This document shows positions 1 to 64,000 of a stretch of 64,000 bases of DNA, piece after piece; within the stretch, counting starts at the first letter, position 1, and every line of letters starts with the position of its first letter. Both the position numbers and the translations under genes were made by a program. Source of the stretch: Amphibalanus amphitrite (lineage: Eukaryota > Arthropoda > Thecostraca > Balanomorpha > Balanidae); contig NW_024881501.1 in assembly GCF_019059575.1 (NCBI RefSeq), positions 1,798,001 to 1,862,000 of the forward strand. Direction: 5' to 3'. Under the pieces are notes generated by a model. That model did not search any database and was not told the origin of the DNA. It was given only the letters and a program-made list of their open reading frames with translations.

Positions 1-529
1 TTTTTTTTTTTTATTAAGTTTTAACCCTAACATGCAGCGCTTGATCCGAACTTAGAGCTCCCCGACTGACCTTGGACCTTAAAATCGCACCGGTCCGGTG
101 CGCCACCTTTTCTTCAGGGGCGCTCTTCTTGGTTGTATCTGTTCTTACCAGTAACTAAAGCAAATCGAATGTATAATAAAAAAGGCATACCTCAAACACA
201 GTTTAATTCACATCCGCTCGTGTGCATACTTGTTTTTACCTATGCCTTCTCGCATCATAATATATCACTTCAGTGCTTAACCTTCAACGGAATTTTGGGT
301 TTTCTGCATATACCCCGGCCGAGGGGGGGGGGCGATTACGACCCCTCTCCGTCTTTTTGCCCCTAATTGAGCTAGCGCCTTGCGGATAAAACTGAGCGCG
401 TGCGTCGTATGAGATGCAGGAGATGTAGCAACTGGTACCCGAGTTGAATGTCTCAGGTCCACCGATAAACTCTGAGGTCAGTATAAGTGCTCTAAGTCGC
501 GGGATCGGTTTTTGTTAAACAACTTCACC
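1..529. other. AT-rich edge and TTAA-element remnants, no gene
   Basis: The window opens with a T-run. TTAACCCTAACATGC near position 21 resembles the left end of the TTAA-flanked family described below. A G-run/C-run block at 320-360 is followed by a segment resembling the subterminal part of the 2813-3697 element. No right end was found, so this looks like decayed copies. I see no convincing gene. Confidence 0.4.
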
Positions 530-533
530 TTAA

Positions 534-1526
534 CCCTATTCCTGGCGGGGGGGGGGGCCTCAGGAGCCCCCCCCCCTGAGGTTTTTTTGGTTATTTCTCC
601 CAAACGCGTTGAGCTAGGAAGCTCAAATTTTCTGACTTTTCCTAAAAGGCTTCTACGCAACATGTCTGAAAATTTTGAGTTGATCTGACCTCAGGTCAGG
701 TCACCAGAGGCGGTTTGGTGACCCTACCTCAGAAAAGTTTGCAAACACGCCAGAGCTAGAGTTTTTGACCGATCAATTTCTTCTCTTCAGGCTTTAGTTA
801 GGGTACCAGTATGTGCAATTTGTATATCTCGGAATTTTGATATCGGTGACCTAAGGTCAGGTCAGTTTCGCGACCTCCCCATTATAAGTCAATGGGGGAA
901 AATCAACTCCCTGTTTTTACCACTAAAACGGGTCGGAATGGCCCCATATACCATACATGACTTCATATACGATCAACCTTCACTACCTTGAGGTCTGTTT
1001 TGCTGTTGGGCAGCTGTGAGGTCATGTGACGTCATCAAAGGTCACCAAAGGTTTTTGGCCAATAACTCCGTACAGGAACAAGATACAGACGCGTGGATGG
1101 TCTCATTGTGTTCAGCTCGTCAAGACGCATCGAATGATATACATGATGACCTCGAGGTCACGTGACCTGAGGTCAACCTTTGACCTTGACCTTTCGAGGT
1201 CAACATATATATCATTCGATGCGGATTGACGAGAGGATCACAATGATGCCCTTAGTTTGTTCCTATCTTGACTAATTCGAAAGTTATTCGAGAAAAACTC
1301 TCTCCATATCTAGCGCCGCCATTTTGACTTTTTCGACCCCTGTGACGTCATCTTTGACCTGACCTGAAAATGACCTTAGTAAAAATTGTAGACCTTGTCC
1401 ATGCGTATCCGATGCCGTTTACCGCTTTCGCTATCTTGCTTCGTTCTCGAGATCTCAGGGGGGGGGCCGAATCGGCCCCCCCCCCCCGCCAGTTTCTTGT
1501 CCCGGCGGAGCCCGCCAGGAATAGGG
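534..1526. mobile_element. TTAA-flanked non-autonomous DNA element, piggyBac-like, copy 1
   Basis: Both edges are flanked by TTAA (530-533 and 1527-1530). The ends are perfect 16-bp inverted repeats, CCCTATTCCTGGCGGG. Just inside each end is a G-run/C-run palindrome (around 548-582 and 1460-1487). The interior is rich in AGGTCA/TGACCT half-sites and has no transposase frame. A TTAA target duplication and ends starting with CCC are hallmarks of the piggyBac superfamily. The superfamily call rests on the ends alone. Confidence 0.8.
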
Positions 1527-1530
1527 TTAA

Positions 1531-2808
1531 GTGGTTACAGAGCCAAGAGTTTTGCATGCTCAAACGCGTCGAATAGTTAACGCTTTGTTTTTGTTGAGGT
1601 CAATTTAAGGTGTTTACCTCAGGTCATGTCAGGGCAGAGCCACTCAAGCCACGAGGCTGACTCAAGGAGGTCATATCGCTTCTTCGATGCGGTAGGTCCT
1701 TACAAGTCCACTGGTGGCTTCCCGACTTGCTAGCTCAATTTGATCGGGACTTTTTTGGTGAAATCTCCTGTGACCTTAGTGACGTCATAAATGAAGTCGC
1801 CTAACTTTAAGAATGAAAAAGTGAATGCTGGGGCTTGCAAAAATTGTATAAAATCGCGAATTCATGCGCTTGAGACAGCTTTAGATGGCTCCCGGCGCCA
1901 AAATAACAGGTTTCATATTTCCCAATTGATTAATAATCGTGAGGTTGCGTGACCGACCTGACTTCAAGTGACTCTTAAGAAAAATACGAGATAGCTAAAT
2001 ACAAGTTGTGAGGCCTCTTGGAGATAGTACTAGATCATATAAGCTTCAGTCCCCGTTGAAAAGACCCCTGGCACGAAGGGTGCTGCGACGTTGCGACATT
2101 TTGGGGCCTTACAGAGGTTCACTTTTGACGTCATTGGTCAACGGCCTGACCTTAACCTTCGCACTTGTAGGAGGGTGTCGATTGGACAGACCTCCTACCC
2201 TCAGTTTTTCGCAAATAACTCGCGCAAACAGCGGCTGATTGCGGCGAAACTTTCAGTACCCTCGAGTTATTCAATATTACGCCTACCCTATAATTTGCAT
2301 GACCCTGACTCAAAAGACCTTTGACTTGTGACCTGTTTTCCGAGACCATGTTTGGCCGGAATCGCGTTTTGGCGTATTTCGAGTAGAACGCGTTTTATTG
2401 TCTTTTTGTGGCTTTAAGCGATCAAACATGTGAAAGGATGTTGATCGCATGGATTCTAGTGGGTATCAAGGTTACGTGAAGATCAGTCAGGTCACTGACC
2501 TTTGATGACCTTTGTTCACTCTTTCGAGTTCTACATGTTTCTAGGGTAGATTTTGGAGTTGATTTCGCACTTAGAAACCGTTTGAACATTTAAGAAGTAG
2601 TTTTGGTTCACTCGTAACATGTGACCTGACCTGACCTGACCCGACCTGGCCTAAATGCACGAAAACATCATCTGTGATCAAAACTAGCTTGAATTTCGTG
2701 ATCAGCACCCCGCAAAGCCCTATAACAGCTTCACTTTACGAAGCTCCAACAGGTCCCGATTCCCCTACTTTTGAGTTATATTGACCTGTCAACCAATGAC
2801 CTAGGACC
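1531..2808. other. AGGTCA-rich DNA between two TTAA elements
   Basis: This stretch contains many AGGTCA/TGACCT motifs, including a run of tandem TGACC units near 2621-2650. Segments around 2200-2330 resemble, inverted, the interior of the 2813-3697 element. A possible left end (TTAACCTTCGCAC) lies near 2153 without a matching right end. It looks like decayed family members. No gene is supported. Confidence 0.4.
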
Positions 2809-2812
2809 TTAA

Positions 2813-3697
2813 CCCTCGCCGGCACAGGCCATTTTGCGTCCTTCGACGGCACAAGGGGGGTTGGTACGACCCCCCTCGCGTTTGGCCCCTGATCGAGCTA
2901 GAGCTTCGCGGAAAAAAACGAGCGTGTTGCCCGTCACGAGAGGAAGCCGATGATACCCAATTTTAAGGTCCTAGGTCATCGGGTGACCTTCCAGGTCAGA
3001 TCAATGACCCAAAAACCGGGAAAATCGGGACCTGTTAGAAAGTCGTTAAGTGTGGCTGCTATGTGGTTTTCCGGGGTGCTGATCACGAATATCGTATTAG
3101 TTTTGATCAGAGATGATGTCTTTAAGCATTTAGACCAGGTCGGGTCAGGTCAGGTCAGGTCAACCGGTAGGGGTTGTGACGGGTATTCGTAATACGTGTC
3201 AACCGCCTCTGACAGCTTCGTAACATGTTACGAAGGCACAAAAACTACTTCGGAAATGTTCAAATGGTTGCTAAATTCGAATTCAGCTCCAAAAACTAGC
3301 CTAGAAGCATGTAAAACTCGAAAAAGTGAACCGAGGTCACCCGAGGTCTTCAAAGGTCAATGACCTGACCTGACCTTCAGCTGACCTTGAAACCCACCCT
3401 AATGTATGGGATCAACATCAAATCACATGTTTGAACGTTTGAAACCACGAAAAGCTTGCAAACGCGCGGCTAATGCGAGCCGACATACGCCGAATCGCGA
3501 TTCCGGCCAAACATGGTCTCGGAAAAGAGGTCACCGGTCAAAGGTCATTTGGGTCAGGGTCAAAAAATTTTCAGGGTAGGTGTAAAATTGATCAATGCGA
3601 GGGTACTGAAAGTTTCGTCGTGACCGGCCGCTTTTTACGCGAGTTATTCGCGAAAAACCTTAGGGGGTTTGCATCAACCCCCCTGTGCCGGCGAGGG
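2813..3697. mobile_element. TTAA-flanked non-autonomous DNA element, copy 2
   Basis: The element is flanked by TTAA at 2809-2812 and 3698-3701. Perfect 16-bp inverted ends read CCCTCGCCGGCACAGG. Short G-run/C-run palindromes lie inside both ends (2856-2875 and 3662-3682). AGGTCA-type motifs are dense, including three overlapping copies near 3140-3160. There is no transposase coding sequence, so it would have been mobilised in trans. Confidence 0.8.
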
Positions 3698-3701
3698 TTA
3701 A

Positions 3702-3850
3702 AATTGGGTATCATCGGCCTCCCCTCGTCACGGGCAACACGCTCTTTTTCCGCGAAGCTCTAGCTCGATTTGGGGCTGAACGGCAAAGGGGTCCAACGGA
3801 CCCTCCTCCCCCTCTTTACGATAGACGCTGGCAAAACACCAATATGGGCG
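3702..3850 (-). repeat. Inverted fragment of the adjacent TTAA family
   Basis: Directly after the right TTAA of copy 2, bases 3702-3790 repeat, in reverse orientation, the left subterminal region of that element (about 2866-2955). They end near 3850 in GGGCGAGGGTGAA, which looks like a decayed family end. This suggests a second, degraded copy inserted head-to-tail against the first. Confidence 0.5.
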
Positions 3851-4650
3851 AGGGTGAAAATACAGCTGCTGTCATAAAAATTCAGCTTGAACCAAAGGTC
3901 AGGCTTGCCAAATTTCAGCTCTCGCACCTATCAACAAAAATAAACATGTGGAGGCGGCACCCGCCTCCCTCCCCCCCCCCTCCTCTCGGCCACTGCCAGC
4001 GAGGTTGCGTATCATACATGTTACAAAGCATCATATCAAGATGACACATCCCAGCAGCCTGAACAAAAACTTATTACCCACGCTAGTCTATCGGCACCAT
4101 AGCACATGGTCGAGACTGTCGTCAGCCACGGACGCGCACTCGACCAACCCTCTGAGCCCGTTGACTGCGGGTGACCTTGACATGTCTAGCCTGATCGGCG
4201 GCCGGCCGCTGTCGTGCGGTCGTTACACGCGGAGGGGAGAGAGGCACAAAGTTCTACGTTATAGCTGACCTCTGACCTTTCCCTGCGCCCGGGTCACCGA
4301 CCCCGCTCCATGTCGCTGGGCGGTGGCATGGCGGTGGAAACCGGTTCTAGCCTCTACACATGCCACCATTCTAACCCTCCCCTCCCCACACTACTACGCG
4401 GCGTGGAGTACGCTCGTGCGTAACTGGGCGGAGCAAGGGGTCACGCGATACAGGGGCGGAACTGGTTGCCCTCCCGCTCGCCGAGCGACCAACGACTAAT
4501 ACCCTGGAGAACCGTACGCTGTGCTGTTCAGCCAGACTCTTACGGCTTTGGCCGGGAGATAAACCCTCGTTAGTCTTCAGCAGCCACTGATAGTGTAACA
4601 GCACAGGAATCCTGCGCTCTCTCCATTCGCGGCTCGAGCAGACTGCAGTG
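3851..4650. other. No recognised feature
   Basis: This is moderately GC-rich sequence with a C-run at 3970-3984. Short open frames overlap on both strands and show no recognisable protein family or splice pattern. Confidence 0.35.
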
Positions 4651-4658
4651 GGTCGGTG

Positions 4659-4813
4659 CAGAGGCGGATCCAGCTCAGAGGTTTGGGGGGGGGGGGCAAA
4701 CCATAAAAATTTATCGATTCTTTCCATGCATCGTCCATAGGCGTAATGTTAAAATCATGCCGTTTGGGGGGGCAAATGCCCATTTTGCCCCCCCCCCCCT
4801 GGATCCGCCACTG
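4659..4813. mobile_element. hAT-type MITE, 155 bp
   Basis: The ends are inverted repeats CAGAGGCGGATCCAG and CTGGATCCGCCACTG. An exact 8-bp target duplication, GGTCGGTG, lies at 4651-4658 and 4814-4821. An 8-bp duplication with CAGNGGCGG ends is typical of hAT elements. The interior holds G-run and C-run tracts that could fold together, and no coding sequence. Confidence 0.85.
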
Positions 4814-4821
4814 GGTCGGTG

Positions 4822-5424
4822 GAGCAGGCACCGGACCAGCCCTGCCTCAAACGGCGGCCCCGCTAACACCATGGGGCTGTTTCACGGCAGCGCTGCCAGC
4901 CGCCGCCAGCGCATTTCGCGAGCTGACGTCACACTTGTGGTGGTGTTGGAGCAGTGGGCTTGTTGATGTCTCAATGGAAACCCAATTGACACGTGTGCTG
5001 GCAGCGCGCTGGCAGCGGTCGTAAAACAGGGCCCATGTAGACGTCTCACCAGATCGCAGCTCGGACAGCGGCGTCCGTGTGACACCTGACAACGCCGCGC
5101 CATCACAGCATGTTCAGCTGGGGAGGGCTGCCGCGCCATCACAGCATGTTCAGCTGGGGAGGCCGCCGCGCCACCCGGCCGCCGCCCGCAGCCTGTCAGT
5201 CACTGGTGACGCAACAGTGTCGCCCGTGTGACCTCCGCCCTCCGAGTGTGACCTCTAACCGAACGGTGACGTCACAAAGGCGTGTCAGAGATGTCCGCCG
5301 CACTGCTCCCAGGTGGACCGTGATGTCACAAAGCGCCGCGCAGCCGCGCCGGCCGTGGAAGGCGTAACAGCCGCCTGTCAGACGGATGTGCCGGCGGTGA
5401 TCATGCATGCATCGGCCAGCGAGA
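4822..5424. other. No recognised feature
   Basis: GC-rich sequence with one short direct duplication near 5095-5165 (CCGCGCCATCACAGCATGTT appears twice). The overlapping open frames show no family signature. Confidence 0.35.
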
Positions 5425-5600
5425 GAGCGACCGGGAGTAGCTCGGGGGGCGACCGGGAGTAGCTCGGGGGACGACCGGGAGTAGCTCGGGGGGCGACCGG
5501 GAGTAGCTCGGGGGGGGGGGGGCGACCAGGAGCGGCTCAGAGAGCGACCATGGGAGTGGCAAAGAAAACGATCAGGAGCGGCTCGCGAGGAAACATGAGA
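5425..5600. repeat. 22-bp minisatellite
   Basis: Four to six copies of a 22-bp unit (CGACCGGGAGTAGCTCGGGG plus two bases) are seen, with exact spacing in the first four copies and decaying copies to the right. Confidence 0.8.
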
Positions 5601-5894
5601 TGGATAAAAATATCTCTGAAAGATAGGAAAAGATATATGACGCGTCCCCCAGTTTTTCCTATAGAGCTACTAGGCAACATATTTAACTATTTAAAAGTTA
5701 TATATCTGGAAGACAATATGGATAGATAAATGAACACAGTCCGCGACGGCTCTGGTGCAGAAATGGGACCGGGCTTGGACCGGGTTATGCCCTGGTCTCG
5801 ACCAGGACGTCTGAACCAGGATTGGACCTGGTCCGGAGTACATACGTCATACGGTCAGGTCCGGGCCGGGTTTGGACGTTTGGACGGTTCCGGC

Positions 5895-6400
5895 GCGTTG
5901 CCGTCTACCACTGTTCCCTGCCGTCTATACATGTTCCGTGCCGTCAGTCCGTGTCGTCTGTCCGTGCTTTCTGTCCGTGTTCCATATCTTCTGCCAGCTG
6001 CCCATGCTCCGTGCCGTCTGTCCGTGCCATCAGTGTCGTCCGTCCATGCTCCGTGCCGTCTGCCGTCTGTCCATGTTCCATGTTCTCTGTCCGTGCTCCG
6101 TGTCGTCTGTCCGTGCCCTTCGTGCCGTCTGTCCATGCTCCGTGTCGTCTGTTCATGTTCTGTGTCGTCAGTCCGTGCCGTCTGTCCATGTCGTCTGTCC
6201 GTGCCGTCTGTCCGTGCTCACTGCCCTCCGCGCCGTCTGTCCGTGCCGTCTGTCCGTGCTCTGCGCCCTCCGCGCCGTTTGTCCGTGCCCTCCGTGTTGC
6301 CTGTCCGTGCCCTCCACGCCGTCTGTCCATGCTCCGTGTCGTCTGTCGTCTGTCTGTGCTGTCTGTCCGCGCCGTCCGTCTGTCCATGCAGTTCGGGCGC
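5895..6400. repeat. Irregular CCGTGCCGTCTGT minisatellite
   Basis: The core CCGTGCCGTCTGTCC is repeated many times with variable spacers. It keeps several frames open on both strands (up to about 240 codons). These frames are repeat artefacts rich in Cys, Pro, Arg, Ser and Val, not a gene. Confidence 0.8.
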
Positions 6401-7188
6401 GCTGACGTCCCTCGCTCGGCGCTGACGGCTCTCGGCCGGCGCTGGCGGTGTAATCCCCGAACTGGTCGGCTGCAGACGCCGGCCACTATCTCCCGGCCAA
6501 TGTCACTCCCAGCATTTTTAAATGTCCTTTCCAAAAATGCATACGGCTACCTATAATTTAATCTCTTGTCATCACATAATTCGTGGTATTCTATCTGGTC
6601 TGGCGGGAGATAATGAACACTGGTCTCCGCCAAGACGAGCTGCAGGTATATGAAAGAGGAGAGCCTGTTCTGTGACATGGACGCCGGTGACAGCGGCTCG
6701 CTGCTCCCCGGCCGACGGTGACAGCTCAAAGACCGCCCTCGCACCCCGGCCCGACCCTCGCCGGGACAAATTGTCGATACAAATTCCCCGCCCCGCCATC
6801 AGCGAGCCGCCAGTTGAAAGAGATAGGTCATAGAGCCCTAATGAGCCCGTAACACCGGCCTGCCAGTGTCGCGCCGGGCTAAAAGGTCCGGACAGCCGGC
6901 CGGCGGAGACATTTTGTTCCTCGGTGGAAACTGAGCTCTGGCGCGCACAAAAACGGCGCCCCAGATCGAGTGGCGCGCAATTAGGCCCGTCATATCTGGC
7001 GCGGATCTGAGCGGCGGCGCTGCCGAGCCGGGGGGCGGAGGAGATGGTACCGCGCTCCAGCCATTAGCGCGATGTTTGCGCCATTGTGAAGAGCGGGGCC
7101 GCGTGAAGGGAGGCGGGGAAACGACAGGACAGGCGGGTAATCCCCCTCCCCCCCGGCAGAGCAGACAGGCCGACTGGAGGCCTTCTAT
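6401..7188. other. GC-rich DNA without supported gene
   Basis: CpG-dense sequence, especially 6700-7150. Overlapping frames on both strands have no family signature. A promoter-like CpG island is possible, but no transcript structure is visible. Confidence 0.3.
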
Positions 7189-8248
<1,060 letters not shown>

Positions 8249-8462
8249 ATTTATCAATCTGCTTTTAGCGCTCATGCAGTGATTGGAGGAGTTCGGCGCC
8301 GCTTATTATGTACACAGAACTGTCAACAGGCTAACATCTTGTTACTTTCTTGTTACTTGTTTCTTGCTGCTTACAAGCTCACCTCATACCGACATATACT
8401 ATGTAGTCTCAGCGCATCAGGCACAAAACAAACAGCTCGCCCAGCGCCACACCCGGCCCGGG

Positions 8463-8590
8463 AGCTGCCGGGCTCAGCGGCGGCCAGTCTGCCCCGGTGT
8501 GGACGGGCTCAGCGGCGGCCAGTCTGCCCTGCTGTGGACGGTCTCAGCGGCGGCCAGTCTGCCCTGCTGTGGACGGGAGCGGCCAGTCTG
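8463..8590. repeat. 35-bp minisatellite, left part of a split array
   Basis: The unit contains CTCAGCGGCGGCCAGTCTG followed by CCC(C/T)GCTGTGGACGGG. The same array resumes at 18685, on the far side of the CACTC-ended insertion. Both parts also share a GGGAGCTGCCGGGCTCAG variant. Confidence 0.85.
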
Positions 8591-9329
8591 CACTCAGAAA
8601 ATTTTTTACCCCTCTATGGGTAGTTTTACACTAGAGGTGTACCGATACACCAATTTCTCAGGTATTAAAACCCCAACAGAAGTAATGGTACACCATTTAT
8701 TTGGGGTTACTGAACACCACATGGTTCTTTTTACATACATTACAGTAAATGTACCTCGAAGGTTCACAGTACCCTGCAAATTCGGGGTACCATTACCCAG
8801 AAGAGGCGTACACCTACCTAAAAAATCAGAATCGGTTGTGTAAGGCTACTCTACTAGCATGTTTTTTTTAACCATTTGTCATTAAAAAAGAGGTACCTGT
8901 AACATGCATCAACTCGTTGGGTATAGAAGTATCTACACTGTAAAAAATGTAAGCACAGTTTGAGTTTTCTGACTCACTTTAACGATGTGTTCAAACAACT
9001 AACTTGCTAATGAATCCGTATTTATCGAGTAATTTAAACCTTATTGCGAAGCAAAACACGGTTAGTCCAAATCAGGATGCACTAGCTCGGAATCCCCATG
9101 TACAATGACACTGTTCGAGTAATCGCCATGTATTCATACCCGCAATTGGCGGACACTGTGTTCCGAAACACGAATACGATTTTGTGGAAGCATTTTTGCG
9201 CACGGTTCTACCGTGTTGAATGACACGTTGCCGTGTTTTACCCCTCTGCGTCGAGTTTAAAAACCCGAATGGGGTTATTTGGGCCGCGATCTTGAGGGAC
9301 ATTAACACCAATTAACACTGTGGGTTGTT

Positions 9330-9470
9330 AACTTACTCGGTTCAGTTTCGCGCCAAATGCAGCGCCGCGTGGGCCTCAGTCGCCATCTTTGTGCGATCCA
9401 GGGAGGTCGTGTCTGTGCTGCGTGTGACGTCTTGTTGGTAAGTACAAGTGATGCTTGCTCCAAATTTTTC
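9330..9470 (+). other. Promoter/first-exon-like segment inside the CACTG element
   Basis: A GC-richer block containing GCCGCGTGGG and CGCCATCTTTG is followed by an ideal donor, TTG|GTAAGTA (9438-9444). A short exon-like segment follows at about 9880-9930, after TTATTTATTTCAG, and ends AAG|GTAAAT. This may be the 5' part of a gene carried by the element. The protein cannot be identified. Confidence 0.25.
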
Positions 9471-9721
9471 TTAGCAATAACATCAGTGATATTAAATGCC
9501 TTTTAGGCTTGGTTACATAAATATTATCCGTGTAGTGACTAGTGTGGCGTTATGGATGGGAGGAGCCCTCGGCCCTGATTCTCATTCTGCCACTCCACCA
9601 CTGGTGGCTATGTGTGCGTTTGTAAACATGCTACTTACATGAATAATTTTGACTGTACCTTTTCAACTTTTGCCATGTATCTACCAGCTAGTTATAATTA
9701 GTCTGCCTGGTTTCTCCCTTG

Positions 9722-9782
<61 letters not shown>
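9722..9782. repeat. (CT)n microsatellite
   Basis: A pure CT dinucleotide run of about 60 bp inside the CACTG-ended element. Confidence 0.95.
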
Positions 9783-9788
<6 letters not shown>

Positions 9789-10600
9789 GGTATCTCCCTC
9801 TGCTTTTCTATTTGTCTGTGGATAAGAAGTAGGTAGACATCTGTTTGGCTGCGAACTGACACAATTTATTTATTTCAGAATACGGCTCAAGATGAGCAGA
9901 ATGAAGGTAAATCTCCAAATCCCAAAGTCAGAGCTCAAGACTGTGAGGCAGGACTTCATTCCTTGATGAATGCGGCTCAACTGCTAACAGGATAAGAAGG
10001 TATTGTCCTATTTCTGCCGATTTATTATTTCACATATCACAAATCACAATTAGTGTCTGCAAGGGACTCTGTTGTATTTTAGTAGACTAGGGTTTTGCCT
10101 TCTATAATATGAAGCCGATATTGAAAATTAAAATCACATGTTTAACATATTTATTATCGTCAAAAGCATAACCGATTACCCAAATCCGACGAGAGCCCGG
10201 GCGCCCCGGCGCCCCGCTCTACCCCTGCGCTCTCCCTCTCTCGTCCCGCTCCCGTGGTCAGCTGTCCGAGCTGTCCCGCTGTCCAAGCGCCAGGCCGTTG
10301 CCATAGCGACGGCTGACGGCCTCCTCTGGCGGACGGATCCGGACGCCGAAACTCAGCCGTCTGTATTTTGATGGTTCTTATAGGATATCTTGTTTTGATG
10401 TGCATTGGCTATTGGGTTGATCAGGGTTGATGTTGGACGTTACCGATAATAGGTATAAACTATAGAATCGATGGTGAACTTACCTAATCGCCAAGTATGT
10501 GTTAGTTTATAAACGTTGGCCTTTCGTGTAGAGTATAATGGCAGGGAATGGCCATTTAGAGGTCAAGGGACGGTCACTTCAGTGAAGGGTGCGAGCTTAA

Positions 10601-11849
10601 CCCGCGACGCCCGCGACCCGCTAGGGAGTGGGAGGCACCCCTGTTGTTTTACGCTGATAACTCAAAAACGGCTTCGATTTTTAACTCGCCGATTCTAGTA
10701 CTCCTCCGGACATCAATTTCACTCAACTCCTGAAAAATGCGTCCTAGGTCACCTCGGGTCATGAGTTATGGGGGTCAAACTGAGGTCATGTTCGGACATT
10801 TTCCGTCTAAAAAATAAAAAAGTCGTTCACGGGAATAAATCACAAAATAGATTTTTAATCAAAAGACTCAAAAATCGCACATTATGTACAAAATGCATGG
10901 CAAAGAAAACTGCTACCACAAAATTTCCGAAAAAGAAATATCAATATTTTGATATTTCTACACTCAAAACTCCTCCAGTTTTTTTTTTTAATTTAGGGAA
11001 GTTAAAAACGGAGCATATGTCGGAGAGATCCTTATTCCTTATTGCCTTTACAGGGTGTCTCAAAAAAGTGTCACGGTTCTGAACATCTCCCGTTTCGTAA
11101 CCATACACATCCTAAAAATTAACAAAATATGTGTCTGTAAAACTGCCAGTGATATAGTTATTTGAAAGACTAAAAAATAAAAAGCGACTGTTCTTGTGAG
11201 GTCCGATTTTTTTCAGTACTTGTTAGGTACTGAAAGTAGTCTAGAGTAATATCTACGATACTTGCCCCTCTCTTCCTGACTAAATAGGTATCAACGTTTT
11301 GTCGTCTCTTTTAAATGATAAGTCACTTTAATAAAATGTTTGTCATTATAAACTGCTACAATTTGACCTTGCTTGCCGTCCTGTGATGTCATAGGTCAAA
11401 TAAAAATGACGTCGGGGACCCGAAAAGGTCAACTTAAAAATTTGACCTCAGGTCAAGGTCACGGAAAAGGTCATGTTGCAAGTCATTCGATTCGTATTGT
11501 TAAGCTGAACACATTCCTGGTGTTTTCAGAAACTGTTTGAGACGGTTCGTGACCTGAGATGACCTCAGAGGCATTAAAGGGGGTCACAGGTGCAATTTTC
11601 CGGTTCATTGTGTCATGTTCATCTGCGTCCCGATGTTTGAGGGTATTTACGGCCAAAAGAAGCGGATTTCAATTTTCTTCCATTGACTAAAAGTCAATGG
11701 AGGGGTCACAAAATCGACCTGACCTTACGTCACAGATATCAAAATTCCGAGAAATGCAAATTGTCCATACTGACAAGCTCATGCAATAGCATGAGTTTCA
11801 AACTTCTGGGATGTACGAATATACTTAAGAAATGACTGAATCACAAAGT
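10601..11849. other. TTAA-family left end and AGGTCA-rich DNA
   Basis: TTAA at 10597-10600 is followed by CCCGCGACGCCCGCGACCCG, a left end of the TTAA family. No matching right end was found. A Tc1-like motif TACAGGGTGTCTCAAAAAAG occurs near 11050 without a partner. AGGTCA motifs are frequent from 11360 to 11720. The copy appears interrupted by the intact element at 11854. Confidence 0.4.
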
Positions 11850-11853
11850 TTAA

Positions 11854-12776
11854 CCCGGCAGTTGCTGGGGTATTTCGCCACCCACCGTTTGCTGGGGGGA
11901 GGCGTTAAACGCCCCCAGCCGATAACTCGAGAACCAATAGGCGCAGCGAAACGCACGAGGCGGCAAACGAAAGAACGCGACGAGACGCTTCAGATGAGTA
12001 CTTAAAAGTTGAATTTTGAGGTCACAGGTCGGGTCAAGGTCGGGTCAAACACATGAAATCGGGCTTTCAGTAGCATGGACTTCAGGACTTCGCAATGGGC
12101 GCCTCTCGTCATAAACTCTGTCAAAACGGTGCACAATCCATCATATAAGGCCTACAAGAGTGTCAGCTCCATGTAGGGGTCAGTCAAGCATAGGTCAGGG
12201 TCAAGGTCAGGTCAACCGGGTAGGCACATATCCCCGAAAATCAAAACTGATATTCGCAGCCCGTGACACATGTTTTATGGGTAATTTGGGGCGTAGAACA
12301 CGATGGTGACATTCATTTTATCATATGTGTACGTGTTGGGCTCAAAAAGTTCAATTTAAGAAATACATGTATCATGGCCGTGAAGGAGTCACGAGAAATT
12401 GCCAAGATTCAGTTCAAGATTTTGGAAAATGCGGAACGATAATCAATAATCGAAGATAGCCATTTGATTGTTCATGGTATTGGCAGTCTAATGGCGTTTA
12501 CTGCATGTCTGTATGTCTGTTCTGTGATTTTATATGATTTTTTGAACATATGCCGTTTTTGGTCGAAAACTCAGAAATCATGACGTCACTAAAACCTCGA
12601 TATCTCAAAATTTTTCGGACCGATTTTTTTTTTTGAAACTTTGTCACAATAAACTTTAATCAATTCCCTACAGGTACCCTAAATTTGGCGCGCCTGCGGC
12701 GCGCCGTTTTTATGCTATGGCCCGGCCAAAAAAGTGGGGGCGTTTAACTCCCCCCCCCCCCCCAGCAACTCGCGGG
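11854..12776 (+). mobile_element. TTAA-flanked element, copy 3
   Basis: TTAA flanks lie at 11850-11853 and 12777-12780. The ends are CCCGGCAGTTGCTGGGG and, inverted, CCCGCGAGTTGCTGGGG. It is a near-identical reverse complement of the element at 59436-60351 over its whole length, which indicates recent activity of this subfamily. No coding sequence is present. Confidence 0.8.
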
Positions 12777-13039
12777 TTAAAGAGGCATGATCACTTAACT
12801 TGGACTGTGACCTGACCTTATGTGACCCGGGATCGAAAATATTACTCGCGATGTGAAATTGATGTATTATAAGCGGTATACCAAGTTTCGCAGCGCTGCT
12901 CGCCGATTTTTTTTTACACTCGCAAAAAAACTGGCAGGTGTGGCCAACACTCCCCCCCCCCGACCCCCCACCCGTGCGAAGGTTAGAGCATGTATCATTA
13001 TGCCGTTCATTCATGCACTTCGTCATTTACTGACATTAT

Positions 13040-13260
13040 TTTTTTCTTATTTCAGACACGAACCAGAAGAAGTTGGACGCTTTTTAGAATTTCCTCTCGT
13101 ACCGCTATAGTGTCATGGGTGGAGGGGAGCGAGGCTGCCATCTCCGAAGACAACACGCCTCTGAGTGTGCGCCTCCTAGTTTGTGCGGCAATGTTCCCCG
13201 TGTTCAATGAGAAAATTAAATGCCCCAGCGGTCAGAACTCTCAGCTAGTATTGACGCAAT
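13040..13260 (+). other. Exon-like segment after a strong acceptor, unidentified
   Basis: A textbook polypyrimidine tract and acceptor (TTTTTTTCTTATTTCAG, near 13038-13055) is followed by an open frame of about 68 codons ending at 13260. A second frame reads HEPEEVGRFLEFPLVPL before a stop. I do not recognise the product. It lies inside the CACTG-ended element and may be part of a carried gene. Confidence 0.3.
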
Positions 13261-14639
13261 AGCTCTCCCAAATGTCGACCGGAAAGTCGTTAAAAAAATC
13301 GTTGCGACGATCGGCTCGACAAGCTGAAGACCGCGCCAGTGAATGCATCGTGAAACGGCACCTCTATACTCACCCATCGCCAGGCCCAAAGACGTGTTGT
13401 TCATAGGTGTCTTTCACAATACAGCAACACTATAGTGTTGCTGATCGCGGAGGACCACTGTCCACTGCTCGTCTGCCGTGGTGTTACTTCTGATGAGGCT
13501 CAGAGCGCATGTGTATTGTTTACTGTGAACAATCTGTTGAAATATATAATGAGTAGATCTGTACTCTGAGACTTAATGAACTTGGCTAACGAGGATGTGT
13601 GTTAAAGCAAAACGAACTGTGTTACACGCCTCAATAATTATGTGGAATGAGTTGTATAAATGTATACTTCATGTCGATTTATTGCGGTTAAAGACGTTAC
13701 CTCTGTTTAAACGCGGCTGGGCCTGTTATAGCCCCGTTTGCATCAAAGAAGGTACGCCTTTCATCGCAATAAGTCCACATGAATTATATATTCATATATT
13801 CATTCAACGTGATCATTGAATCGTGTAATGCAGCTCATTTTGCGTTAATATACATTCTAAAAGGAGGTACTGGACGGGAAGTATATGAACACGAACCGAG
13901 CTACGAAACACGTTACACGTTTATGGCGAGTTTACTAACATCTAATTTCCGGATATGTTAACACAAATAAGTTTATGTAGCCGATAATGATCCGAGCCCA
14001 GAAACACCAGTGGTGTTATTGAACACTTAACATCTTTAATGCGAGCTATTTTACACGTTATTCGATACGCTAGAAACATGTTGGCGAGTTATCGAACTCG
14101 GTAGCACGTCTTTATCGAGTTACGGAACACCACTTTTTGGAAAGTCAAAACTCATACCGAGTTATGTAGCACGGATTTACCGTGTATGAGAAAACACGGT
14201 GGCGTGTTATGAGATACGGCTGTACCGTGTCGTTTTTGGCCATATAACACAAAACGTGCTATCATTTTTTACAGTGTAAAATGCGTTTTTCTGACTCCTT
14301 ATTTTTAGGTACATTTACCTTTTAGTGAGTACTTTTACCTGATGCTGCCAGAAACTCGGGGAGCAGCCACCCAAGTCGCGCATGCGCAGAAGGCTGTTGC
14401 TCTCCACCAATCATCGTCCCGCGTTTTGCTGTTTTGGCTCGCACGCTTTCAGTTTGAATCGCCATTGCCGGCGTGATGGGTGTGTGTTGGTGTATGACGT
14501 TGGGAGCCGGACGGCGAGTGACATTCGTGTTTCACGCGTTTTATTTTGTGAGTGATAGCACTTTCCATATATTTCCGCTGAGTTGTGGTGGTTTTGCAGC
14601 TTTAATTCATTACAAAGCCTTGACAATAGACGTTGGCGA

Positions 14640-14741
14640 GTACTAGCGTGCCGACCGCCGGGCCACGTGTCGATAAACCACCGTCTGCTGGAAGCGCTAA
14701 GAGAGGACAGAAAGTCGAAGAATTTCCCAACTACGCGCCTG
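14640..14741 (+). other. Exon-like segment with strong donor, unidentified
   Basis: An open frame rich in Ala, Ser, Pro and Lys ends in ...FPNYAPE and is followed by an ideal donor, GAG|GTAAGTG (14742-14748). The upstream block 14390-14640 has a GC-rich, promoter-like character. The product is not recognised. It could be the first coding exon of a gene carried by the 10-kb CACTC insertion. Confidence 0.3.
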
Positions 14742-14759
14742 AGGTAAGTGTCTTCTTAA

Positions 14760-15100
14760 CCCGTGCCGAGCCGGTGCTCGGGGCCAACCGCGCCGGGCCG
14801 GGGGTGTCTGACCCCCCCCCCCCCCTCTAACTCGGCTCCATGGCCACGTAGCGACACGCGGCAGGCGGCATTCGAAAGACCGTCAAAAATAATGACGGAA
14901 ATACTCCAGTCATTTTTTTTACGTCAGGTCAAAGTTCAGGTCACCAGAGGTCATCAAAGGTCAAATTTTGTCTATTTCAACAATTTTCGAAACACCCAAC
15001 GCATTACTCGAGAACCAATAGAGCTACAGCGCCGCAGAAAAGCGCATTCGATAGCTCTTTCGCTAATGATCGCGTATATATTGTGTTGCAGAAGATGTAT
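14760..15100 (+). mobile_element. Partial TTAA-family element
   Basis: TTAA at 14756-14759 is followed by CCCGTGCCGAGCCGGTGC and a C-run. The interior includes AGGTCA motifs and a segment shared, inverted, with the right part of the 31431-32602 element (around 32290-32500). No right end was found. It sits directly after the donor-like site at 14742, as if inserted in an intron. Confidence 0.45.
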
Positions 15101-15105
15101 GAAAT

Positions 15106-15276
15106 GATCTAGAGGCAGCTCTCGGATCACGGGACCAAGTCCTGGTGGATGAAGTGGACGTGTGTCAGCCGTATCTAAAGGCGACGGGAGGCTCTACGCA
15201 GAAGTTCTCCTACGCCGAGGGTATGCCGATCCTCAAAGTTGAGGACCCTGAGTTGGCGCTAGACGTTGGACGTTGA
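15106..15276 (+). pseudogene. Open exon-like segment, degenerate
   Basis: A frame of about 56 codons reads ...QVLVDEVDVCQPYLKATGG... and ...LKVEDPELALDVGR before a stop. It follows a plausible acceptor (TTGTGTTGCAG near 15090), but all three frames hit a stop between that acceptor and the open segment. It may be the damaged second exon of the gene suggested at 14640. Family not recognised. Confidence 0.3.
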
Positions 15277-15304
15277 AGTACGTTGGAGCCCACAGTGTGT
15301 TTAA

Positions 15305-16521
15305 CCCGCGCCCCACCATGGGATACTTTTATAACGCGCCCAACGGGGGTGGGGGGGGGGCTATTCATAGCCCCCTCCTAACTCCGAAACTAATGGGCCG
15401 ATTGTCGAAATTTAAAGGGCTCCTGATAGTACTGGAAGAACTGTCGCGCGGAACATAATTTTATTGACGTCGAGGTCACCGATGACGTCAGAGGTCAGGT
15501 CAAAGTAAAAGTTATCGACGTTTTTGCTTGATAGCTGTTTGGGCTCTGGCCGCCGGCTCACAGGTCTGGTCAGGCTCATTTTCGGTTTACCTACACACTC
15601 GTGAATACATGTATAAGATATCCCATGAGGGTACGGAACCTGTACTTCGAATTTGTATTGCCAAGGCCAGGTCATCTTAGGTCACGGAAATTTTATATTT
15701 TATCGGTCACGTGACACATGTTTCGTGGTCTATTTACGCCATATGTTTCAATGTCAGTGTCGTTTGTCATTTTAGTCCATCTTCAGTTGAATACAGCTGA
15801 GGTCAGGTCACTTTAAGGTCAAAAAGAGCAAATTTTAAAGTTACGATTTTCAACCAAAAAGGTGCCTATCAGTTGCAGTTTGAGCTCATGGGAACAAGAT
15901 GGTGCTATTTATATTGTTGTACAATGTCAAGAACATACCTACTGATATTGATTTGAAAATTTGATAGTGATAAGCATTTTTTCCTATAAAGCTAAATTTT
16001 TTAAACTCAGCTATTTTTGAAGGTAGGTATCAGACTTCCTAGGAATAGGTCATCGGTATATGTTCTATGAATTTTTATCACATATATTCCGTTTTTTTTT
16101 TTTTTTGTTTAACTCGAAAACCTTTAGGGAAAATTCAATATCATACCATTTATAAAATTGTATAAGTATAATTTTCGATGCTTCCAAAATTGTGAAAATC
16201 CGTGTAAGGAGTTTCATAGCCCTATGTATCTTCATAGCCCTGGTCTTGTCATGCAAAGAAATTGGACCTAGTTTTTGAAAACTAAGCTCTTGAGAGCGAT
16301 TGCTGTAGTTCAATGGGTTGCATCCAATTCGGCCGAACATGACGTCACTCTGACGTGATTTCCGGCGGATCTATGATAGCTACGAAATTTTCGTTTGGAC
16401 ACAAGGTGTCAAATCGATGCAGCAGAAGGTACCGAAAGCTTCTTATTGATCCGTCCAGCGGTTTAGAGGATATTGCAGAAAAACCAGAGGGGGTTATAAA
16501 TCCCCCCCCGCGGGTCGCGGG
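15305..16521. mobile_element. TTAA-flanked element, copy 4 (1.2 kb)
   Basis: TTAA lies at 15301-15304 and 16522-16525. The ends are CCCGCGCCCCACC and, inverted, CCCGCGACCCGCGG. G-run and C-run blocks occur inside each end, and AGGTCA motifs are frequent between 15470 and 15830. The right half (about 15900-16500) is related to 24890-25830. No coding capacity. Confidence 0.7.
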
Positions 16522-16529
16522 TTAATCTT

Positions 16530-16745
16530 AAATTTGGCAGGGACGCGCGAGGGATGGGAGTGTACCTTCAGAAAGAGGTGGGCATATAGATGATGGCCAA
16601 AAGCTGACGGCCAAAGCCATCCGCTTCGCCAAGGTGGCGTAGCGTGTGGTATGCGACTGCCAAGACCTGGCCGTCTCTTAAGTATAGCGTGTTGTGTGCG
16701 AATGCCAAATATGATTTTGCGTAGTTAGCACAGCTTTTTAATAAA
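16530..16745 (+). other. 3'-exon-like segment with AATAAA
   Basis: Short open frames, one ending ...KLTAKAIRFAKVA before a stop at about 16640, are followed by a perfect AATAAA signal near 16740. Together with 14640-14741 and 15106-15276 this could be the 3' end of a small, decayed gene interrupted by TTAA elements. The linkage is inference. Confidence 0.25.
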
Positions 16746-17134
16746 GAACCTTCTTTGATAAATATGCGTAGTGTTACTTTGCTTGGCCGCTAAACCAAAT
16801 TGTTTACAATTCAGTCAGTTTGTCATGGCTTACGTGTGTGATTGTGGGTGGCCGGAATAACTGTGAACGCTTTCGCCACGTGGACGGAGGCTTATGGCGT
16901 TTGACGTTTGGTCGTGTTTTTAGAGAGAGAAAAAATACAGCATTGGTTGTTGGATCTATATTTTTGTTTACGTATGGATGGCGGCTTAGTTTACTATACA
17001 ACACGAACCTAAATTACCTCACCTCGAGCACAAGGCGAGAGCACTTTCTGTAGACGACGTAAAAAATCAAATCGTTCTGCCGCGTCTATCGTTTTACCTC
17101 CATCTATTGCAGTCTGTCTATCCATCTATCTACC

Positions 17135-17211
17135 TATGTAAACATATGTATGTTTGCATGTATGTATGTGTGCATGTATGTATGTATGTATGTATGTATG
17201 TATGTATGTAT
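17135..17211. repeat. (ATGT)n microsatellite
   Basis: Tandem ATGT tetranucleotides with a few variants, ending at the left edge of the palindromic hAT element. Confidence 0.9.
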
Positions 17212-18083
17212 TAGTGATGCAAGTGTTGAGCCCACACGGGCCCGGAGTCGGGCTCAAATTCCGGCCCGGCGGTCTTTTTGCTGGGCATGAGCGCAGGCAT
17301 GCTGATCTTTTACCGGACCCGGTAAGAACAAACATTTATTTAAGTTATTACGTGTCGGGCCGAATGCCGGTCTCGTAAGACGTACGCCGGGCCCGTAATT
17401 GTATTCCTCCAAAATGGTTGCGATGCCGGGTTTTGGTTTTCACTGTTTTCAGGAAATTCTTGCATCTCTGGTATGTATGTATATTGTATATATTAGCGAT
17501 GCAATAATATCCAGAAAACGAAAGCCCGGCACCGACCCGGCATCGCAGTCATTTTGGAGGAGTACCATGCCAGGCCCAGCGTATGTCTGTCCAGTCCGGC
17601 ATTCGGCCGGGCACGTAACACATTTAAAGGGAATAGTTCACTTTCACGAAATTAGTTTTTTTGCAATTGGTTTATGATTTTTTATGCTCGAAATGATCAG
17701 CAAGGAAAATAAAACCTTTTTATAAAAACATATTATTTTCAATATTTTAATATTGGAAGAACTCTTCAGTTTTAAAAGAGTGAAATGACCCCTGCGAGCC
17801 ACACATTCCTCAGCAAGGCACTTTTTCGGGACGAGAAGTGGAATATCTTTCCCTAGGGTGATCGTTGGGCCGTAAAAGCTCCTGATTTGTGCTTGTCTCA
17901 GCTCAGGCTACAAAAATGCTATTCCTGTTCAAAGCCCCGTGTTAAAAGTAAACTATTTCCTTTAAAATGGGCTAGTCCTCTTCGAGACCGTCATAAGCCC
18001 CTGTGTCCAAACCCGGCAAAAAGGCCGCCGGGCCCGAATTTGAGCCCAAAGCCAGGCCGGTGGGCTTAAGACTTGCATTGATA
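17212..18083. mobile_element. Palindromic hAT-type MITE, 872 bp
   Basis: The left end TAGTGATGCAAG and the right end (inverted: TATCAATGCAAG) begin long inverted repeats of roughly 70 bp. These contain GGGCTCAAATTC and CCCGGCGG blocks. A second internal palindrome carries CCTCCAAAATGG versus its inverse near 17405 and 17550. The flanks GTATGTAT and GTACGTAC match at 6 of 8 positions, consistent with an aged 8-bp duplication. No transposase. Confidence 0.65.
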
Positions 18084-18684
18084 GTACGTACGCGCGGCGC
18101 CTACCCAGCGGGCCGCCGACGGCCGGTCGCGTCACTTTTGTTCGCGCCGTACTCTTGTTTCGTTTCTCCTACTTTTGTTTCGTTTGCGATTATAACTTTT
18201 GTTCGCGATAATATAGATACGACGTTATGTTTACATCGTGTTTTCTTATTCACCACAGTTTTCGAAAGAAGTTCAGATGAACCGATCAAGCTGTTCACCT
18301 GAACTGCTTTTGAAAAAGCATACCTTCGGTTTTGTGAGCGTAAGTGGCTCATGGGAACCAGGTTCACAAAACCCAACTAGAGTGGCTCAAAATGGTACTA
18401 CCCGTTTTTTCGCCGCTTGAAGTTCAAGTAACCCGAGTACCCGGTGTACGATAAGCCGATGAGCGGGTGTAGACTTACCCAATCCAGTTATATATTGGGG
18501 TAGTGAGAGCAATTTTGAGTAATGCTGCACTAATAATTGGTATCAAATGAACAATAAGATTCTCATCAGAGCCATTCATACGGTTCAGGCAACACTTAAC
18601 GAGTGGTTTCAGCTACACTTAAAAAATGGTTCATTTTGGTACTTTTGAAAACCCTCGTTTTATGGTTCAATTTTTTTCTGAGTG

Positions 18685-19110
18685 TGCCCCGCTGTGGACG
18701 GGCTCAGCGGCGGCCAGTCTGTCACGGTGTGGACGGGCTCAGCGGCGGCCAGTCTGTCACGGCTCAGCGGCGGCCAGTCTGCCCCGCTGTGGACGGGCTC
18801 AGCGGCGGCCAGTCTGCCCTGCTGTGGACGGTCTCAGCGGCGGCCAGTCTGTCACGGGAGCTGCCGGGCTCAGCGGCGGCCAGTCTGCCCTGCTGTGGAC
18901 GGGCTCAGCGGCGGCCAGTCTGCCCCGGTGTGGACGGGCTCAGCGGCGGCCAGTCTGCCCTGCTGTGGACGGGCTCAGCGGCGGCCAGTCTGTCACGGTG
19001 TGGACGGGCTCAGCGGCGGCCAGTCTGTCACGGTGTGGACGGGCTCAGCGGCCAGTCTGTCACGGTGTGGACGGGCTCAGCGGCGGCTAGTCTGTCACGG
19101 TGTGGACGGG
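18685..19110. repeat. 35-bp minisatellite, right part of the split array
   Basis: About twelve copies of a 35-bp unit with TCTGTCACGG and TCTGCCC(C/T)G variants, identical in type to 8463-8590. All frames stay open across it, which creates artefactual ORFs of 150-250 codons. Confidence 0.9.
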
Positions 19111-20033
19111 AGCGGGCCGCTCTCGGCACAGTCCGATTATCCCGTGTCCGACCCAGATCGGCGGCGGGCTCAGACCCGGTGACGTCACGGGCCGGGTTGA
19201 TGACGCCGGCCGTTCGGCGAAGGATCAGCGCGGCGGAGACACGTGTGCCGGCCTGCAGTGTGGGACCGCGGCGCCGCCGGGCTGAGACGGGTCCGGGCCG
19301 AGCTCAGAGGGGCGACACACTCGGTCGGATGAGGGCCGCCACTCTCGGATTCCACAAATAGCCTCACGGAAATCCAGTCCGTGAATTACCGCCGGCACGG
19401 TCATCACATGAGAGCGAAAGGCCGCCAGTCCACCCGCTGAGGGCCTGTATATGCACGCCACGACTCGGACCGTCATCAGATGATCGGGACCCGTTAGTGG
19501 TGCTTCAAGAATAATGCACCAGACCGGCTGACTTTTACCGTGCAAAGAACATTGCTATTATTTTTAGGTTCAGCGCATGCATGCATTCCAGCAAATTCCA
19601 TCAAATGAACATGCATTCCAGCTCAATTTTGCACAAGATCATCCGGTTGCAAAATTGCTATGCGATGATAATGCCAAACAAAATTAAAAATGACACTACA
19701 ACATCGCACAAGCCTGTGGACATACCAGCAACCAGCAAACAGGAAGTCTCAGGCGGATGAAGTGCTTGTAGATTCTGATGGGCATTGCATCATGAAAAAC
19801 TCAAAAACTCTGACACTGCAGCCAGCACTGTTCAAGATAAGGCTATCATTTTCCATATAGCATGCTTTACACTTGTTTGGGAAAGTTTAAGAAAATTTGT
19901 GAGTCGAGCGTAGTTTTTTTTTTTAACTAATTCACGGAAAAGATGAAGCGGGGATATCTGGCGCCCCTCTGGCACCAACAAGGCTACTTTTACTTGGTAT
20001 CTTAACTGCGTGCTATTCCATGAGGCGCGAGTA
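19111..20033. other. No recognised feature
   Basis: GC-rich to 19350, then AT-richer. A duplicated ATGCATTCCAGC motif occurs near 19575-19620. I see no element ends, splice pattern or protein family. Confidence 0.3.
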
Positions 20034-20035
20034 TA

Positions 20036-22403
20036 GGGGAAGTTGGGGGAACGCCGAATACTTTTTTTCTGACGCCCGTAGCACGCAAGGTAGACAACAT
20101 AAGCTATTCTTGTTGGCGTCATTCGAGAGGCCAGTCTTTTGCCTTTCAAACATACCAGGCGCATTTGATGAATTCGCATACCGTTAAGCGCACAAACTAA
20201 AAATATCAAAGAACTGACTTTTTCGGCGTTGCCCCGGACTGCGGGGAAAGCCGAAAATGGGAGAAATGATCTACGGGAATGCCGAAATTGATGTTTTGCT
20301 TTTTTACCTCAAATTTTATCCAGAATTCGTCAAAGCTGACACGCGTTTTAAGAGCTTGAGGACGCTTGGTGCACACTGGAAGTTATAACTGTGTGATATA
20401 ATAAGAAAAGGTCAGGTGAATCATTCCTTATGGTAACAGGCCGTTGTGTCGGTTAAAAGTGTAATTTGTGTGACTAAAAATACGCGTTGCTATTCTACAG
20501 CGGTAAAGCTCACGTAGCGTGCTTTAACGCGCGTAATTGCACGTTTTCGGCATTACCCCAGCCAGCCATACTTTCATTTGCAGGCCCATAACTCTTCAAC
20601 GTGCTGTATAAATTTCAAATAGGCAGCACACTTATGCAAAGACGTGCTGAAGATTACTTGACCGAATTGGCCAGACAAACGGTAGCATAATGAGTAGGAA
20701 AAGCAGCTTCGAAGACGCATGTAGTACAAAGGAAACGTACCTTGAAAACGCTCTTGGTGCCCTCACAGCCGAAGTATTCCGAATGACGACTGGTAACAAA
20801 CATGCGATAATTGATGTCCGTGAAGTTGGCGACGTCGCCAGCGACTTTTCCAGCGACGACCACCGATTTTAGCCAAAACCTCGTCCTAGGTCAATTGGAC
20901 CATGAGGATCACGAAAATCGAACCCATTCACCCCTAAACCTTGACCTTCAAGGTCAAATTCAAGGTCAAAGGACGGGGAACTGAAAAAGTGCCACTAAAT
21001 ATTGTCCGATCTTCAAAATTTTGGCACCAAAATGTAGCGCGTGCAAAGTTCTAGCCGCACATCGAAAACCATTTTCATCAAGGTCAAACTTCAAGGTCAA
21101 ATTCAAGGTCAAAGGACGGGGAACTGAAAAAGTGCCACTAAATATTGTCCGATTTTCAAAATTTTGGCACCAAAATGTTGCGCGTGCAAAGTTCTAGCCG
21201 CACATCGAAAACCATTTTCATCAAGGTCAAACTTCAAGGTCAAATTCAAGGTCAAAGGACGGGGAACTGAAAAAGTGCCACTAAATATTGTCCGATCTTC
21301 AAAATTTTGGCACCAAAATGTAGCGCGTGCAAAGTTCTAGCCGCACATCGAAAACCATTTTCATCAAGGTCAAACTTCAAGGTCAAATTCAAGGTCAAAG
21401 GACGGGGAACTGAAAAAGTGCCACTAAATATTGTCCGATCTTCAAAATTTTGGCACCAAAAAGTAGCGCGTGCAAAGTTCTAGCCGCACATCGAAAACCA
21501 TTTTCATCAAGGTCAAACTTCAAGGTCAAATCCAAGGTCAAAGGACGGGGAACTGAAAAAGTGCCACTAAATATTGTCCGATCTTCAAAATTTTGGCACC
21601 AAAATGTAGCGCGTGCAAAGTTGTAGCCGCACATCGAAAACCATTTTCGTCAAGGTCAAACTTCAAGGTCAAATTCAAGGTCAAAGGACGGGGAACTTTA
21701 AAAATGCTACGTCACCAGCGACTTTTCCAGCGACGAGCACCGATTTTAGCCAAAACCTCGCCCAAGGTCAATTGGACCATGAGGATCACGAAAATCGAAC
21801 CCATTCACCCCTAAACCTTGACCTTCAAGGTCAAATTCAAGGTCAAAGGACGGGGAACTGAAAAAGTGCCATTAAATATTGTCTGATCTTCAAAATTTTG
21901 GCACCAAAATGTAGCGCGTGCAAAGTTCTAGCCGCACATCGAAAACCATTTTCATCAAGGTCAAACTTCAAGGTCAAATTCAAGGTCAAAGGACGGGGAA
22001 CTGAAAAAGTGCCACTAAATATTGTCCGATTTTCAAAACTTTGGCACCAAAATGTAGCGCGTGCAAAGTTCTAGCCGCACATTAAAAACCATTTTCATCA
22101 AGGTCAAACTTCAAGGTCAAATTCAAGGTCAAAGGACGGGGAACTGAAAAAGTGCCACTAAATATTGTCCGATCTTCAAAATTTTGGCACCAAAATGTAG
22201 CGCGTGCAAAGTTCTAGCCGCACATCGAAAACCATTTTCATCAAGGTCAAACTTCAAGGTCAAATTCAAGGTCAAAGGACGGGGAACTGAAAAAGTGCCA
22301 CTAAATATTGTCCGATCTTCAAAATTTTGGCTTTTGGCGTACGGTTTTCGAAATAGCTCGAATTTCGGCTTTGCCCCAACGCCGGCATTGCCCCAACTTC
22401 CCC
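20036..22403. mobile_element. TA-flanked inverted-repeat element carrying a satellite
   Basis: The ends are GGGGAAGTTGGGG and its inverse CCCCAACTTCCCC. Each is followed by a further matching GCCG block and directly flanked by TA (20034-20035, 22404-22405), as in Tc1/mariner-type integration. The interior holds GGCGTTGCCCC and GGCATTACCCC motifs and a 143-bp satellite array. No transposase is present. The superfamily assignment is tentative. Confidence 0.6.
20828..22330. repeat. 143-bp satellite with TCAAGGTCA triplets
   Basis: The landmark GGACGGGG recurs at 20971, 21114, 21257, 21400, 21543 and 21686, exactly 143 bp apart. It then recurs at 21848 after a 162-bp step, and again at 143-bp steps to 22277. 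Each full monomer has three TCAAGGTCA boxes 12-13 bp apart. The 140-bp leader at 20828-20970 is repeated at about 21708-21847, so the array is two similar blocks. TCAAGGTCA matches the extended half-site of FTZ-F1/ERR-type nuclear receptors. Function is unknown. Confidence 0.92.
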
Positions 22404-22532
22404 TAGGTTAAATTGTACCTAATTGTGCATTTTGCGGGGGTTTGTTAACTCATTCCTGAGACGCCCTCCAGCTACTACAACTGCTGATTTTGATGCTGAT
22501 ATTGCTATGAACAGCAAGTAGCAACACATCAA

Positions 22533-22556
22533 CTGCTGTTGTTGCCGCTGCTGCTG

Positions 22557-22618
<62 letters not shown>

Positions 22619-22746
22619 GCTGCTGCTGCTGCCGCTGCTGCTGCCGCTGCTGCTGCCGCTGCTGCTGCTGATGCTGCTGCTGCTGCCGCTGCCGCCGCTG
22701 CCGCTGCTGCTGCTGCTGCTGCTGCTGCTGCCGCTGCTGCTGCTGC
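22533..22746. repeat. CTG/CCG trinucleotide array
   Basis: About 70 triplets, mostly CTG with CCG and a CGC-rich start. It yields poly-Leu/Pro and poly-Gln/Arg frames that are artefacts of the repeat. Confidence 0.93.
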
Positions 22747-22759
22747 AATGACCAGCCGT

Positions 22760-24885
22760 TTATACCACTATTTCATCCATCATCCATCGACTTCTGTTTC
22801 GGGTGGCGTCAGTGCCTGGGTCAGGAAGGGATTTGGCTGGCCAGGGGTGGCGAAAATCGGACCGGGCGCGAGCAGCCTGGTCAGTCCGGGCGGACCTGAC
22901 GGACGGCCAGGGAGGGGGAGGGGGGGCTGACTGAGAGAGAGCAGGGGGGGGGGGCACTGACGGCCGCCCGTGCACAGGTGCAGCCGGCCGGCCGGCCCAC
23001 CAGCGGGTGAGTGACCGACGGCCATGGCCGGCCGCCGCCGCTCGTTATCGCAAAGACGCGCAGATGAAAAAAGGAGCAAAAATGCTCCGGCGGAGCGGGC
23101 AGGCCGGCGGTGACGTCACAGGCCGGCAGGTAGTGCCCGCTGCAGCTGTGATCACCCAGACGGGGGGGGGGGGGGACTGGTCCAGGAGTGAGAGAGAGCC
23201 GGCCGCACAGACGGCCCCTCACCGTGGCGGCCCAGATCCTGGCGCCTCGATAACAGCCCTGTTTGTTTTGACTTTCCGAGTGTAGCCTATCGCGCTATCG
23301 CTGGAACGGGATGTGCACGAGTTTAGACGGAGCGGTCCCACGTGTGCCGGCGCCGGTTTTCGACGGCTACTCCTTGTGTGGACTATGGTCAGCGGCACGG
23401 GTAGATCTGAAAATACTCGGCACCCGTACCTATTCAAGGACAGATCGAGAGCGCCGATAGACCAGCCTCGATTCAGGCAGGCCAGGCAGGTGGCTATATA
23501 TACTCTCGATAAATGTCAAACCTCTCGGCAATTGCCAGATAAGAATATCTATAAAAAAAAACACGAATAGTCTCCAAGCGAGACATACTTTTATTGAAGT
23601 AATGTCAAAAGTGAACATTCAAACACTAGCCCTACATACATACATGCAACACTTGCCCTGTCAATGTTATCTGTCAGAACTTTATTGTCTATTTATCATC
23701 TAACGTCAAACCTGGAAACTTATTCGGGGCACGTTTTACTTTTTTTGTTCCAAACCGAAGTGTTTGAAGTGCCAAACTAAACCAAAGACCCAGACCAATC
23801 AGAAAGAGAAAATATGTCCACACGCGTTGTTATTGTTTACAGCGCCATGAGCTGACTCTCACCTGTTGCCATCAGGTAGTGGAGCGGCGCGGACGCCCCG
23901 TTTTCCGTCTCCGTTCCCGGTGGTGCTCATCTCCCCCCTCCCCCCTCTGCCGTCCCGGGGAGAGCGGCTCCCGTTCCCCGGGGAGCCGGTCTGTTTGGGA
24001 GTTAAAAATCAGCGGGGACCCGGACCGGCGCGGCATTGACGGCGCGCCGCGCCGGCCCGGCCCGATTGTGGCGCGGCGCGGGGGGCATCGTTTGCGCTCA
24101 CACCCTTGTTATATTTGTATTTATAGAGCGGCCGGCCGCCGGCGCCGGCTCGGCTCGTTACGGAACGTCCGGCACAATGGCTAATGGACCGAGAGGAAAC
24201 GCGACTCCCGACTGGAGGCCGGCACCCGTCCCACGGACGGACAGGACGGGACGGACGGGACGGGACGGACGGGACGGACGGACTGAAAGCACCCCACTCA
24301 GAAGCAGTATCGCTTTTCACGCCTGTATCCAGAGACGGCCAATGCGACTCAGATCAATTTAGCGGGCCCACCCCGCTGTCATCGGCCTGAATGTCGGTCT
24401 GGGGCGCGCTGTTTACAGGCCTGAGAGGCACCGAGAGGCGACGGAGGAGGGCTCGCCGGCCGCGCGGCACCCCTCCTCGGTATCTAGGAGCCAGCCGCGC
24501 CCGGGGCGCAGGCAGCGCAGCATTTAGCGTGCGTTCGACATCCGGATAACCAGGGATACTTTTCCGGGATCACAGGGATCATTCGGTGTTTTAGGCTGAC
24601 ATCGTGCACAACAGACATGGCAACGAGTAAAAGAGGCAAGTGTGAAACAAAAACGATCTGAAAATGTGACTTATTGCACCGATGGCCCCTGCAATACCAA
24701 AAATTACCGGTGATCCCGGAAAATTATCCCTGATTATCCAGATGTCGAGCGCAAGGCTAGTCGGCAGCATTGAACACAGGCATAGGCGGATCCAGAAAGG
24801 CGGTGCGGGGCCCTAAAAGGTCCCTCTAAATTAAAAAAAAAACTCGGGATTCGATTCGCTGTGCACTGCTGTGCAGTTTATGGGT
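22760..24885. other. GC-rich, CpG-dense DNA without supported gene
   Basis: G- and C-runs and CpG-dense blocks occur at 22880-23260 and 23880-24500, with short GGACGGGAC direct repeats near 24235-24285. A hAT-like end (TAGGCGGATCCAG) near 24785 has no partner. Overlapping frames on both strands show no family. It could include CpG islands, but no transcript structure is evident. Confidence 0.3.
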
Positions 24886-25830
24886 TAACACAAACTTTCC
24901 CAAAGAAATATTTAGCTTTCTTTCTATTCTAGAAAAAAGGCAAATTGTCATCGGTTTCGGGCGCTGGGGAGGAGCTATTTACCCTAAATACACCCTCCCC
25001 TAATGGGCTCGCCAGTGAGCCCGTAATGCTGAGCGCAGTGCTGAACGGCTCACACGTCTGTGAACTACAGAGTCACCGATGGATGATTTTTCGTTCGTTG
25101 ATTATCGCCGAACTGGAAGACGGCACTGGCAGGGAACTGATTGATAATGAAATCGCCCGGATGAGGGGTGGGGTGAGGCATCAAAAAAGTTTTTCCTAAA
25201 ATGAATTAGACTCTTTACCAACTTCAATTTGAACTCAGGAACACGATGGTGTCATTTATATTGCTGTACGATGTCAAAAACGTACTGAAAAATGGTTTTC
25301 AAAAGTATATAATTGTAAAAGTTTGACAATAATGCTAATAACTTGGCTAATTTTTTTTAAAGATATTGGGCTAAAACTTGCTAGAGTAGTTCATCAGTGT
25401 GTGTTTTATCACATATATTCCGGTTTTTGCGAAAATGAAAAACTTGAAAAAAAATCAAAAAATATTTTTTTTTTGTGTAATTGTAAAAACATATTAATCA
25501 AAATTTCAGACTTGTGAAAATTCGAGTTAGCAGTTTGATAGCTACGTGTATTTGTAGCCCACTGATGCAAAGAAGTTGGATCTAGCTTTTAAAACTAAGC
25601 TCTTGAGAGCGTTTGCCGCAATTGAGTATTTTGCATCAAAAACAGCCGACATGACGTCACTCTGACGTCATTTCCGGCCGAACTATGGTAGATAGAAAGT
25701 TGAAATTTTAACACCAGGTGTCAAATTGATGCCGCTGAGGGTATCGCAAGTGTCGTGTTGATCTGTCAAACGGTTTAGAAGATATTGCCGAAAAACGGGA
25801 GGGGTGGCTCTGTAGAGCCCCCCGAAGTGC
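24886..25830. mobile_element. Decayed TTAA-family copy
   Basis: The segment 25200-25800 is related to the right half of the 15305-16521 element (shared ATCACATATATTCCG, AACTAAGCTCTTGAGAGCG and ACGGTTTAGA(A/G)GATATTGC blocks). GGGTTAACAC near 24890 could be a decayed left end. The right end has lost its TTAA. Confidence 0.5.
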
Positions 25831-27059
25831 GAAGGACAAGTAATTTGCTATTTTCATGGCGCCCACCCTAAACAACGATGGATATAAGTGTTGTAACCAC
25901 CATAGTTGTTTATGTCGTTTTATCAGATTTGCTCTTTTTTAAAGGATTAGAAGGATTTACATCCTTTACGTTTATTTTCTCTATCCGTTTACTGATTTCC
26001 AGTCATGGAACGTAAACACTATGCGCCATATTCACGATTTGGGTCGCACACTTTGAAGGCTTCATCTCCTCCAATGTCGCTGGAGAGGATGGGTTCGAAA
26101 ATACGGAAGCGTCGCCAACAGAAGCTTTTATCTACCCTCTCAGTCCCCATCCGCCTGTAGCTGACGCTGGTAGCTCCATCTCCCTCTCCCGCGCTCTCCC
26201 TCGGACCTGCCTCCCTGTCCTCTCCCGCCCCCGCGCCCCGACCTCTGCCCCCTCTCTCTCTCGACGCTCATTGTGCCCGCCTCTCGCTGAGCACATTATT
26301 CTGGTAAATTTGACCCGGCGCGCCCTCAAAGGAGGCTACAGTTTAGCCTGAAAGCCACTCGGCGCTGCGTCCGCCTCCTCTCGGCGCGCCATTATATGTC
26401 GCGCCGCGTCGCTGCGCCATTGTTGTCGCCTTTTGACGTGCGCGGCGCGCCGGGCCGCGCCGTCAGCCGGCTGAATATCTCTGTCAAAACGGATCACGGT
26501 GACGGCGCTGGGGTGGACTGTCGGCCGGCGCGCCGGAGTCAGCCGGCTGGCCGGCGCGGCGGGACGCGGGCCGGGCGTGACTGGACCGGCCGAGACGGCC
26601 GGCCCGGCAGCGCCTCAACACCGCCACACGGAGCCACATAAAGCGGCGCGGGCAGGCGGCGTTTTTGCCGCGCGCGACAAGCGCCGCTCTGTTGTGCGCC
26701 ACTTCACGGCGCCGAGTCGCCGTCAGCGCCGCGCCGCTCAAAGGCAGCTTTATCCCACACTGCACTGGGGCGCGCCGGAGAGCGGCCAAAGGACGCCCCC
26801 GGACCGTGCCGGTCGCCCGCGGCGCGGCCGGCAAACGCCGGCGCCTGATTACAATTGGGCCTCGCCGGCGGCCCGGCCGGCCCATAGGCGGCCAACGAGC
26901 CGTGAATGAGAACATATTGAGAGATAAAATAATGTTGTCGCTGAAAGGGTTGAGCCCCCGCCGGCGCCGGCCGGGGCGTCAATTAATCAAACACTCGGTA
27001 CAAAGTGAAACGGGCCCGGGCCAGACAGTGATTTAGAGCGCGCCGGACGGAGCAGACAG
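25831..27059. other. AT-rich then very GC-rich DNA, no supported gene
   Basis: 25831-26100 is plain sequence. 26150-27059 is extremely CpG- and GGCC-rich, with all frames partly open on both strands. A CpG island is possible. No exon-intron pattern or protein family could be recognised. Confidence 0.3.
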
Positions 27060-27215
27060 CGGCGACTCGTCCTGTGAACTGAAACAGCAGTCGGCGGAGC
27101 AGGCCACGGGGCAGTGCAGGGGGCACGGGGCGGGAGCTGCGGCAGCGCAGGGGGCACGGGGCGGGAGCTGCGGCAGCGCAGGGGGCACAGGGCGGGGGCT
27201 GGGGTAGCACAGGGG
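27060..27215. repeat. Short GC-rich tandem repeat
   Basis: Three to four copies of a unit containing GCAGGGGGCACGGGGCGGG and AGCTGCGGCAGC. Confidence 0.75.
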
Positions 27216-27239
27216 GGCACAGGGAAGTAGTTAAGAATG

Positions 27240-28499
27240 GGAGCAGCTTCATTTTCCGATTCAGCTCACATCCCCTGCTATCCGCGGCCTAGTTGAATAA
27301 CATGCGTTTAAATGATGGTCCTACATGGACTGTGGGGGTGTTGCTTCCATTTATTTTTTACTCGAATACTGAAAACGGTCGCGCTTTTCAATTACCGGCT
27401 CATCTGGTAATAAGCGATGATCGAAAAGGGATCGGAATTTGAGCATGTATGTTCTCGTGGCCAGCCTGGGATCATGTTCGTGCATAAGCAGCATTGATAT
27501 CTCTATTCTATAGTGTGATGGATGCATGTGTGCGTGGATTGCCAGTTTTTTTTTTCTCTCTGGAGCAGGAGCATCGGAAGATCGCGGGTGAATTTCAAGG
27601 AGCGCAGAATCTCATCAGCTCATCATATTGCACCTAAAAATAATTACCTATTGCGTGAGAACTTTCACTCAATTATAAAGTGTCACTTCAACAAAAATAG
27701 GCGTGAAAATTGCACGTATGACGTAGCGCGTAAAGCACCGGATGTCGGACTCTGTGATTTCTCTTAGACTTCCTTCCAATATGGGTTCATCGGCAAATTA
27801 GGTACGCACGCATAGAAGAAATGCAAACCCAATGTGGCCTCAATTTTACTGTAAAGGGGTAACCGAAGGTTTGTTGTCAATAGTTAAAACACTATTCTTT
27901 AGAATTGTGTTTTTCTATTGAAAAACAAATCTGAGTTCCCTGACAATTTGGCAAAAGCTGCCTGAGATTAAAACCGAACTGTTTGTCACAGCGGGAAACA
28001 GTGAAATCTCTCTGTCTTTCGGAAAAAATCCAACCCCGCTAGGCATTAATTTACAGTTCTACTTCAACACTAAACAGAACAATGAAGCGCGCTGGCATGG
28101 AGTTTGCCCGGCAGAAGTAGGTATCGCCGCGCCGAGGGCTCGCTGATTGAGTTACACTGCAGTGCCGCTGTGCCCATTGTTCCGCACCGGTCTCCGGGGT
28201 CTCTGTGACTCACAATCGGTCGCTGTTTGCAGATGATCAGCCCAGCCATTCTGGGGCATAAAGCGCCGAATGAACAAAGCCGGCGGAGCTGGCATATGCC
28301 GGCGGCGGCGTCACCCTTTCCGGGCGCCACTTGACGCACAATGGTGGGCCGGTGTGTGCCGGGCGCGCCGCCGCCGGCCCGTTCTCCGGGGAGCGCGGCC
28401 GGTCCGGCCCGGCGCGGCGCGCGCATAATGCCCGCCGTATTCACCCCTCTCCGCCGCGCACAGACCCGACCATTGAGAGCCGGCTCGACGGAACGCCCA
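27240..28499. other. No recognised feature
   Basis: Mixed composition with a CpG-rich block at 28320-28450. No element ends, satellite or protein family recognised. Confidence 0.3.
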
Positions 28500-28544
28500 C
28501 TGGCGATTGTCGTCGACTGAGTCGGTGTTTTGAGTAGTGTACCT

Positions 28545-28800
28545 TCTGCCGACTGCCAACTGTTCGTTGTTGACTGCCGACTGCCGACTGTCGACTGCTG
28601 ACCACCGACTACCGACCACCGACTACCGACTGCCGACTGTCAACTGCCGACCGCTGACTGCCGACTACTGACTGCGAGTGCCGACTGCCGACTGTCGACT
28701 GCTGACAACTGACTACCGACTGCCGACTGTCGACTGCCGACTGCTGACTACCGACTGCTGACTACCGAATGCCGACTACCGACTGCGCTACTCTTGGTCG
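28545..28800. repeat. Degenerate GACTGCC minisatellite
   Basis: Variants of CCGACTGCCGACTGTCGACTG are repeated about a dozen times with imperfect spacing. A separate duplication of ATATCAGCTCTGCCTGAGGA occurs at 28900-28990. Confidence 0.8.
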
Positions 28801-29339
28801 ACGGTTGACTGTCCACTGTCGATTGTTGATTGCGTCGTCGGCTCACATAGTGACTGTCGGCAGTCAACTGCGGCCTGTCGACGGTAGACAGGCAGTAGCT
28901 GGGATATCAGCTCTGCCTGAGGAGCCACCTCGAGCGGCCAGCGGATGATATCAGCTCTGCCTGAGGAGCCACCCCGACCGGCCAGTGGATCCCAGCATCT
29001 GACGCATCCGGTGCGAGCAGAGCCGAGCCGGCCAGAACAGGGACAGTGGTGCTCGCAGGACACCGAGCCCCAAATTTGAATGGAAATATGGAAAGAGCGG
29101 CGCACCAGCTGTTACCGCCGCCGTCATTACCGGACATAAATTGTCAGCGGACGGCGGCGGCGGCGGCGGCGGCGCTGTCCGCTGCCGGCCCGGTCCGGCC
29201 CGGTCCGGGCCGTCGGTGGCGGCTGCTTTATGGCCCGGTAATGACACGGCGCGGGGCGGCCACCGGAACCGGCGCCGCCGCCGCCGCCTCTCATCCCATT
29301 ACGGCGCCGGACGACGGCCGGCGGCGCCTGCAGCGCGCC
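28800..29339. other. GC-rich DNA with a short duplication
   Basis: The 45-bp duplication at about 28903-28990 is the only structure seen. A GGC-rich block at 29150-29180 precedes CpG-dense sequence. No gene is supported. Confidence 0.3.
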
Positions 29340-29620
29340 GCCAAACGTCGCCCACACACGGACACACGGACAGACACCTGCACACACACGGACAGACACC
29401 TGCACACAGACACGGACACACACCGGCGCAGAGTGTCACACGGACACACGGACAGAGACAGACACACCCACGGACACAGACACACACGGACAGACACCTG
29501 CACACCCACGGACACACAGACGGACACAGCGGCCGGCTCAGAGTGTCACACACGGACACAAACACAGACACAGACACAGACACAGACACACAGACACCTG
29601 CACAGTGCACAAACACAGTC
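29340..29620. repeat. ACACGGACAGACACCTGC-type tandem repeat
   Basis: Irregular tandem copies of CACACGGACAGACACCTGCA grade into CACAGA repeats. It opens long His/Thr/Asp-rich frames that are not genes. Confidence 0.85.
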
Positions 29621-29664
29621 ACAGAGAGGCAGGTCAGAGGGCAAACGTCCCACTCTCACAGAGA

Positions 29665-29900
29665 GTGTCACATTAGGGACGGAGGGACAAAGTCCCCCTG
29701 TCGCAGGCAGTGTCACATTAGGGACGGAGGGACAAAGTCCCCCTGTCGCAGGCAGTGTCACATTAGGGACGGAGGGACAAAGTCCCCCTGTCGCAGGCAG
29801 TGTCACATTAGGGACGGAGGGACAAAGTCCCCCTGTCGCAGGCAGTGTCACATTAGGGACGGAAGGGACAAAGTCCCCCTGTCGCAGGCAGTGTCACATG
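29665..29900. repeat. 45-bp minisatellite
   Basis: Five near-identical 45-bp units beginning GTGTCACATTAGGGACGG at 29665, 29710, 29755, 29800 and 29845. Each unit includes a small dyad, GGGACAAAGTCCCCC. Confidence 0.93.
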
Positions 29901-30465
29901 ACACACACCGCTTACATAAAGGAAAACTGCGGCCCTCGCAGGCACATTCGAGATATATGTAGGTAGAGGAATACCACAAACATCCCCCTCTGGTTTCTCC
30001 CGGCACCGCTCTAACCGTGGCTCCGGCAGCTCTGTCAGCGTTCCTCTCTGAAGCGTGTGGTTACCGCTGGTTAGGGGCGGTCCCATGTGGACCGATAGCG
30101 ACACATTCGGAGACGGAGACCGTCCCCCATGCTGCCAAACAGCCAGCCAGACCGTTCATGGTGACTATGTGGCCAAAACGTTGTCTGGGATGAAAATTTA
30201 ACTTAGGTATTTTCATTTGGCCTTAGTAAATTGTAACTAGTTATCTGAGGTGTATGTTATCTGAGGTTACAATATAAATACAGGTTGTAATCAAATCTGA
30301 AGCCAGCAGACGTATCAATTACCCACGCCACCGAGCTCTGGTCTGTCCGGTCAGTGTAGGACAGCTCCTCTCTGGTCTGTCCGGTGAGTGTAGGACAGTC
30401 CCCCGGCGCCCGCTCGGCCGTCCCGTGTAACGAGTGCTGTTACACGCGGACCGTCACCGTCCGTC
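29901..30465. other. No recognised feature
   Basis: Plain sequence apart from one direct duplication of CTCTGGTCTGTCCGGT near 30336 and 30369. Confidence 0.3.
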
Positions 30466-30640
30466 CTGCCTGGCAGGGGCGCACCCAGGATTTTCCAGGG
30501 GAGGGGGCCCGGGCTCAAAGGGGCCTCCGTGTTCCGCTTGCCAGGGGGCCTTTTCTCTATCGAGGGGGCCTCCAAATGGCTTACTTTTTGACGGCCTCTG
30601 TATGTTTGGTGACGTTCTTAGCGTTATTAGTCAAGCTTAA

Positions 30641-32866
30641 CCCTCACCCTGGCAGGGGGTCGATGCGACCCCCCCCCCCTAAGGTTTTTCAAAGATAGCG
30701 TAAAATTGGCGGCGCGCAACGCCGCTAAATTTGGCACAACCTATGGGGCAACCTTTTTTCATGTGATCTGCAAATTTCAGGTCCGGTCGACCTTGGGTCA
30801 GGCCACCATGTCAGAAAAACGGGTACAAGGTTATGGTCAAATTTAATTTTTTATGTACCTGTCCAACGCACAGTTTTGGACTGATTTCCTTCAAACTTTC
30901 AGGATGTGCTAAGTTCACCGAGCTGTATAATATGTAGTTCGTTTTTTATGTCACTGACCTGAAGTCAGTTAGGGGTCATTACGTCGTAATGTTAAGCCTA
31001 TGGGAAAATATTCAAATAACTCCTATTCGGAAAATATACAGATGTCCGCTTCGTTGTATCCCTTTTGTTCTTTGATACCACAGTACTTAACATAATGTCA
31101 CTCGGTGTTTCTTTGTTTGGTGTACTTATCTAAGGTTCAGGTCAAATGAGGTCAACTCAGGTCAAATGACGTTTGTGCCGATAACTTGTCACATAATAGA
31201 ACAGGTTTCAAAATGGTATCATTCTGTTCCTCTTGAACAGCTGAGTCGAATGATATGCAACATTAAGCATTTCAACCATTCCTAAGACTTAAGTTTTACT
31301 TAAGTTGTGCACTTAAGTACACTTTAATACCTACACTTTTAAGTACACTTAAGCAAACAAAAAAAGTATATCATTCGACACGCCTTGACGAGCTGAGTTC
31401 ACTGGTGCTTTTGTTTTGCTCTATTTTTAACCCGCGCCGGGCCGGGGGGTGTTTGAACACCCCCCCCCCCCCCGGCGGCTTTTCGCAGCTCCGCGCCGCC
31501 GTTTTTAACACACCTGTTCGTGCATCTTTTCCGCACATGCTGTGAAAATTTCAGACCCAGGTCTCTCAAGGTCAGGTCAGAAACAAATTAGAATGTTCGT
31601 CATGGCTACACCGACCGCACGATTGCCTTGAAACTTTCAGCGATTGATGAGAGTAACAGTGTATCTCGTGTATCCTATAAAAGCGTGTATAAAAACCTAT
31701 TAAACGTGTATCTCGGAATTTCGATATCGGTGACCTAAGGTCAGGTCAATTTTGCGGCCTCTCTATTATAATTCAATGGGAGAAAATTGAAAGGCGTCTG
31801 TTTTGCACGAACGCCATTCTAGACACTCTCAAACATCGGGATGTAGGTAAAATGGACACACTGAACCCGAAAATTGCACCTGTGACCCGGAGTGTGACCC
31901 CTCGTTCTGAGATGTCCCCGAGGTCATCTCAGGTCACGAATAGTATCTAACAGTTTTTTGCTAATAACTTCTGATAGAGGCATGATAGAGCGATGAAAAC
32001 GCCTTAGATGTGTTCGGCTCGACGATGCGGATCGACTGATATGCAACATGACCTTTTCCGGTCAGGTCCTGAGGTCAAATTTTTAAGTTGACTTTTCAAG
32101 GTCAACTTATAGTTCATTCGACGCGTTTTGACAAGAGGAACACGATTCTGGCAAAAGTAATGTCGTGGCTTTTTTGAGTCAGAAGTTATTGCCGAAAAAC
32201 ACTGTTCGTAAAAAACGGCTATTTTTGGAGTTTTTGCCCTCTGGAGGCTAAACCGTTGACCTGAGGTCAAATCTGAGGACATATTGGCGAAAGAGCGTCA
32301 AAAGAGCTATCGAATGCGCTTTTCCGCGGCGCTGTAGCTCTATCGGTTCCCGAGTTAGCCGTTGGCAGTTTCCAAAATGTTGAAATAGCCAACATTTTAC
32401 CTTTGGTGACCTCTGGTAACCTGACCTTTGACCTGACCCAAAAAATGACTGAAGTGTTTTCGTACTTATTTTGGACGCTCTTTTGAATGCCGCTTACCGC
32501 GTGTCGCTACGTGACCCAGGAGCCGAGTTAGAAGGGGGGTTTTCAGACACCCCCCCCCCCCCGGCCCGGCGCGGAAGTCGCGGAGCACCTGCCCGGCGCG
32601 GGTTAATTAGATCAAAAGTTATCAGCGAAAACTTTTGACCTGTTTTAGCAAATTTTTTACAATTATACCTCCCAAAAACCCCTAAATATTGACCTAGAGC
32701 AACCAAATTTGCACAGGGACGAGGATTTTAAGAGGGCCACCTACCTACCAAATTTGGTATTTCTAGGTGCCATAGGATCCAATCGCGAGGGGGGTCGCAT
32801 CGACCCCCCCCCCCCCTCTGCCAGGCCGCGTTATGAAAAATGCCCTGCCAGGGCGAGGCGCTGCCC
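30641..32866. mobile_element. TTAA-family element interrupted by a nested copy
   Basis: TTAA at 30637-30640 precedes CCCTCACCCTGGCAGG and a G/C palindrome (GGGGGTCGATGCGACCCC). The matching right end, GGGGTCGCATCGACCCC and CCCTGCCAGGGCGAGG, lies at 32790-32866 but has lost its TTAA. The copy is split by the intact element at 31431-32602. Confidence 0.6.
31431..32602. mobile_element. Nested TTAA-flanked element, copy 5
   Basis: TTAA lies at 31427-31430 and 32603-32606. The ends begin with a perfect inverted CCCGCGCCGGGC. Poly-G/poly-C hairpins lie inside both ends, and AGGTCA/TGACCT motifs fill the interior. Parts resemble the 534-1526 element (around 31700-32120). Non-coding. Confidence 0.78.
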
Positions 32867-32867
32867 G

Positions 32868-34150
32868 GATAGGACCTCTTGTGAAGAGGGGCCTCCTATC
32901 CAGAGATGGCCTCTTTCCCAGAGACGGTCTCCTTCCAGAGGGGATCCAGAGAGAGTCCTGCCAGAAGGGGCCTCTTGTGCAGAGGGAGCCTTCCATCAGG
33001 AGAGGGCATAAAGGGTCTCGTTCAAGAGGCCAGAGGGGCCTCCTGACTCCTGCCCAGAAAGGGCCCCTGTGCAGAGGAAGCCTCGGGGTCTCCTGCCCAT
33101 AAAGGAGCTCCTGCCAGATGGGGCCTCCTGGCTCCTGCCTAGATAGGGCCCTCTGTGCAGAAGGGAGCGTCCCATCCAGAAGGGGCCTCCTAAGCATAAA
33201 AGGTCCTCTGCCAGAGGGGACTCCTGCCCATAAAGGGTCTCCTGCCAGAGGGGGCCTCCTGGCTCCTGCCCACAAAGGGCCTCCTGTGCAGAGGGAGTCT
33301 CGGGGCCTCCTGCCCATATAGGATCTCCTGCCAGAGGGGGCCTCCTGGCTCCTACCCAGATAGGACATTTTGTGCAGAGGGGGCCTCCTGACTGCTGCCA
33401 AGATATGTCCTCTTATGCAGAGAGAGACTCCCATCCAGAGAGGGCCTCCTGCCCAGAAAGGGTCTCCTGCAAGAGGCCAGAGGGGCCCCCTGACTCCGGC
33501 CCAGAAAGGGCCCCTAAGTAGAGGAAACCTCGGGGCCTCCTGCCCAGTATAAGATTTCCTGCCAGAGGGGGCCTCCTGCCCAGTATAAAATTTCCTGCCA
33601 GAGGGGGCCTCCTGGCTCCCACCCAGATAGGGCCATCTGTGCAGAAGGGAGCCTCCCATGCAGAAGGGGCCTACTAAGCAGAAAAGGTGTCCTGCCAGAG
33701 GGGCCTCCTGCCTATAAAGGCTTTCCTGCCAGAGGGGGCCTCCTGCTCCTGTCCAGAAAGGGCCTCCTGTGAAGAGCGAGCCTCGGGGGCCTCCTGCTCA
33801 TGAATGATCTCCTGCCAGAGGGGGCCTCTTGATTCCTGCCCAGATAGGGCCTCTTGTGAGAGGTGCCTCAAATCCAGAAGGGGCCTCCTGTGCATAAAAG
33901 GTCCCCTGCCAGACGGGGCCTCCTGCCCATCAAGGGTCGCTTACCAGAGGGGGCCTCCTGTGCAGAGGGAGCCTCGGGGGCCTCCTGCCCATGAAGGATC
34001 TCCTGCCAGAGGGGGCCTCTTGATTCCTGCCCAGATAGGGCCTCCTGTGAGAAGGTGCCTCACATCCAGAAGGGGCCTCCTGCCCATCAAGGGTCGCCTA
34101 CCAGAGGGGGCCTCCTGGCCTCTGCCCAGATAGTGCATCTTGTGCAGAAT
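32868..34150. repeat. GGGGCCTCCTG minisatellite inside the hAT element
   Basis: More than 25 imperfect copies of a unit of about 35-40 bp (CAGAGGGGGCCTCCTG, then CCCAGAAAGGG or CCCATAAAGGG variants). Open frames across it, up to about 300 codons on the minus strand, are repeat artefacts. Confidence 0.92.
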
Positions 34151-34449
34151 TATAGTAGGTTAGGCAGGAAAGTCAAGTGTAAAAGTACCCTAAGCGGTGC
34201 TCAGGGGGCCTCCTAATTATGACCGAGCGGGGGGGTGGGCCGGGCCCCAAGGCCCCCCCCCCTTGGGTGCGCCACTGCTGCCTGGGCCAGATGCTGCTGA
34301 TCAGCGCGCCCGCGCCGTCCGCGGCCGGCTGCTCTCGGTATTCAAATGGCCCGATCAGCCGGCTAATGTCGCTCCAAACAAAGTCGTTAGTGCGTCGCCG
34401 ATCCGTGCGTAATGGCTGGCCGGCCGGCCGTTACCGCCGCCTGCGAGAC

Positions 34450-34835
34450 AGCCGTGTTGTCCGTCTCCTCAGGTGTGTTGTCCGTCTCCTGAGGTGTGTT
34501 GTCCGTCTCCTGAGGTGTGTTGTCCGTATTCTGAGGTGTGTTGTCCGTATTCTGAGGTGTGTTGTCCGTCTCCTGAGGTGTGTTGTCCGTATTCTGAGGT
34601 GTGTTGTCCGTATTCTGAGGTGTGTTGTCCGTATTCTGAGGTGTGTTGTCCGTCTCCTGAGGTGTGTTGTCCGTCTCCTGAGGTGTGTTGTCCGTCTCCT
34701 GAGGTGTGTTGTCCGTCTCCTGAGGTGTGTTGTCCGTCTCTCAGACCCTCAGGTGTGCTGTCTGTCTCTCAGACCCTGAGGTGTGTTGTCTGTCTCTCAG
34801 ACCCTGAGGTGTGCTGTCTGTCTCTCAAGACAAGG
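34450..34835. repeat. 21-bp minisatellite with two interspersed variants
   Basis: About 14 copies of a 21-bp unit, GTGTTGTCCGT(CTCC or ATTC)TGAGGT, are followed by four longer CTCAGACCC variants. As 21 is a multiple of 3, frames stay open; I do not regard them as coding. Confidence 0.9.
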
Positions 34836-34859
34836 CAAGACAGATAACACACCCGAGAG

Positions 34860-35176
34860 ACAGACCTGGAGCGACTGATTGACTTTTTAACCTGACCTGA
34901 GTAAGCTATGTTTCACACAAACTGGGGTCATGGGTGTCGTTTTGTATGGGCTTGGTTGGGCCCGGGTCCCCAATAATTTCGTCATTTTAACATTAGCCCC
35001 ACGGCGTTGCATAAGAATCGCATTGGCATCCTGCAATTCATATTTGAGCCCTAGCAATAATTTTTAGAAAGTGATGCCCGTGAATGAGATCAACATTAGG
35101 AATACTACGATACTCAAGTCAGTTTTCAGAGTCAGAGAGGCTTTTGATGCTCTGCTAAGATGTATTAAAATACACG
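34860..35176. other. No recognised feature
   Basis: AT-rich spacer between the 21-bp minisatellite and the next inverted-repeat element. Confidence 0.3.
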
Positions 35177-35374
35177 TAGGGTAGACCGGGGCAAGTCGCC
35201 CCGGCGAGGTAAAACGCCTCACCGATGTTTCTCGGAACTGGCAGAGTTCTGGGGAAACATCCTCTCTTCTATAAAACGTGCACTACCTATATGAACATTA
35301 TATGAGCAGACTGGAAAGAAATTGTAATGACTCTTTCTGGAGATATAGCCAAAAATGTCTTTTTTGAGTGATTT

Positions 35375-37948
35375 CAGTGGCGGTCGCAGGGGGGGCCATC
35401 AGGGCCATGCCCCCCCCCCAAAGGCAAATCAGGGGGGGCCATCATATCATTTGGCCCCCCCCAAACAACCGATGGGCCCCCATGGCCGTATGGGGCCCTG
35501 GCCCGTATTCGATTGTCACGAGGCTCGAGAAACCCACGCCAGCCATTAACAGCTCCCATACCAGTCTTTGAGGGTCCTACACTGACCTCTGAGGGCTCTT
35601 CAGTGGCGGTCAAGGGTCCTCATTGACCGCTGAGGACCCACATTGACCTCTGAGGGCCCTCCACTGGCCTTTAAGGGCCCCTAAACCGGCCTCAGGGGCC
35701 CAACCGGCGTCTGAGAGCCTCACACCGGCCTCTGGTGACCTCATTTCTGTCTCTCGAGTCCCAAGACTAACCTTTAAGTGTCTCTGAGGGCCCCGCACTG
35801 GATTCTGAAGACCCGATGTCGGCCTCTAAGAGCCCGCATCGGCCTCTGGGGGGCCATCTTGGCCTTTGGGGGACCTCCGCTGGTCTCTGGGGCCCAACGC
35901 CGGCCCATGCCGGCCTTTTAGGGCCACCCACACTGACCTCTAGGGGCCCCATGCTGGCCTGTAAGGACCCACATTAGCCTCTGAGGGCCCCCGCACTGGA
36001 TTCTGAAGACCCAATGCCGGCCGCTCAGGGCCTGCATCGGCGTCTGAGGGCCCATCTTGGCCTTTGAGGGCCCTCCGCTGGCCTCTGGGGTTCAACGCCG
36101 GCCCATGCCGGTCTTTTAGGGCCCCACACTGACCTCTGAGGGCCCATGCTGGCCTGTAAGAAGGACACTCATTAGCCTCTATGGGCCCGCACTGGATTCT
36201 GAAGACCCGATGCCGGCCTCTAAGGGTCCGCATCGGCCTCTGAGGGCCCATCTTGGCCTTTGAGGGCCCTCTGCTGGCTTCTGGGGTCCAACGCCGGCCA
36301 ATGCCAGTCTTTTAGGGTCCCATTCTGACCTTTGAGGGCCCCATGCTGGCCTGTAAAGGCCCACATTAGCCTCTGAGGCCCCCCGCACTGGAATCTGAAG
36401 ACCCGATGCCGGCCTCTAAGGGTCAGCATCGGCTTCTGAGGGCCCATCTTGGCCTTTGAGGGCCTTCTGTTGGCCTCTTGGGTCCAACGCCGGCCCATGC
36501 CGGTCTTTCAGAGCCCTACACTGACCTCTGAGGGCCCGTGCTGGCCTGTAAGGACCCACCTTATCCTCTGAGGGCCCCGCACGGGCTTCTGAAGACCTAA
36601 TGCCGGCCTCTAAGGGCCCGCATCGGCCTCTGAGGGCCCATCTTGGCCTTTGAGGGCCCTCTACTGGCCTATGCGGTCCAACGCCGGCCCATGTCGGTCT
36701 TTTATGGCCCCACGCTAACCTCTAAGGGCTCCATGCTGGCCTGTAAAGACCCACATTAGCCTCTGAGTGCCCAATGCGGTCTCTGATGGTCTCAAACTGC
36801 CCTTTGCAGGCCCTGTACTGGTCTTTGAGGGCTCTAAACTGGCCCCTAAGGGCCCAAACCAGCCTCTAAAGGTCCCACACCGGCCTCTGATGGTCCCATT
36901 TCTGTCTCTGGGACCCAAACTGACCATTATGTGCCTCTGACGACCCCGTACTGGCTTCTGAAGGATCGATGCCGGCCTCTGAGGACCCATAACGGTCTTT
37001 AAGTGCCTCATACCGACACCTGAGGCCCCACACTAGCCTCTGAGGGGCCCCAAACTGGCCTATGAGGTCTCTACACCGGCCACTGATGGCCCTATTATGT
37101 TCTCTGGGGGCTCAAGCCTTACCTTTGGGCATCACGCACTTGCCTCTGAAGGCCCACATCAGCCTCTGGAGCCCTACCTGGGGCCTTTGAGGCCCTTCGC
37201 TGACCCTTGGATCCAACGCCGGCCTCTGGGGGTCTGACACCGTACTCTAAGGGCCCCATTGCAGCCTCTAGGCGATAGGTATCGCCGAAGCGCTATCGAT
37301 GGGCCCATAAGTGTAGGAACCATGGGTGCAGTGGGCGCAGTTGCACCAACAATAATTCTGCAGTGGGTGCAGACAATGTATTCTGCATCCACAATAATCT
37401 GGAACAAAGCCCCCTTTTCTCAGCAACACTACTTTCCATGCAGCACAACAAATTTAGGATATTTTTTGCCCACTATCCATCTTTCGAAGCATTTGCTACT
37501 GTAAAGAACTTAAAAACTTACATTTGCGCTCAAGTAAAAAAAAGATGAAACGGAACACGTGTGATTGAACAATGAACAGATACCGATGACCCACTGTCAA
37601 AAGTTTTAGCACGATGATCTCAGAAAATGGCAAAGTTAGCCGCCTCTACTTTTGCGGTAGTCCATTCACATTTGCGTGAGTTATTGACATTATCAATGCT
37701 TTAAAATGCTCTTATCGGTACCTTTTCGACGTGGAACATCCTCAAAGCTCGCAATGAGCCTCCGCTCGGGTGCCGCTCCCTACCCCCCCCCCCCCCGCTT
37801 CACCGGCCATGGCCTGGATTTCTGCACTCGTGCACTACGCCCGTGGGCCCCTTTAAGCTAGCACCGGGCCCCCCGGGTCAGTGCAGGGGCCCCTTTGCCA
37901 AGTTGGCCCTCCCCCCCCCCCCAAACTCCAAGTCTGCGACCGCCCCTG
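35375..37948. mobile_element. 2.6-kb non-autonomous hAT element, nested, carrying a minisatellite
   Basis: The ends are CAGTGGCGGTCGCAGG and, inverted, CAGGGGCGGTCGCAG. The exact 8-bp target duplication AGTGATTT lies at 35367-35374 and 37949-37956. It encloses a large minisatellite and poly-C blocks (37785-37798, 37910-37922). No transposase. Confidence 0.87.
35560..37270. repeat. GGCCTCTGAGGGCCC minisatellite
   Basis: About 1.7 kb of imperfect copies of a short unit (GGCCTCTGAGGGCCC) are arranged in higher-order blocks of about 220 bp. One landmark, GCACTGGATTCTGAAGACCC, recurs near 35787, 35990 and 36190. Minus-strand frames of 60-100 codons here are artefacts. Confidence 0.88.
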
Positions 37949-38736
37949 AGTGATTTTTATGTTTTGTTGTCAGATTATGCATCACGGCGTTCTTTTATGG
38001 TCCACATCAGGTTAACGACTTTTATGTATTTTGAACAACTATTGTCTAACGCTTATCATGCCGGGTTGGTTCGTGTTAAATTATGCCTTGCTGGAGTGCA
38101 AAGTGTTGTTCTCTGACCGAACTACGTGATGGGGTAAAACGCCCCAGTAGGTCGTGGGGCAAATAGCCCCATGGGGCGTTTTACCTCATGTGTTGTTCGG
38201 GCTACCCACTTTCTAATGTTCGGTAGCTGGCGAACAGTAAGTTTCTATGCCTTTATGTGTATTTTTCTCAGCAACTGGATGGCAAAGGAAGTATTCTGTA
38301 AACATTTGCATTGCAATAATTTATTATTTGGTCTTATGAGGCAGGTGAAAAACCTGCTCATACAATAGTGTCATAGCTGAACACCTGACAGGATGGAATG
38401 TGCTAACTTCAGAGCCGTGCCTCCAGAGGTCTAACGGACCTCTCACATAAGATTAAGCCAACTACCATGTTAAATCTGTAATCTAAAGTATGGGGCTACT
38501 TGCCCCAGGCCGTGGGGCGTTTTGCCCTGGGGTTGGGGCAAAATGCCCCATTTGCAGTTGCTTCACAAATCACTTCCTAGCTTGGAGTCCGATCATAAGT
38601 GAATGAATTTGAGGGATGCAATTTAAAGTAAAATGTCCAAAGAACGCATTGAGCACAAATTTGGCCTTCCAGGTGATGTGGGACAAAATTTATGTAGAAA
38701 AAAATTATCTGGGGCGTTTTGCCCCAGGCTAGCCTA

Positions 38737-39874
38737 CCTACCCATGCATAAATAATGTGCAGTGTGATTAACAGAAGAACGCTTTCCAAACACAAAAAGA
38801 AGCGTGGAATGAGTATCAGGTACCTAATCAGTAGGCTTAACAATGCATTTGCAACATGCCTCCCTAGATAAGAATGTGTGATATGATTACGTCAACTGTA
38901 GTTGTTGGAATGCATCGTCCTCGCGCCATACCGCTCGGAGTCTTCCCACGCCCGCCGGCACAGCGACGGACCGATAACGTGCGCGTTAGCCCTGTCCCTG
39001 AACCTCTCTGTCGTTCGCTACGTCGACCTGCGCGGCCTCCATTTTCCGGCGCCTCCGGGCCGGCCGGGGATCAGGGGAAGGGGGGGGGGCCGGGGCAGCG
39101 CGCGCATATCGATCATATGACCGAACCAATATGGCCGCCGGCGCCGGCCCGGGTCGCTGGTCGGGGCGGGCGGCGGATAGAGGGCACGACTGATCGGCCC
39201 GGACCCAACAGTGCACCGGAGAGGGCGAGAGAGCGAGAGAGAGAGAGAGAGGGGGGCACACATAGCACCTAGGAACACACGAAATATTTGGCAACATCCA
39301 TGCCACGCAGATCCATTCACCATGGAGAGCTTATTGCAGGCTGCCTATTGAACAAAAGCATGAACAAAATTATGCATAACAACACGCATTTATTGTGTGT
39401 TTATTTTTAAATTTCTAACACTGAAGGTACCTAATCGACACTTTTGACACAGCCTAGGTTTGTTGAGGAATATTTCGTTTAGCTCCAGTGGAAAACGGTC
39501 GCAGAATACGACTGCATTTTTCTGTCGCGCTCGCGAAAGGTCAATATTTTTTCCAACAAACTGGTATTCATCTAGTAGGTAAGCCTATGTAGGTATTCAC
39601 TATTCAGCCCAGCACGACACAAACTGGTTCCCCTTGCCCGGCATTGGTGCGCACTGCGCAGTTGCAGAAAAAGAAGGGCATACACGCATCCGCAAAAATT
39701 CATCGTCCTACAGTCCACCAACCTTCTAATAAGACCTATACATTTTCAATAGTTATATCAATCAGTAGCAGACACGTGCAATGTGTATACAATGTGTACA
39801 ATGTAATACAATGTACAATGTGTAGGTCCGAGTAATGGATCCATGATCTCAGTGGATCTCAAAGCAAACGACAA
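38737..39874. other. Mixed DNA with one CpG-rich block
   Basis: 39000-39240 is CpG-rich with CCATTTTCCGGCGCC-type sequence and GA repeats near 39235. The rest is AT-rich. No gene is supported. The right edge contains repeated GGATCTC-like motifs also seen after the retrotransposon. Confidence 0.3.
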
Positions 39875-39879
39875 GTTAG
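39875..39879. repeat. Left target-site duplication (GTTAG)
   Basis: GTTAG directly precedes the left LTR and is repeated directly after the right LTR at 45201-45205. A 5-bp duplication is typical of Ty3-type integration. Confidence 0.95.
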
Positions 39880-40159
39880 TGTTGTGATGCGTGCTACTGA
39901 GCCGGCACGAACTCTGCCGGCGCAGTCAGCTGACAGCTGTTGCCAGCCGCCGCGGCGCCGGCCGGCGCCTGATGGTAGGCTGTGCCGCCCGGCAGCTTCC
40001 GGCGTCCTTGAGTAAAGAGTATTGTTGTGCAGTCGTCAGCCGGACTCAATACAGTTCACATCGGGAGTGCGCGTGTGCGTCTGGGGCGGCGGAATCGCGA
40101 CGATAATTAATTTGCTATCGAACCATTATTAACGTAGACTTAAATGTAAAACCATAACA
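39880..40159 (+). repeat. 5' LTR
   Basis: 280 bp, starting TGTTGTG and ending CATAACA. I see no difference from the 3' copy. A 71-codon open frame inside it is repeated in the other LTR and is not considered a gene. Confidence 0.96.
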
Positions 40160-40177
40160 TGGCGCGATCGGTATAAT
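40160..40177 (+). promoter_or_regulatory. Putative primer-binding site
   Basis: TGGCGCGATCGG begins directly at the LTR edge. TGG is what pairs with the CCA end of a tRNA. The donor tRNA could not be identified by eye. Confidence 0.6.
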
Positions 40178-40235
40178 TTACTTTTTATCGTTAAATATAG
40201 CATTTTTTCGTCGGTTTTCGCGCGCGTTTCTCGCA

Positions 40236-43200
40236 ATGACGGAGGAAGGCAAGCCGGTGGACCTGGGAGCCCTCACCCAACTCCTCGCCCAGCAACTGAA
40301 GCTGGCTCAAGAAGCTCAGCGACAAAGCCAGCAGCGGGAGGAGCGTATGGTGGCCGTAATGGAACGGATGTGGGCCGGGCCGGCGGCAGGGGCCGGCGCT
40401 GCAGCCGCGGCGGCTACTGCAGCGGCCACCCCAGCCGATACGAACGCAGCCGTCAATCTACCGCCCAGACTGCCGGCATCAGCGACTCCCGCTCCACAGC
40501 TGTCGTCATCAGCGTCACTGAAGGAGTTTGAATCCTGGCGACAGAAATTTCACGGCTACAGTCTGCTGACTGGCGTCAACAGGCTAGCCCAGCCCGAGCA
40601 GAAGGCAGCCCTACTCGCTCTGCTTGATGATGATTGGACCAGGGTGGTCAGGTACGGCCTGCCGATCCCCGAAGACGCTGACATGAGCACCATCATCACG
40701 GCGATGCAGACGCATCTGCGCCGCCAGCGTAACGTCATCATTGATCGCCGAGATTTTTACATGCGAGTACAGGAAGCGGGCGAAACAGTGGACGATTTTC
40801 TCTGTGGACTGAAAGAGATTGCATCGTTCTGTGATTTCTGTCACCACTGCCAGGACAACAGGTTCAGAGATCGAGTCGTCGTCGGCACGCGAGACGAAGA
40901 AGCACGCCGCAGAATGTTGGAAGAGCCGGATCTCACGCTTCAGAAGGCAGTGGATATCGCCAGAGCGTCAGAGAATGCCGCCTCCAACAGCTCAGCCATC
41001 CGTGAACCAGCTGGCTCGACCCTAGCGAGGGTCTCTCAGTACCAGCGCAGCCGCGGTCGCCCGAGAGACCGGTCGGCTGAGAAGACGTGCCCCCGCTGCG
41101 GTGGTGAAGTTCACCGTAGCGCCGGCGACTGCAGGGCCGTCAAGAGGACCTGCCGAGCTTGTGGCAAGGTAGGCCACTTCGCGTCTGTCTGCCGCGGTCG
41201 CAGCGCCAGTCGCTCGCGCGCTCCGGCGGCGAGCACAGACCGGACCCAGCGGAGGTCCGATGGAGGCAGACGTGTGTCGCTCGTCACAATGAAGACGCGA
41301 GCGGCATCTGCACCTGCCAGACAGACAGTGGACCAGCAGCACCGAGACTGCATGATCCAAGGCCTGCACACGACGCGTGCTCCGCAGATCCAGATTCTGC
41401 TGCATCGGAGTGACGGTCGCAGGCAACAAACGACATGGACGCCAGATACAGGCGCTGAGGTGTCTGTAATCTCTCTGGAGGCAGCGAAGCAGATGGGCAT
41501 CAACGTCAAGAAGCTGACGCCGCCCTCTGGAAGCCTGTTCGCAGCGGACGGACGAGAACTGCCGTGCCTGGGAGCGTGCCAAGTCGCACTGCAGCTGGGA
41601 AGCATCAAGAGGACGATAGCCGTCTCTGTGGTGAAGAAGCTGCACAGCTCGCTGCTGTCGTGGCACGACGCTGTTCGACTGGGAATACTGCACAAGGAGT
41701 TCCCACAGCAGATCCGTTCTGCCATCTCAGACGAGGAGGAGACCTCCAGACCAGCTCCAGCAGTCTGCTCCCTGAAGACCATGCCAGGGAAGAGCAAGAT
41801 ACCCCGCAGAGTGGTCAAACGAGGCTCTGCTCCTGCGCTTGAAAACGCCGGGAAGGCGCAGAAGATGCACCCGCTGAAGCCGACGTGGGATGCAAGCAAA
41901 GGCGTGCCATCGGCTGAAGAACGACAGAAGCACTTCTCAGCGATGAAGGAAGCCTTCCCACGAGTGTTTGACGTCACCTCGAAGCTGCGCAAGATGTCCG
42001 GAGGCTCAATGGCCATCGAGTTGACTGAAGACGCCACACCAGTTGCCGTCTCCACAGCTCGCAGTGTACCGTTCTGCTGGCGTGACGACATTCGGCGCCA
42101 GCTGGATGAGCTGCTGAAGAGTGACGTGATCGAGCCGGTGGAGCATCCGACCGAGTGGTGCCACCCCATCGTGCCGGTGGCGAAGCGGTCGCCGGACGGC
42201 ACGGTCTCTGGCTGCCGTCTGACGGTCGACCTCACCAAGCTGAACCGATTCGTCAAGAGGCCAGCGTACCCAGTCAGGTCGCCGCACGACGCTGTGGCCT
42301 CGATCGGCAGCGGTGCGAACTTCTACACGAAGCTGGATAGCAAGTCTGGCTACCACAAGATCCCCATCCGCGAGGAGGACCAGGACAAAACGTGCTTCAT
42401 CACGCCATGGGGCCGTTTCCGCTACAAACGTGCCGTCATGGGTCTGATCTCGTCAGGAGACGAGTACAACCGAAGAGGCGACGCTGCCCTCGGTGACATC
42501 CCTCAGACCTGCAAAGTCGTAGACGACATCCTTGCGTACGACTCGAGCTACTCAGCTCACCTGGAGCACGTGTGGAACATCCTGCAGAGATGTGATGACC
42601 ACGGGATGACTCTGAACCCAGACAAGTGCTCCTTCGCCGGGAATGAGGTGGAGTTCTGTGGATTCAAGATTGACCAGACAGGCTACACCGCAGACAACAA
42701 GAAGGTGCGAGCCATCGCGGAGTTTTCGCAGCCGGCGTGCCTCACGGACCTCAGATCGTTTCTCGGTCTCGTGAACCAGCTGGGTGACTTCTCACCAGAC
42801 GTCTCGGCCGCCGCCGAGCCTCTGAGACACCTCCTGCGACCGAAGAACGAGTGGGTGTGGACGCCGCTGCACTCCAAAGCTTTCAGTGATGTGAAGAAGG
42901 CGCTGGTCTCGCCACCAGTCCTCGACTTCTTTGACCCGCGGCGCCGGACAGTCCTGGAGACCGACGCCGCTCGCCTACGAGGGCTGGGTTTCTGTCTGCG
43001 GCAACAGGATGCAGATGGACGATGGAAACTGATCCAGTGTGGGTCTCGTTTCCTGACCGATGTGGAGTCCCGCTACGCCGTCTGCGAGATTGAGATGTTG
43101 GCAGTTGCATGGGCTTGTCGGAAGTGCAGCATGTACCTCTCGGGCATGCAGCAGTTCGAGGTGGTCACAGACCACCGATCGCTCGTTCCAGTGCTGAACT

Positions 43201-44825
43201 CCAAGAGCCTCATCGACATCGACAACCCGCGACTGCAACGGCTACGGCAACGTCTCACGCCGTTCAACTTCGTCGCTGTCTGGCGGCAAGGGAAACTGCA
43301 CGCGATCCCGGATGCGCTCTCCCGGGCACCGGTGGATACTCCGACTCCAGACGACGAAGAGGCGGAGAAGGAGGAAGCCCACCAGATCGCAAGCTTGATC
43401 GCCAGAATCGCCACGGCTGATCCGACCGAGGACGACTCACTGTTCCCGGACGCTACTCTGCAGAGGGTCCGGGCGGCGTCTGAGCGTGATGCAGAGCTCC
43501 GCGCCCTCCGAGACGTGGTCTTGGCTGGCTTTCCAGACCACAAGTCGCAGCTGGAGCCGACGCTGCGGCCCTACTGGACAGCTAGAGACCGTCTCGCCGT
43601 GGACGGCAGCCTGTTGGTATGCGGGCAGCGACTCCTGATTCCTCAGAGTCTGCGTCGGGAGACGCTCGAGCGGCTTCACGCCAGCCATCAAGGTGTGGAG
43701 CGCACCAAGCGTCGGGCTAGACAAGTTGTCTACTGGCCCGGGCTTGACCAGGACATCGCTAACCTCGTCGCAGCGTGCAAGTCCTGCCAGATGTATCTTC
43801 CGAGCCAGCAAAAGGAGCCGCTAGTCTCCGAGGCGGTGCCAACTCGAGTCTTCGAGGCCGTCTCAGCGGACTATTTTTCGTGGGCTGGTCGCACGTATCT
43901 TGTATACGTAGATCGCCTCTCTGGATGGCCGTTCGTCTTCCACTGCTCTGGAGAGACGTCGGCGAAGGACCTGGTGTCCAGCCTGAGGGTCGCCTTCGCG
44001 GCCACTGGGGCACCCAAGACTCTGCGAACGGACGGAGGGCCGCAGTTCGCAGCCCGTCACACCCGTGACTTCCTGCGACGGTGGGGAGTGACCCACGAGA
44101 TCTCCACTCCGCATTTTCCTCAGTCAAACGGACATGCGGAATCTGCAGTGAAGGCAGTGAAGAGGCTCGTGCAGAAGGTCAGCGACCGAGGCAACCTGGA
44201 CAATGACGCGTTCGCGCACGGCCTCTTGGAGCTGCGGAACGCGCCTCGGGCCGATGGTCGCTCGCCGGCCCAGATTCTGTACGGTCACCCGCTGCGCTCT
44301 ACCGTGCCAGCCCACCACCGAGCGTTTGCCGAGGTGTGGCAGCGCGCGGCGGAGGAGTGTGATGAGAGAGCAGCCGCTCTGAAGTCCCAGACCGCAGAGC
44401 GCTACGACGCGAGCGCCCGCTCGCTGAGACCTCTGCGCATCGGTCAACAGGTTCTCCTGCAAGATCCGAAGACTGGTTTGTGGGACCGGACAGGCGTCGT
44501 CGTTGGCATCGGCAGCCGCCGAGACTACCTCGCTCGCCTGCCAAGCGGCCGCACCTACTGGCGGAATCGACGATACCTCCGCCCGCTGCGGCCGATGGTG
44601 ACCACGTCACCCGATGGCAGCCGAGACGCCATCACCGAAGACGGCGACAGCGCCCGAACCAGGAACGCCGACAGCGGGACCCCAGTCGCTGACAAAGTCC
44701 CCCGCAGCCGCCCTGGCGGAGCGACCCCCGCGCCTGACGCCTCTGTGAGGCGCAGCAAACGACTTCGTCGACAGCCTAAGAGGCTGACTGTGACTTGGTC
44801 GGACCCAGTGTACGAGTTCGTGTAG
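40236..44825 (+). CDS. Gag-Pol polyprotein of a Ty3-type retrotransposon
   Basis: A single 1,529-residue frame encodes all functions needed to copy and insert the element. Residues about 8-45 form a Gln/Glu-rich, probably coiled-coil segment. The Gag region ends with two zinc knuckles: C285-C299 has CX2CX4HX5C spacing and C306-C319 has the canonical CX2CX4HX4C. The protease motif DTGAEVSVIS starts at D404. Reverse transcriptase has D665 in LTVDLTKLN and the catalytic pair D763-D764 in VVDDI. RNase H has D910, E953 and D979. Integrase has an H-H-C-C zinc domain near 1150-1190 and D1212, D1266 and E1302, an exact D,D35E spacing. The tail is basic, with no chromodomain seen. Gag and Pol are fused without a frameshift. 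The first ATG with a full-length frame was chosen, 77 bp after the LTR. Every catalytic residue is present, so the element may be active. Confidence 0.96.
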   Translation: MTEEGKPVDLGALTQLLAQQLKLAQEAQRQSQQREERMVAVMERMWAGPAAGAGAAAAAATAAATPADTNAAVNLPPRLPASATPAPQLSSSASLKEFESWRQKFHGYSLLTGVNRLAQPEQKAALLALLDDDWTRVVRYGLPIPEDADMSTIITAMQTHLRRQRNVIIDRRDFYMRVQEAGETVDDFLCGLKEIASFCDFCHHCQDNRFRDRVVVGTRDEEARRRMLEEPDLTLQKAVDIARASENAASNSSAIREPAGSTLARVSQYQRSRGRPRDRSAEKTCPRCGGEVHRSAGDCRAVKRTCRACGKVGHFASVCRGRSASRSRAPAASTDRTQRRSDGGRRVSLVTMKTRAASAPARQTVDQQHRDCMIQGLHTTRAPQIQILLHRSDGRRQQTTWTPDTGAEVSVISLEAAKQMGINVKKLTPPSGSLFAADGRELPCLGACQVALQLGSIKRTIAVSVVKKLHSSLLSWHDAVRLGILHKEFPQQIRSAISDEEETSRPAPAVCSLKTMPGKSKIPRRVVKRGSAPALENAGKAQKMHPLKPTWDASKGVPSAEERQKHFSAMKEAFPRVFDVTSKLRKMSGGSMAIELTEDATPVAVSTARSVPFCWRDDIRRQLDELLKSDVIEPVEHPTEWCHPIVPVAKRSPDGTVSGCRLTVDLTKLNRFVKRPAYPVRSPHDAVASIGSGANFYTKLDSKSGYHKIPIREEDQDKTCFITPWGRFRYKRAVMGLISSGDEYNRRGDAALGDIPQTCKVVDDILAYDSSYSAHLEHVWNILQRCDDHGMTLNPDKCSFAGNEVEFCGFKIDQTGYTADNKKVRAIAEFSQPACLTDLRSFLGLVNQLGDFSPDVSAAAEPLRHLLRPKNEWVWTPLHSKAFSDVKKALVSPPVLDFFDPRRRTVLETDAARLRGLGFCLRQQDADGRWKLIQCGSRFLTDVESRYAVCEIEMLAVAWACRKCSMYLSGMQQFEVVTDHRSLVPVLNSKSLIDIDNPRLQRLRQRLTPFNFVAVWRQGKLHAIPDALSRAPVDTPTPDDEEAEKEEAHQIASLIARIATADPTEDDSLFPDATLQRVRAASERDAELRALRDVVLAGFPDHKSQLEPTLRPYWTARDRLAVDGSLLVCGQRLLIPQSLRRETLERLHASHQGVERTKRRARQVVYWPGLDQDIANLVAACKSCQMYLPSQQKEPLVSEAVPTRVFEAVSADYFSWAGRTYLVYVDRLSGWPFVFHCSGETSAKDLVSSLRVAFAATGAPKTLRTDGGPQFAARHTRDFLRRWGVTHEISTPHFPQSNGHAESAVKAVKRLVQKVSDRGNLDNDAFAHGLLELRNAPRADGRSPAQILYGHPLRSTVPAHHRAFAEVWQRAAEECDERAAALKSQTAERYDASARSLRPLRIGQQVLLQDPKTGLWDRTGVVVGIGSRRDYLARLPSGRTYWRNRRYLRPLRPMVTTSPDGSRDAITEDGDSARTRNADSGTPVADKVPRSRPGGATPAPDASVRRSKRLRRQPKRLTVTWSDPVYEFV

Positions 44826-44908
44826 CCATCGTGCGCTGACACGCGTTGGTGCGTTTGTGTTTGTCGGAGGCACCGTTTTTGTTCTTGAGACGTGTTGTCT
44901 CCCCCACG

Positions 44909-44920
44909 TCTGGGGGGAGG
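44909..44920 (+). promoter_or_regulatory. Polypurine tract
   Basis: TCTGGGGGGAGG directly abuts the right LTR. Such tracts prime plus-strand DNA synthesis. Confidence 0.8.
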
Positions 44921-45200
44921 TGTTGTGATGCGTGCTACTGAGCCGGCACGAACTCTGCCGGCGCAGTCAGCTGACAGCTGTTGCCAGCCGCCGCGGCGCC
45001 GGCCGGCGCCTGATGGTAGGCTGTGCCGCCCGGCAGCTTCCGGCGTCCTTGAGTAAAGAGTATTGTTGTGCAGTCGTCAGCCGGACTCAATACAGTTCAC
45101 ATCGGGAGTGCGCGTGTGCGTCTGGGGCGGCGGAATCGCGACGATAATTAATTTGCTATCGAACCATTATTAACGTAGACTTAAATGTAAAACCATAACA
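44921..45200 (+). repeat. 3' LTR
   Basis: 280 bp, same ends and, by eye, the same sequence as the 5' LTR. Followed by the GTTAG duplication at 45201-45205. Confidence 0.96.
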
Positions 45201-45205
45201 GTTAG

Positions 45206-46232
45206 TAGGTAGGTATCTATAATCCCAATGTACCTACACATTCCACGCTAAAAAATATCCAAGTCCCAGGATCTGTGATAGGACAGTTGACGACAAACCA
45301 AGAACAGGGATCTATGATCCGAGTGGATCCCACCATACGTAACAGGTAAAACCGAGCTTCCAGACGGTTACCTACATGTCAATAACAGCCACAACACTAA
45401 GGACTGTGATGCTATATCACATAAGATCCCTAAAACAGATACGTATGTTGCGAATTGCAACAAGTATTTCTTGAGGGTTTCCATATGTGCTGACTATTAA
45501 GTAAAAATCCATGATCTCACCGGATTCCTATACAAAACAAAGGTTCGGATTTATGAAATCAATATAACTCACAATAAAGGTGAGAGCTGGATTTACGATC
45601 TCATCGGATCCGAGAACAAGATCCGGGGGTCCAGAGTCAGACCCTAGACCCATTGGCATTTTCTGGGATCTGGGATCCATGCACAGTGCACATGTCTGAC
45701 CGGTAGCATTATTTTACCGTAGACTTAACGTCTTACATGACACGTATGTACGCACATAGGTACAGTCCACAGCAGAAGTAATGAGTGGTTTCAGTCATGG
45801 GTATGTTCTACTTCTGAAGCTTAGGAACGATTAGCCAGACTACAATGAAGCTTTGAATGTGGCTTATATGTATCGTCACCCTTGCAGCTGCAACTTTAGC
45901 TATTGACATCTACTTTTCGATCACTCCGCATTAAACAAGCGCCAGTCAAAGCCAACCGTTGAGATTGGTAAAACCCTACATTACTTTAGCGGTGGGCTGT
46001 ACCTACCTATGTGAAGTTCCCAATACGACCAAGCGATCAATTTTGTGTCGACAGCGTTTTATTTCCATCCCCTGCCAAAATATGTCATAAAGGCAGCAGC
46101 ACCATACTGACGGCCGCCGGGCCGGTAGTAGCGGCGTATAATGTATAGATAGGTACTCGGCGCTTCCCACCGGCGGCCGTCCCACCCAGAGTCATAGACA
46201 CGTCCACCGTCCATCACCGGGCCGAGTCGGCC
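45206..46232. other. AT-rich intergenic DNA
   Basis: GGATCC/GATCTC-like motifs recur through 45290-45700. No gene, element end or satellite recognised. Confidence 0.35.
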
Positions 46233-46506
46233 GCGCCGACACACCGCAACAGCACAGCGCGGCCGACACACCGCAACAGCACAGCGCGGCCGACACACCG
46301 CAACAGCACAGCGCGGCCGACACACCGCAACAGCACAGCGCGGCCGACACACCGCAACAGCACAGCGCGGCCGACACACCGCAACAGCACAGCGCGGCCG
46401 ACACACCGCAACAGCACAGCGCGGCCGACACACCGCAACAGCACAGCGCGGCCGACACACCGCAACAGCACAGCGCGGCCGACACACCGCAGCAGCACAG
46501 CGCGGC
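46233..46506. repeat. 27-bp minisatellite
   Basis: Ten near-perfect copies of a 27-bp unit, GCGGCCGACACACCGCAACA plus GCACAGC. The array keeps three minus-strand frames open, which is an artefact. The units are contiguous with no unique spacers, so this is not a CRISPR array. Confidence 0.95.
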
Positions 46507-47253
46507 CGCAGAGCGGGGCGGGCGCATTTGTCGCGGCCTGCACCGCCGCCACCGACACCGGGCGTTAGGCAGACCACACACCACACAGGCAGGCTCGGTC
46601 CGATCTCACACGGTCCGTCGGCGCCGCCGGCAGCCAGTATCTACAGCGTTTCCATGACGCTCACAATGCTGACGACGCCAAGAATCACTTAACTGACGTT
46701 AAAAGCTGTTCTCTAAAGCAGAATTACGTCAATGACGGATGCCAATGATGAGCGTGAGGACTGGATTAGATATGTCCCCAGTGCGACTGGTCCGGCAGGC
46801 GGTGTGACCCGTGCTTTAGCAGCGCCCTGCGGCCGTCGCCGGGTGAACAGGACTCCGGGAGCCCGCTCTGCCCGTTCGGCCGCCGAACAGAAGCCGCGCT
46901 CGGCACGACCGGCTGGTCGGAGCCGGCGTTTTTCATGTAGCTGACCCTGTGCTCGGCTGCACACGGCGGCGCGCCGGCCGGCAGTCAAGGCCGCTCGGCG
47001 GCAGCGCCGTGTAATTGGCCGTAGGTACAGCACGCTGCACGACGGTCCGCGGCGCGCCCGAACAGCTCGGCGGCTCGGCCGGGACCGGTCCCGCGCTGCG
47101 GTATGGTGATCGGCCGCGGCCGACAGCAGCCGTTAGCTCGTCTAAGCATGATTGATTTCCAAACGTGCGCCGCGTACTCACCGGCACCGTAGTGCAGATC
47201 GCCGCTATAGTCCCAGCGCAGTGGGCTGATGGAGCACAAGCGGACTGAGGGAA
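46507..47253. other. GC-rich DNA without supported gene
   Basis: CpG-rich blocks, with GGCGCGCCGG-type motifs between 46920 and 47110. Overlapping frames on both strands are unrelated to any family I recognise. Confidence 0.3.
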
Positions 47254-47261
47254 CTCATAAC

Positions 47262-47674
47262 TGGAGGTGGCAAAATGTGGACCCGAGGAACCGGTCCATG
47301 GAACCAGTCTGGATCCATAAGGGTCCAGATCGGTTCCTGGAAACTTTTTGACGGGTCCAACCGGATTCTACCATAAACCATACTTCTTATCGCATACCTA
47401 TTAAACTTGATTGCAAAATATAGAGTGAATGACAAGAAAACCAACATTTGCCCAAGCTATGATTTTTTGCACACTGCTGCTCGTAAGCATTCCCCGTTAT
47501 AAAAAAAATTGCTTGATGCACCAAATGATACCAAACAGTTTATATTCGTTGACTATTGGGGAACGGGTCCAACTGGTTCCGATTCTACTTTGACCGGGTC
47601 TGGCTGGTTCTAGAAATGTCCAGTCGGTCTGGTTCGAGTCTGGTTCCAAAAATGTTCACCTTTTGCCATCTCTG
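47262..47674. mobile_element. hAT-type MITE, 413 bp
   Basis: The ends TGGAGGTGGCAAAATGTG and, inverted, CAGAGATGGCAAAAGGTG are flanked by an exact 8-bp duplication, CTCATAAC (47254-47261, 47675-47682). The interior repeats GGTCC/GGTTCC motifs. No coding capacity. Confidence 0.8.
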
Positions 47675-47849
47675 CTCATAACCTCCACACGGTGAGCTGA
47701 CGGAGCCCGAGCAGCGGCGTCTCCCGGTCAGCGCTGCAGCGCTACGGCGTTTTTTTCCTCGCCTGCGACAAGCTGCTGCAGCCGACCGGCCGGCCGTCCC
47801 TGACTTTGTACAGTTTTACGGCGGGTCAGCTACCGGTACCGCGCCGGCC

Positions 47850-48012
47850 TTCACCGGAGTGGAGGTGGGGCGTTCAGGACGGTACTGGTACCGCGCCGGC
47901 CTTCACCGGGGTGGGTGGGGGGGGGGGGGGGAGAGGGATCCAGGACGGTACCGGTACCGCGCCGGCCTTCACCGGGGTGGGGGTGGGGGGGGGGGGGGAT
48001 CCAGGACTGTAC
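47850..48012. repeat. About 62-bp tandem repeat with G-runs
   Basis: Three copies of GGTACCGCGCCGGCCTTCAC followed by a G-run, with GTACTTCACCGGG as a last partial copy. Confidence 0.85.
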
Positions 48013-49029
<1,017 letters not shown>

Positions 49030-49340
49030 GAGCGAGGCCAGAGGTCAGACCACCGCGCCGGTCAGAGCAGAGGTCAGACCAGAGGTCACACCAAAGGTCA
49101 GATCAGAGGTCAGAGCAGAGGTCACACCAAAGGTCAGATCAGAGGTCAGAGCAGAGGTTACACCAGAGGTAAAACAGAAGTCATACCAGAGGTCACACAG
49201 GTCATACCAGACAGAGGTGACACCAGATGTCACTTTACAGATCACAACATAGGTCACATCAGAGGCACACATCATGCCAAGGCAGCGGAGAAGCCAAGGC
49301 TCAGGTCAGAGCAGAGGTCAGAGCAGAGACCAGACCTACA
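49030..49340. repeat. AGAGGTCAGANC minisatellite
   Basis: About 18 AGGTCA-type boxes in direct orientation, spaced mostly 12 bp apart (CAGAGGTCAGAG, CAAAGGTCAGAT and similar). Confidence 0.85.
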
Positions 49341-49588
49341 CCGAGCGGTTAGCGACAGAGGCTACGTAGGGGCCGCTGTCAGCAGGCGCCGCTGGCTCCA
49401 GGTGACCCGAGAAGGGACAGTATGGTGACCGCCGCCGGCAGTGAGGAAACCGGCACCGCCGTGTGGGCCGCGCAGTGCCAGGGGCCGGGTCCGATAGTTA
49501 CGATGACAGCGCCCAGGACAGGGAGGGGCACGGACGGCGGACCGCGGCAGACCAGCACCAGACCAGCCGGACAACGTACCGCGCTTAA

Positions 49589-50471
49589 CCCGCGCCCCAG
49601 TGTCAGTCTGGATTTTCCACGACCTGGTGTGTGTGTGTGGGGGGGGGGGTGTTTGAACCCCCCCCCACTAACTCGGCTCCTAGGCATCGTAGAAAGAAAC
49701 GGAAAAAAGCAATGGAAAGCTCGTCAAAAATCATTACGAATTTACTTCAGTCATTTTTTTACCTCAGGTCAATATTGAGGTCACCAGAGGTCAATGAAAA
49801 AAAAGTTTTGAAAATGTCACTTTTTCAATCATCTGCGTTATTTCGTAAAATAATGAAGTGAGAGTAAGATCCAACTAGGTGAGAAGAGCCAATATAACTG
49901 GCGACAGGGCACAAATGTAGGATTTGTGCTTAGGTCATTATTCGTGGTCCAGAGGTGAGAGGTCCAATACACCAATACCTGCCTATGCAGTACCGTCCAG
50001 ACCAGATGACCTGATATGACCTTGAAAGGTCAAGATCATAAAATAGTCTTGTAACCGCCTCTCCTTTTATGAAAACACATCTAACACAACTTATCAACGT
50101 TTCCTAGCCAGTAGCTATGACACATCGTAGATACCGCCTTTTCCCCATAGGTTTAAAATGGAGGCACCCAAAAAATGATCTGACCCGAGGTCACCGATAT
50201 CAAAATTCCGAGAAATACGAATTGTAGGTACCAATGAGTTATTGAAGTCCTGAAAGTTTCAAAACTTTCTGTCAACCACTATGGCCGTGGCTGGACCCCA
50301 AAGTTTTTTGGAGGTTGGGTCACTTCGATTGACCTGGTGACCTGACCTGAGGTGACCTGGGTCTAAAATTTTCAGGGAAGGTGGGGAAAGGATGCCCGGT
50401 AAGGTATGCCAAAGAACCGCAGGGGGGGGGGGGGGCGGGTGTTCAAACACCCCCACACACTTGGGCGCGGG
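49589..50471. mobile_element. TTAA-flanked element, copy 6
   Basis: TTAA lies at 49585-49588 and 50472-50475. The ends are CCCGCGCCCCAGTGT and, inverted, CCCGCGCCCAAGTGT. Hairpins GGGGTGTTTGAACCCC and GGGTGTTCAAACACCC lie inside the two ends. AGGTCA motifs lie at 49765-49800 and 49990-50350. Non-coding. Confidence 0.8.
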
Positions 50472-50515
50472 TTAAGAATCGCGTTCCTTTGTTCCCATCG
50501 CGGCATGGCTACCTA

Positions 50516-51311
50516 CAGGGTGTTTCACAATAAATGCTACTTTTGAATAGCTTAAATGAAGATCTTACTTGTTCGTAAGCGCGTAAATTTTATATGCATT
50601 TTGCTGCAAATTTGTAGCGGTTTTTGGTCCTTACATTTTTTTTTTACAAACCGTCAACGGTTCCATCAGTATGGACGTGCAATGCCAACACCGTCAAAAC
50701 GGGTCAATTCGCCGTGTACAGATGATGAGGCGTTATGGGTGGTCATGCATTACGGCGCTTTGCGGAGTCTGACCGCAGTGCGACGGAGTTTCGGTAGCCA
50801 TTTAAAAGGAGGAAGGATATTCCGTCAAAAATGTCTTTCAAACGGGTAGTAGAAAGGTTCCAGAAGACTGCAAACACGAGACCAGCTCCGACTCCTGGCC
50901 GGACGGCGATCCCAGAGAATCTGGTTGAAAAAGTCAGACGGAAGGGTGGCATAGTGGAGAACCCGTGAAGGGTGCTGAACTGAAAGTTATATGTTCATCA
51001 GTCCTACTGTTCTGCTGTCTCATGAGGTAATACTCATGAGCCATATTGTAATACATGTCACTGAAACATCGTCGTTTGAAAAGCAACATTCATTGTGAAG
51101 GACCCTGAAGCTTAACAGCGAATTGACCTGTTTTGATGGTGTGCACATTGCACGTACATAAAGAATGCAGTTGATGATTCGTCATAGTTTTTGTAAGGAT
51201 AAAAAAACCGAAAGAATTTGCAACAAAATGAATATGGAATTTATGGGCATACGAATAGCTGAGGTCATTTTAAAAGCTTATCAAAAGTAACGTTTATTGT
51301 GAAACACCCTG
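50516..51311. mobile_element. Tc1/mariner-type element, internally deleted
   Basis: Long inverted ends, CAGGGTGTTTCACAATAAA followed by (T/C)G(C/T)TACTTTTGA, are flanked by TA on both sides (50514-50515, 51312-51313). The 796-bp length is too short for a full transposase. A transposase-like N-terminal region remains in broken frames (see the next entry). Confidence 0.85.
50640..50968 (+). pseudogene. Transposase N-terminal remnant, frameshifted
   Basis: One frame reads TDDEALWVVMHYGALRSL near 50718-50771. This resembles the helix-turn-helix start of proteins encoded by insect and crustacean mariner-like elements. After about 50845 the similarity continues in another frame (ERFQKTANTRPAPTPGRTAI), ending at a stop near 50966. 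At least one frameshift separates the parts and no DDE catalytic domain is left. The family call is from pattern memory. Confidence 0.5.
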
Positions 51312-51313
51312 TA

Positions 51314-51889
51314 CATGAGTTTAGGTTGTCACAAGCTGGTCCGAAATATGACACATGTACGGGCACGTGTCGTTTGTTCCACGTGAGTAGCCGCCTCGCA
51401 CGCAAACCGAGCTCTGCTGCCGTGCACCCAAAGTCGTGGACAACTGACCAACACCAAAGACGATACAATGCCGCCGATCGGGGGATGGACTTCAGTGTGT
51501 TCCAGGATGTGAGAGCACATCATCTCACACATATCCAGAGCTGGCTGTTCAGCCAATTTACGCAAACCCTGCAATGCCAGAGGCCGGTAGAGAAACATTT
51601 AGCCGGATTCGCCTGGGCTCGCATGTTCCAAAAAACAGGGGCAAGAAGAAGAAAGGCAAGAAGAGAAAGGGATACATGCGTTTGCTCGTGTAGATGAATG
51701 CAGAGCACGAATAGTTACTTCATTGCCTGTTGACGAAGACTCTCCGGACCATTTGTAGCGAATAACGCACACCAAATAGAATCACTGGTAAACATAAATT
51801 CACATATATTCATTCGAAATGGGCAGTACAAAACGTCCAAAGCACCTCCGACGAGCGGAATTGCCAGAAATCACACGACGAACGGCCCG
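51314..51889. other. No recognised feature
   Basis: Lies downstream of the NUDCD1 stop codon on the minus strand. It may include the end of its 3' UTR, but I found no AATAAA on the minus strand between 51,320 and 52,190. Confidence 0.3.
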
Positions 51890-52190
51890 GGGCGTCTGCG
51901 TCCGCCGGCTCGCCGGACTGAACCTCCCGCTGCTGAGCCGGCTCGCCGGACTGAACCCCCGCTGACTGAGCCGGCTCATCGGACTGAGCAGCCGACTGAG
52001 CCGGCTCATCGGACTGAGCAGCCGACTGGCCGGACTATGCCGGCCGATGACTGAGCCGGCGTCGGACTGAACTTCATCCGGCCAGCAGGTCTCGCAGAGC
52101 CTCACTGGTTGCTGAGCTGACCTGAGCTCACAGGTCCCCCAGCTGACCTGACAGGTCGCCCAGCTGACCTCCCTGGTCGCCCAGCTGACC
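51890..52190 (-). repeat. Minisatellites in the presumed NUDCD1 3' UTR
   Basis: Two arrays occur: GAGCCGGCTC(A/G)(T/C)CGGACTGA units at 51905-52040, and 21-bp units containing CCCAGCTGACCT at 52130-52195. The second abuts the stop codon. It resembles the last codons of the gene, which encode a Gly-Gln-rich tail. Confidence 0.7.
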
Positions 52191-52337
52191 TCACTGATCC
52201 CCCACCTGACCCCCCTGGCCGCCCAGCACCAGCGCGTGCAGCTGACCGGCGGTGAGGACAAAGATGGCGCCGGGGGCGGCCGTCACCCCGAGAATCGGCG
52301 CCTGGTCCTCCAGACTGACCACCTGCTGGCGAGACAC
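52191..52337 (-). CDS. NUDCD1: NUDCD1 exon J with stop codon
   Basis: 147 nt, phase 0. Acceptor GGCGGCCGCCAG|GTG. It encodes VSRQQVVSLEDQAPILGVTA, then ...AIFVLTAGQLHALVL, matching the family C-terminus, followed by a Gly/Gln-rich tail (GGQGGQVGDQ) and TGA. The tail resembles the 21-bp repeat that follows the stop, so it may be a repeat-derived extension. Confidence 0.93.
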   Translation of the reverse strand: MSRQQVVSLEDQAPILGVTAAPGAIFVLTAGQLHALVLGGQGGQVGDQ

Positions 52338-55300
52338 CTGGCGGCCGCCGAGCGAACCATCAGTACACAGAGGGCAGCACAACGGTACACAGAGGGAAAC
52401 ATCAGCATAAGAGAGGGAAACATAAGCACAGAGAGGGCAGGACGACGGTACACAGGGGGAAACACACAGCACACACTACACAGAGGGAAACACACAACAG
52501 TACACATCACACAGAGAGAAATACACAGTAGTACCACATCGGTACAGAGGGAAGTATCAGTATACACTATACAGACGGCAGTACATTCGTGCGCGGAGGG
52601 TAGCACATCAACATTCAGCAGATCCTTCACAGAGGGAGATGCACATCAGTACACAGAGGGAATCAACAGTACACACAAGAAAGCACAACAACATTAAGAG
52701 GGAAACACATCACTCATCAATATGTACAGAGGTCAGCTGCAGCTCAGCAGTCAGCAAATCGGTAAACCGAAGGAAACAAATCAGTTAATATATGGAGACG
52801 TCAGCATAGAGAAGGAACACATCAGAAAACAGAGAAAAAACGGCATTACACAAAGAGAAGCGTCAGTTCACAGAGGGAAACACGCAACAGTGCAGAGGGA
52901 AACAAACAACACTACACAGAGGTTATAACAGTACACAGAGGGATCAGGGAAACACACATCAGTAGACAACAGTACACGGAGCGAAACACACAGGAGTACG
53001 CAGAGGGAAATAACTGCAGCACACAGAGGGCAGCATAGCCACCCCAGCTGGATCGCAGTTCGAGCACCGTTCTGCAGCGTCCGGCCACGACTCCGCGTGA
53101 CAACTGAACAATTTCAGAGTGCTGACATGGTTACAACTAGGTGAAACGTTCGGGCTCAGAGGGTTGTCAAGGCTCAGTGAGCACACCTCCACCAGCCGCT
53201 GACATTTGGCTTAAGGCCTCCCGTCGATCCCTTAGCCCACAGCGGGTGACTCCACACACCCTCTACCCCACCCGACCCGACCTGGCCGGTCGGCCGGCGC
53301 GCCCGGCCCTACTCACCTCTCTGACGCGCCTCCCGGACTTTCTGTTGCGCAGGTCTCCGTCGACAGCCGACGGCTGGTGGTAGATGTACACGTGCCGGGA
53401 CGTCTCACACACCAGCGCGTACGAGAGGTCTGAGGGGGGCGGGACACCGGTCACACTGGGGCGGGACACGGGCCACACTGGGGCGGGCCACGGGCCACAG
53501 ACCAGCGCGTACGAGGGGTGTGCGGGGAGCGACACCGGTTACTGGGGTGAGATACGAGACATTGGGGCGGAAGGACCGATGTCCTCCCTCCCCAGTGACC
53601 TGGAGGCGTGGATGGGCCTATTGTCATAACTAGCAATAAGTTAGCCATAAGTTATATGCCAGACAGCCGCAGTATGCAAACAAAGCCAGTCCGGGCTCCC
53701 GCTATACACTACAAGTGCAGACCACTGTCCACTCCCGCTATACAGTCCGCAGTTCTGGAAACACGCAGTGACAGACGCCGCAGTGGCGGACGGGGCGCGC
53801 TGAAGGACGGGTCGCTCTGCCCGGACCGGGGACGTCTGTCTGTCACCGACCGACACCCACCTGTGGCGCAGGTGATGAACTTGCGCTGCTGTTTAGACGC
53901 CTGCACGAAGCCGAACGCCTGCAGCGTACCCACGTGTTCACACTGGTACCTGCGGGAGGGGGGGGGGGGGAGCGAGTGAGGGGGAGCGGTACCAGGGGAG
54001 GGGGGAGTGAGGGAAGGCGCGCCTAATTACCACAGAATACATATACTACCCTGGAAAAAAATTGGCACCTTCCGTGAATAAATAATGATTTATGAAACCA
54101 ATGATACAAAATATTGAGGGCCGCCGCAGTTCCACCGTTAAAACAAAACCACCATCCGACATCAAAACAGTCAGACATCTGAACTGAGCTGTCACCCTCA
54201 CTGTCACCAGCGGGACTGACTGAAACCCTGGACTGTCACCCCGAGCAGACCTTTCACCCTTGACTGACCTGACACCCAGAATTGGCCTATCATCATGGAT
54301 TAACCTGTAACCCTTGACTAACCTGACATACTGGACTGACCTGTTATCCTGACAGCTGGGCTGCCAGACGAGTCCGTCGACATCGTGTCTGATGCAGAAG
54401 GCCGGTGGTTCGGCGGCCGACAGGCGGACCGTCATCAGGTACTGGTGACCGCTCAGACTGACCTGGTGTAACATAACACACTGTCATCAGGTACTGGTGA
54501 CTGACCTGGTGTAACACACTGTCATCAGGTAATGGTGACTGGCCTGGTGTAACACAACACACACCGTCATCAGGTACTGGTGACCGCTCAGACTGACCTG
54601 GTGTAGCACAACACACACTGTCATCAGGTACTGGCGACTGACCTGGTGTAACACAACACACATTGTCAGATACTGGTGACTGACCTGGTGTAACACAACA
54701 CACACTGTCATCAGGTACTGGTGACTGACCTGGTGTAACACACTGTCATCAGGTACTGGTGACTGACCTGGTGTAACACAACACACACTGTCATCAGGTA
54801 CTGGTGACTGACCTGGTGTAACACAACACACACTGTCACCAGGTACTGGTGACCGCTCAGACTGGCCTGGTGTAACACAACACACTGTCATCAGGTACTC
54901 GTGACTGACCTGGTGTAACACAACACACACCGTCATCAGGTACTGGTGACCGCTCAGACTGACCTGGTGTAACACAACACACACTGTCATCAGGTACTGG
55001 TGACTGACCTGGTGTAACACAACACACACTGTCATCAGGTACTGGTGACTGCTCAGTGCTCAGCCCGGCCCCCCAATCTCTGTACTCTGCCGCAGCCCAG
55101 CTCTGCCCGTCGGACGCTCGGACGCTCACCTCGTGGGTCACCGCCCCGGTCTCTCCGTCCATCCGGTAGAGGGCAGCACTGTGCTCGGGCAGGTCATCGC
55201 ACTCCTCCACCTCCGTGCCGACCACCGGTCCGGGCCGGTCCGGGTCCGCCTCCTGGGAGACACACAGACCGGGAGGGTCGTCACACACAGTAGGTACCAC

Positions 55301-58300
55301 CGGTCCGGGTCCGCCGCCTGGGAGACATACAGACGGGGAGGGTCGTCACACACAGTAGGTATCACCGGTCCGGGTCCGCCTCCTGGGAGACATACAGACG
55401 GGGAGGGTCGTCACACACAGTAGGTATCACCGGTCCGGGTCCGCCTCCTGGGAGACATACAGACGGGGAGGGTCGTCACACAGTACCACCGGTCCGGGTC
55501 CGCCTCCTGGGAGACACACAGACGGGGAGGGGTCACACACAGTACCACCGGTCCGGGCCGGTCCGGGTCCGCCTCCTGGGAGGCATACAGACGGGGAGGG
55601 TCGTCACACACAGTAGGTATCACCGGTCCGGGTCCGCCTCCTGGGAGACATACAGACGGGGAGGGTCGTCACACACAGTAGGTATCACCGGCAGTGTCCT
55701 GATTTTCGTGAATTTGGGTGGAAACCCACACCTAACAGATTCTCTTTGTGACGTCCCGGAAAGCCAAACGACGTCCCTGACAGATAAAAGTCGATAGGTA
55801 TATAGAACACCAAAAGCAAACTAACAAAAAGAAATATCACCTCTGTAGCCTAAAAACACGGCTATGCAAAATGACAATAAATATATCCTAAGTCCTCAAA
55901 AACTCACTCTTACACTCAACTCCCCTTTCCTGGCCAACTGCCGCAACAGTAAACAACGCGGTTTTATTTTATTTTTGTTTTCTGTGCGTCATATATGGAT
56001 AAGTTTTTTCCTTTACCATGTGAAGGTAATGCTGCCATATGAAGGAGAAAAGATGTCGGAATAGAGGGATCTGAGGACGTCGTTTTCCACTTTTCAGTTT
56101 TAGTAACTGTGCAGTGTATAGATAAAAATTAATCATGCGAATATATTACTTGGACATTTATCTATAAGCACGCAACATACCTTTTGTATCAAATTACTGT
56201 AACATATTTAATTATTTTTTCCCCTCAGAAGGTCACAGTAACGGGTTAGCGCTGCCCCTTGAACATGCCCTTCAAAAGTAGTTAATTTTGCATATGTTGA
56301 TAGTGGTTGGGGGAAAAGTTTAATGTTTATCTGTTTGAATTAAAATAAAGCCACCGAATTTCAGCAGTATTAATTCAAGTATGTCGTCCTTGGGGCTTAA
56401 AAATGCACGCAATGTTGGGGACGTCGATTGACCTTGTTATTCCCATTTAATCGACGTCAGTACAAAACTGAAAAGTGCACAATGATTTCACATTTTTTTC
56501 CAGCCAAGAAAAATTCAGCGTCCACCTTGGAGTTTTCTTAATTGAATTTCATAACAGGAAGCTATGGAAATTAATTTTCCGAGTTGTTTTCCACCTCTTT
56601 GTTTGGACGTCTGTTTTTTTACATCAGTCCTCTTGCTCGATATGATATCCCTCTTATGACGTCAACATTTAGTGATAGCCGCTGGCTCTTGGGCTGATTT
56701 TTGTTGAAGCATATTTGTTGTTGACTGTTATGTACGATCATGGACAAGAACTAGACATCTTCAAAGTGTTGTTTTGGTGTTTGTGGTGAATGCTTGAATT
56801 TTGTATTTTACTAGGGGTAAACTGGCATTACTTTGTGTCTATATATGATCATTTGAGGTGCCTTGAGGTGGTATTAGTCAATATTGCCAGTGAAAATCGC
56901 TAATTTTAAGAGATTTAGGTAAGGGCTTCAGTGGCTTAGGCTCCGCACCGATATCGACGTCCTTTTGAAATAGCGACGTCCTCGCGGCTTCAATCACACT
57001 CTCCGAAAAATCAATTTCAGGACACTGATCACCGGTCCGGGTCCGCCTCCTGGGAGACACACAGACCGGGAGGGTCGTCACACACAGTAGGTACCACCGG
57101 TCCGGGTCCGCCTCCTGGGAGACATACAGACGGGGAGGGTCGTCACACCACACACAGTACCGGGCCGGTCCCGGTCCGCCTCCTGGGAGACATACAGACG
57201 GAGAGGGTCGTCACACTCAGCCCCGCCGACGGTGAGGGGTCGCACGGACTGTCGAGGAGCGGACTGATACGTATCCGCCCGGCGGTCGGCAGCAGACTGC
57301 TGTGGTCGCCAGCCTGCGGTCCGCACCCCGCGCAGTGGGGCGGTTCGATAGGATCCCTCTCAGGTGCGACTGCGGTGCCGTGGGATGGGCGTTTCAGTAC
57401 GGCCCCTCACCGGCTTGCGTTCCGTTGTATCCATGGCGTCGTCGCCGGCCGTGTCGGCGTCGGTAGTCTGCTGGCCGCGCGTGTCGCCGACCAGCAGCTC
57501 GGCCCAGCGCTGGCCGCGCTCCACCTTGGCCAGCACCAGCTCCAGCCTGGGGAGGGACGGGGACGGCAGGGTCAGCGAGGGCAGGCCAGCACCAGCTCCA
57601 GCCTGGGGGGGGGGGGGGACGGGAGGATCAGCGGTCAGCGCCAACCAGAGCCGCCAGCGCCGCCAGCCAGTCGCTCTCGCCTTACCAGGGCGGGGGAAGC
57701 AGACAACACCCGCCACGGTTCGAGATCACTCTACCGATTACATGCCAATGGCACGGAACACATTCGGCAGACTATTAGCTCTCATAAGAACCCTACCCAT
57801 AATCTGGCTAAAAAATCAAACAGCCAACTCTGCCCACGAGGTAAGAAACTATCGCTTTCCAATCATCCAACGGTCACTTCAATTGAGCACTATCCACCAC
57901 CCAACCTCCCTCCTACCTGCCGTCGTCCACGGTCCAGGTGGTGCTCTCGTCTCTCCTACCTGCCGTCGTCCACGGTCCATGTATCCCTCCCCTCCTACCT
58001 GCCATCGTCCACGGTCCAGGTGCTCTCGTCTCTCCTACCTGCAGTCGTCCACAGCCCAGCTGGTGCTCTCGTCTCTCCTACCTGCCGTCGTCCACGGTCC
58101 ATGTATCCCTCCCCTCCTACCTGCCATCGTCCACGGTCCAGGTGCTCTCGTCTCTCCTACCTGCAGTCGTCCACAGCCCAGCTGGTGCTCTCGTCTCTCC
58201 TACCTGCCGTCGTCCACGGCCCAGGTGTTCCCTCCTACCTGCCGTCGTCCACAGTCCAGCTGGTGCTCCCGTCTCTCCTACCTGCCGTCGTCCACAGCCC

Positions 58301-61300
58301 AGCTGGGGCTCCCGTCTCTCCTACCTGCCGTCGTCCACAGTCCAGGTGCTCTCGTCCCGTCGGATGGCGGCCGGTAGCGCGCCGCGCAGCACCGTCTGCT
58401 GGCCGGCCGACACGCTCAGCTCACTGGGCTCCAGCACCACGCGCACGCCGTCGGCGCAGCCCACCGGTGACGTCAGCTGAACGGTGACGTCATCGGCCGT
58501 CTGACTCCAGCGGTACAGCGGCTCTGTGGCGGACAGAACACGCCGTCAGAGCACACAGAACACGCCGTCAGAGCACACAGAGCACACAGAACACAGGGCG
58601 GCGGTCAGAGGCCGGCGGACAGAACACGCCGTCAGAGCACACAGAGCACACAGAGCACACAGAACACACAGAGCACACAGAGCACACAGAACACGCCGTC
58701 AGAGCACACAGAGCACAGGGCGGCGGTCAGAGGCCGGCGGAGCTGAACCGCGGCGGACAGAACACGCCGTCAGAGCACACAGAACACACCGTCAGAGCAC
58801 ACAGAACACGCCGTCAGAGCACACAGAACACGCCGTCAGAGCACACAGAGCACACAGAACACGCCGTCAGAGCACACAGAGCACACAGAGCACACAGAGC
58901 ACAGGGCGGCGGTCAGAGGCCGGCGGACAGAACACGCCGTCAGAGCACACAGAACACACAGAACACACAGAGCACACGGCGGCGGTCAGAGGCCGGCGGA
59001 CAGAACACGCCGTCAGAGCACACAGAGCACACAGAGCACACAGAGCACACAGAGCACAGGGCGGCGGTCAGAGGCCGGCGCAGTCCGAACCATCCGCCGC
59101 TGGGGACAGGGCGCCAGGGAGGTCGCAGCCGGGGAGGCCGGAGCCGGGGCACCAGGGATGCCCGCGGAGCAGGGAGACAGGGAGGCCGGAGCCGTCAGCC
59201 GGGGCTGCTGAAAAAACGAGTCACGTGGTCTCCCAAGGCGTGGTAACGCGCGGCAGAGAAATAAAGACGGTGTGGTAGAGAAGCTTGTAAAAGCTATTTA
59301 TAATTTATATACACTGTGGTAAAAGCTAAACATCATCCGGTACCGTCGGACACCGGACTGGTTTGTTACATAACTAAACACGGCGATACTCAGTGACCAA
59401 GGAGCGTGCTACGACTAAAAGCCACAAGAAATTAACCCGCGAGTTGCTGGGGGGGGGGAGGGGGGGGCGTTAAACGCCCCCACTTTTTTCGCCGCGCCAT
59501 AGCATAAAAACGGGCGCCAAATTTTGGGTACCTGTAGGGCATTGATTTAAGTTTATTGGGACAAAGTTTCAAAAAAATCGGTCCGAAAAATTTTGAGATA
59601 TCGAGGTTTTAGTGACGTCATGATTTCTGAGTTTTCGACCAAAAACGGCATATGTTCAAAAAATGATATAAAATCACAGAACAGACATACAGACATGCAG
59701 TAAACGCCATGAGACTGCCAATACCATGAACAATCAAATGGCTATCTTCGATTATTGATTATCGTTCCGCATTTTCCAAAATCTTGAACTGAATCTTGGC
59801 AATTTCTCGTGACTACTTCACGACCATGATACATGCATTTCTTAAATTGAACTTTTTGAGCCAAACACGTACACATATGATAAAATGAATGTCACCATCG
59901 TGTTCTACGCCCCAAATTACCCATAAAACATATGTCACGGGCTGCGAATATCAGTTTTGATTTTCGGGGATATGTGCCTACCCGGTTGACCTGACCTTGA
60001 CCCTGACCTATGCTTGACTGACCCCTACATGGAGCTGACACTCTTGTAGGCCCTATATGATGGATTGTGCACCGTTTTGACAGAGTTTATGACGAGAGGC
60101 GCCCATTGCGAGGTCCTGAAGTCCATGCTACTGAAAGCCCGATTTCAGGTGTTTGACCTGACCTTGACCCGACCTGTGACCTCACAATTCAACTTTAAAG
60201 TACTCATCTGAAGCGTCTCGTCACGTTCTTTCGTTTGCCGCCTCGTGCGTTTCGCTGCGCCTATTGGTTCTCGAGTTATCGGCTGGGGGCGTTTAATGCC
60301 CCCCCCCCCCCAGCAAACAGTGGGTGGCGAAATACCCCAGCAACTGCCGGGTTAACCCTCGCCCGTAAACGGTGTTTTGCCACCTTCGCCCATGCAGGGG
60401 GGGGGGGGGTTGGTGCGACCCCCCCCCTGGCGTTTGAAAACGGAGGGTCGTAGAGCTTAGCGGAAAAGACCAACGGATTGCTCTCGACGAGATCTCGCGA
60501 TTGGTGGTATATTTTTTGGTCCTAGGTCAACATTTGACCTACTTATGACCGGTCAAAGGTCAAATTTTCGGGAAAATCTAACTTTTTCAGATTTCCGCGC
60601 CGATTGCGGCAAAACGGTAAGAGATATCGACTTGAAACCTTCACTATCGTGATCCTTGATCAATTCTCTATCGTTTGGTGTGTATTTCGATGTCATAACT
60701 CTAAAAATGATGCGTTGGGAGCATCGGAAGTCTGCAAGGTCATTTGTGCATTGGGTCACGTCAGGCGTGTGACGTCACTGACCTGACCCTGACCCAAAAT
60801 GAACTACAAGAAACAACCGACGATGCCTGAAATGGATAGCAAATTCGAATTCAGGGCATCAAAATACCCCGAAAAGGCATACAAGTGCAAGAAGTCATTA
60901 CAGGTCAACCGAGGTCACTGACCTGACCTTGACCTTTAGTAACCTTGAAAAGGTCAACGGACATTGTGCCAATGTCAAATCAGCCAGTTATGATTCTAAA
61001 ACAATCCATCAGTGTGTCAGGTCAGTCGACATTTATACCAATGTGAAGCAATCTCCAATTTAGCGTAAATCTGGCCGGAGGTTGTTCCCTTTATGACGTC
61101 ATAACTCCATGACCTGACATGACCTTGACAAAAAAATACTAAAAGTTGCGCAAAGGATGCCTCATAGGGTACTGAAAATTTGAGCAAGCTATCTGAAACG
61201 GTTCGGCGTGTAGCTAAGAAAAAACCTCAGGGGGGGGGTTGCACCAACCCCCCCCCCCCCCCTACATGGGCGAGGGTTAATATCAAGCCCAGCTGTGACT

Positions 61301-63123
61301 TTAAAACAGGGTCTCTCCGTGCGGCGGTTGCAGCACCAGCCACTACAATAATCACAAAGTCCAGCAACTGGTTACATACAGTGCGGGTCACGCAATGCGC
61401 TCCAGTAAACAGCCGAGGCTCACCCTGTGGTTCCGTCTGGTTCCCGGCGCCGGACCCCGCGCCGGTGTCGGCAGCGGCAGCGGTAGGGGCGGCCGGTCTC
61501 TGCGAGTCGCGCACCAGCGCCGCCGGCCGGTCGGCAGCCACGCAGAGCGCGCCGCCGGACTGCTCCAGACACGAGTAGTGCACCGTGCCGGCGGTGGCCG
61601 CCTGCCGCAGCCGCGTCACGCGCCACCCACAGTCGGCGTCTGTCCGACAGAGGGGAGGGGGGGGGTAAGGGTACAGTAGCCACCCACAGTCGGCGTCTGT
61701 CCGACAGAGGGGGGGGGGGGGTTAAGGTACAGCCGCCGCCCACAGTCGGCGTCTGTCCAACCACGGGGAGGGGTGTTGGGTTCCTTCCCACAGTCGTCAC
61801 CCCTATTTTAGTCGTGCGAAGGTCAAACAATAAATGCACTTTATTTTAAATCTATCACTCAAAGCACTAACTGTCTGACAAGATAAAGAGAGTACCTACT
61901 CCTCTTTAATGTCTTGTTCACGGAGTTGTTAGTTGCGGACCGGGGCTGAGCCCGTCCGAACGGCCTGTCCTCTGGACGGGCTCAGCCACGGCGACTCTCT
62001 AGGGTGTCTGCCCAGACCAATGTCTCCCCCTAATTCCTATCATCCTTCCGGCTCTGCAATGGTCTTGTCAGACCGAAAGGGCCTAACCCCCAATAAACAC
62101 AACAAAAAAAAAAAAAAACAAAAAAGTTGTTAGTTGTGTTGGGGGTCGGTATCGGACCACGGTCCGCCTCTGCCGTCGGTGCCCGGTCCAGCGCCCACCT
62201 GCCGTCGGTGCCCGGTCCCCGCCCACCTGTCTCCAGGGTATCGGACCACGGTCCGCCTCTGCCGTCGGTGCCCGGTGCCCACCCACCTGTCTCCAGGGTA
62301 TCGGACCACGGCCCCTCTCTGCCGTCGGTGCCCAGTCCCCGCCCCCTCTGCCGTCGGTGCCCGGTCGCCGCCCACCTGTCTCCAGGGTCAGCCAGGTGAG
62401 CAGGTTGAGGAAGGTGGCCTCGGCGCCGCCGTCCGGCCGCCACTCGGGCACCGTCTCCTTCTCCACCACGTGCTCGGTGAGCGCGTGCAGCCGGCCGGCC
62501 GGGTCCAGTGCACAGTGGGCCAGCACGAACCCGGCGCCGGCCAGTGGCTCCAGGCGGGCCGCCACCTGACCGGAACGGGATCGCCGAGCACGGGTCAGAG
62601 ACGGGACAGGCGGGACTGGCGGGATCGCCAAACACGGGCACCGGCTACAGGGCAAGGACAGCGGACAACTGGACACAGCATACCTAGTGGCTGCAGCTAA
62701 CACAGTTTGCTTCCGAAACACAGACAGAATACCGGGCACTGCTCTAATTCACACATCATAAGAGCATCGGTAAAATGCCATAGAACGAGAGTAGCACATG
62801 AAAATCAGTAAATAAATTAACATCACGAAAGACGGCCACATCAACGCGTAAGTAGAGCTCGTGTTTGACAGCGGCAGCAGCGGGTGAGTTGAGCTGGCGT
62901 ATGACGGTGCTATCGCCGGCGGCCGTACCTGCCAGGGCTGGTGCTGCCGGCGGTCCCCGGTCTGTGCCACGTACAGCGAGCCGCGCCCGTCAGCGACCAG
63001 CGCCAGCCGCTCGGAGGCCAGGCAGAGCGAGGGGTGGGTGGGCGCGCCGGCAGCGTCCGCGGCGCCGCCGGACGGCAGCTGCAGCACCGCCGTGTCGCGC
63101 AGACGGGACGGCGCACCCGGCGA
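52191..63123 (-). CDS. NUDCD1: NUDCD1 orthologue, ten exons seen, 5' end outside window
   Basis: NudC domain-containing protein 1 is a conserved CS/p23-domain protein. NudC-family members act as co-factors of Hsp90-type chaperones, and human NUDCD1 is reported to bind COPI coat proteins. Ten exons join (63123-62929, 62565-62376, 61639-61424, 58523-58325, 57546-57411, 55252-55130, 54462-54341, 53949-53861, 53429-53317, 52337-52191) into 1,530 nt: 509 codons plus stop. All junctions have GT-AG ends and matching phases. Diagnostic blocks in family order are GSLYVAQTGDR, EPLYRWSQTADDVTVQL (CS domain start), RWAELLVGD, EVEECDDLPEHSAALYRMDG, FCIRHDVDGLVWQP, FGFVQASKQQRKFITCA, SYALVCETSRHVYIYHQP and QQVVSLEDQAPILGV. 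The family is about 580 residues long, so roughly 90 N-terminal residues lie upstream. Between exons 5 and 6 of this set the protein is shorter than the human one. A small exon could be missed there. Confidence 0.93.
52340..53060. repeat. CAGAGGGAAACACA tandem repeat in the last intron
   Basis: Imperfect copies of GTACACAGAGGGAAACACA(A)CA start right next to the exon J acceptor and run about 700 bp. Exon sequence is not included here. Confidence 0.85.
53317..53429 (-). CDS. NUDCD1: NUDCD1 exon I
   Basis: 113 nt, phase 1 to 0. Acceptor GCCCCCTCAG|AC, donor AGAGAG|GTGAGT. It encodes LSYALVCETSRHVYIYHQPS, then ...RNRKSGRRVRE, matching the family SYA-LCE--R-VFIY-QP block. A partial copy of the acceptor and first 18-20 exon bases lies upstream at about 53500-53530. 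Confidence 0.94.
53445..53535. repeat. Duplicated exon I start and GGGGCGGGACACGGGCC units
   Basis: CACCAGCGCGTACGAG of exon I recurs as GACCAGCGCGTACGAG at about 53500. Between the two are three GGGGCGGG(A/C)CAC(G/A)GG units. Confidence 0.7.
53861..53949 (-). CDS. NUDCD1: NUDCD1 exon H
   Basis: 89 nt, phase 2 to 1. The acceptor follows a C-run (CCCTCCCGCAG|G) and the donor is GCCACAG|GTGGG. It encodes YQCEHVGTLQAFGFVQASKQ and QRKFITCAT, matching the conserved ALGYVQASK block of the family. Confidence 0.94.
54341..54462 (-). CDS. NUDCD1: NUDCD1 exon G
   Basis: 122 nt, phase 0 to 2. Acceptor TTACACCAG|GTC, donor GATAACAG|GTCAG. It encodes VSLSGHQYLMTVRLSAAEPP, then AFCIRHDVDGLVWQPSCQDN, matching the family CFCLRHDVD-L-WQP signature. 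About 32 exon bases with the acceptor recur about 13 more times up to 55050. Confidence 0.94.
54480..55050 (-). repeat. Splice-junction minisatellite upstream of exon G
   Basis: About 13 copies of 39-52 bp containing GTCATCAGGTACTGGTGAC and GACCTGGTGTAACACAACAC (plus-strand sense). Each reproduces the exon G acceptor and up to 32 bases of exon G. Confidence 0.93.
55130..55252 (-). CDS. NUDCD1: NUDCD1 exon F
   Basis: 123 nt, phase 0 at both ends. Acceptor GTGTGTCTCCCAG|GAG, donor CACGAG|GTGAGC. It encodes EADPDRPGPVVGTEVEECDD, then LPEHSAALYRMDGETGAVTH, matching the family block EECD...LCRFDG. The acceptor with about 18 exon bases is repeated nine more times upstream. Confidence 0.93.
55253..55691 (-). 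repeat. Splice-junction minisatellite upstream of exon F, left block
   Basis: Six copies (plus the real exon edge) of a 58-66-bp unit, CACCGGTCCGGGTCCGCCTC followed by CTGGGAGACATACAGACGGG. Every unit holds a CCCAG acceptor and the first codons of exon F. Confidence 0.93.
55692..57027. mobile_element. 1.3-kb non-autonomous hAT element in a NUDCD1 intron
   Basis: The ends are CAGTGTCCTGA (11 bp perfect inverted repeat, then partly matching ATTTTCG blocks). The exact 8-bp duplication ATCACCGG lies at 55684-55691 and 57028-57035. The element is AT-rich, unlike its surroundings, with no transposase frame. It sits inside the exon F minisatellite. Confidence 0.87.
57028..57215 (-). repeat. Splice-junction minisatellite of exon F, right block
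   Basis: Three further copies of the 58-66-bp unit, continuing the array interrupted by the hAT element. Confidence 0.92.
57411..57546 (-). CDS. NUDCD1: NUDCD1 exon E, end of CS domain
   Basis: 136 nt, phase 2 to 0. Acceptor CCCTCCCCAG|G, donor AAGCCG|GTGAGG. It encodes LELVLAKVERGQRWAELLVG, the family's conserved W-PELV-GD closing strand, then a Thr/Asp-rich linker. A second acceptor with the first 19 or so exon bases lies upstream at about 57588-57606, but that copy does not lead into the full exon. Confidence 0.92.
57905..58324 (-). repeat. Splice-junction minisatellite downstream of exon D
   Basis: About ten copies of roughly 40 bp (CTACCTGCCGTCGTCCACGG, TCCAGGTGCTCTCGTCTCTC in plus sense). 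Each reproduces the end of exon D with its GT donor. A three-unit block of about 120 bp is itself repeated (57958-58077, 58078-58197). Confidence 0.93.
58325..58523 (-). CDS. NUDCD1: NUDCD1 exon D, start of CS domain
   Basis: 199 nt, phase 1 to 2. Acceptor CTGTCCGCCACAG|AG, donor GACGGCAG|GTAGG. It encodes EPLYRWSQTADDVTVQLTSP and ...RRDESTWTVDDG, the core strands of the CS/p23 fold. The last 30 or so coding bases with the donor are repeated about ten more times in the next intron. Confidence 0.95.
58524..59090. repeat. GGCGGACAGAACACGCCGTCAGAGC repeat upstream of exon D
   Basis: The unit CGGACAGAACACGCCGTCAG with variable numbers of AGCACACAG recurs about ten times. Blocks of GGCGGCGGTCAGAGGCCGGC are interspersed. 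It begins at the exon D acceptor but does not copy the exon. Confidence 0.88.
59091..59431. other. Intron DNA, nothing recognised
   Basis: Part of NUDCD1 intron C-D. Contains short GGGAGGCCGGAGCCG duplications near 59120-59195. Confidence 0.35.
59436..60351 (-). mobile_element. TTAA-flanked element, copy 7, inside NUDCD1
   Basis: TTAA lies at 59432-59435 and 60352-60355. The ends are CCCGCGAGTTGCTGGGG and, inverted, CCCGGCAGTTGCTGGGG. It is a near-identical inverted copy of 11854-12776. Non-coding. Confidence 0.82.
60356..61276. mobile_element. TTAA-flanked element, copy 8, abutting copy 7
   Basis: It begins directly at the TTAA (60352-60355) that ends copy 7 and finishes at TTAA 61277-61280. 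The ends are CCCTCGCCCGTAAACGG and, inverted, CCCTCGCCCATGTAGG. Hairpins GGGGTTGGTGCGACCCC and GGGGTTGCACCAACCCC lie inside the ends. AGGTCA motifs are frequent. Confidence 0.8.
61424..61639 (-). CDS. NUDCD1: NUDCD1 exon C
   Basis: 216 nt, phase 1 to 1. Acceptor CCCCTCTGTCGGACAG|AC, donor CCACAGG|GTGAGC. It encodes CGWRVTRLRQAATAGTVHYS... and an Ala/Ser/Gly-rich linker ending NQTEPQ, corresponding to the acidic linker before the CS domain. The acceptor and exon start are repeated at about 61680 and 61738. Confidence 0.9.
61640..61780 (-). repeat. Triplicated exon C acceptor
   Basis: CCCACAGTCGGCGTCTGTCC plus a GACAGAGGGG-run recurs at about 61626, 61683 and 61740. The first is the real exon edge. 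The second keeps the CAG acceptor; the third has lost it. Confidence 0.88.
61936..62125 (+). mobile_element. Retroposed insert with poly-A tail in NUDCD1 intron B-C
   Basis: An insert of about 190 bp ends CCCCCAATAAACACAAC followed by a 15-A tail. An 11-bp exact target duplication, GTTGTTAGTTG, flanks it (61925-61935, 62126-62136). This is the signature of LINE-type target-primed insertion. It may be a SINE or the 3' end of a 5'-truncated LINE. The family was not identified. Confidence 0.8.
62137..62375 (-). repeat. Splice-junction minisatellite downstream of exon B
   Basis: Units of GTCCGCCTCTGCCGTCGGTG and CCACCTGTCTCCAGGGTATC (plus sense). The CACCTGTCTCCAGGG part, which is the donor and end of exon B, is present at 62226, 62285 and the true edge. 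Confidence 0.9.
62376..62565 (-). CDS. NUDCD1: NUDCD1 exon B
   Basis: 190 nt, phase 0 to 1. Acceptor TTCCGGTCAG|GTG, donor GAGACAG|GTGGG. It encodes VAARLEPLAGAGFVLAHCAL... and ...FLNLLTWLTLET, aligned with the family segment that ends in LEWVTI. The last 12 exon bases and the donor are copied twice more in the following intron (about 62225-62240 and 62284-62300). Confidence 0.9.
62566..62928 (-). other. NUDCD1 intron A-B
   Basis: Contains one 42-bp tandem duplication next to the exon B acceptor (GGGATCGCC(G/A)A(G/A)CACGGG at 62577 and 62619). The rest is plain. Confidence 0.6.
62929..63123 (-). CDS. NUDCD1: NUDCD1 exon A (first seen)
   Basis: 195 nt, phase 0 at both ends. The acceptor is GTGCCGCCAG|TCG and the donor TGGCAG|GTACGG. 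It encodes ...RLRDTAVLQLPSGG... and ...ERLALVADGRGSLYVAQTGD, matching the family segment before the serine/glycine turn of the N-terminal half. The exact 5' edge is the least certain of the ten exons because the acceptor lacks a long pyrimidine tract. Confidence 0.82.
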
Positions 63124-63139
63124 CTGGCGGCACGGCCAG

Positions 63140-63900
63140 CGTGAGCTCCGGTCAGCGCCCGGCAGAGCGGGAACGGCAGTCAGTCAGCAGAGGGAATGGG
63201 AGTCAGTCAGCAGAGGGAATAGGAGTCAGACAGCAGAGGGAATAGGAGTCAGACAGCAGAGGGAATAGGAGTCAGTCAGCAGAGGGAATAGGAGTCAGAC
63301 AGAGGGAATAAGAGTCAGACAGCAGAGGGATTAGGAGTCAGACAGCAGAGGGAATAGGAGTCAGTCAGCAGAGGGAATAGGAGTTAGACAGCAGAGGGAA
63401 TAGGAGTCAGTCAGCAGAGGGAATAGGAGTCAGACAGCAGAGGGATTAGGAGTCAGACAGCAGAAGGAATAGGAGTCAGACAGCAGAGGGAATAGGAGTC
63501 AGTCAGCAGAGGGAATAGGAGTCAGACAGCAGAGGGAATAGGAGTCAGTCAGCAGAGGGAATAGGAGTCAGACAGCAGAGGGAATAGGAGTCAGTCAGCA
63601 GAGGGAATAGGAGTCAGTCAGCAGAGGGAATAGGAGTCAGTCAGCAGAGGGAATAGGAGTCAGTCAGCAGAGGGAATATGAGTCAGACAGCAGAGGGAAT
63701 AGGAGTCAGACAGCAGAGGGGATAGGAGTCAGACAGCAGAGGGGAAGAGCTGGAGTCAGCCACAGAGGGGACGGGAGTGAGTCAGCGGGGGGGGGGGGAT
63801 AGGAGTGAATCAGCAGGGGGGGGGCAGGAGTCAGTCAGCAGGGGGGACAGGAGTCAGTTAGCAGGGGGGGGGGGCAGGAGCCAGCCAGCAGAGGGACATA
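63140..63900. repeat. GTCAGNCAGCAGAGGGAATAGGA minisatellite upstream of exon A
   Basis: About 28 copies of a 22-24-bp unit, AGCAGAGGGAATAGGAGTCA plus GACA or GTCA variants. It begins just upstream of the exon A acceptor and turns into G-run-interrupted copies after 63760. Confidence 0.95.
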
Positions 63901-64000
63901 AGTTAGTGAGGAGAGCACCAACACTCAGAGGATGCTGAACAGTAACTCAGCAGAGCAAGATCAGGGGATCAGCAAGTGAAATGAACACAGGAACTCAGTA

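Follow-up and report, generated by a model that had tools for sequence, protein, structure and literature searches.

Tandem arrays whose units join the end of an exon to its splice site lie in the introns of the NUDCD1 orthologue of the barnacle Amphibalanus amphitrite, and also in those of its neighbouring genes. They are probably 'mirage' minisatellites, i.e. locus-specific repeats founded by a duplication straddling an exon–intron junction, which owe their presence to the survival of such duplications and to expansion within the intron rather than to a selected function. As far as our literature searches reach, the arthropod case, the density of the arrays and the test of their placement are new, the kind itself being known from lancelets.

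Tandem copies of exon edges in NUDCD1

The window, i.e. the whole analysed stretch of 64,000 nucleotides from A. amphitrite, carries the NUDCD1 orthologue on its minus strand. The spliced reading frame of 602 amino acids contains a CS domain (Pfam, E=3.6e-10) and matches the A. amphitrite model P0001, a NudC domain-containing protein 1, at 96% identity across 66% of the query. Two more 5' exons lie outside the window, which holds nine introns and 18 junctions, compared with 11 introns and 22 junctions in the whole gene.

52191..63123, minus strand: NUDCD1 orthologue, exons A–J (spliced frame, Pfam CS domain, A. amphitrite model P0001)
Exons, minus strand: A 63123–62929, B 62565–62376, C 61639–61424, D 58523–58325, E 57546–57411
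Exons, minus strand: F 55252–55130, G 54462–54341, H 53949–53861, I 53429–53317, J 52337–52191

Each junction was represented by a 24-base probe (8 intron and 16 exon bases), which was searched for in the adjacent intron with a threshold of at least 19 of 24 matching bases; in shuffled introns, the best match never rose above 18 of 24. Tandem copies were found at seven of the 18 junctions in the window (seven of 22 in the whole gene), and the probe revealed no copy at the other 11 window junctions. The seven are exactly those that a sequence-only reading of the window had named as duplicated, namely the donors of exons B and D and the acceptors of exons C, E, F, G and I, with two and ten extra copies at the two donors, respectively, and two, one, nine and one at acceptors C, E, F and I. 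Acceptor G has three full-length extra copies, or 12 when a form shorter by 9 bp is included. The repeat units differ from junction to junction, and both donors and acceptors are affected. The repeated part comprises the splice site and 13–35 bases of exon, with 1–12 extra copies, or 2–13 copies with the authentic junction counted; the first reading had given 12–33 exon bases and two to about 14 copies.

62170..62378, minus strand: donor B array, two extra copies of ACCCTGGAGACAG followed across the junction by GTGGG, GT in both (TRF, probe)
61621..61773, minus strand: acceptor C array, two extra copies (TRF, probe)
58533..59080, minus strand: array ending 9 bp short of acceptor D, no exon bases (TRF)
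57910..58356, minus strand: donor D array, ten extra copies, GT in all, higher-order 122-bp unit (TRF, probe)
57528..57658, minus strand: acceptor E array, one extra copy (TRF, probe)
57028..57216, minus strand: remainder of the F array beyond the insertion, three more copies (TRF 57030–57216, probe)
55692..57027, no strand assigned: DNA transposon-like insertion within the F array, with 11-bp terminal inverted repeats CAGTGTCCTGA and an 8-bp target duplication ATCACCGG
55235..55691, minus strand: acceptor F array, exon-side part, six extra copies, about 18–32 exon bases (TRF, probe)
54428..55056, minus strand: acceptor G array, 12 extra copies, AG in all, at most 35 exon bases (TRF 54514–55056)
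54255..54343, minus strand: weak 18-bp array with a 3-bp exon overlap at donor G, 64% matches (TRF; the probe found no copy)
53411..53539, minus strand: acceptor I, one extra copy at 53519, AG lost (TRF 53436–53499, probe)
52120..52227, minus strand: 21-bp array covering the final codons and stop of exon J and continuing past them (TRF, reading frame)

The claim that almost every intron is involved was too strong, junction copies being present in five of the nine window introns (five of 11 in the whole gene). As to the remaining introns, for which arrays starting within a few bases of a splice site had been described, this is true of acceptor D and, weakly, of donor G with its 3-bp overlap; TRF reported no array in intron A–B, and at acceptors J and A the arrays are 49 and 54 bp away. 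The first observation on the NUDCD1 junction repeats is real, though overstated.

Model P0001 comes from a contig that differs in length (142,776 bp). It tracks NUDCD1 up to exon E (with six residue differences in exons A–E), then enters F-array units and ends, so that roughly the C-terminal third is missing. Judging from the protein model, it carries F-array units of its own, arranged differently; the F array is, therefore, not an artefact of a single assembly and may differ between genome copies. No second copy or haplotype of NUDCD1 was found in the assembly. In the annotated models P0007 and P0127 the splice site next to the exon is used, whereas P0001 runs on into the array units. Arrays of this kind can thus mislead the annotation of genes in barnacles, which are important fouling animals.

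Neighbouring genes

Four further genes, TAT, a PLA2G15-like gene and two that we take from their translations to be BTBD-like and TPRGL-like, were mapped in 209 kb beside the window, so that all five genes sit on one contig within a span of about 210 kb. TAT and PLA2G15 were not fully blind picks, being conserved genes chosen after a self-copy scan had already shown copies in both, and the junctions of the BTBD-like and TPRGL-like genes were placed by hand; the introns preceding the first found exon of these two are counted among the 48 junctions but stand outside the array tests.

With the strict probe, copies were found at two of 20 junctions in TAT, three of 12 in PLA2G15-like, one of nine in BTBD-like and two of seven in TPRGL-like, together 8/48, or 11/48 when 8 exon bases suffice. 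Junction copies are thus present in 5/5 mapped genes, and the suspicion that the pattern reaches beyond NUDCD1 was borne out in all four neighbours. Across the five genes, the duplicated junctions comprise 8/34 donors and 10/34 acceptors, and a unit holds the splice site together with exon bases numbering from a few to about 35. Copies also occur at or close to the edges of several coding segments in a further gene of the neighbouring stretch, presumably LUBEL/RNF31-like from its translation; the junctions of this gene could not be fixed, and it was left out of the counts.

Placement and local density of the arrays

The arrays were compared with independent random placement in the same introns, intron length being kept (TRF periods below 9 were left out of the five-gene test). 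A junction is spanned by 16 of 50 arrays in the five genes, against 3.4 expected. In NUDCD1, a gene chosen for its striking look, 6/14 TRF arrays contain a junction against 1.2–1.9 expected (P 0.0004–0.003). The four neighbours without NUDCD1 give 10/35 against 1.6, a value as high being reached in none of 5000 permutations. Single sets were not significant for PLA2G15 (P=0.07) and BTBD (P=0.10), nor was the subset of the four genes' introns shorter than 1.5 kb, where three of seven arrays span a junction (P=0.06).

Array edges are most frequent next to the junction, with 4.4 per kb of available intron at 0–20 bp and 0.4–0.6 beyond 120 bp. The fraction of 24-mers with a local copy (three genes, low-complexity probes left out) is at most 0.012 in exons more than 36 bp inside, 0.075 at 12–36 bp inside, 0.23 at the junction, 0.28–0.35 over the next 400 intronic bp and 0.12–0.13 deeper. 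The density thus levels off in a plateau that spans the first 400 intronic bases and reaches into the exon, with no sharp peak at the junction, and to call the arrays anchored on the splice site exceeds the data.

Origin of the arrays

The junction preference is most likely explained by duplication in GC-rich exon-edge DNA combined with the survival of the duplications. Tandem duplication would be seeded at GC-rich exon edges, across the exon–intron junction. Such an event would be nearly harmless, since the copy adjacent to the exon could still be spliced, and it would be tolerated and survive, unlike duplications that are wholly exonic. The extra copies would turn into intron and may then expand via slippage or unequal exchange. 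We also considered re-seeding of the copies from the authentic junction; however, in three arrays of NUDCD1 that were examined, identity showed no trend with distance.

The junctions might instead be a mutational hot spot, duplicated directly by repair or template switching at R-loops coupled to transcription or splicing, an explanation that we regard as unlikely yet the most serious alternative. It would account for the pile-up of array edges within 20 bp of the junction and for the duplication of donors and acceptors alike, and duplicated donors show a higher GC skew across the first 30 bases of the intron (0.29 versus 0.19; p=0.02, uncorrected, among 16 tests). However, neither homopolymer length nor CpG count distinguishes duplicated from unduplicated junctions, the splice-site consensus shows no clear difference (p=0.83 for donors, 0.07 for acceptors), and nothing convincing marked duplicated junctions in the 16 uncorrected tests. 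Introns are longer at duplicated donors (p=0.004), which may be an effect instead of a cause. The plateau extending to 400 bp also speaks against a hot spot, and the figures given here may reflect survival as much as mutation.

It is less probable still that there is no junction preference at all, GC-driven minisatellites arising throughout short introns and reaching the junctions by geometry. The arrays do track GC, their cover of deep intron rising from 0.01 below 50% GC to 0.52 above 65%, a relation that is partly circular because the array itself counts toward local GC; intron outside the arrays is GC-richer beside exons (0.60 in the first 60 bp, 0.48–0.52 farther away). The 400-bp plateau of repeat density points the same way, and in a short intron a small unit is bound to overlap an edge now and then (65% for intron F–G). 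Weighting the placement by GC removed part of the junction excess, yet the four neighbours still have 10 spanning arrays against 2.5 expected (P=4e-5; P=0.0009 with 60 exon bases allowed). Spanning is thus about six times, and after GC weighting four times, as frequent as under random placement, and the suggestion that chance placement does not suffice holds. In NUDCD1, collapsing the arrays and removing two insertions, of which that in intron C–D (59215–61295) was assumed from its appearance, leaves 8/13 spanning against 2.3 expected, a post hoc figure with spans assigned by hand.

The proposal that selection retains the copies as decoys, as back-ups or as sites of recursive splicing fared badly, and we consider it very improbable. 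Most NUDCD1 copies do have the usable-looking site that had been attributed to every unit, GT or AG being intact in 36/37 (12 G copies included); the exception is the exon I copy, which lost its AG and reads GCAC. The G units read CAG followed across the junction by GTCAGT or, in others, GCCAGT; with GT, a unit could serve as donor or acceptor. Tandem AGGT sites of this dual specificity can work in both directions in human UBC (PMC10809524), although the barnacle repeats are intronic. Pooled retention of the splice-site core also appeared better than that of the remaining columns (0.97 versus 0.83; higher in 15/17 arrays), but pooling was misleading since the ends of the probe frequently fall outside the repeat, and the signal vanished against the six directly neighbouring columns, with retention higher in seven arrays, lower in three and equal in seven. 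GT or AG is lost in 2/3 copies of TAT donor 6, in 4/10 BTBD acceptor copies and in the sole I copy, and the predicted use of intact copies in NUDCD1, TAT and PLA2G15 would cause a frameshift or stop in 46/49 cases. The copies show no sign of a selected function.

Tandem arrays are difficult to assemble, and repeats may be collapsed or misjoined; an artefact is nevertheless highly improbable, as F-array units occur independently in P0001, the F array is interrupted by a transposon-like insertion that comes with a target duplication, and copies diverge within arrays. Mobile introner-like elements bearing splice sites, which the arrays superficially recall in having splice sites repeated within introns, can practically be dismissed, since the units contain exon sequence of their own gene and, rather than the same element recurring at many unrelated genes, all best-scoring matches in the 807-Mb genome fell within NUDCD1 for a 105-base piece of the F unit (8/8) and at the D array for a 130-base piece of the D unit (4/4).

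Relationship to known systems

The first reading had not recognised the arrays as mirage minisatellites. These have been described from the lancelet genes Adh3, PGBD5 and TnC and the globins BflGb6 and BflGb9, where they reportedly leave splicing undisturbed and differ between haplotypes, with somatic length instability in Adh3 (PMC3087553, PMC3902484). The barnacle arrays share with them, as far as those descriptions go, tandem units that span the exon–intron boundary, at both 5' and 3' boundaries, with AG or GT often kept; the unit sizes are within the range of lancelet Adh3 (10–72 bp) or slightly above and shorter than the 150–160 bp of the lancelet globins. The barnacle case differs in concerning an arthropod, in its occurrence in 5/5 mapped genes of one 210-kb stretch and in the placement test. 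We found no report of arrays of this type outside lancelets in the literature searched. A minisatellite in intron 7 of human factor VII, a single locus, is said to have a unit including the exon end and the donor. In the accessible portions of the Balanus improvisus (PMC8270832) and Pollicipes (PMC8917513) genome papers the words 'tandem' and 'minisatellite' are absent, as are 'splice' and exon-boundary terms in that of a Daphnia tandem-repeat survey (PMC3152781).

What was a curiosity of a few lancelet genes is thereby carried to another phylum, with a suggested frequency there that can be counted. We tentatively suggest that barnacle junctions could be, genome-wide, a preferred birthplace of minisatellites that arose independently of those in lancelets, with one tandem duplication after another lengthening introns from their splice sites outward; a sizeable fraction of genes might then harbour polymorphic strings of surplus donors and acceptors, which would offer introns a general way to expand and supply the material from which new exons and introns could form. 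The arrays open to test the lengthening of introns, the way in which the spliceosome ignores extra splice sites and the feeding of intron gain by junction duplication. Intron gain in a potato RdRp gene (PMC4974935) likewise involved a tandem duplication that affected the structure of the gene and its splice signals, whereas no new intron is seen among the barnacle duplications. Birth of the present introns by duplication was also considered; the units differ at the two edges of both B–C and D–E, so these introns were not born from them.

Junction copies in NUDCD1

The NUDCD1 gene of the barnacle Amphibalanus amphitrite, encoded on the minus strand and recovered by protein search at a single place in an assembly of 807.5 Mb and 2,644 contigs (contig C4, 2,736,387 bases; window at C4:1798001-1862000), comprises 12 exons, the first two of them outside the window, and specifies a protein of 602 residues with a CS domain. 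Each junction was represented by a 24-base probe, 16 bases of it from the exon and 8 from the intron, and the adjacent intron was searched for matches; copies were found at 7 of the 18 window junctions (donors B and D and acceptors C, E, F, G and I), precisely the exon edges named in a previous sequence-only reading. The remaining 11 yielded zero copies in the adjoining intron with the same 24-base probe, and the probe threshold was never attained in shuffled introns. The units carry some 13 to 35 exon bases, and the extra copies number 2 (donor B), 10 (donor D), 2 (C), 1 (E), 9 (F), 12 (G) and 1 (I). The claim that the copied sites look usable holds for 36 of the 37 copies, in which the GT or AG is intact, but not for the I copy, which has lost it. 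Copies occur in five of the nine introns in the window, so that "almost every intron" was too strong. Arrays close to a splice site had been described in the other introns as well, which applies to acceptor D but hardly to acceptors J and A, while intron A-B has no array:

Acceptor D: array 9 bp from the exon edge, no exon bases included
Acceptors J and A: arrays 49 and 54 bp from the edge, respectively, no exon bases included

Two arrays deserve mention. A 21-bp array (window 52120-52227) covers the last NUDCD1 codons and the stop codon of exon J; it is an edge repeat of the same kind, although the edge here is where the coding region ends and not a splice site. In the G array (window 54428-55056) most units carry AG|GTCAGT, a sequence that could work as an acceptor or a donor, so that they are well suited to testing for recursive or dual-specific splicing.

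Neighbouring genes and the placement of arrays

Since NUDCD1 had been picked for its looks, we also read 209 kb beside the window, locating coding segments by codon usage. Exact junctions were obtained from public proteins for TAT (10 introns) and a PLA2G15-like gene (6 introns), the A. amphitrite tyrosine aminotransferase and group XV phospholipase A2 proteins being identical to the neighbouring DNA at all solved junctions. Those of the BTBD-like and TPRGL-like genes were set by hand, and a fifth gene, LUBEL/RNF31-like, was omitted for want of exactly placed junctions. The phenomenon extends beyond NUDCD1, as all four mapped neighbours have junction copies (TAT 2/20, PLA2G15-like 3/12, BTBD-like 1/9, TPRGL-like 2/7), in total at 8 of 48 junctions, or 11 if eight exon bases suffice. 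One donor occurs in about 50 tandem copies, in many cases spaced 33 bp apart, and each of the 50 that were counted retains the GT:

Position 169889 of the joined window, L019 and L020-L039 segments: repeated TPRGL-like donor

In NUDCD1 alone, a gene chosen for its looks, a junction falls inside 6 of the 14 arrays (1.2-1.9 expected). For the five genes together, array placement was compared with random placement within the same introns, allowing at most 35 exon bases. Tandem Repeats Finder (TRF) arrays in the introns of all five genes, two with hand-set junctions and all within 210 kb of one contig, number 50, of which 16 span a junction (3.4 expected). Without NUDCD1 the figure is 10 of 35 against 1.6, a value reached in 0 of 5,000 permutations, and 15 of 35 against 2.6 when arrays ending within 20 bp of a junction are included. 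By gene, P for spanning is 0.002 for TAT, NUDCD1 and TPRGL, 0.07 for PLA2G15 and 0.10 for BTBD; in those introns of the four neighbours that are shorter than 1.5 kb, 3 of 7 arrays span a junction (P=0.06). Both the DNA in which arrays tend to lie and the flanks of exons are rich in GC. The excess nevertheless survives GC-weighted placement (10 spanning versus 2.5 expected, P=4e-5; 3.5 expected with 60 exon bases allowed, P=0.0009), in keeping with the earlier view that chance insertion is not the explanation.

Array edges cluster within 20 bp of a junction, at seven to eleven times their density beyond 120 bp. Locally repeated 24-mers (NUDCD1, TAT and PLA2G15) show a density plateau of about 0.3 over the first 400 intron bases, against 0.12-0.13 deep in introns, and their density passes through 0.23 at the junction to 0.075 just inside the exon and about zero deeper in it. 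This profile and the placement tests show that arrays crowd against exons and overrun the border by a few dozen bases, the junction being favoured, yet not as a lone peak. Coding constraint presumably halts the spill into the exon.

Origin of the arrays

The founding step was probably a short duplication across a junction. Such a duplication would survive because the original splice site is retained in the copy that touches the exon, while one lying within an exon would be eliminated; the extra copies would become intron and then expand like any minisatellite. The junction preference of the founders is explained in part by GC-rich exon edges, and better survival may account for more of it; a hot spot at junctions coupled to splicing or transcription is also possible. 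A selected role of the copies as alternative exons, or as decoys, which the sequence-only reading had entertained together with recursive splicing, appears unlikely, as the GT/AG columns are not better kept than six neighbouring columns (higher in 7 arrays, lower in 3, equal in 7) and, of the 49 intact copies that NUDCD1, TAT and PLA2G15 contain, 46 would if used lead to a frameshift or a stop codon. Mobile elements are improbable as a source, since all genome matches of the two units searched, F (8) and D (4), fall within NUDCD1. Introns duplicated at both ends have differing units there and thus did not arise from these duplications.

Collapsing the arrays and taking out two insertions (the one in intron C-D being assumed) brings introns B-C, C-D, D-E, E-F and F-G down to 87-490 bp, much of their length thus consisting of arrays and insertions; intron I-J falls only to 852 bp. 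One insertion split the F array (the repeats at acceptor F) after the array had formed:

Window 55692-57027: DNA transposon-like insertion, 1,336 bp (terminal inverted repeats, 11 bp; target duplication, 8 bp)

The public A. amphitrite NUDCD1 protein model P0001, located on another contig and differing by six residues in exons A-E, leaves the gene after exon E and continues through successive F units, in an order that this haplotype lacks. This independent entry into F units, seen at the level of a protein model, argues against assembly artefact, proposed earlier as a possible refutation: the F array is not peculiar to one assembly. P0001 itself is apparently a mis-annotation caused by the array.

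Relation to lancelet mirages

In lancelets, the Adh3, globin, troponin C and PGBD5 genes have tandem repeats that extend across exon-intron boundaries and are termed "mirages" (PMC3087553, PMC3902484), and the barnacle arrays have the anatomy that defines them. The literature searched, which took in few subscription papers, reports no such arrays outside lancelets. The barnacle arrays are mirages in a new phylum, present at high density in the sampled stretch, and ours is, as far as we have seen, the first placement test of mirages.

Other features of the window

With no recognisable gene nearby, a 143-bp tandem repeat of 9.6 copies occupies window 20946-22331, most copies containing 12-mers of the TCAAGGTCAAA type. 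Window 40158-44825 (plus strand) is a single open frame of 1,555 codons, which we take to encode a retroelement-like polyprotein.
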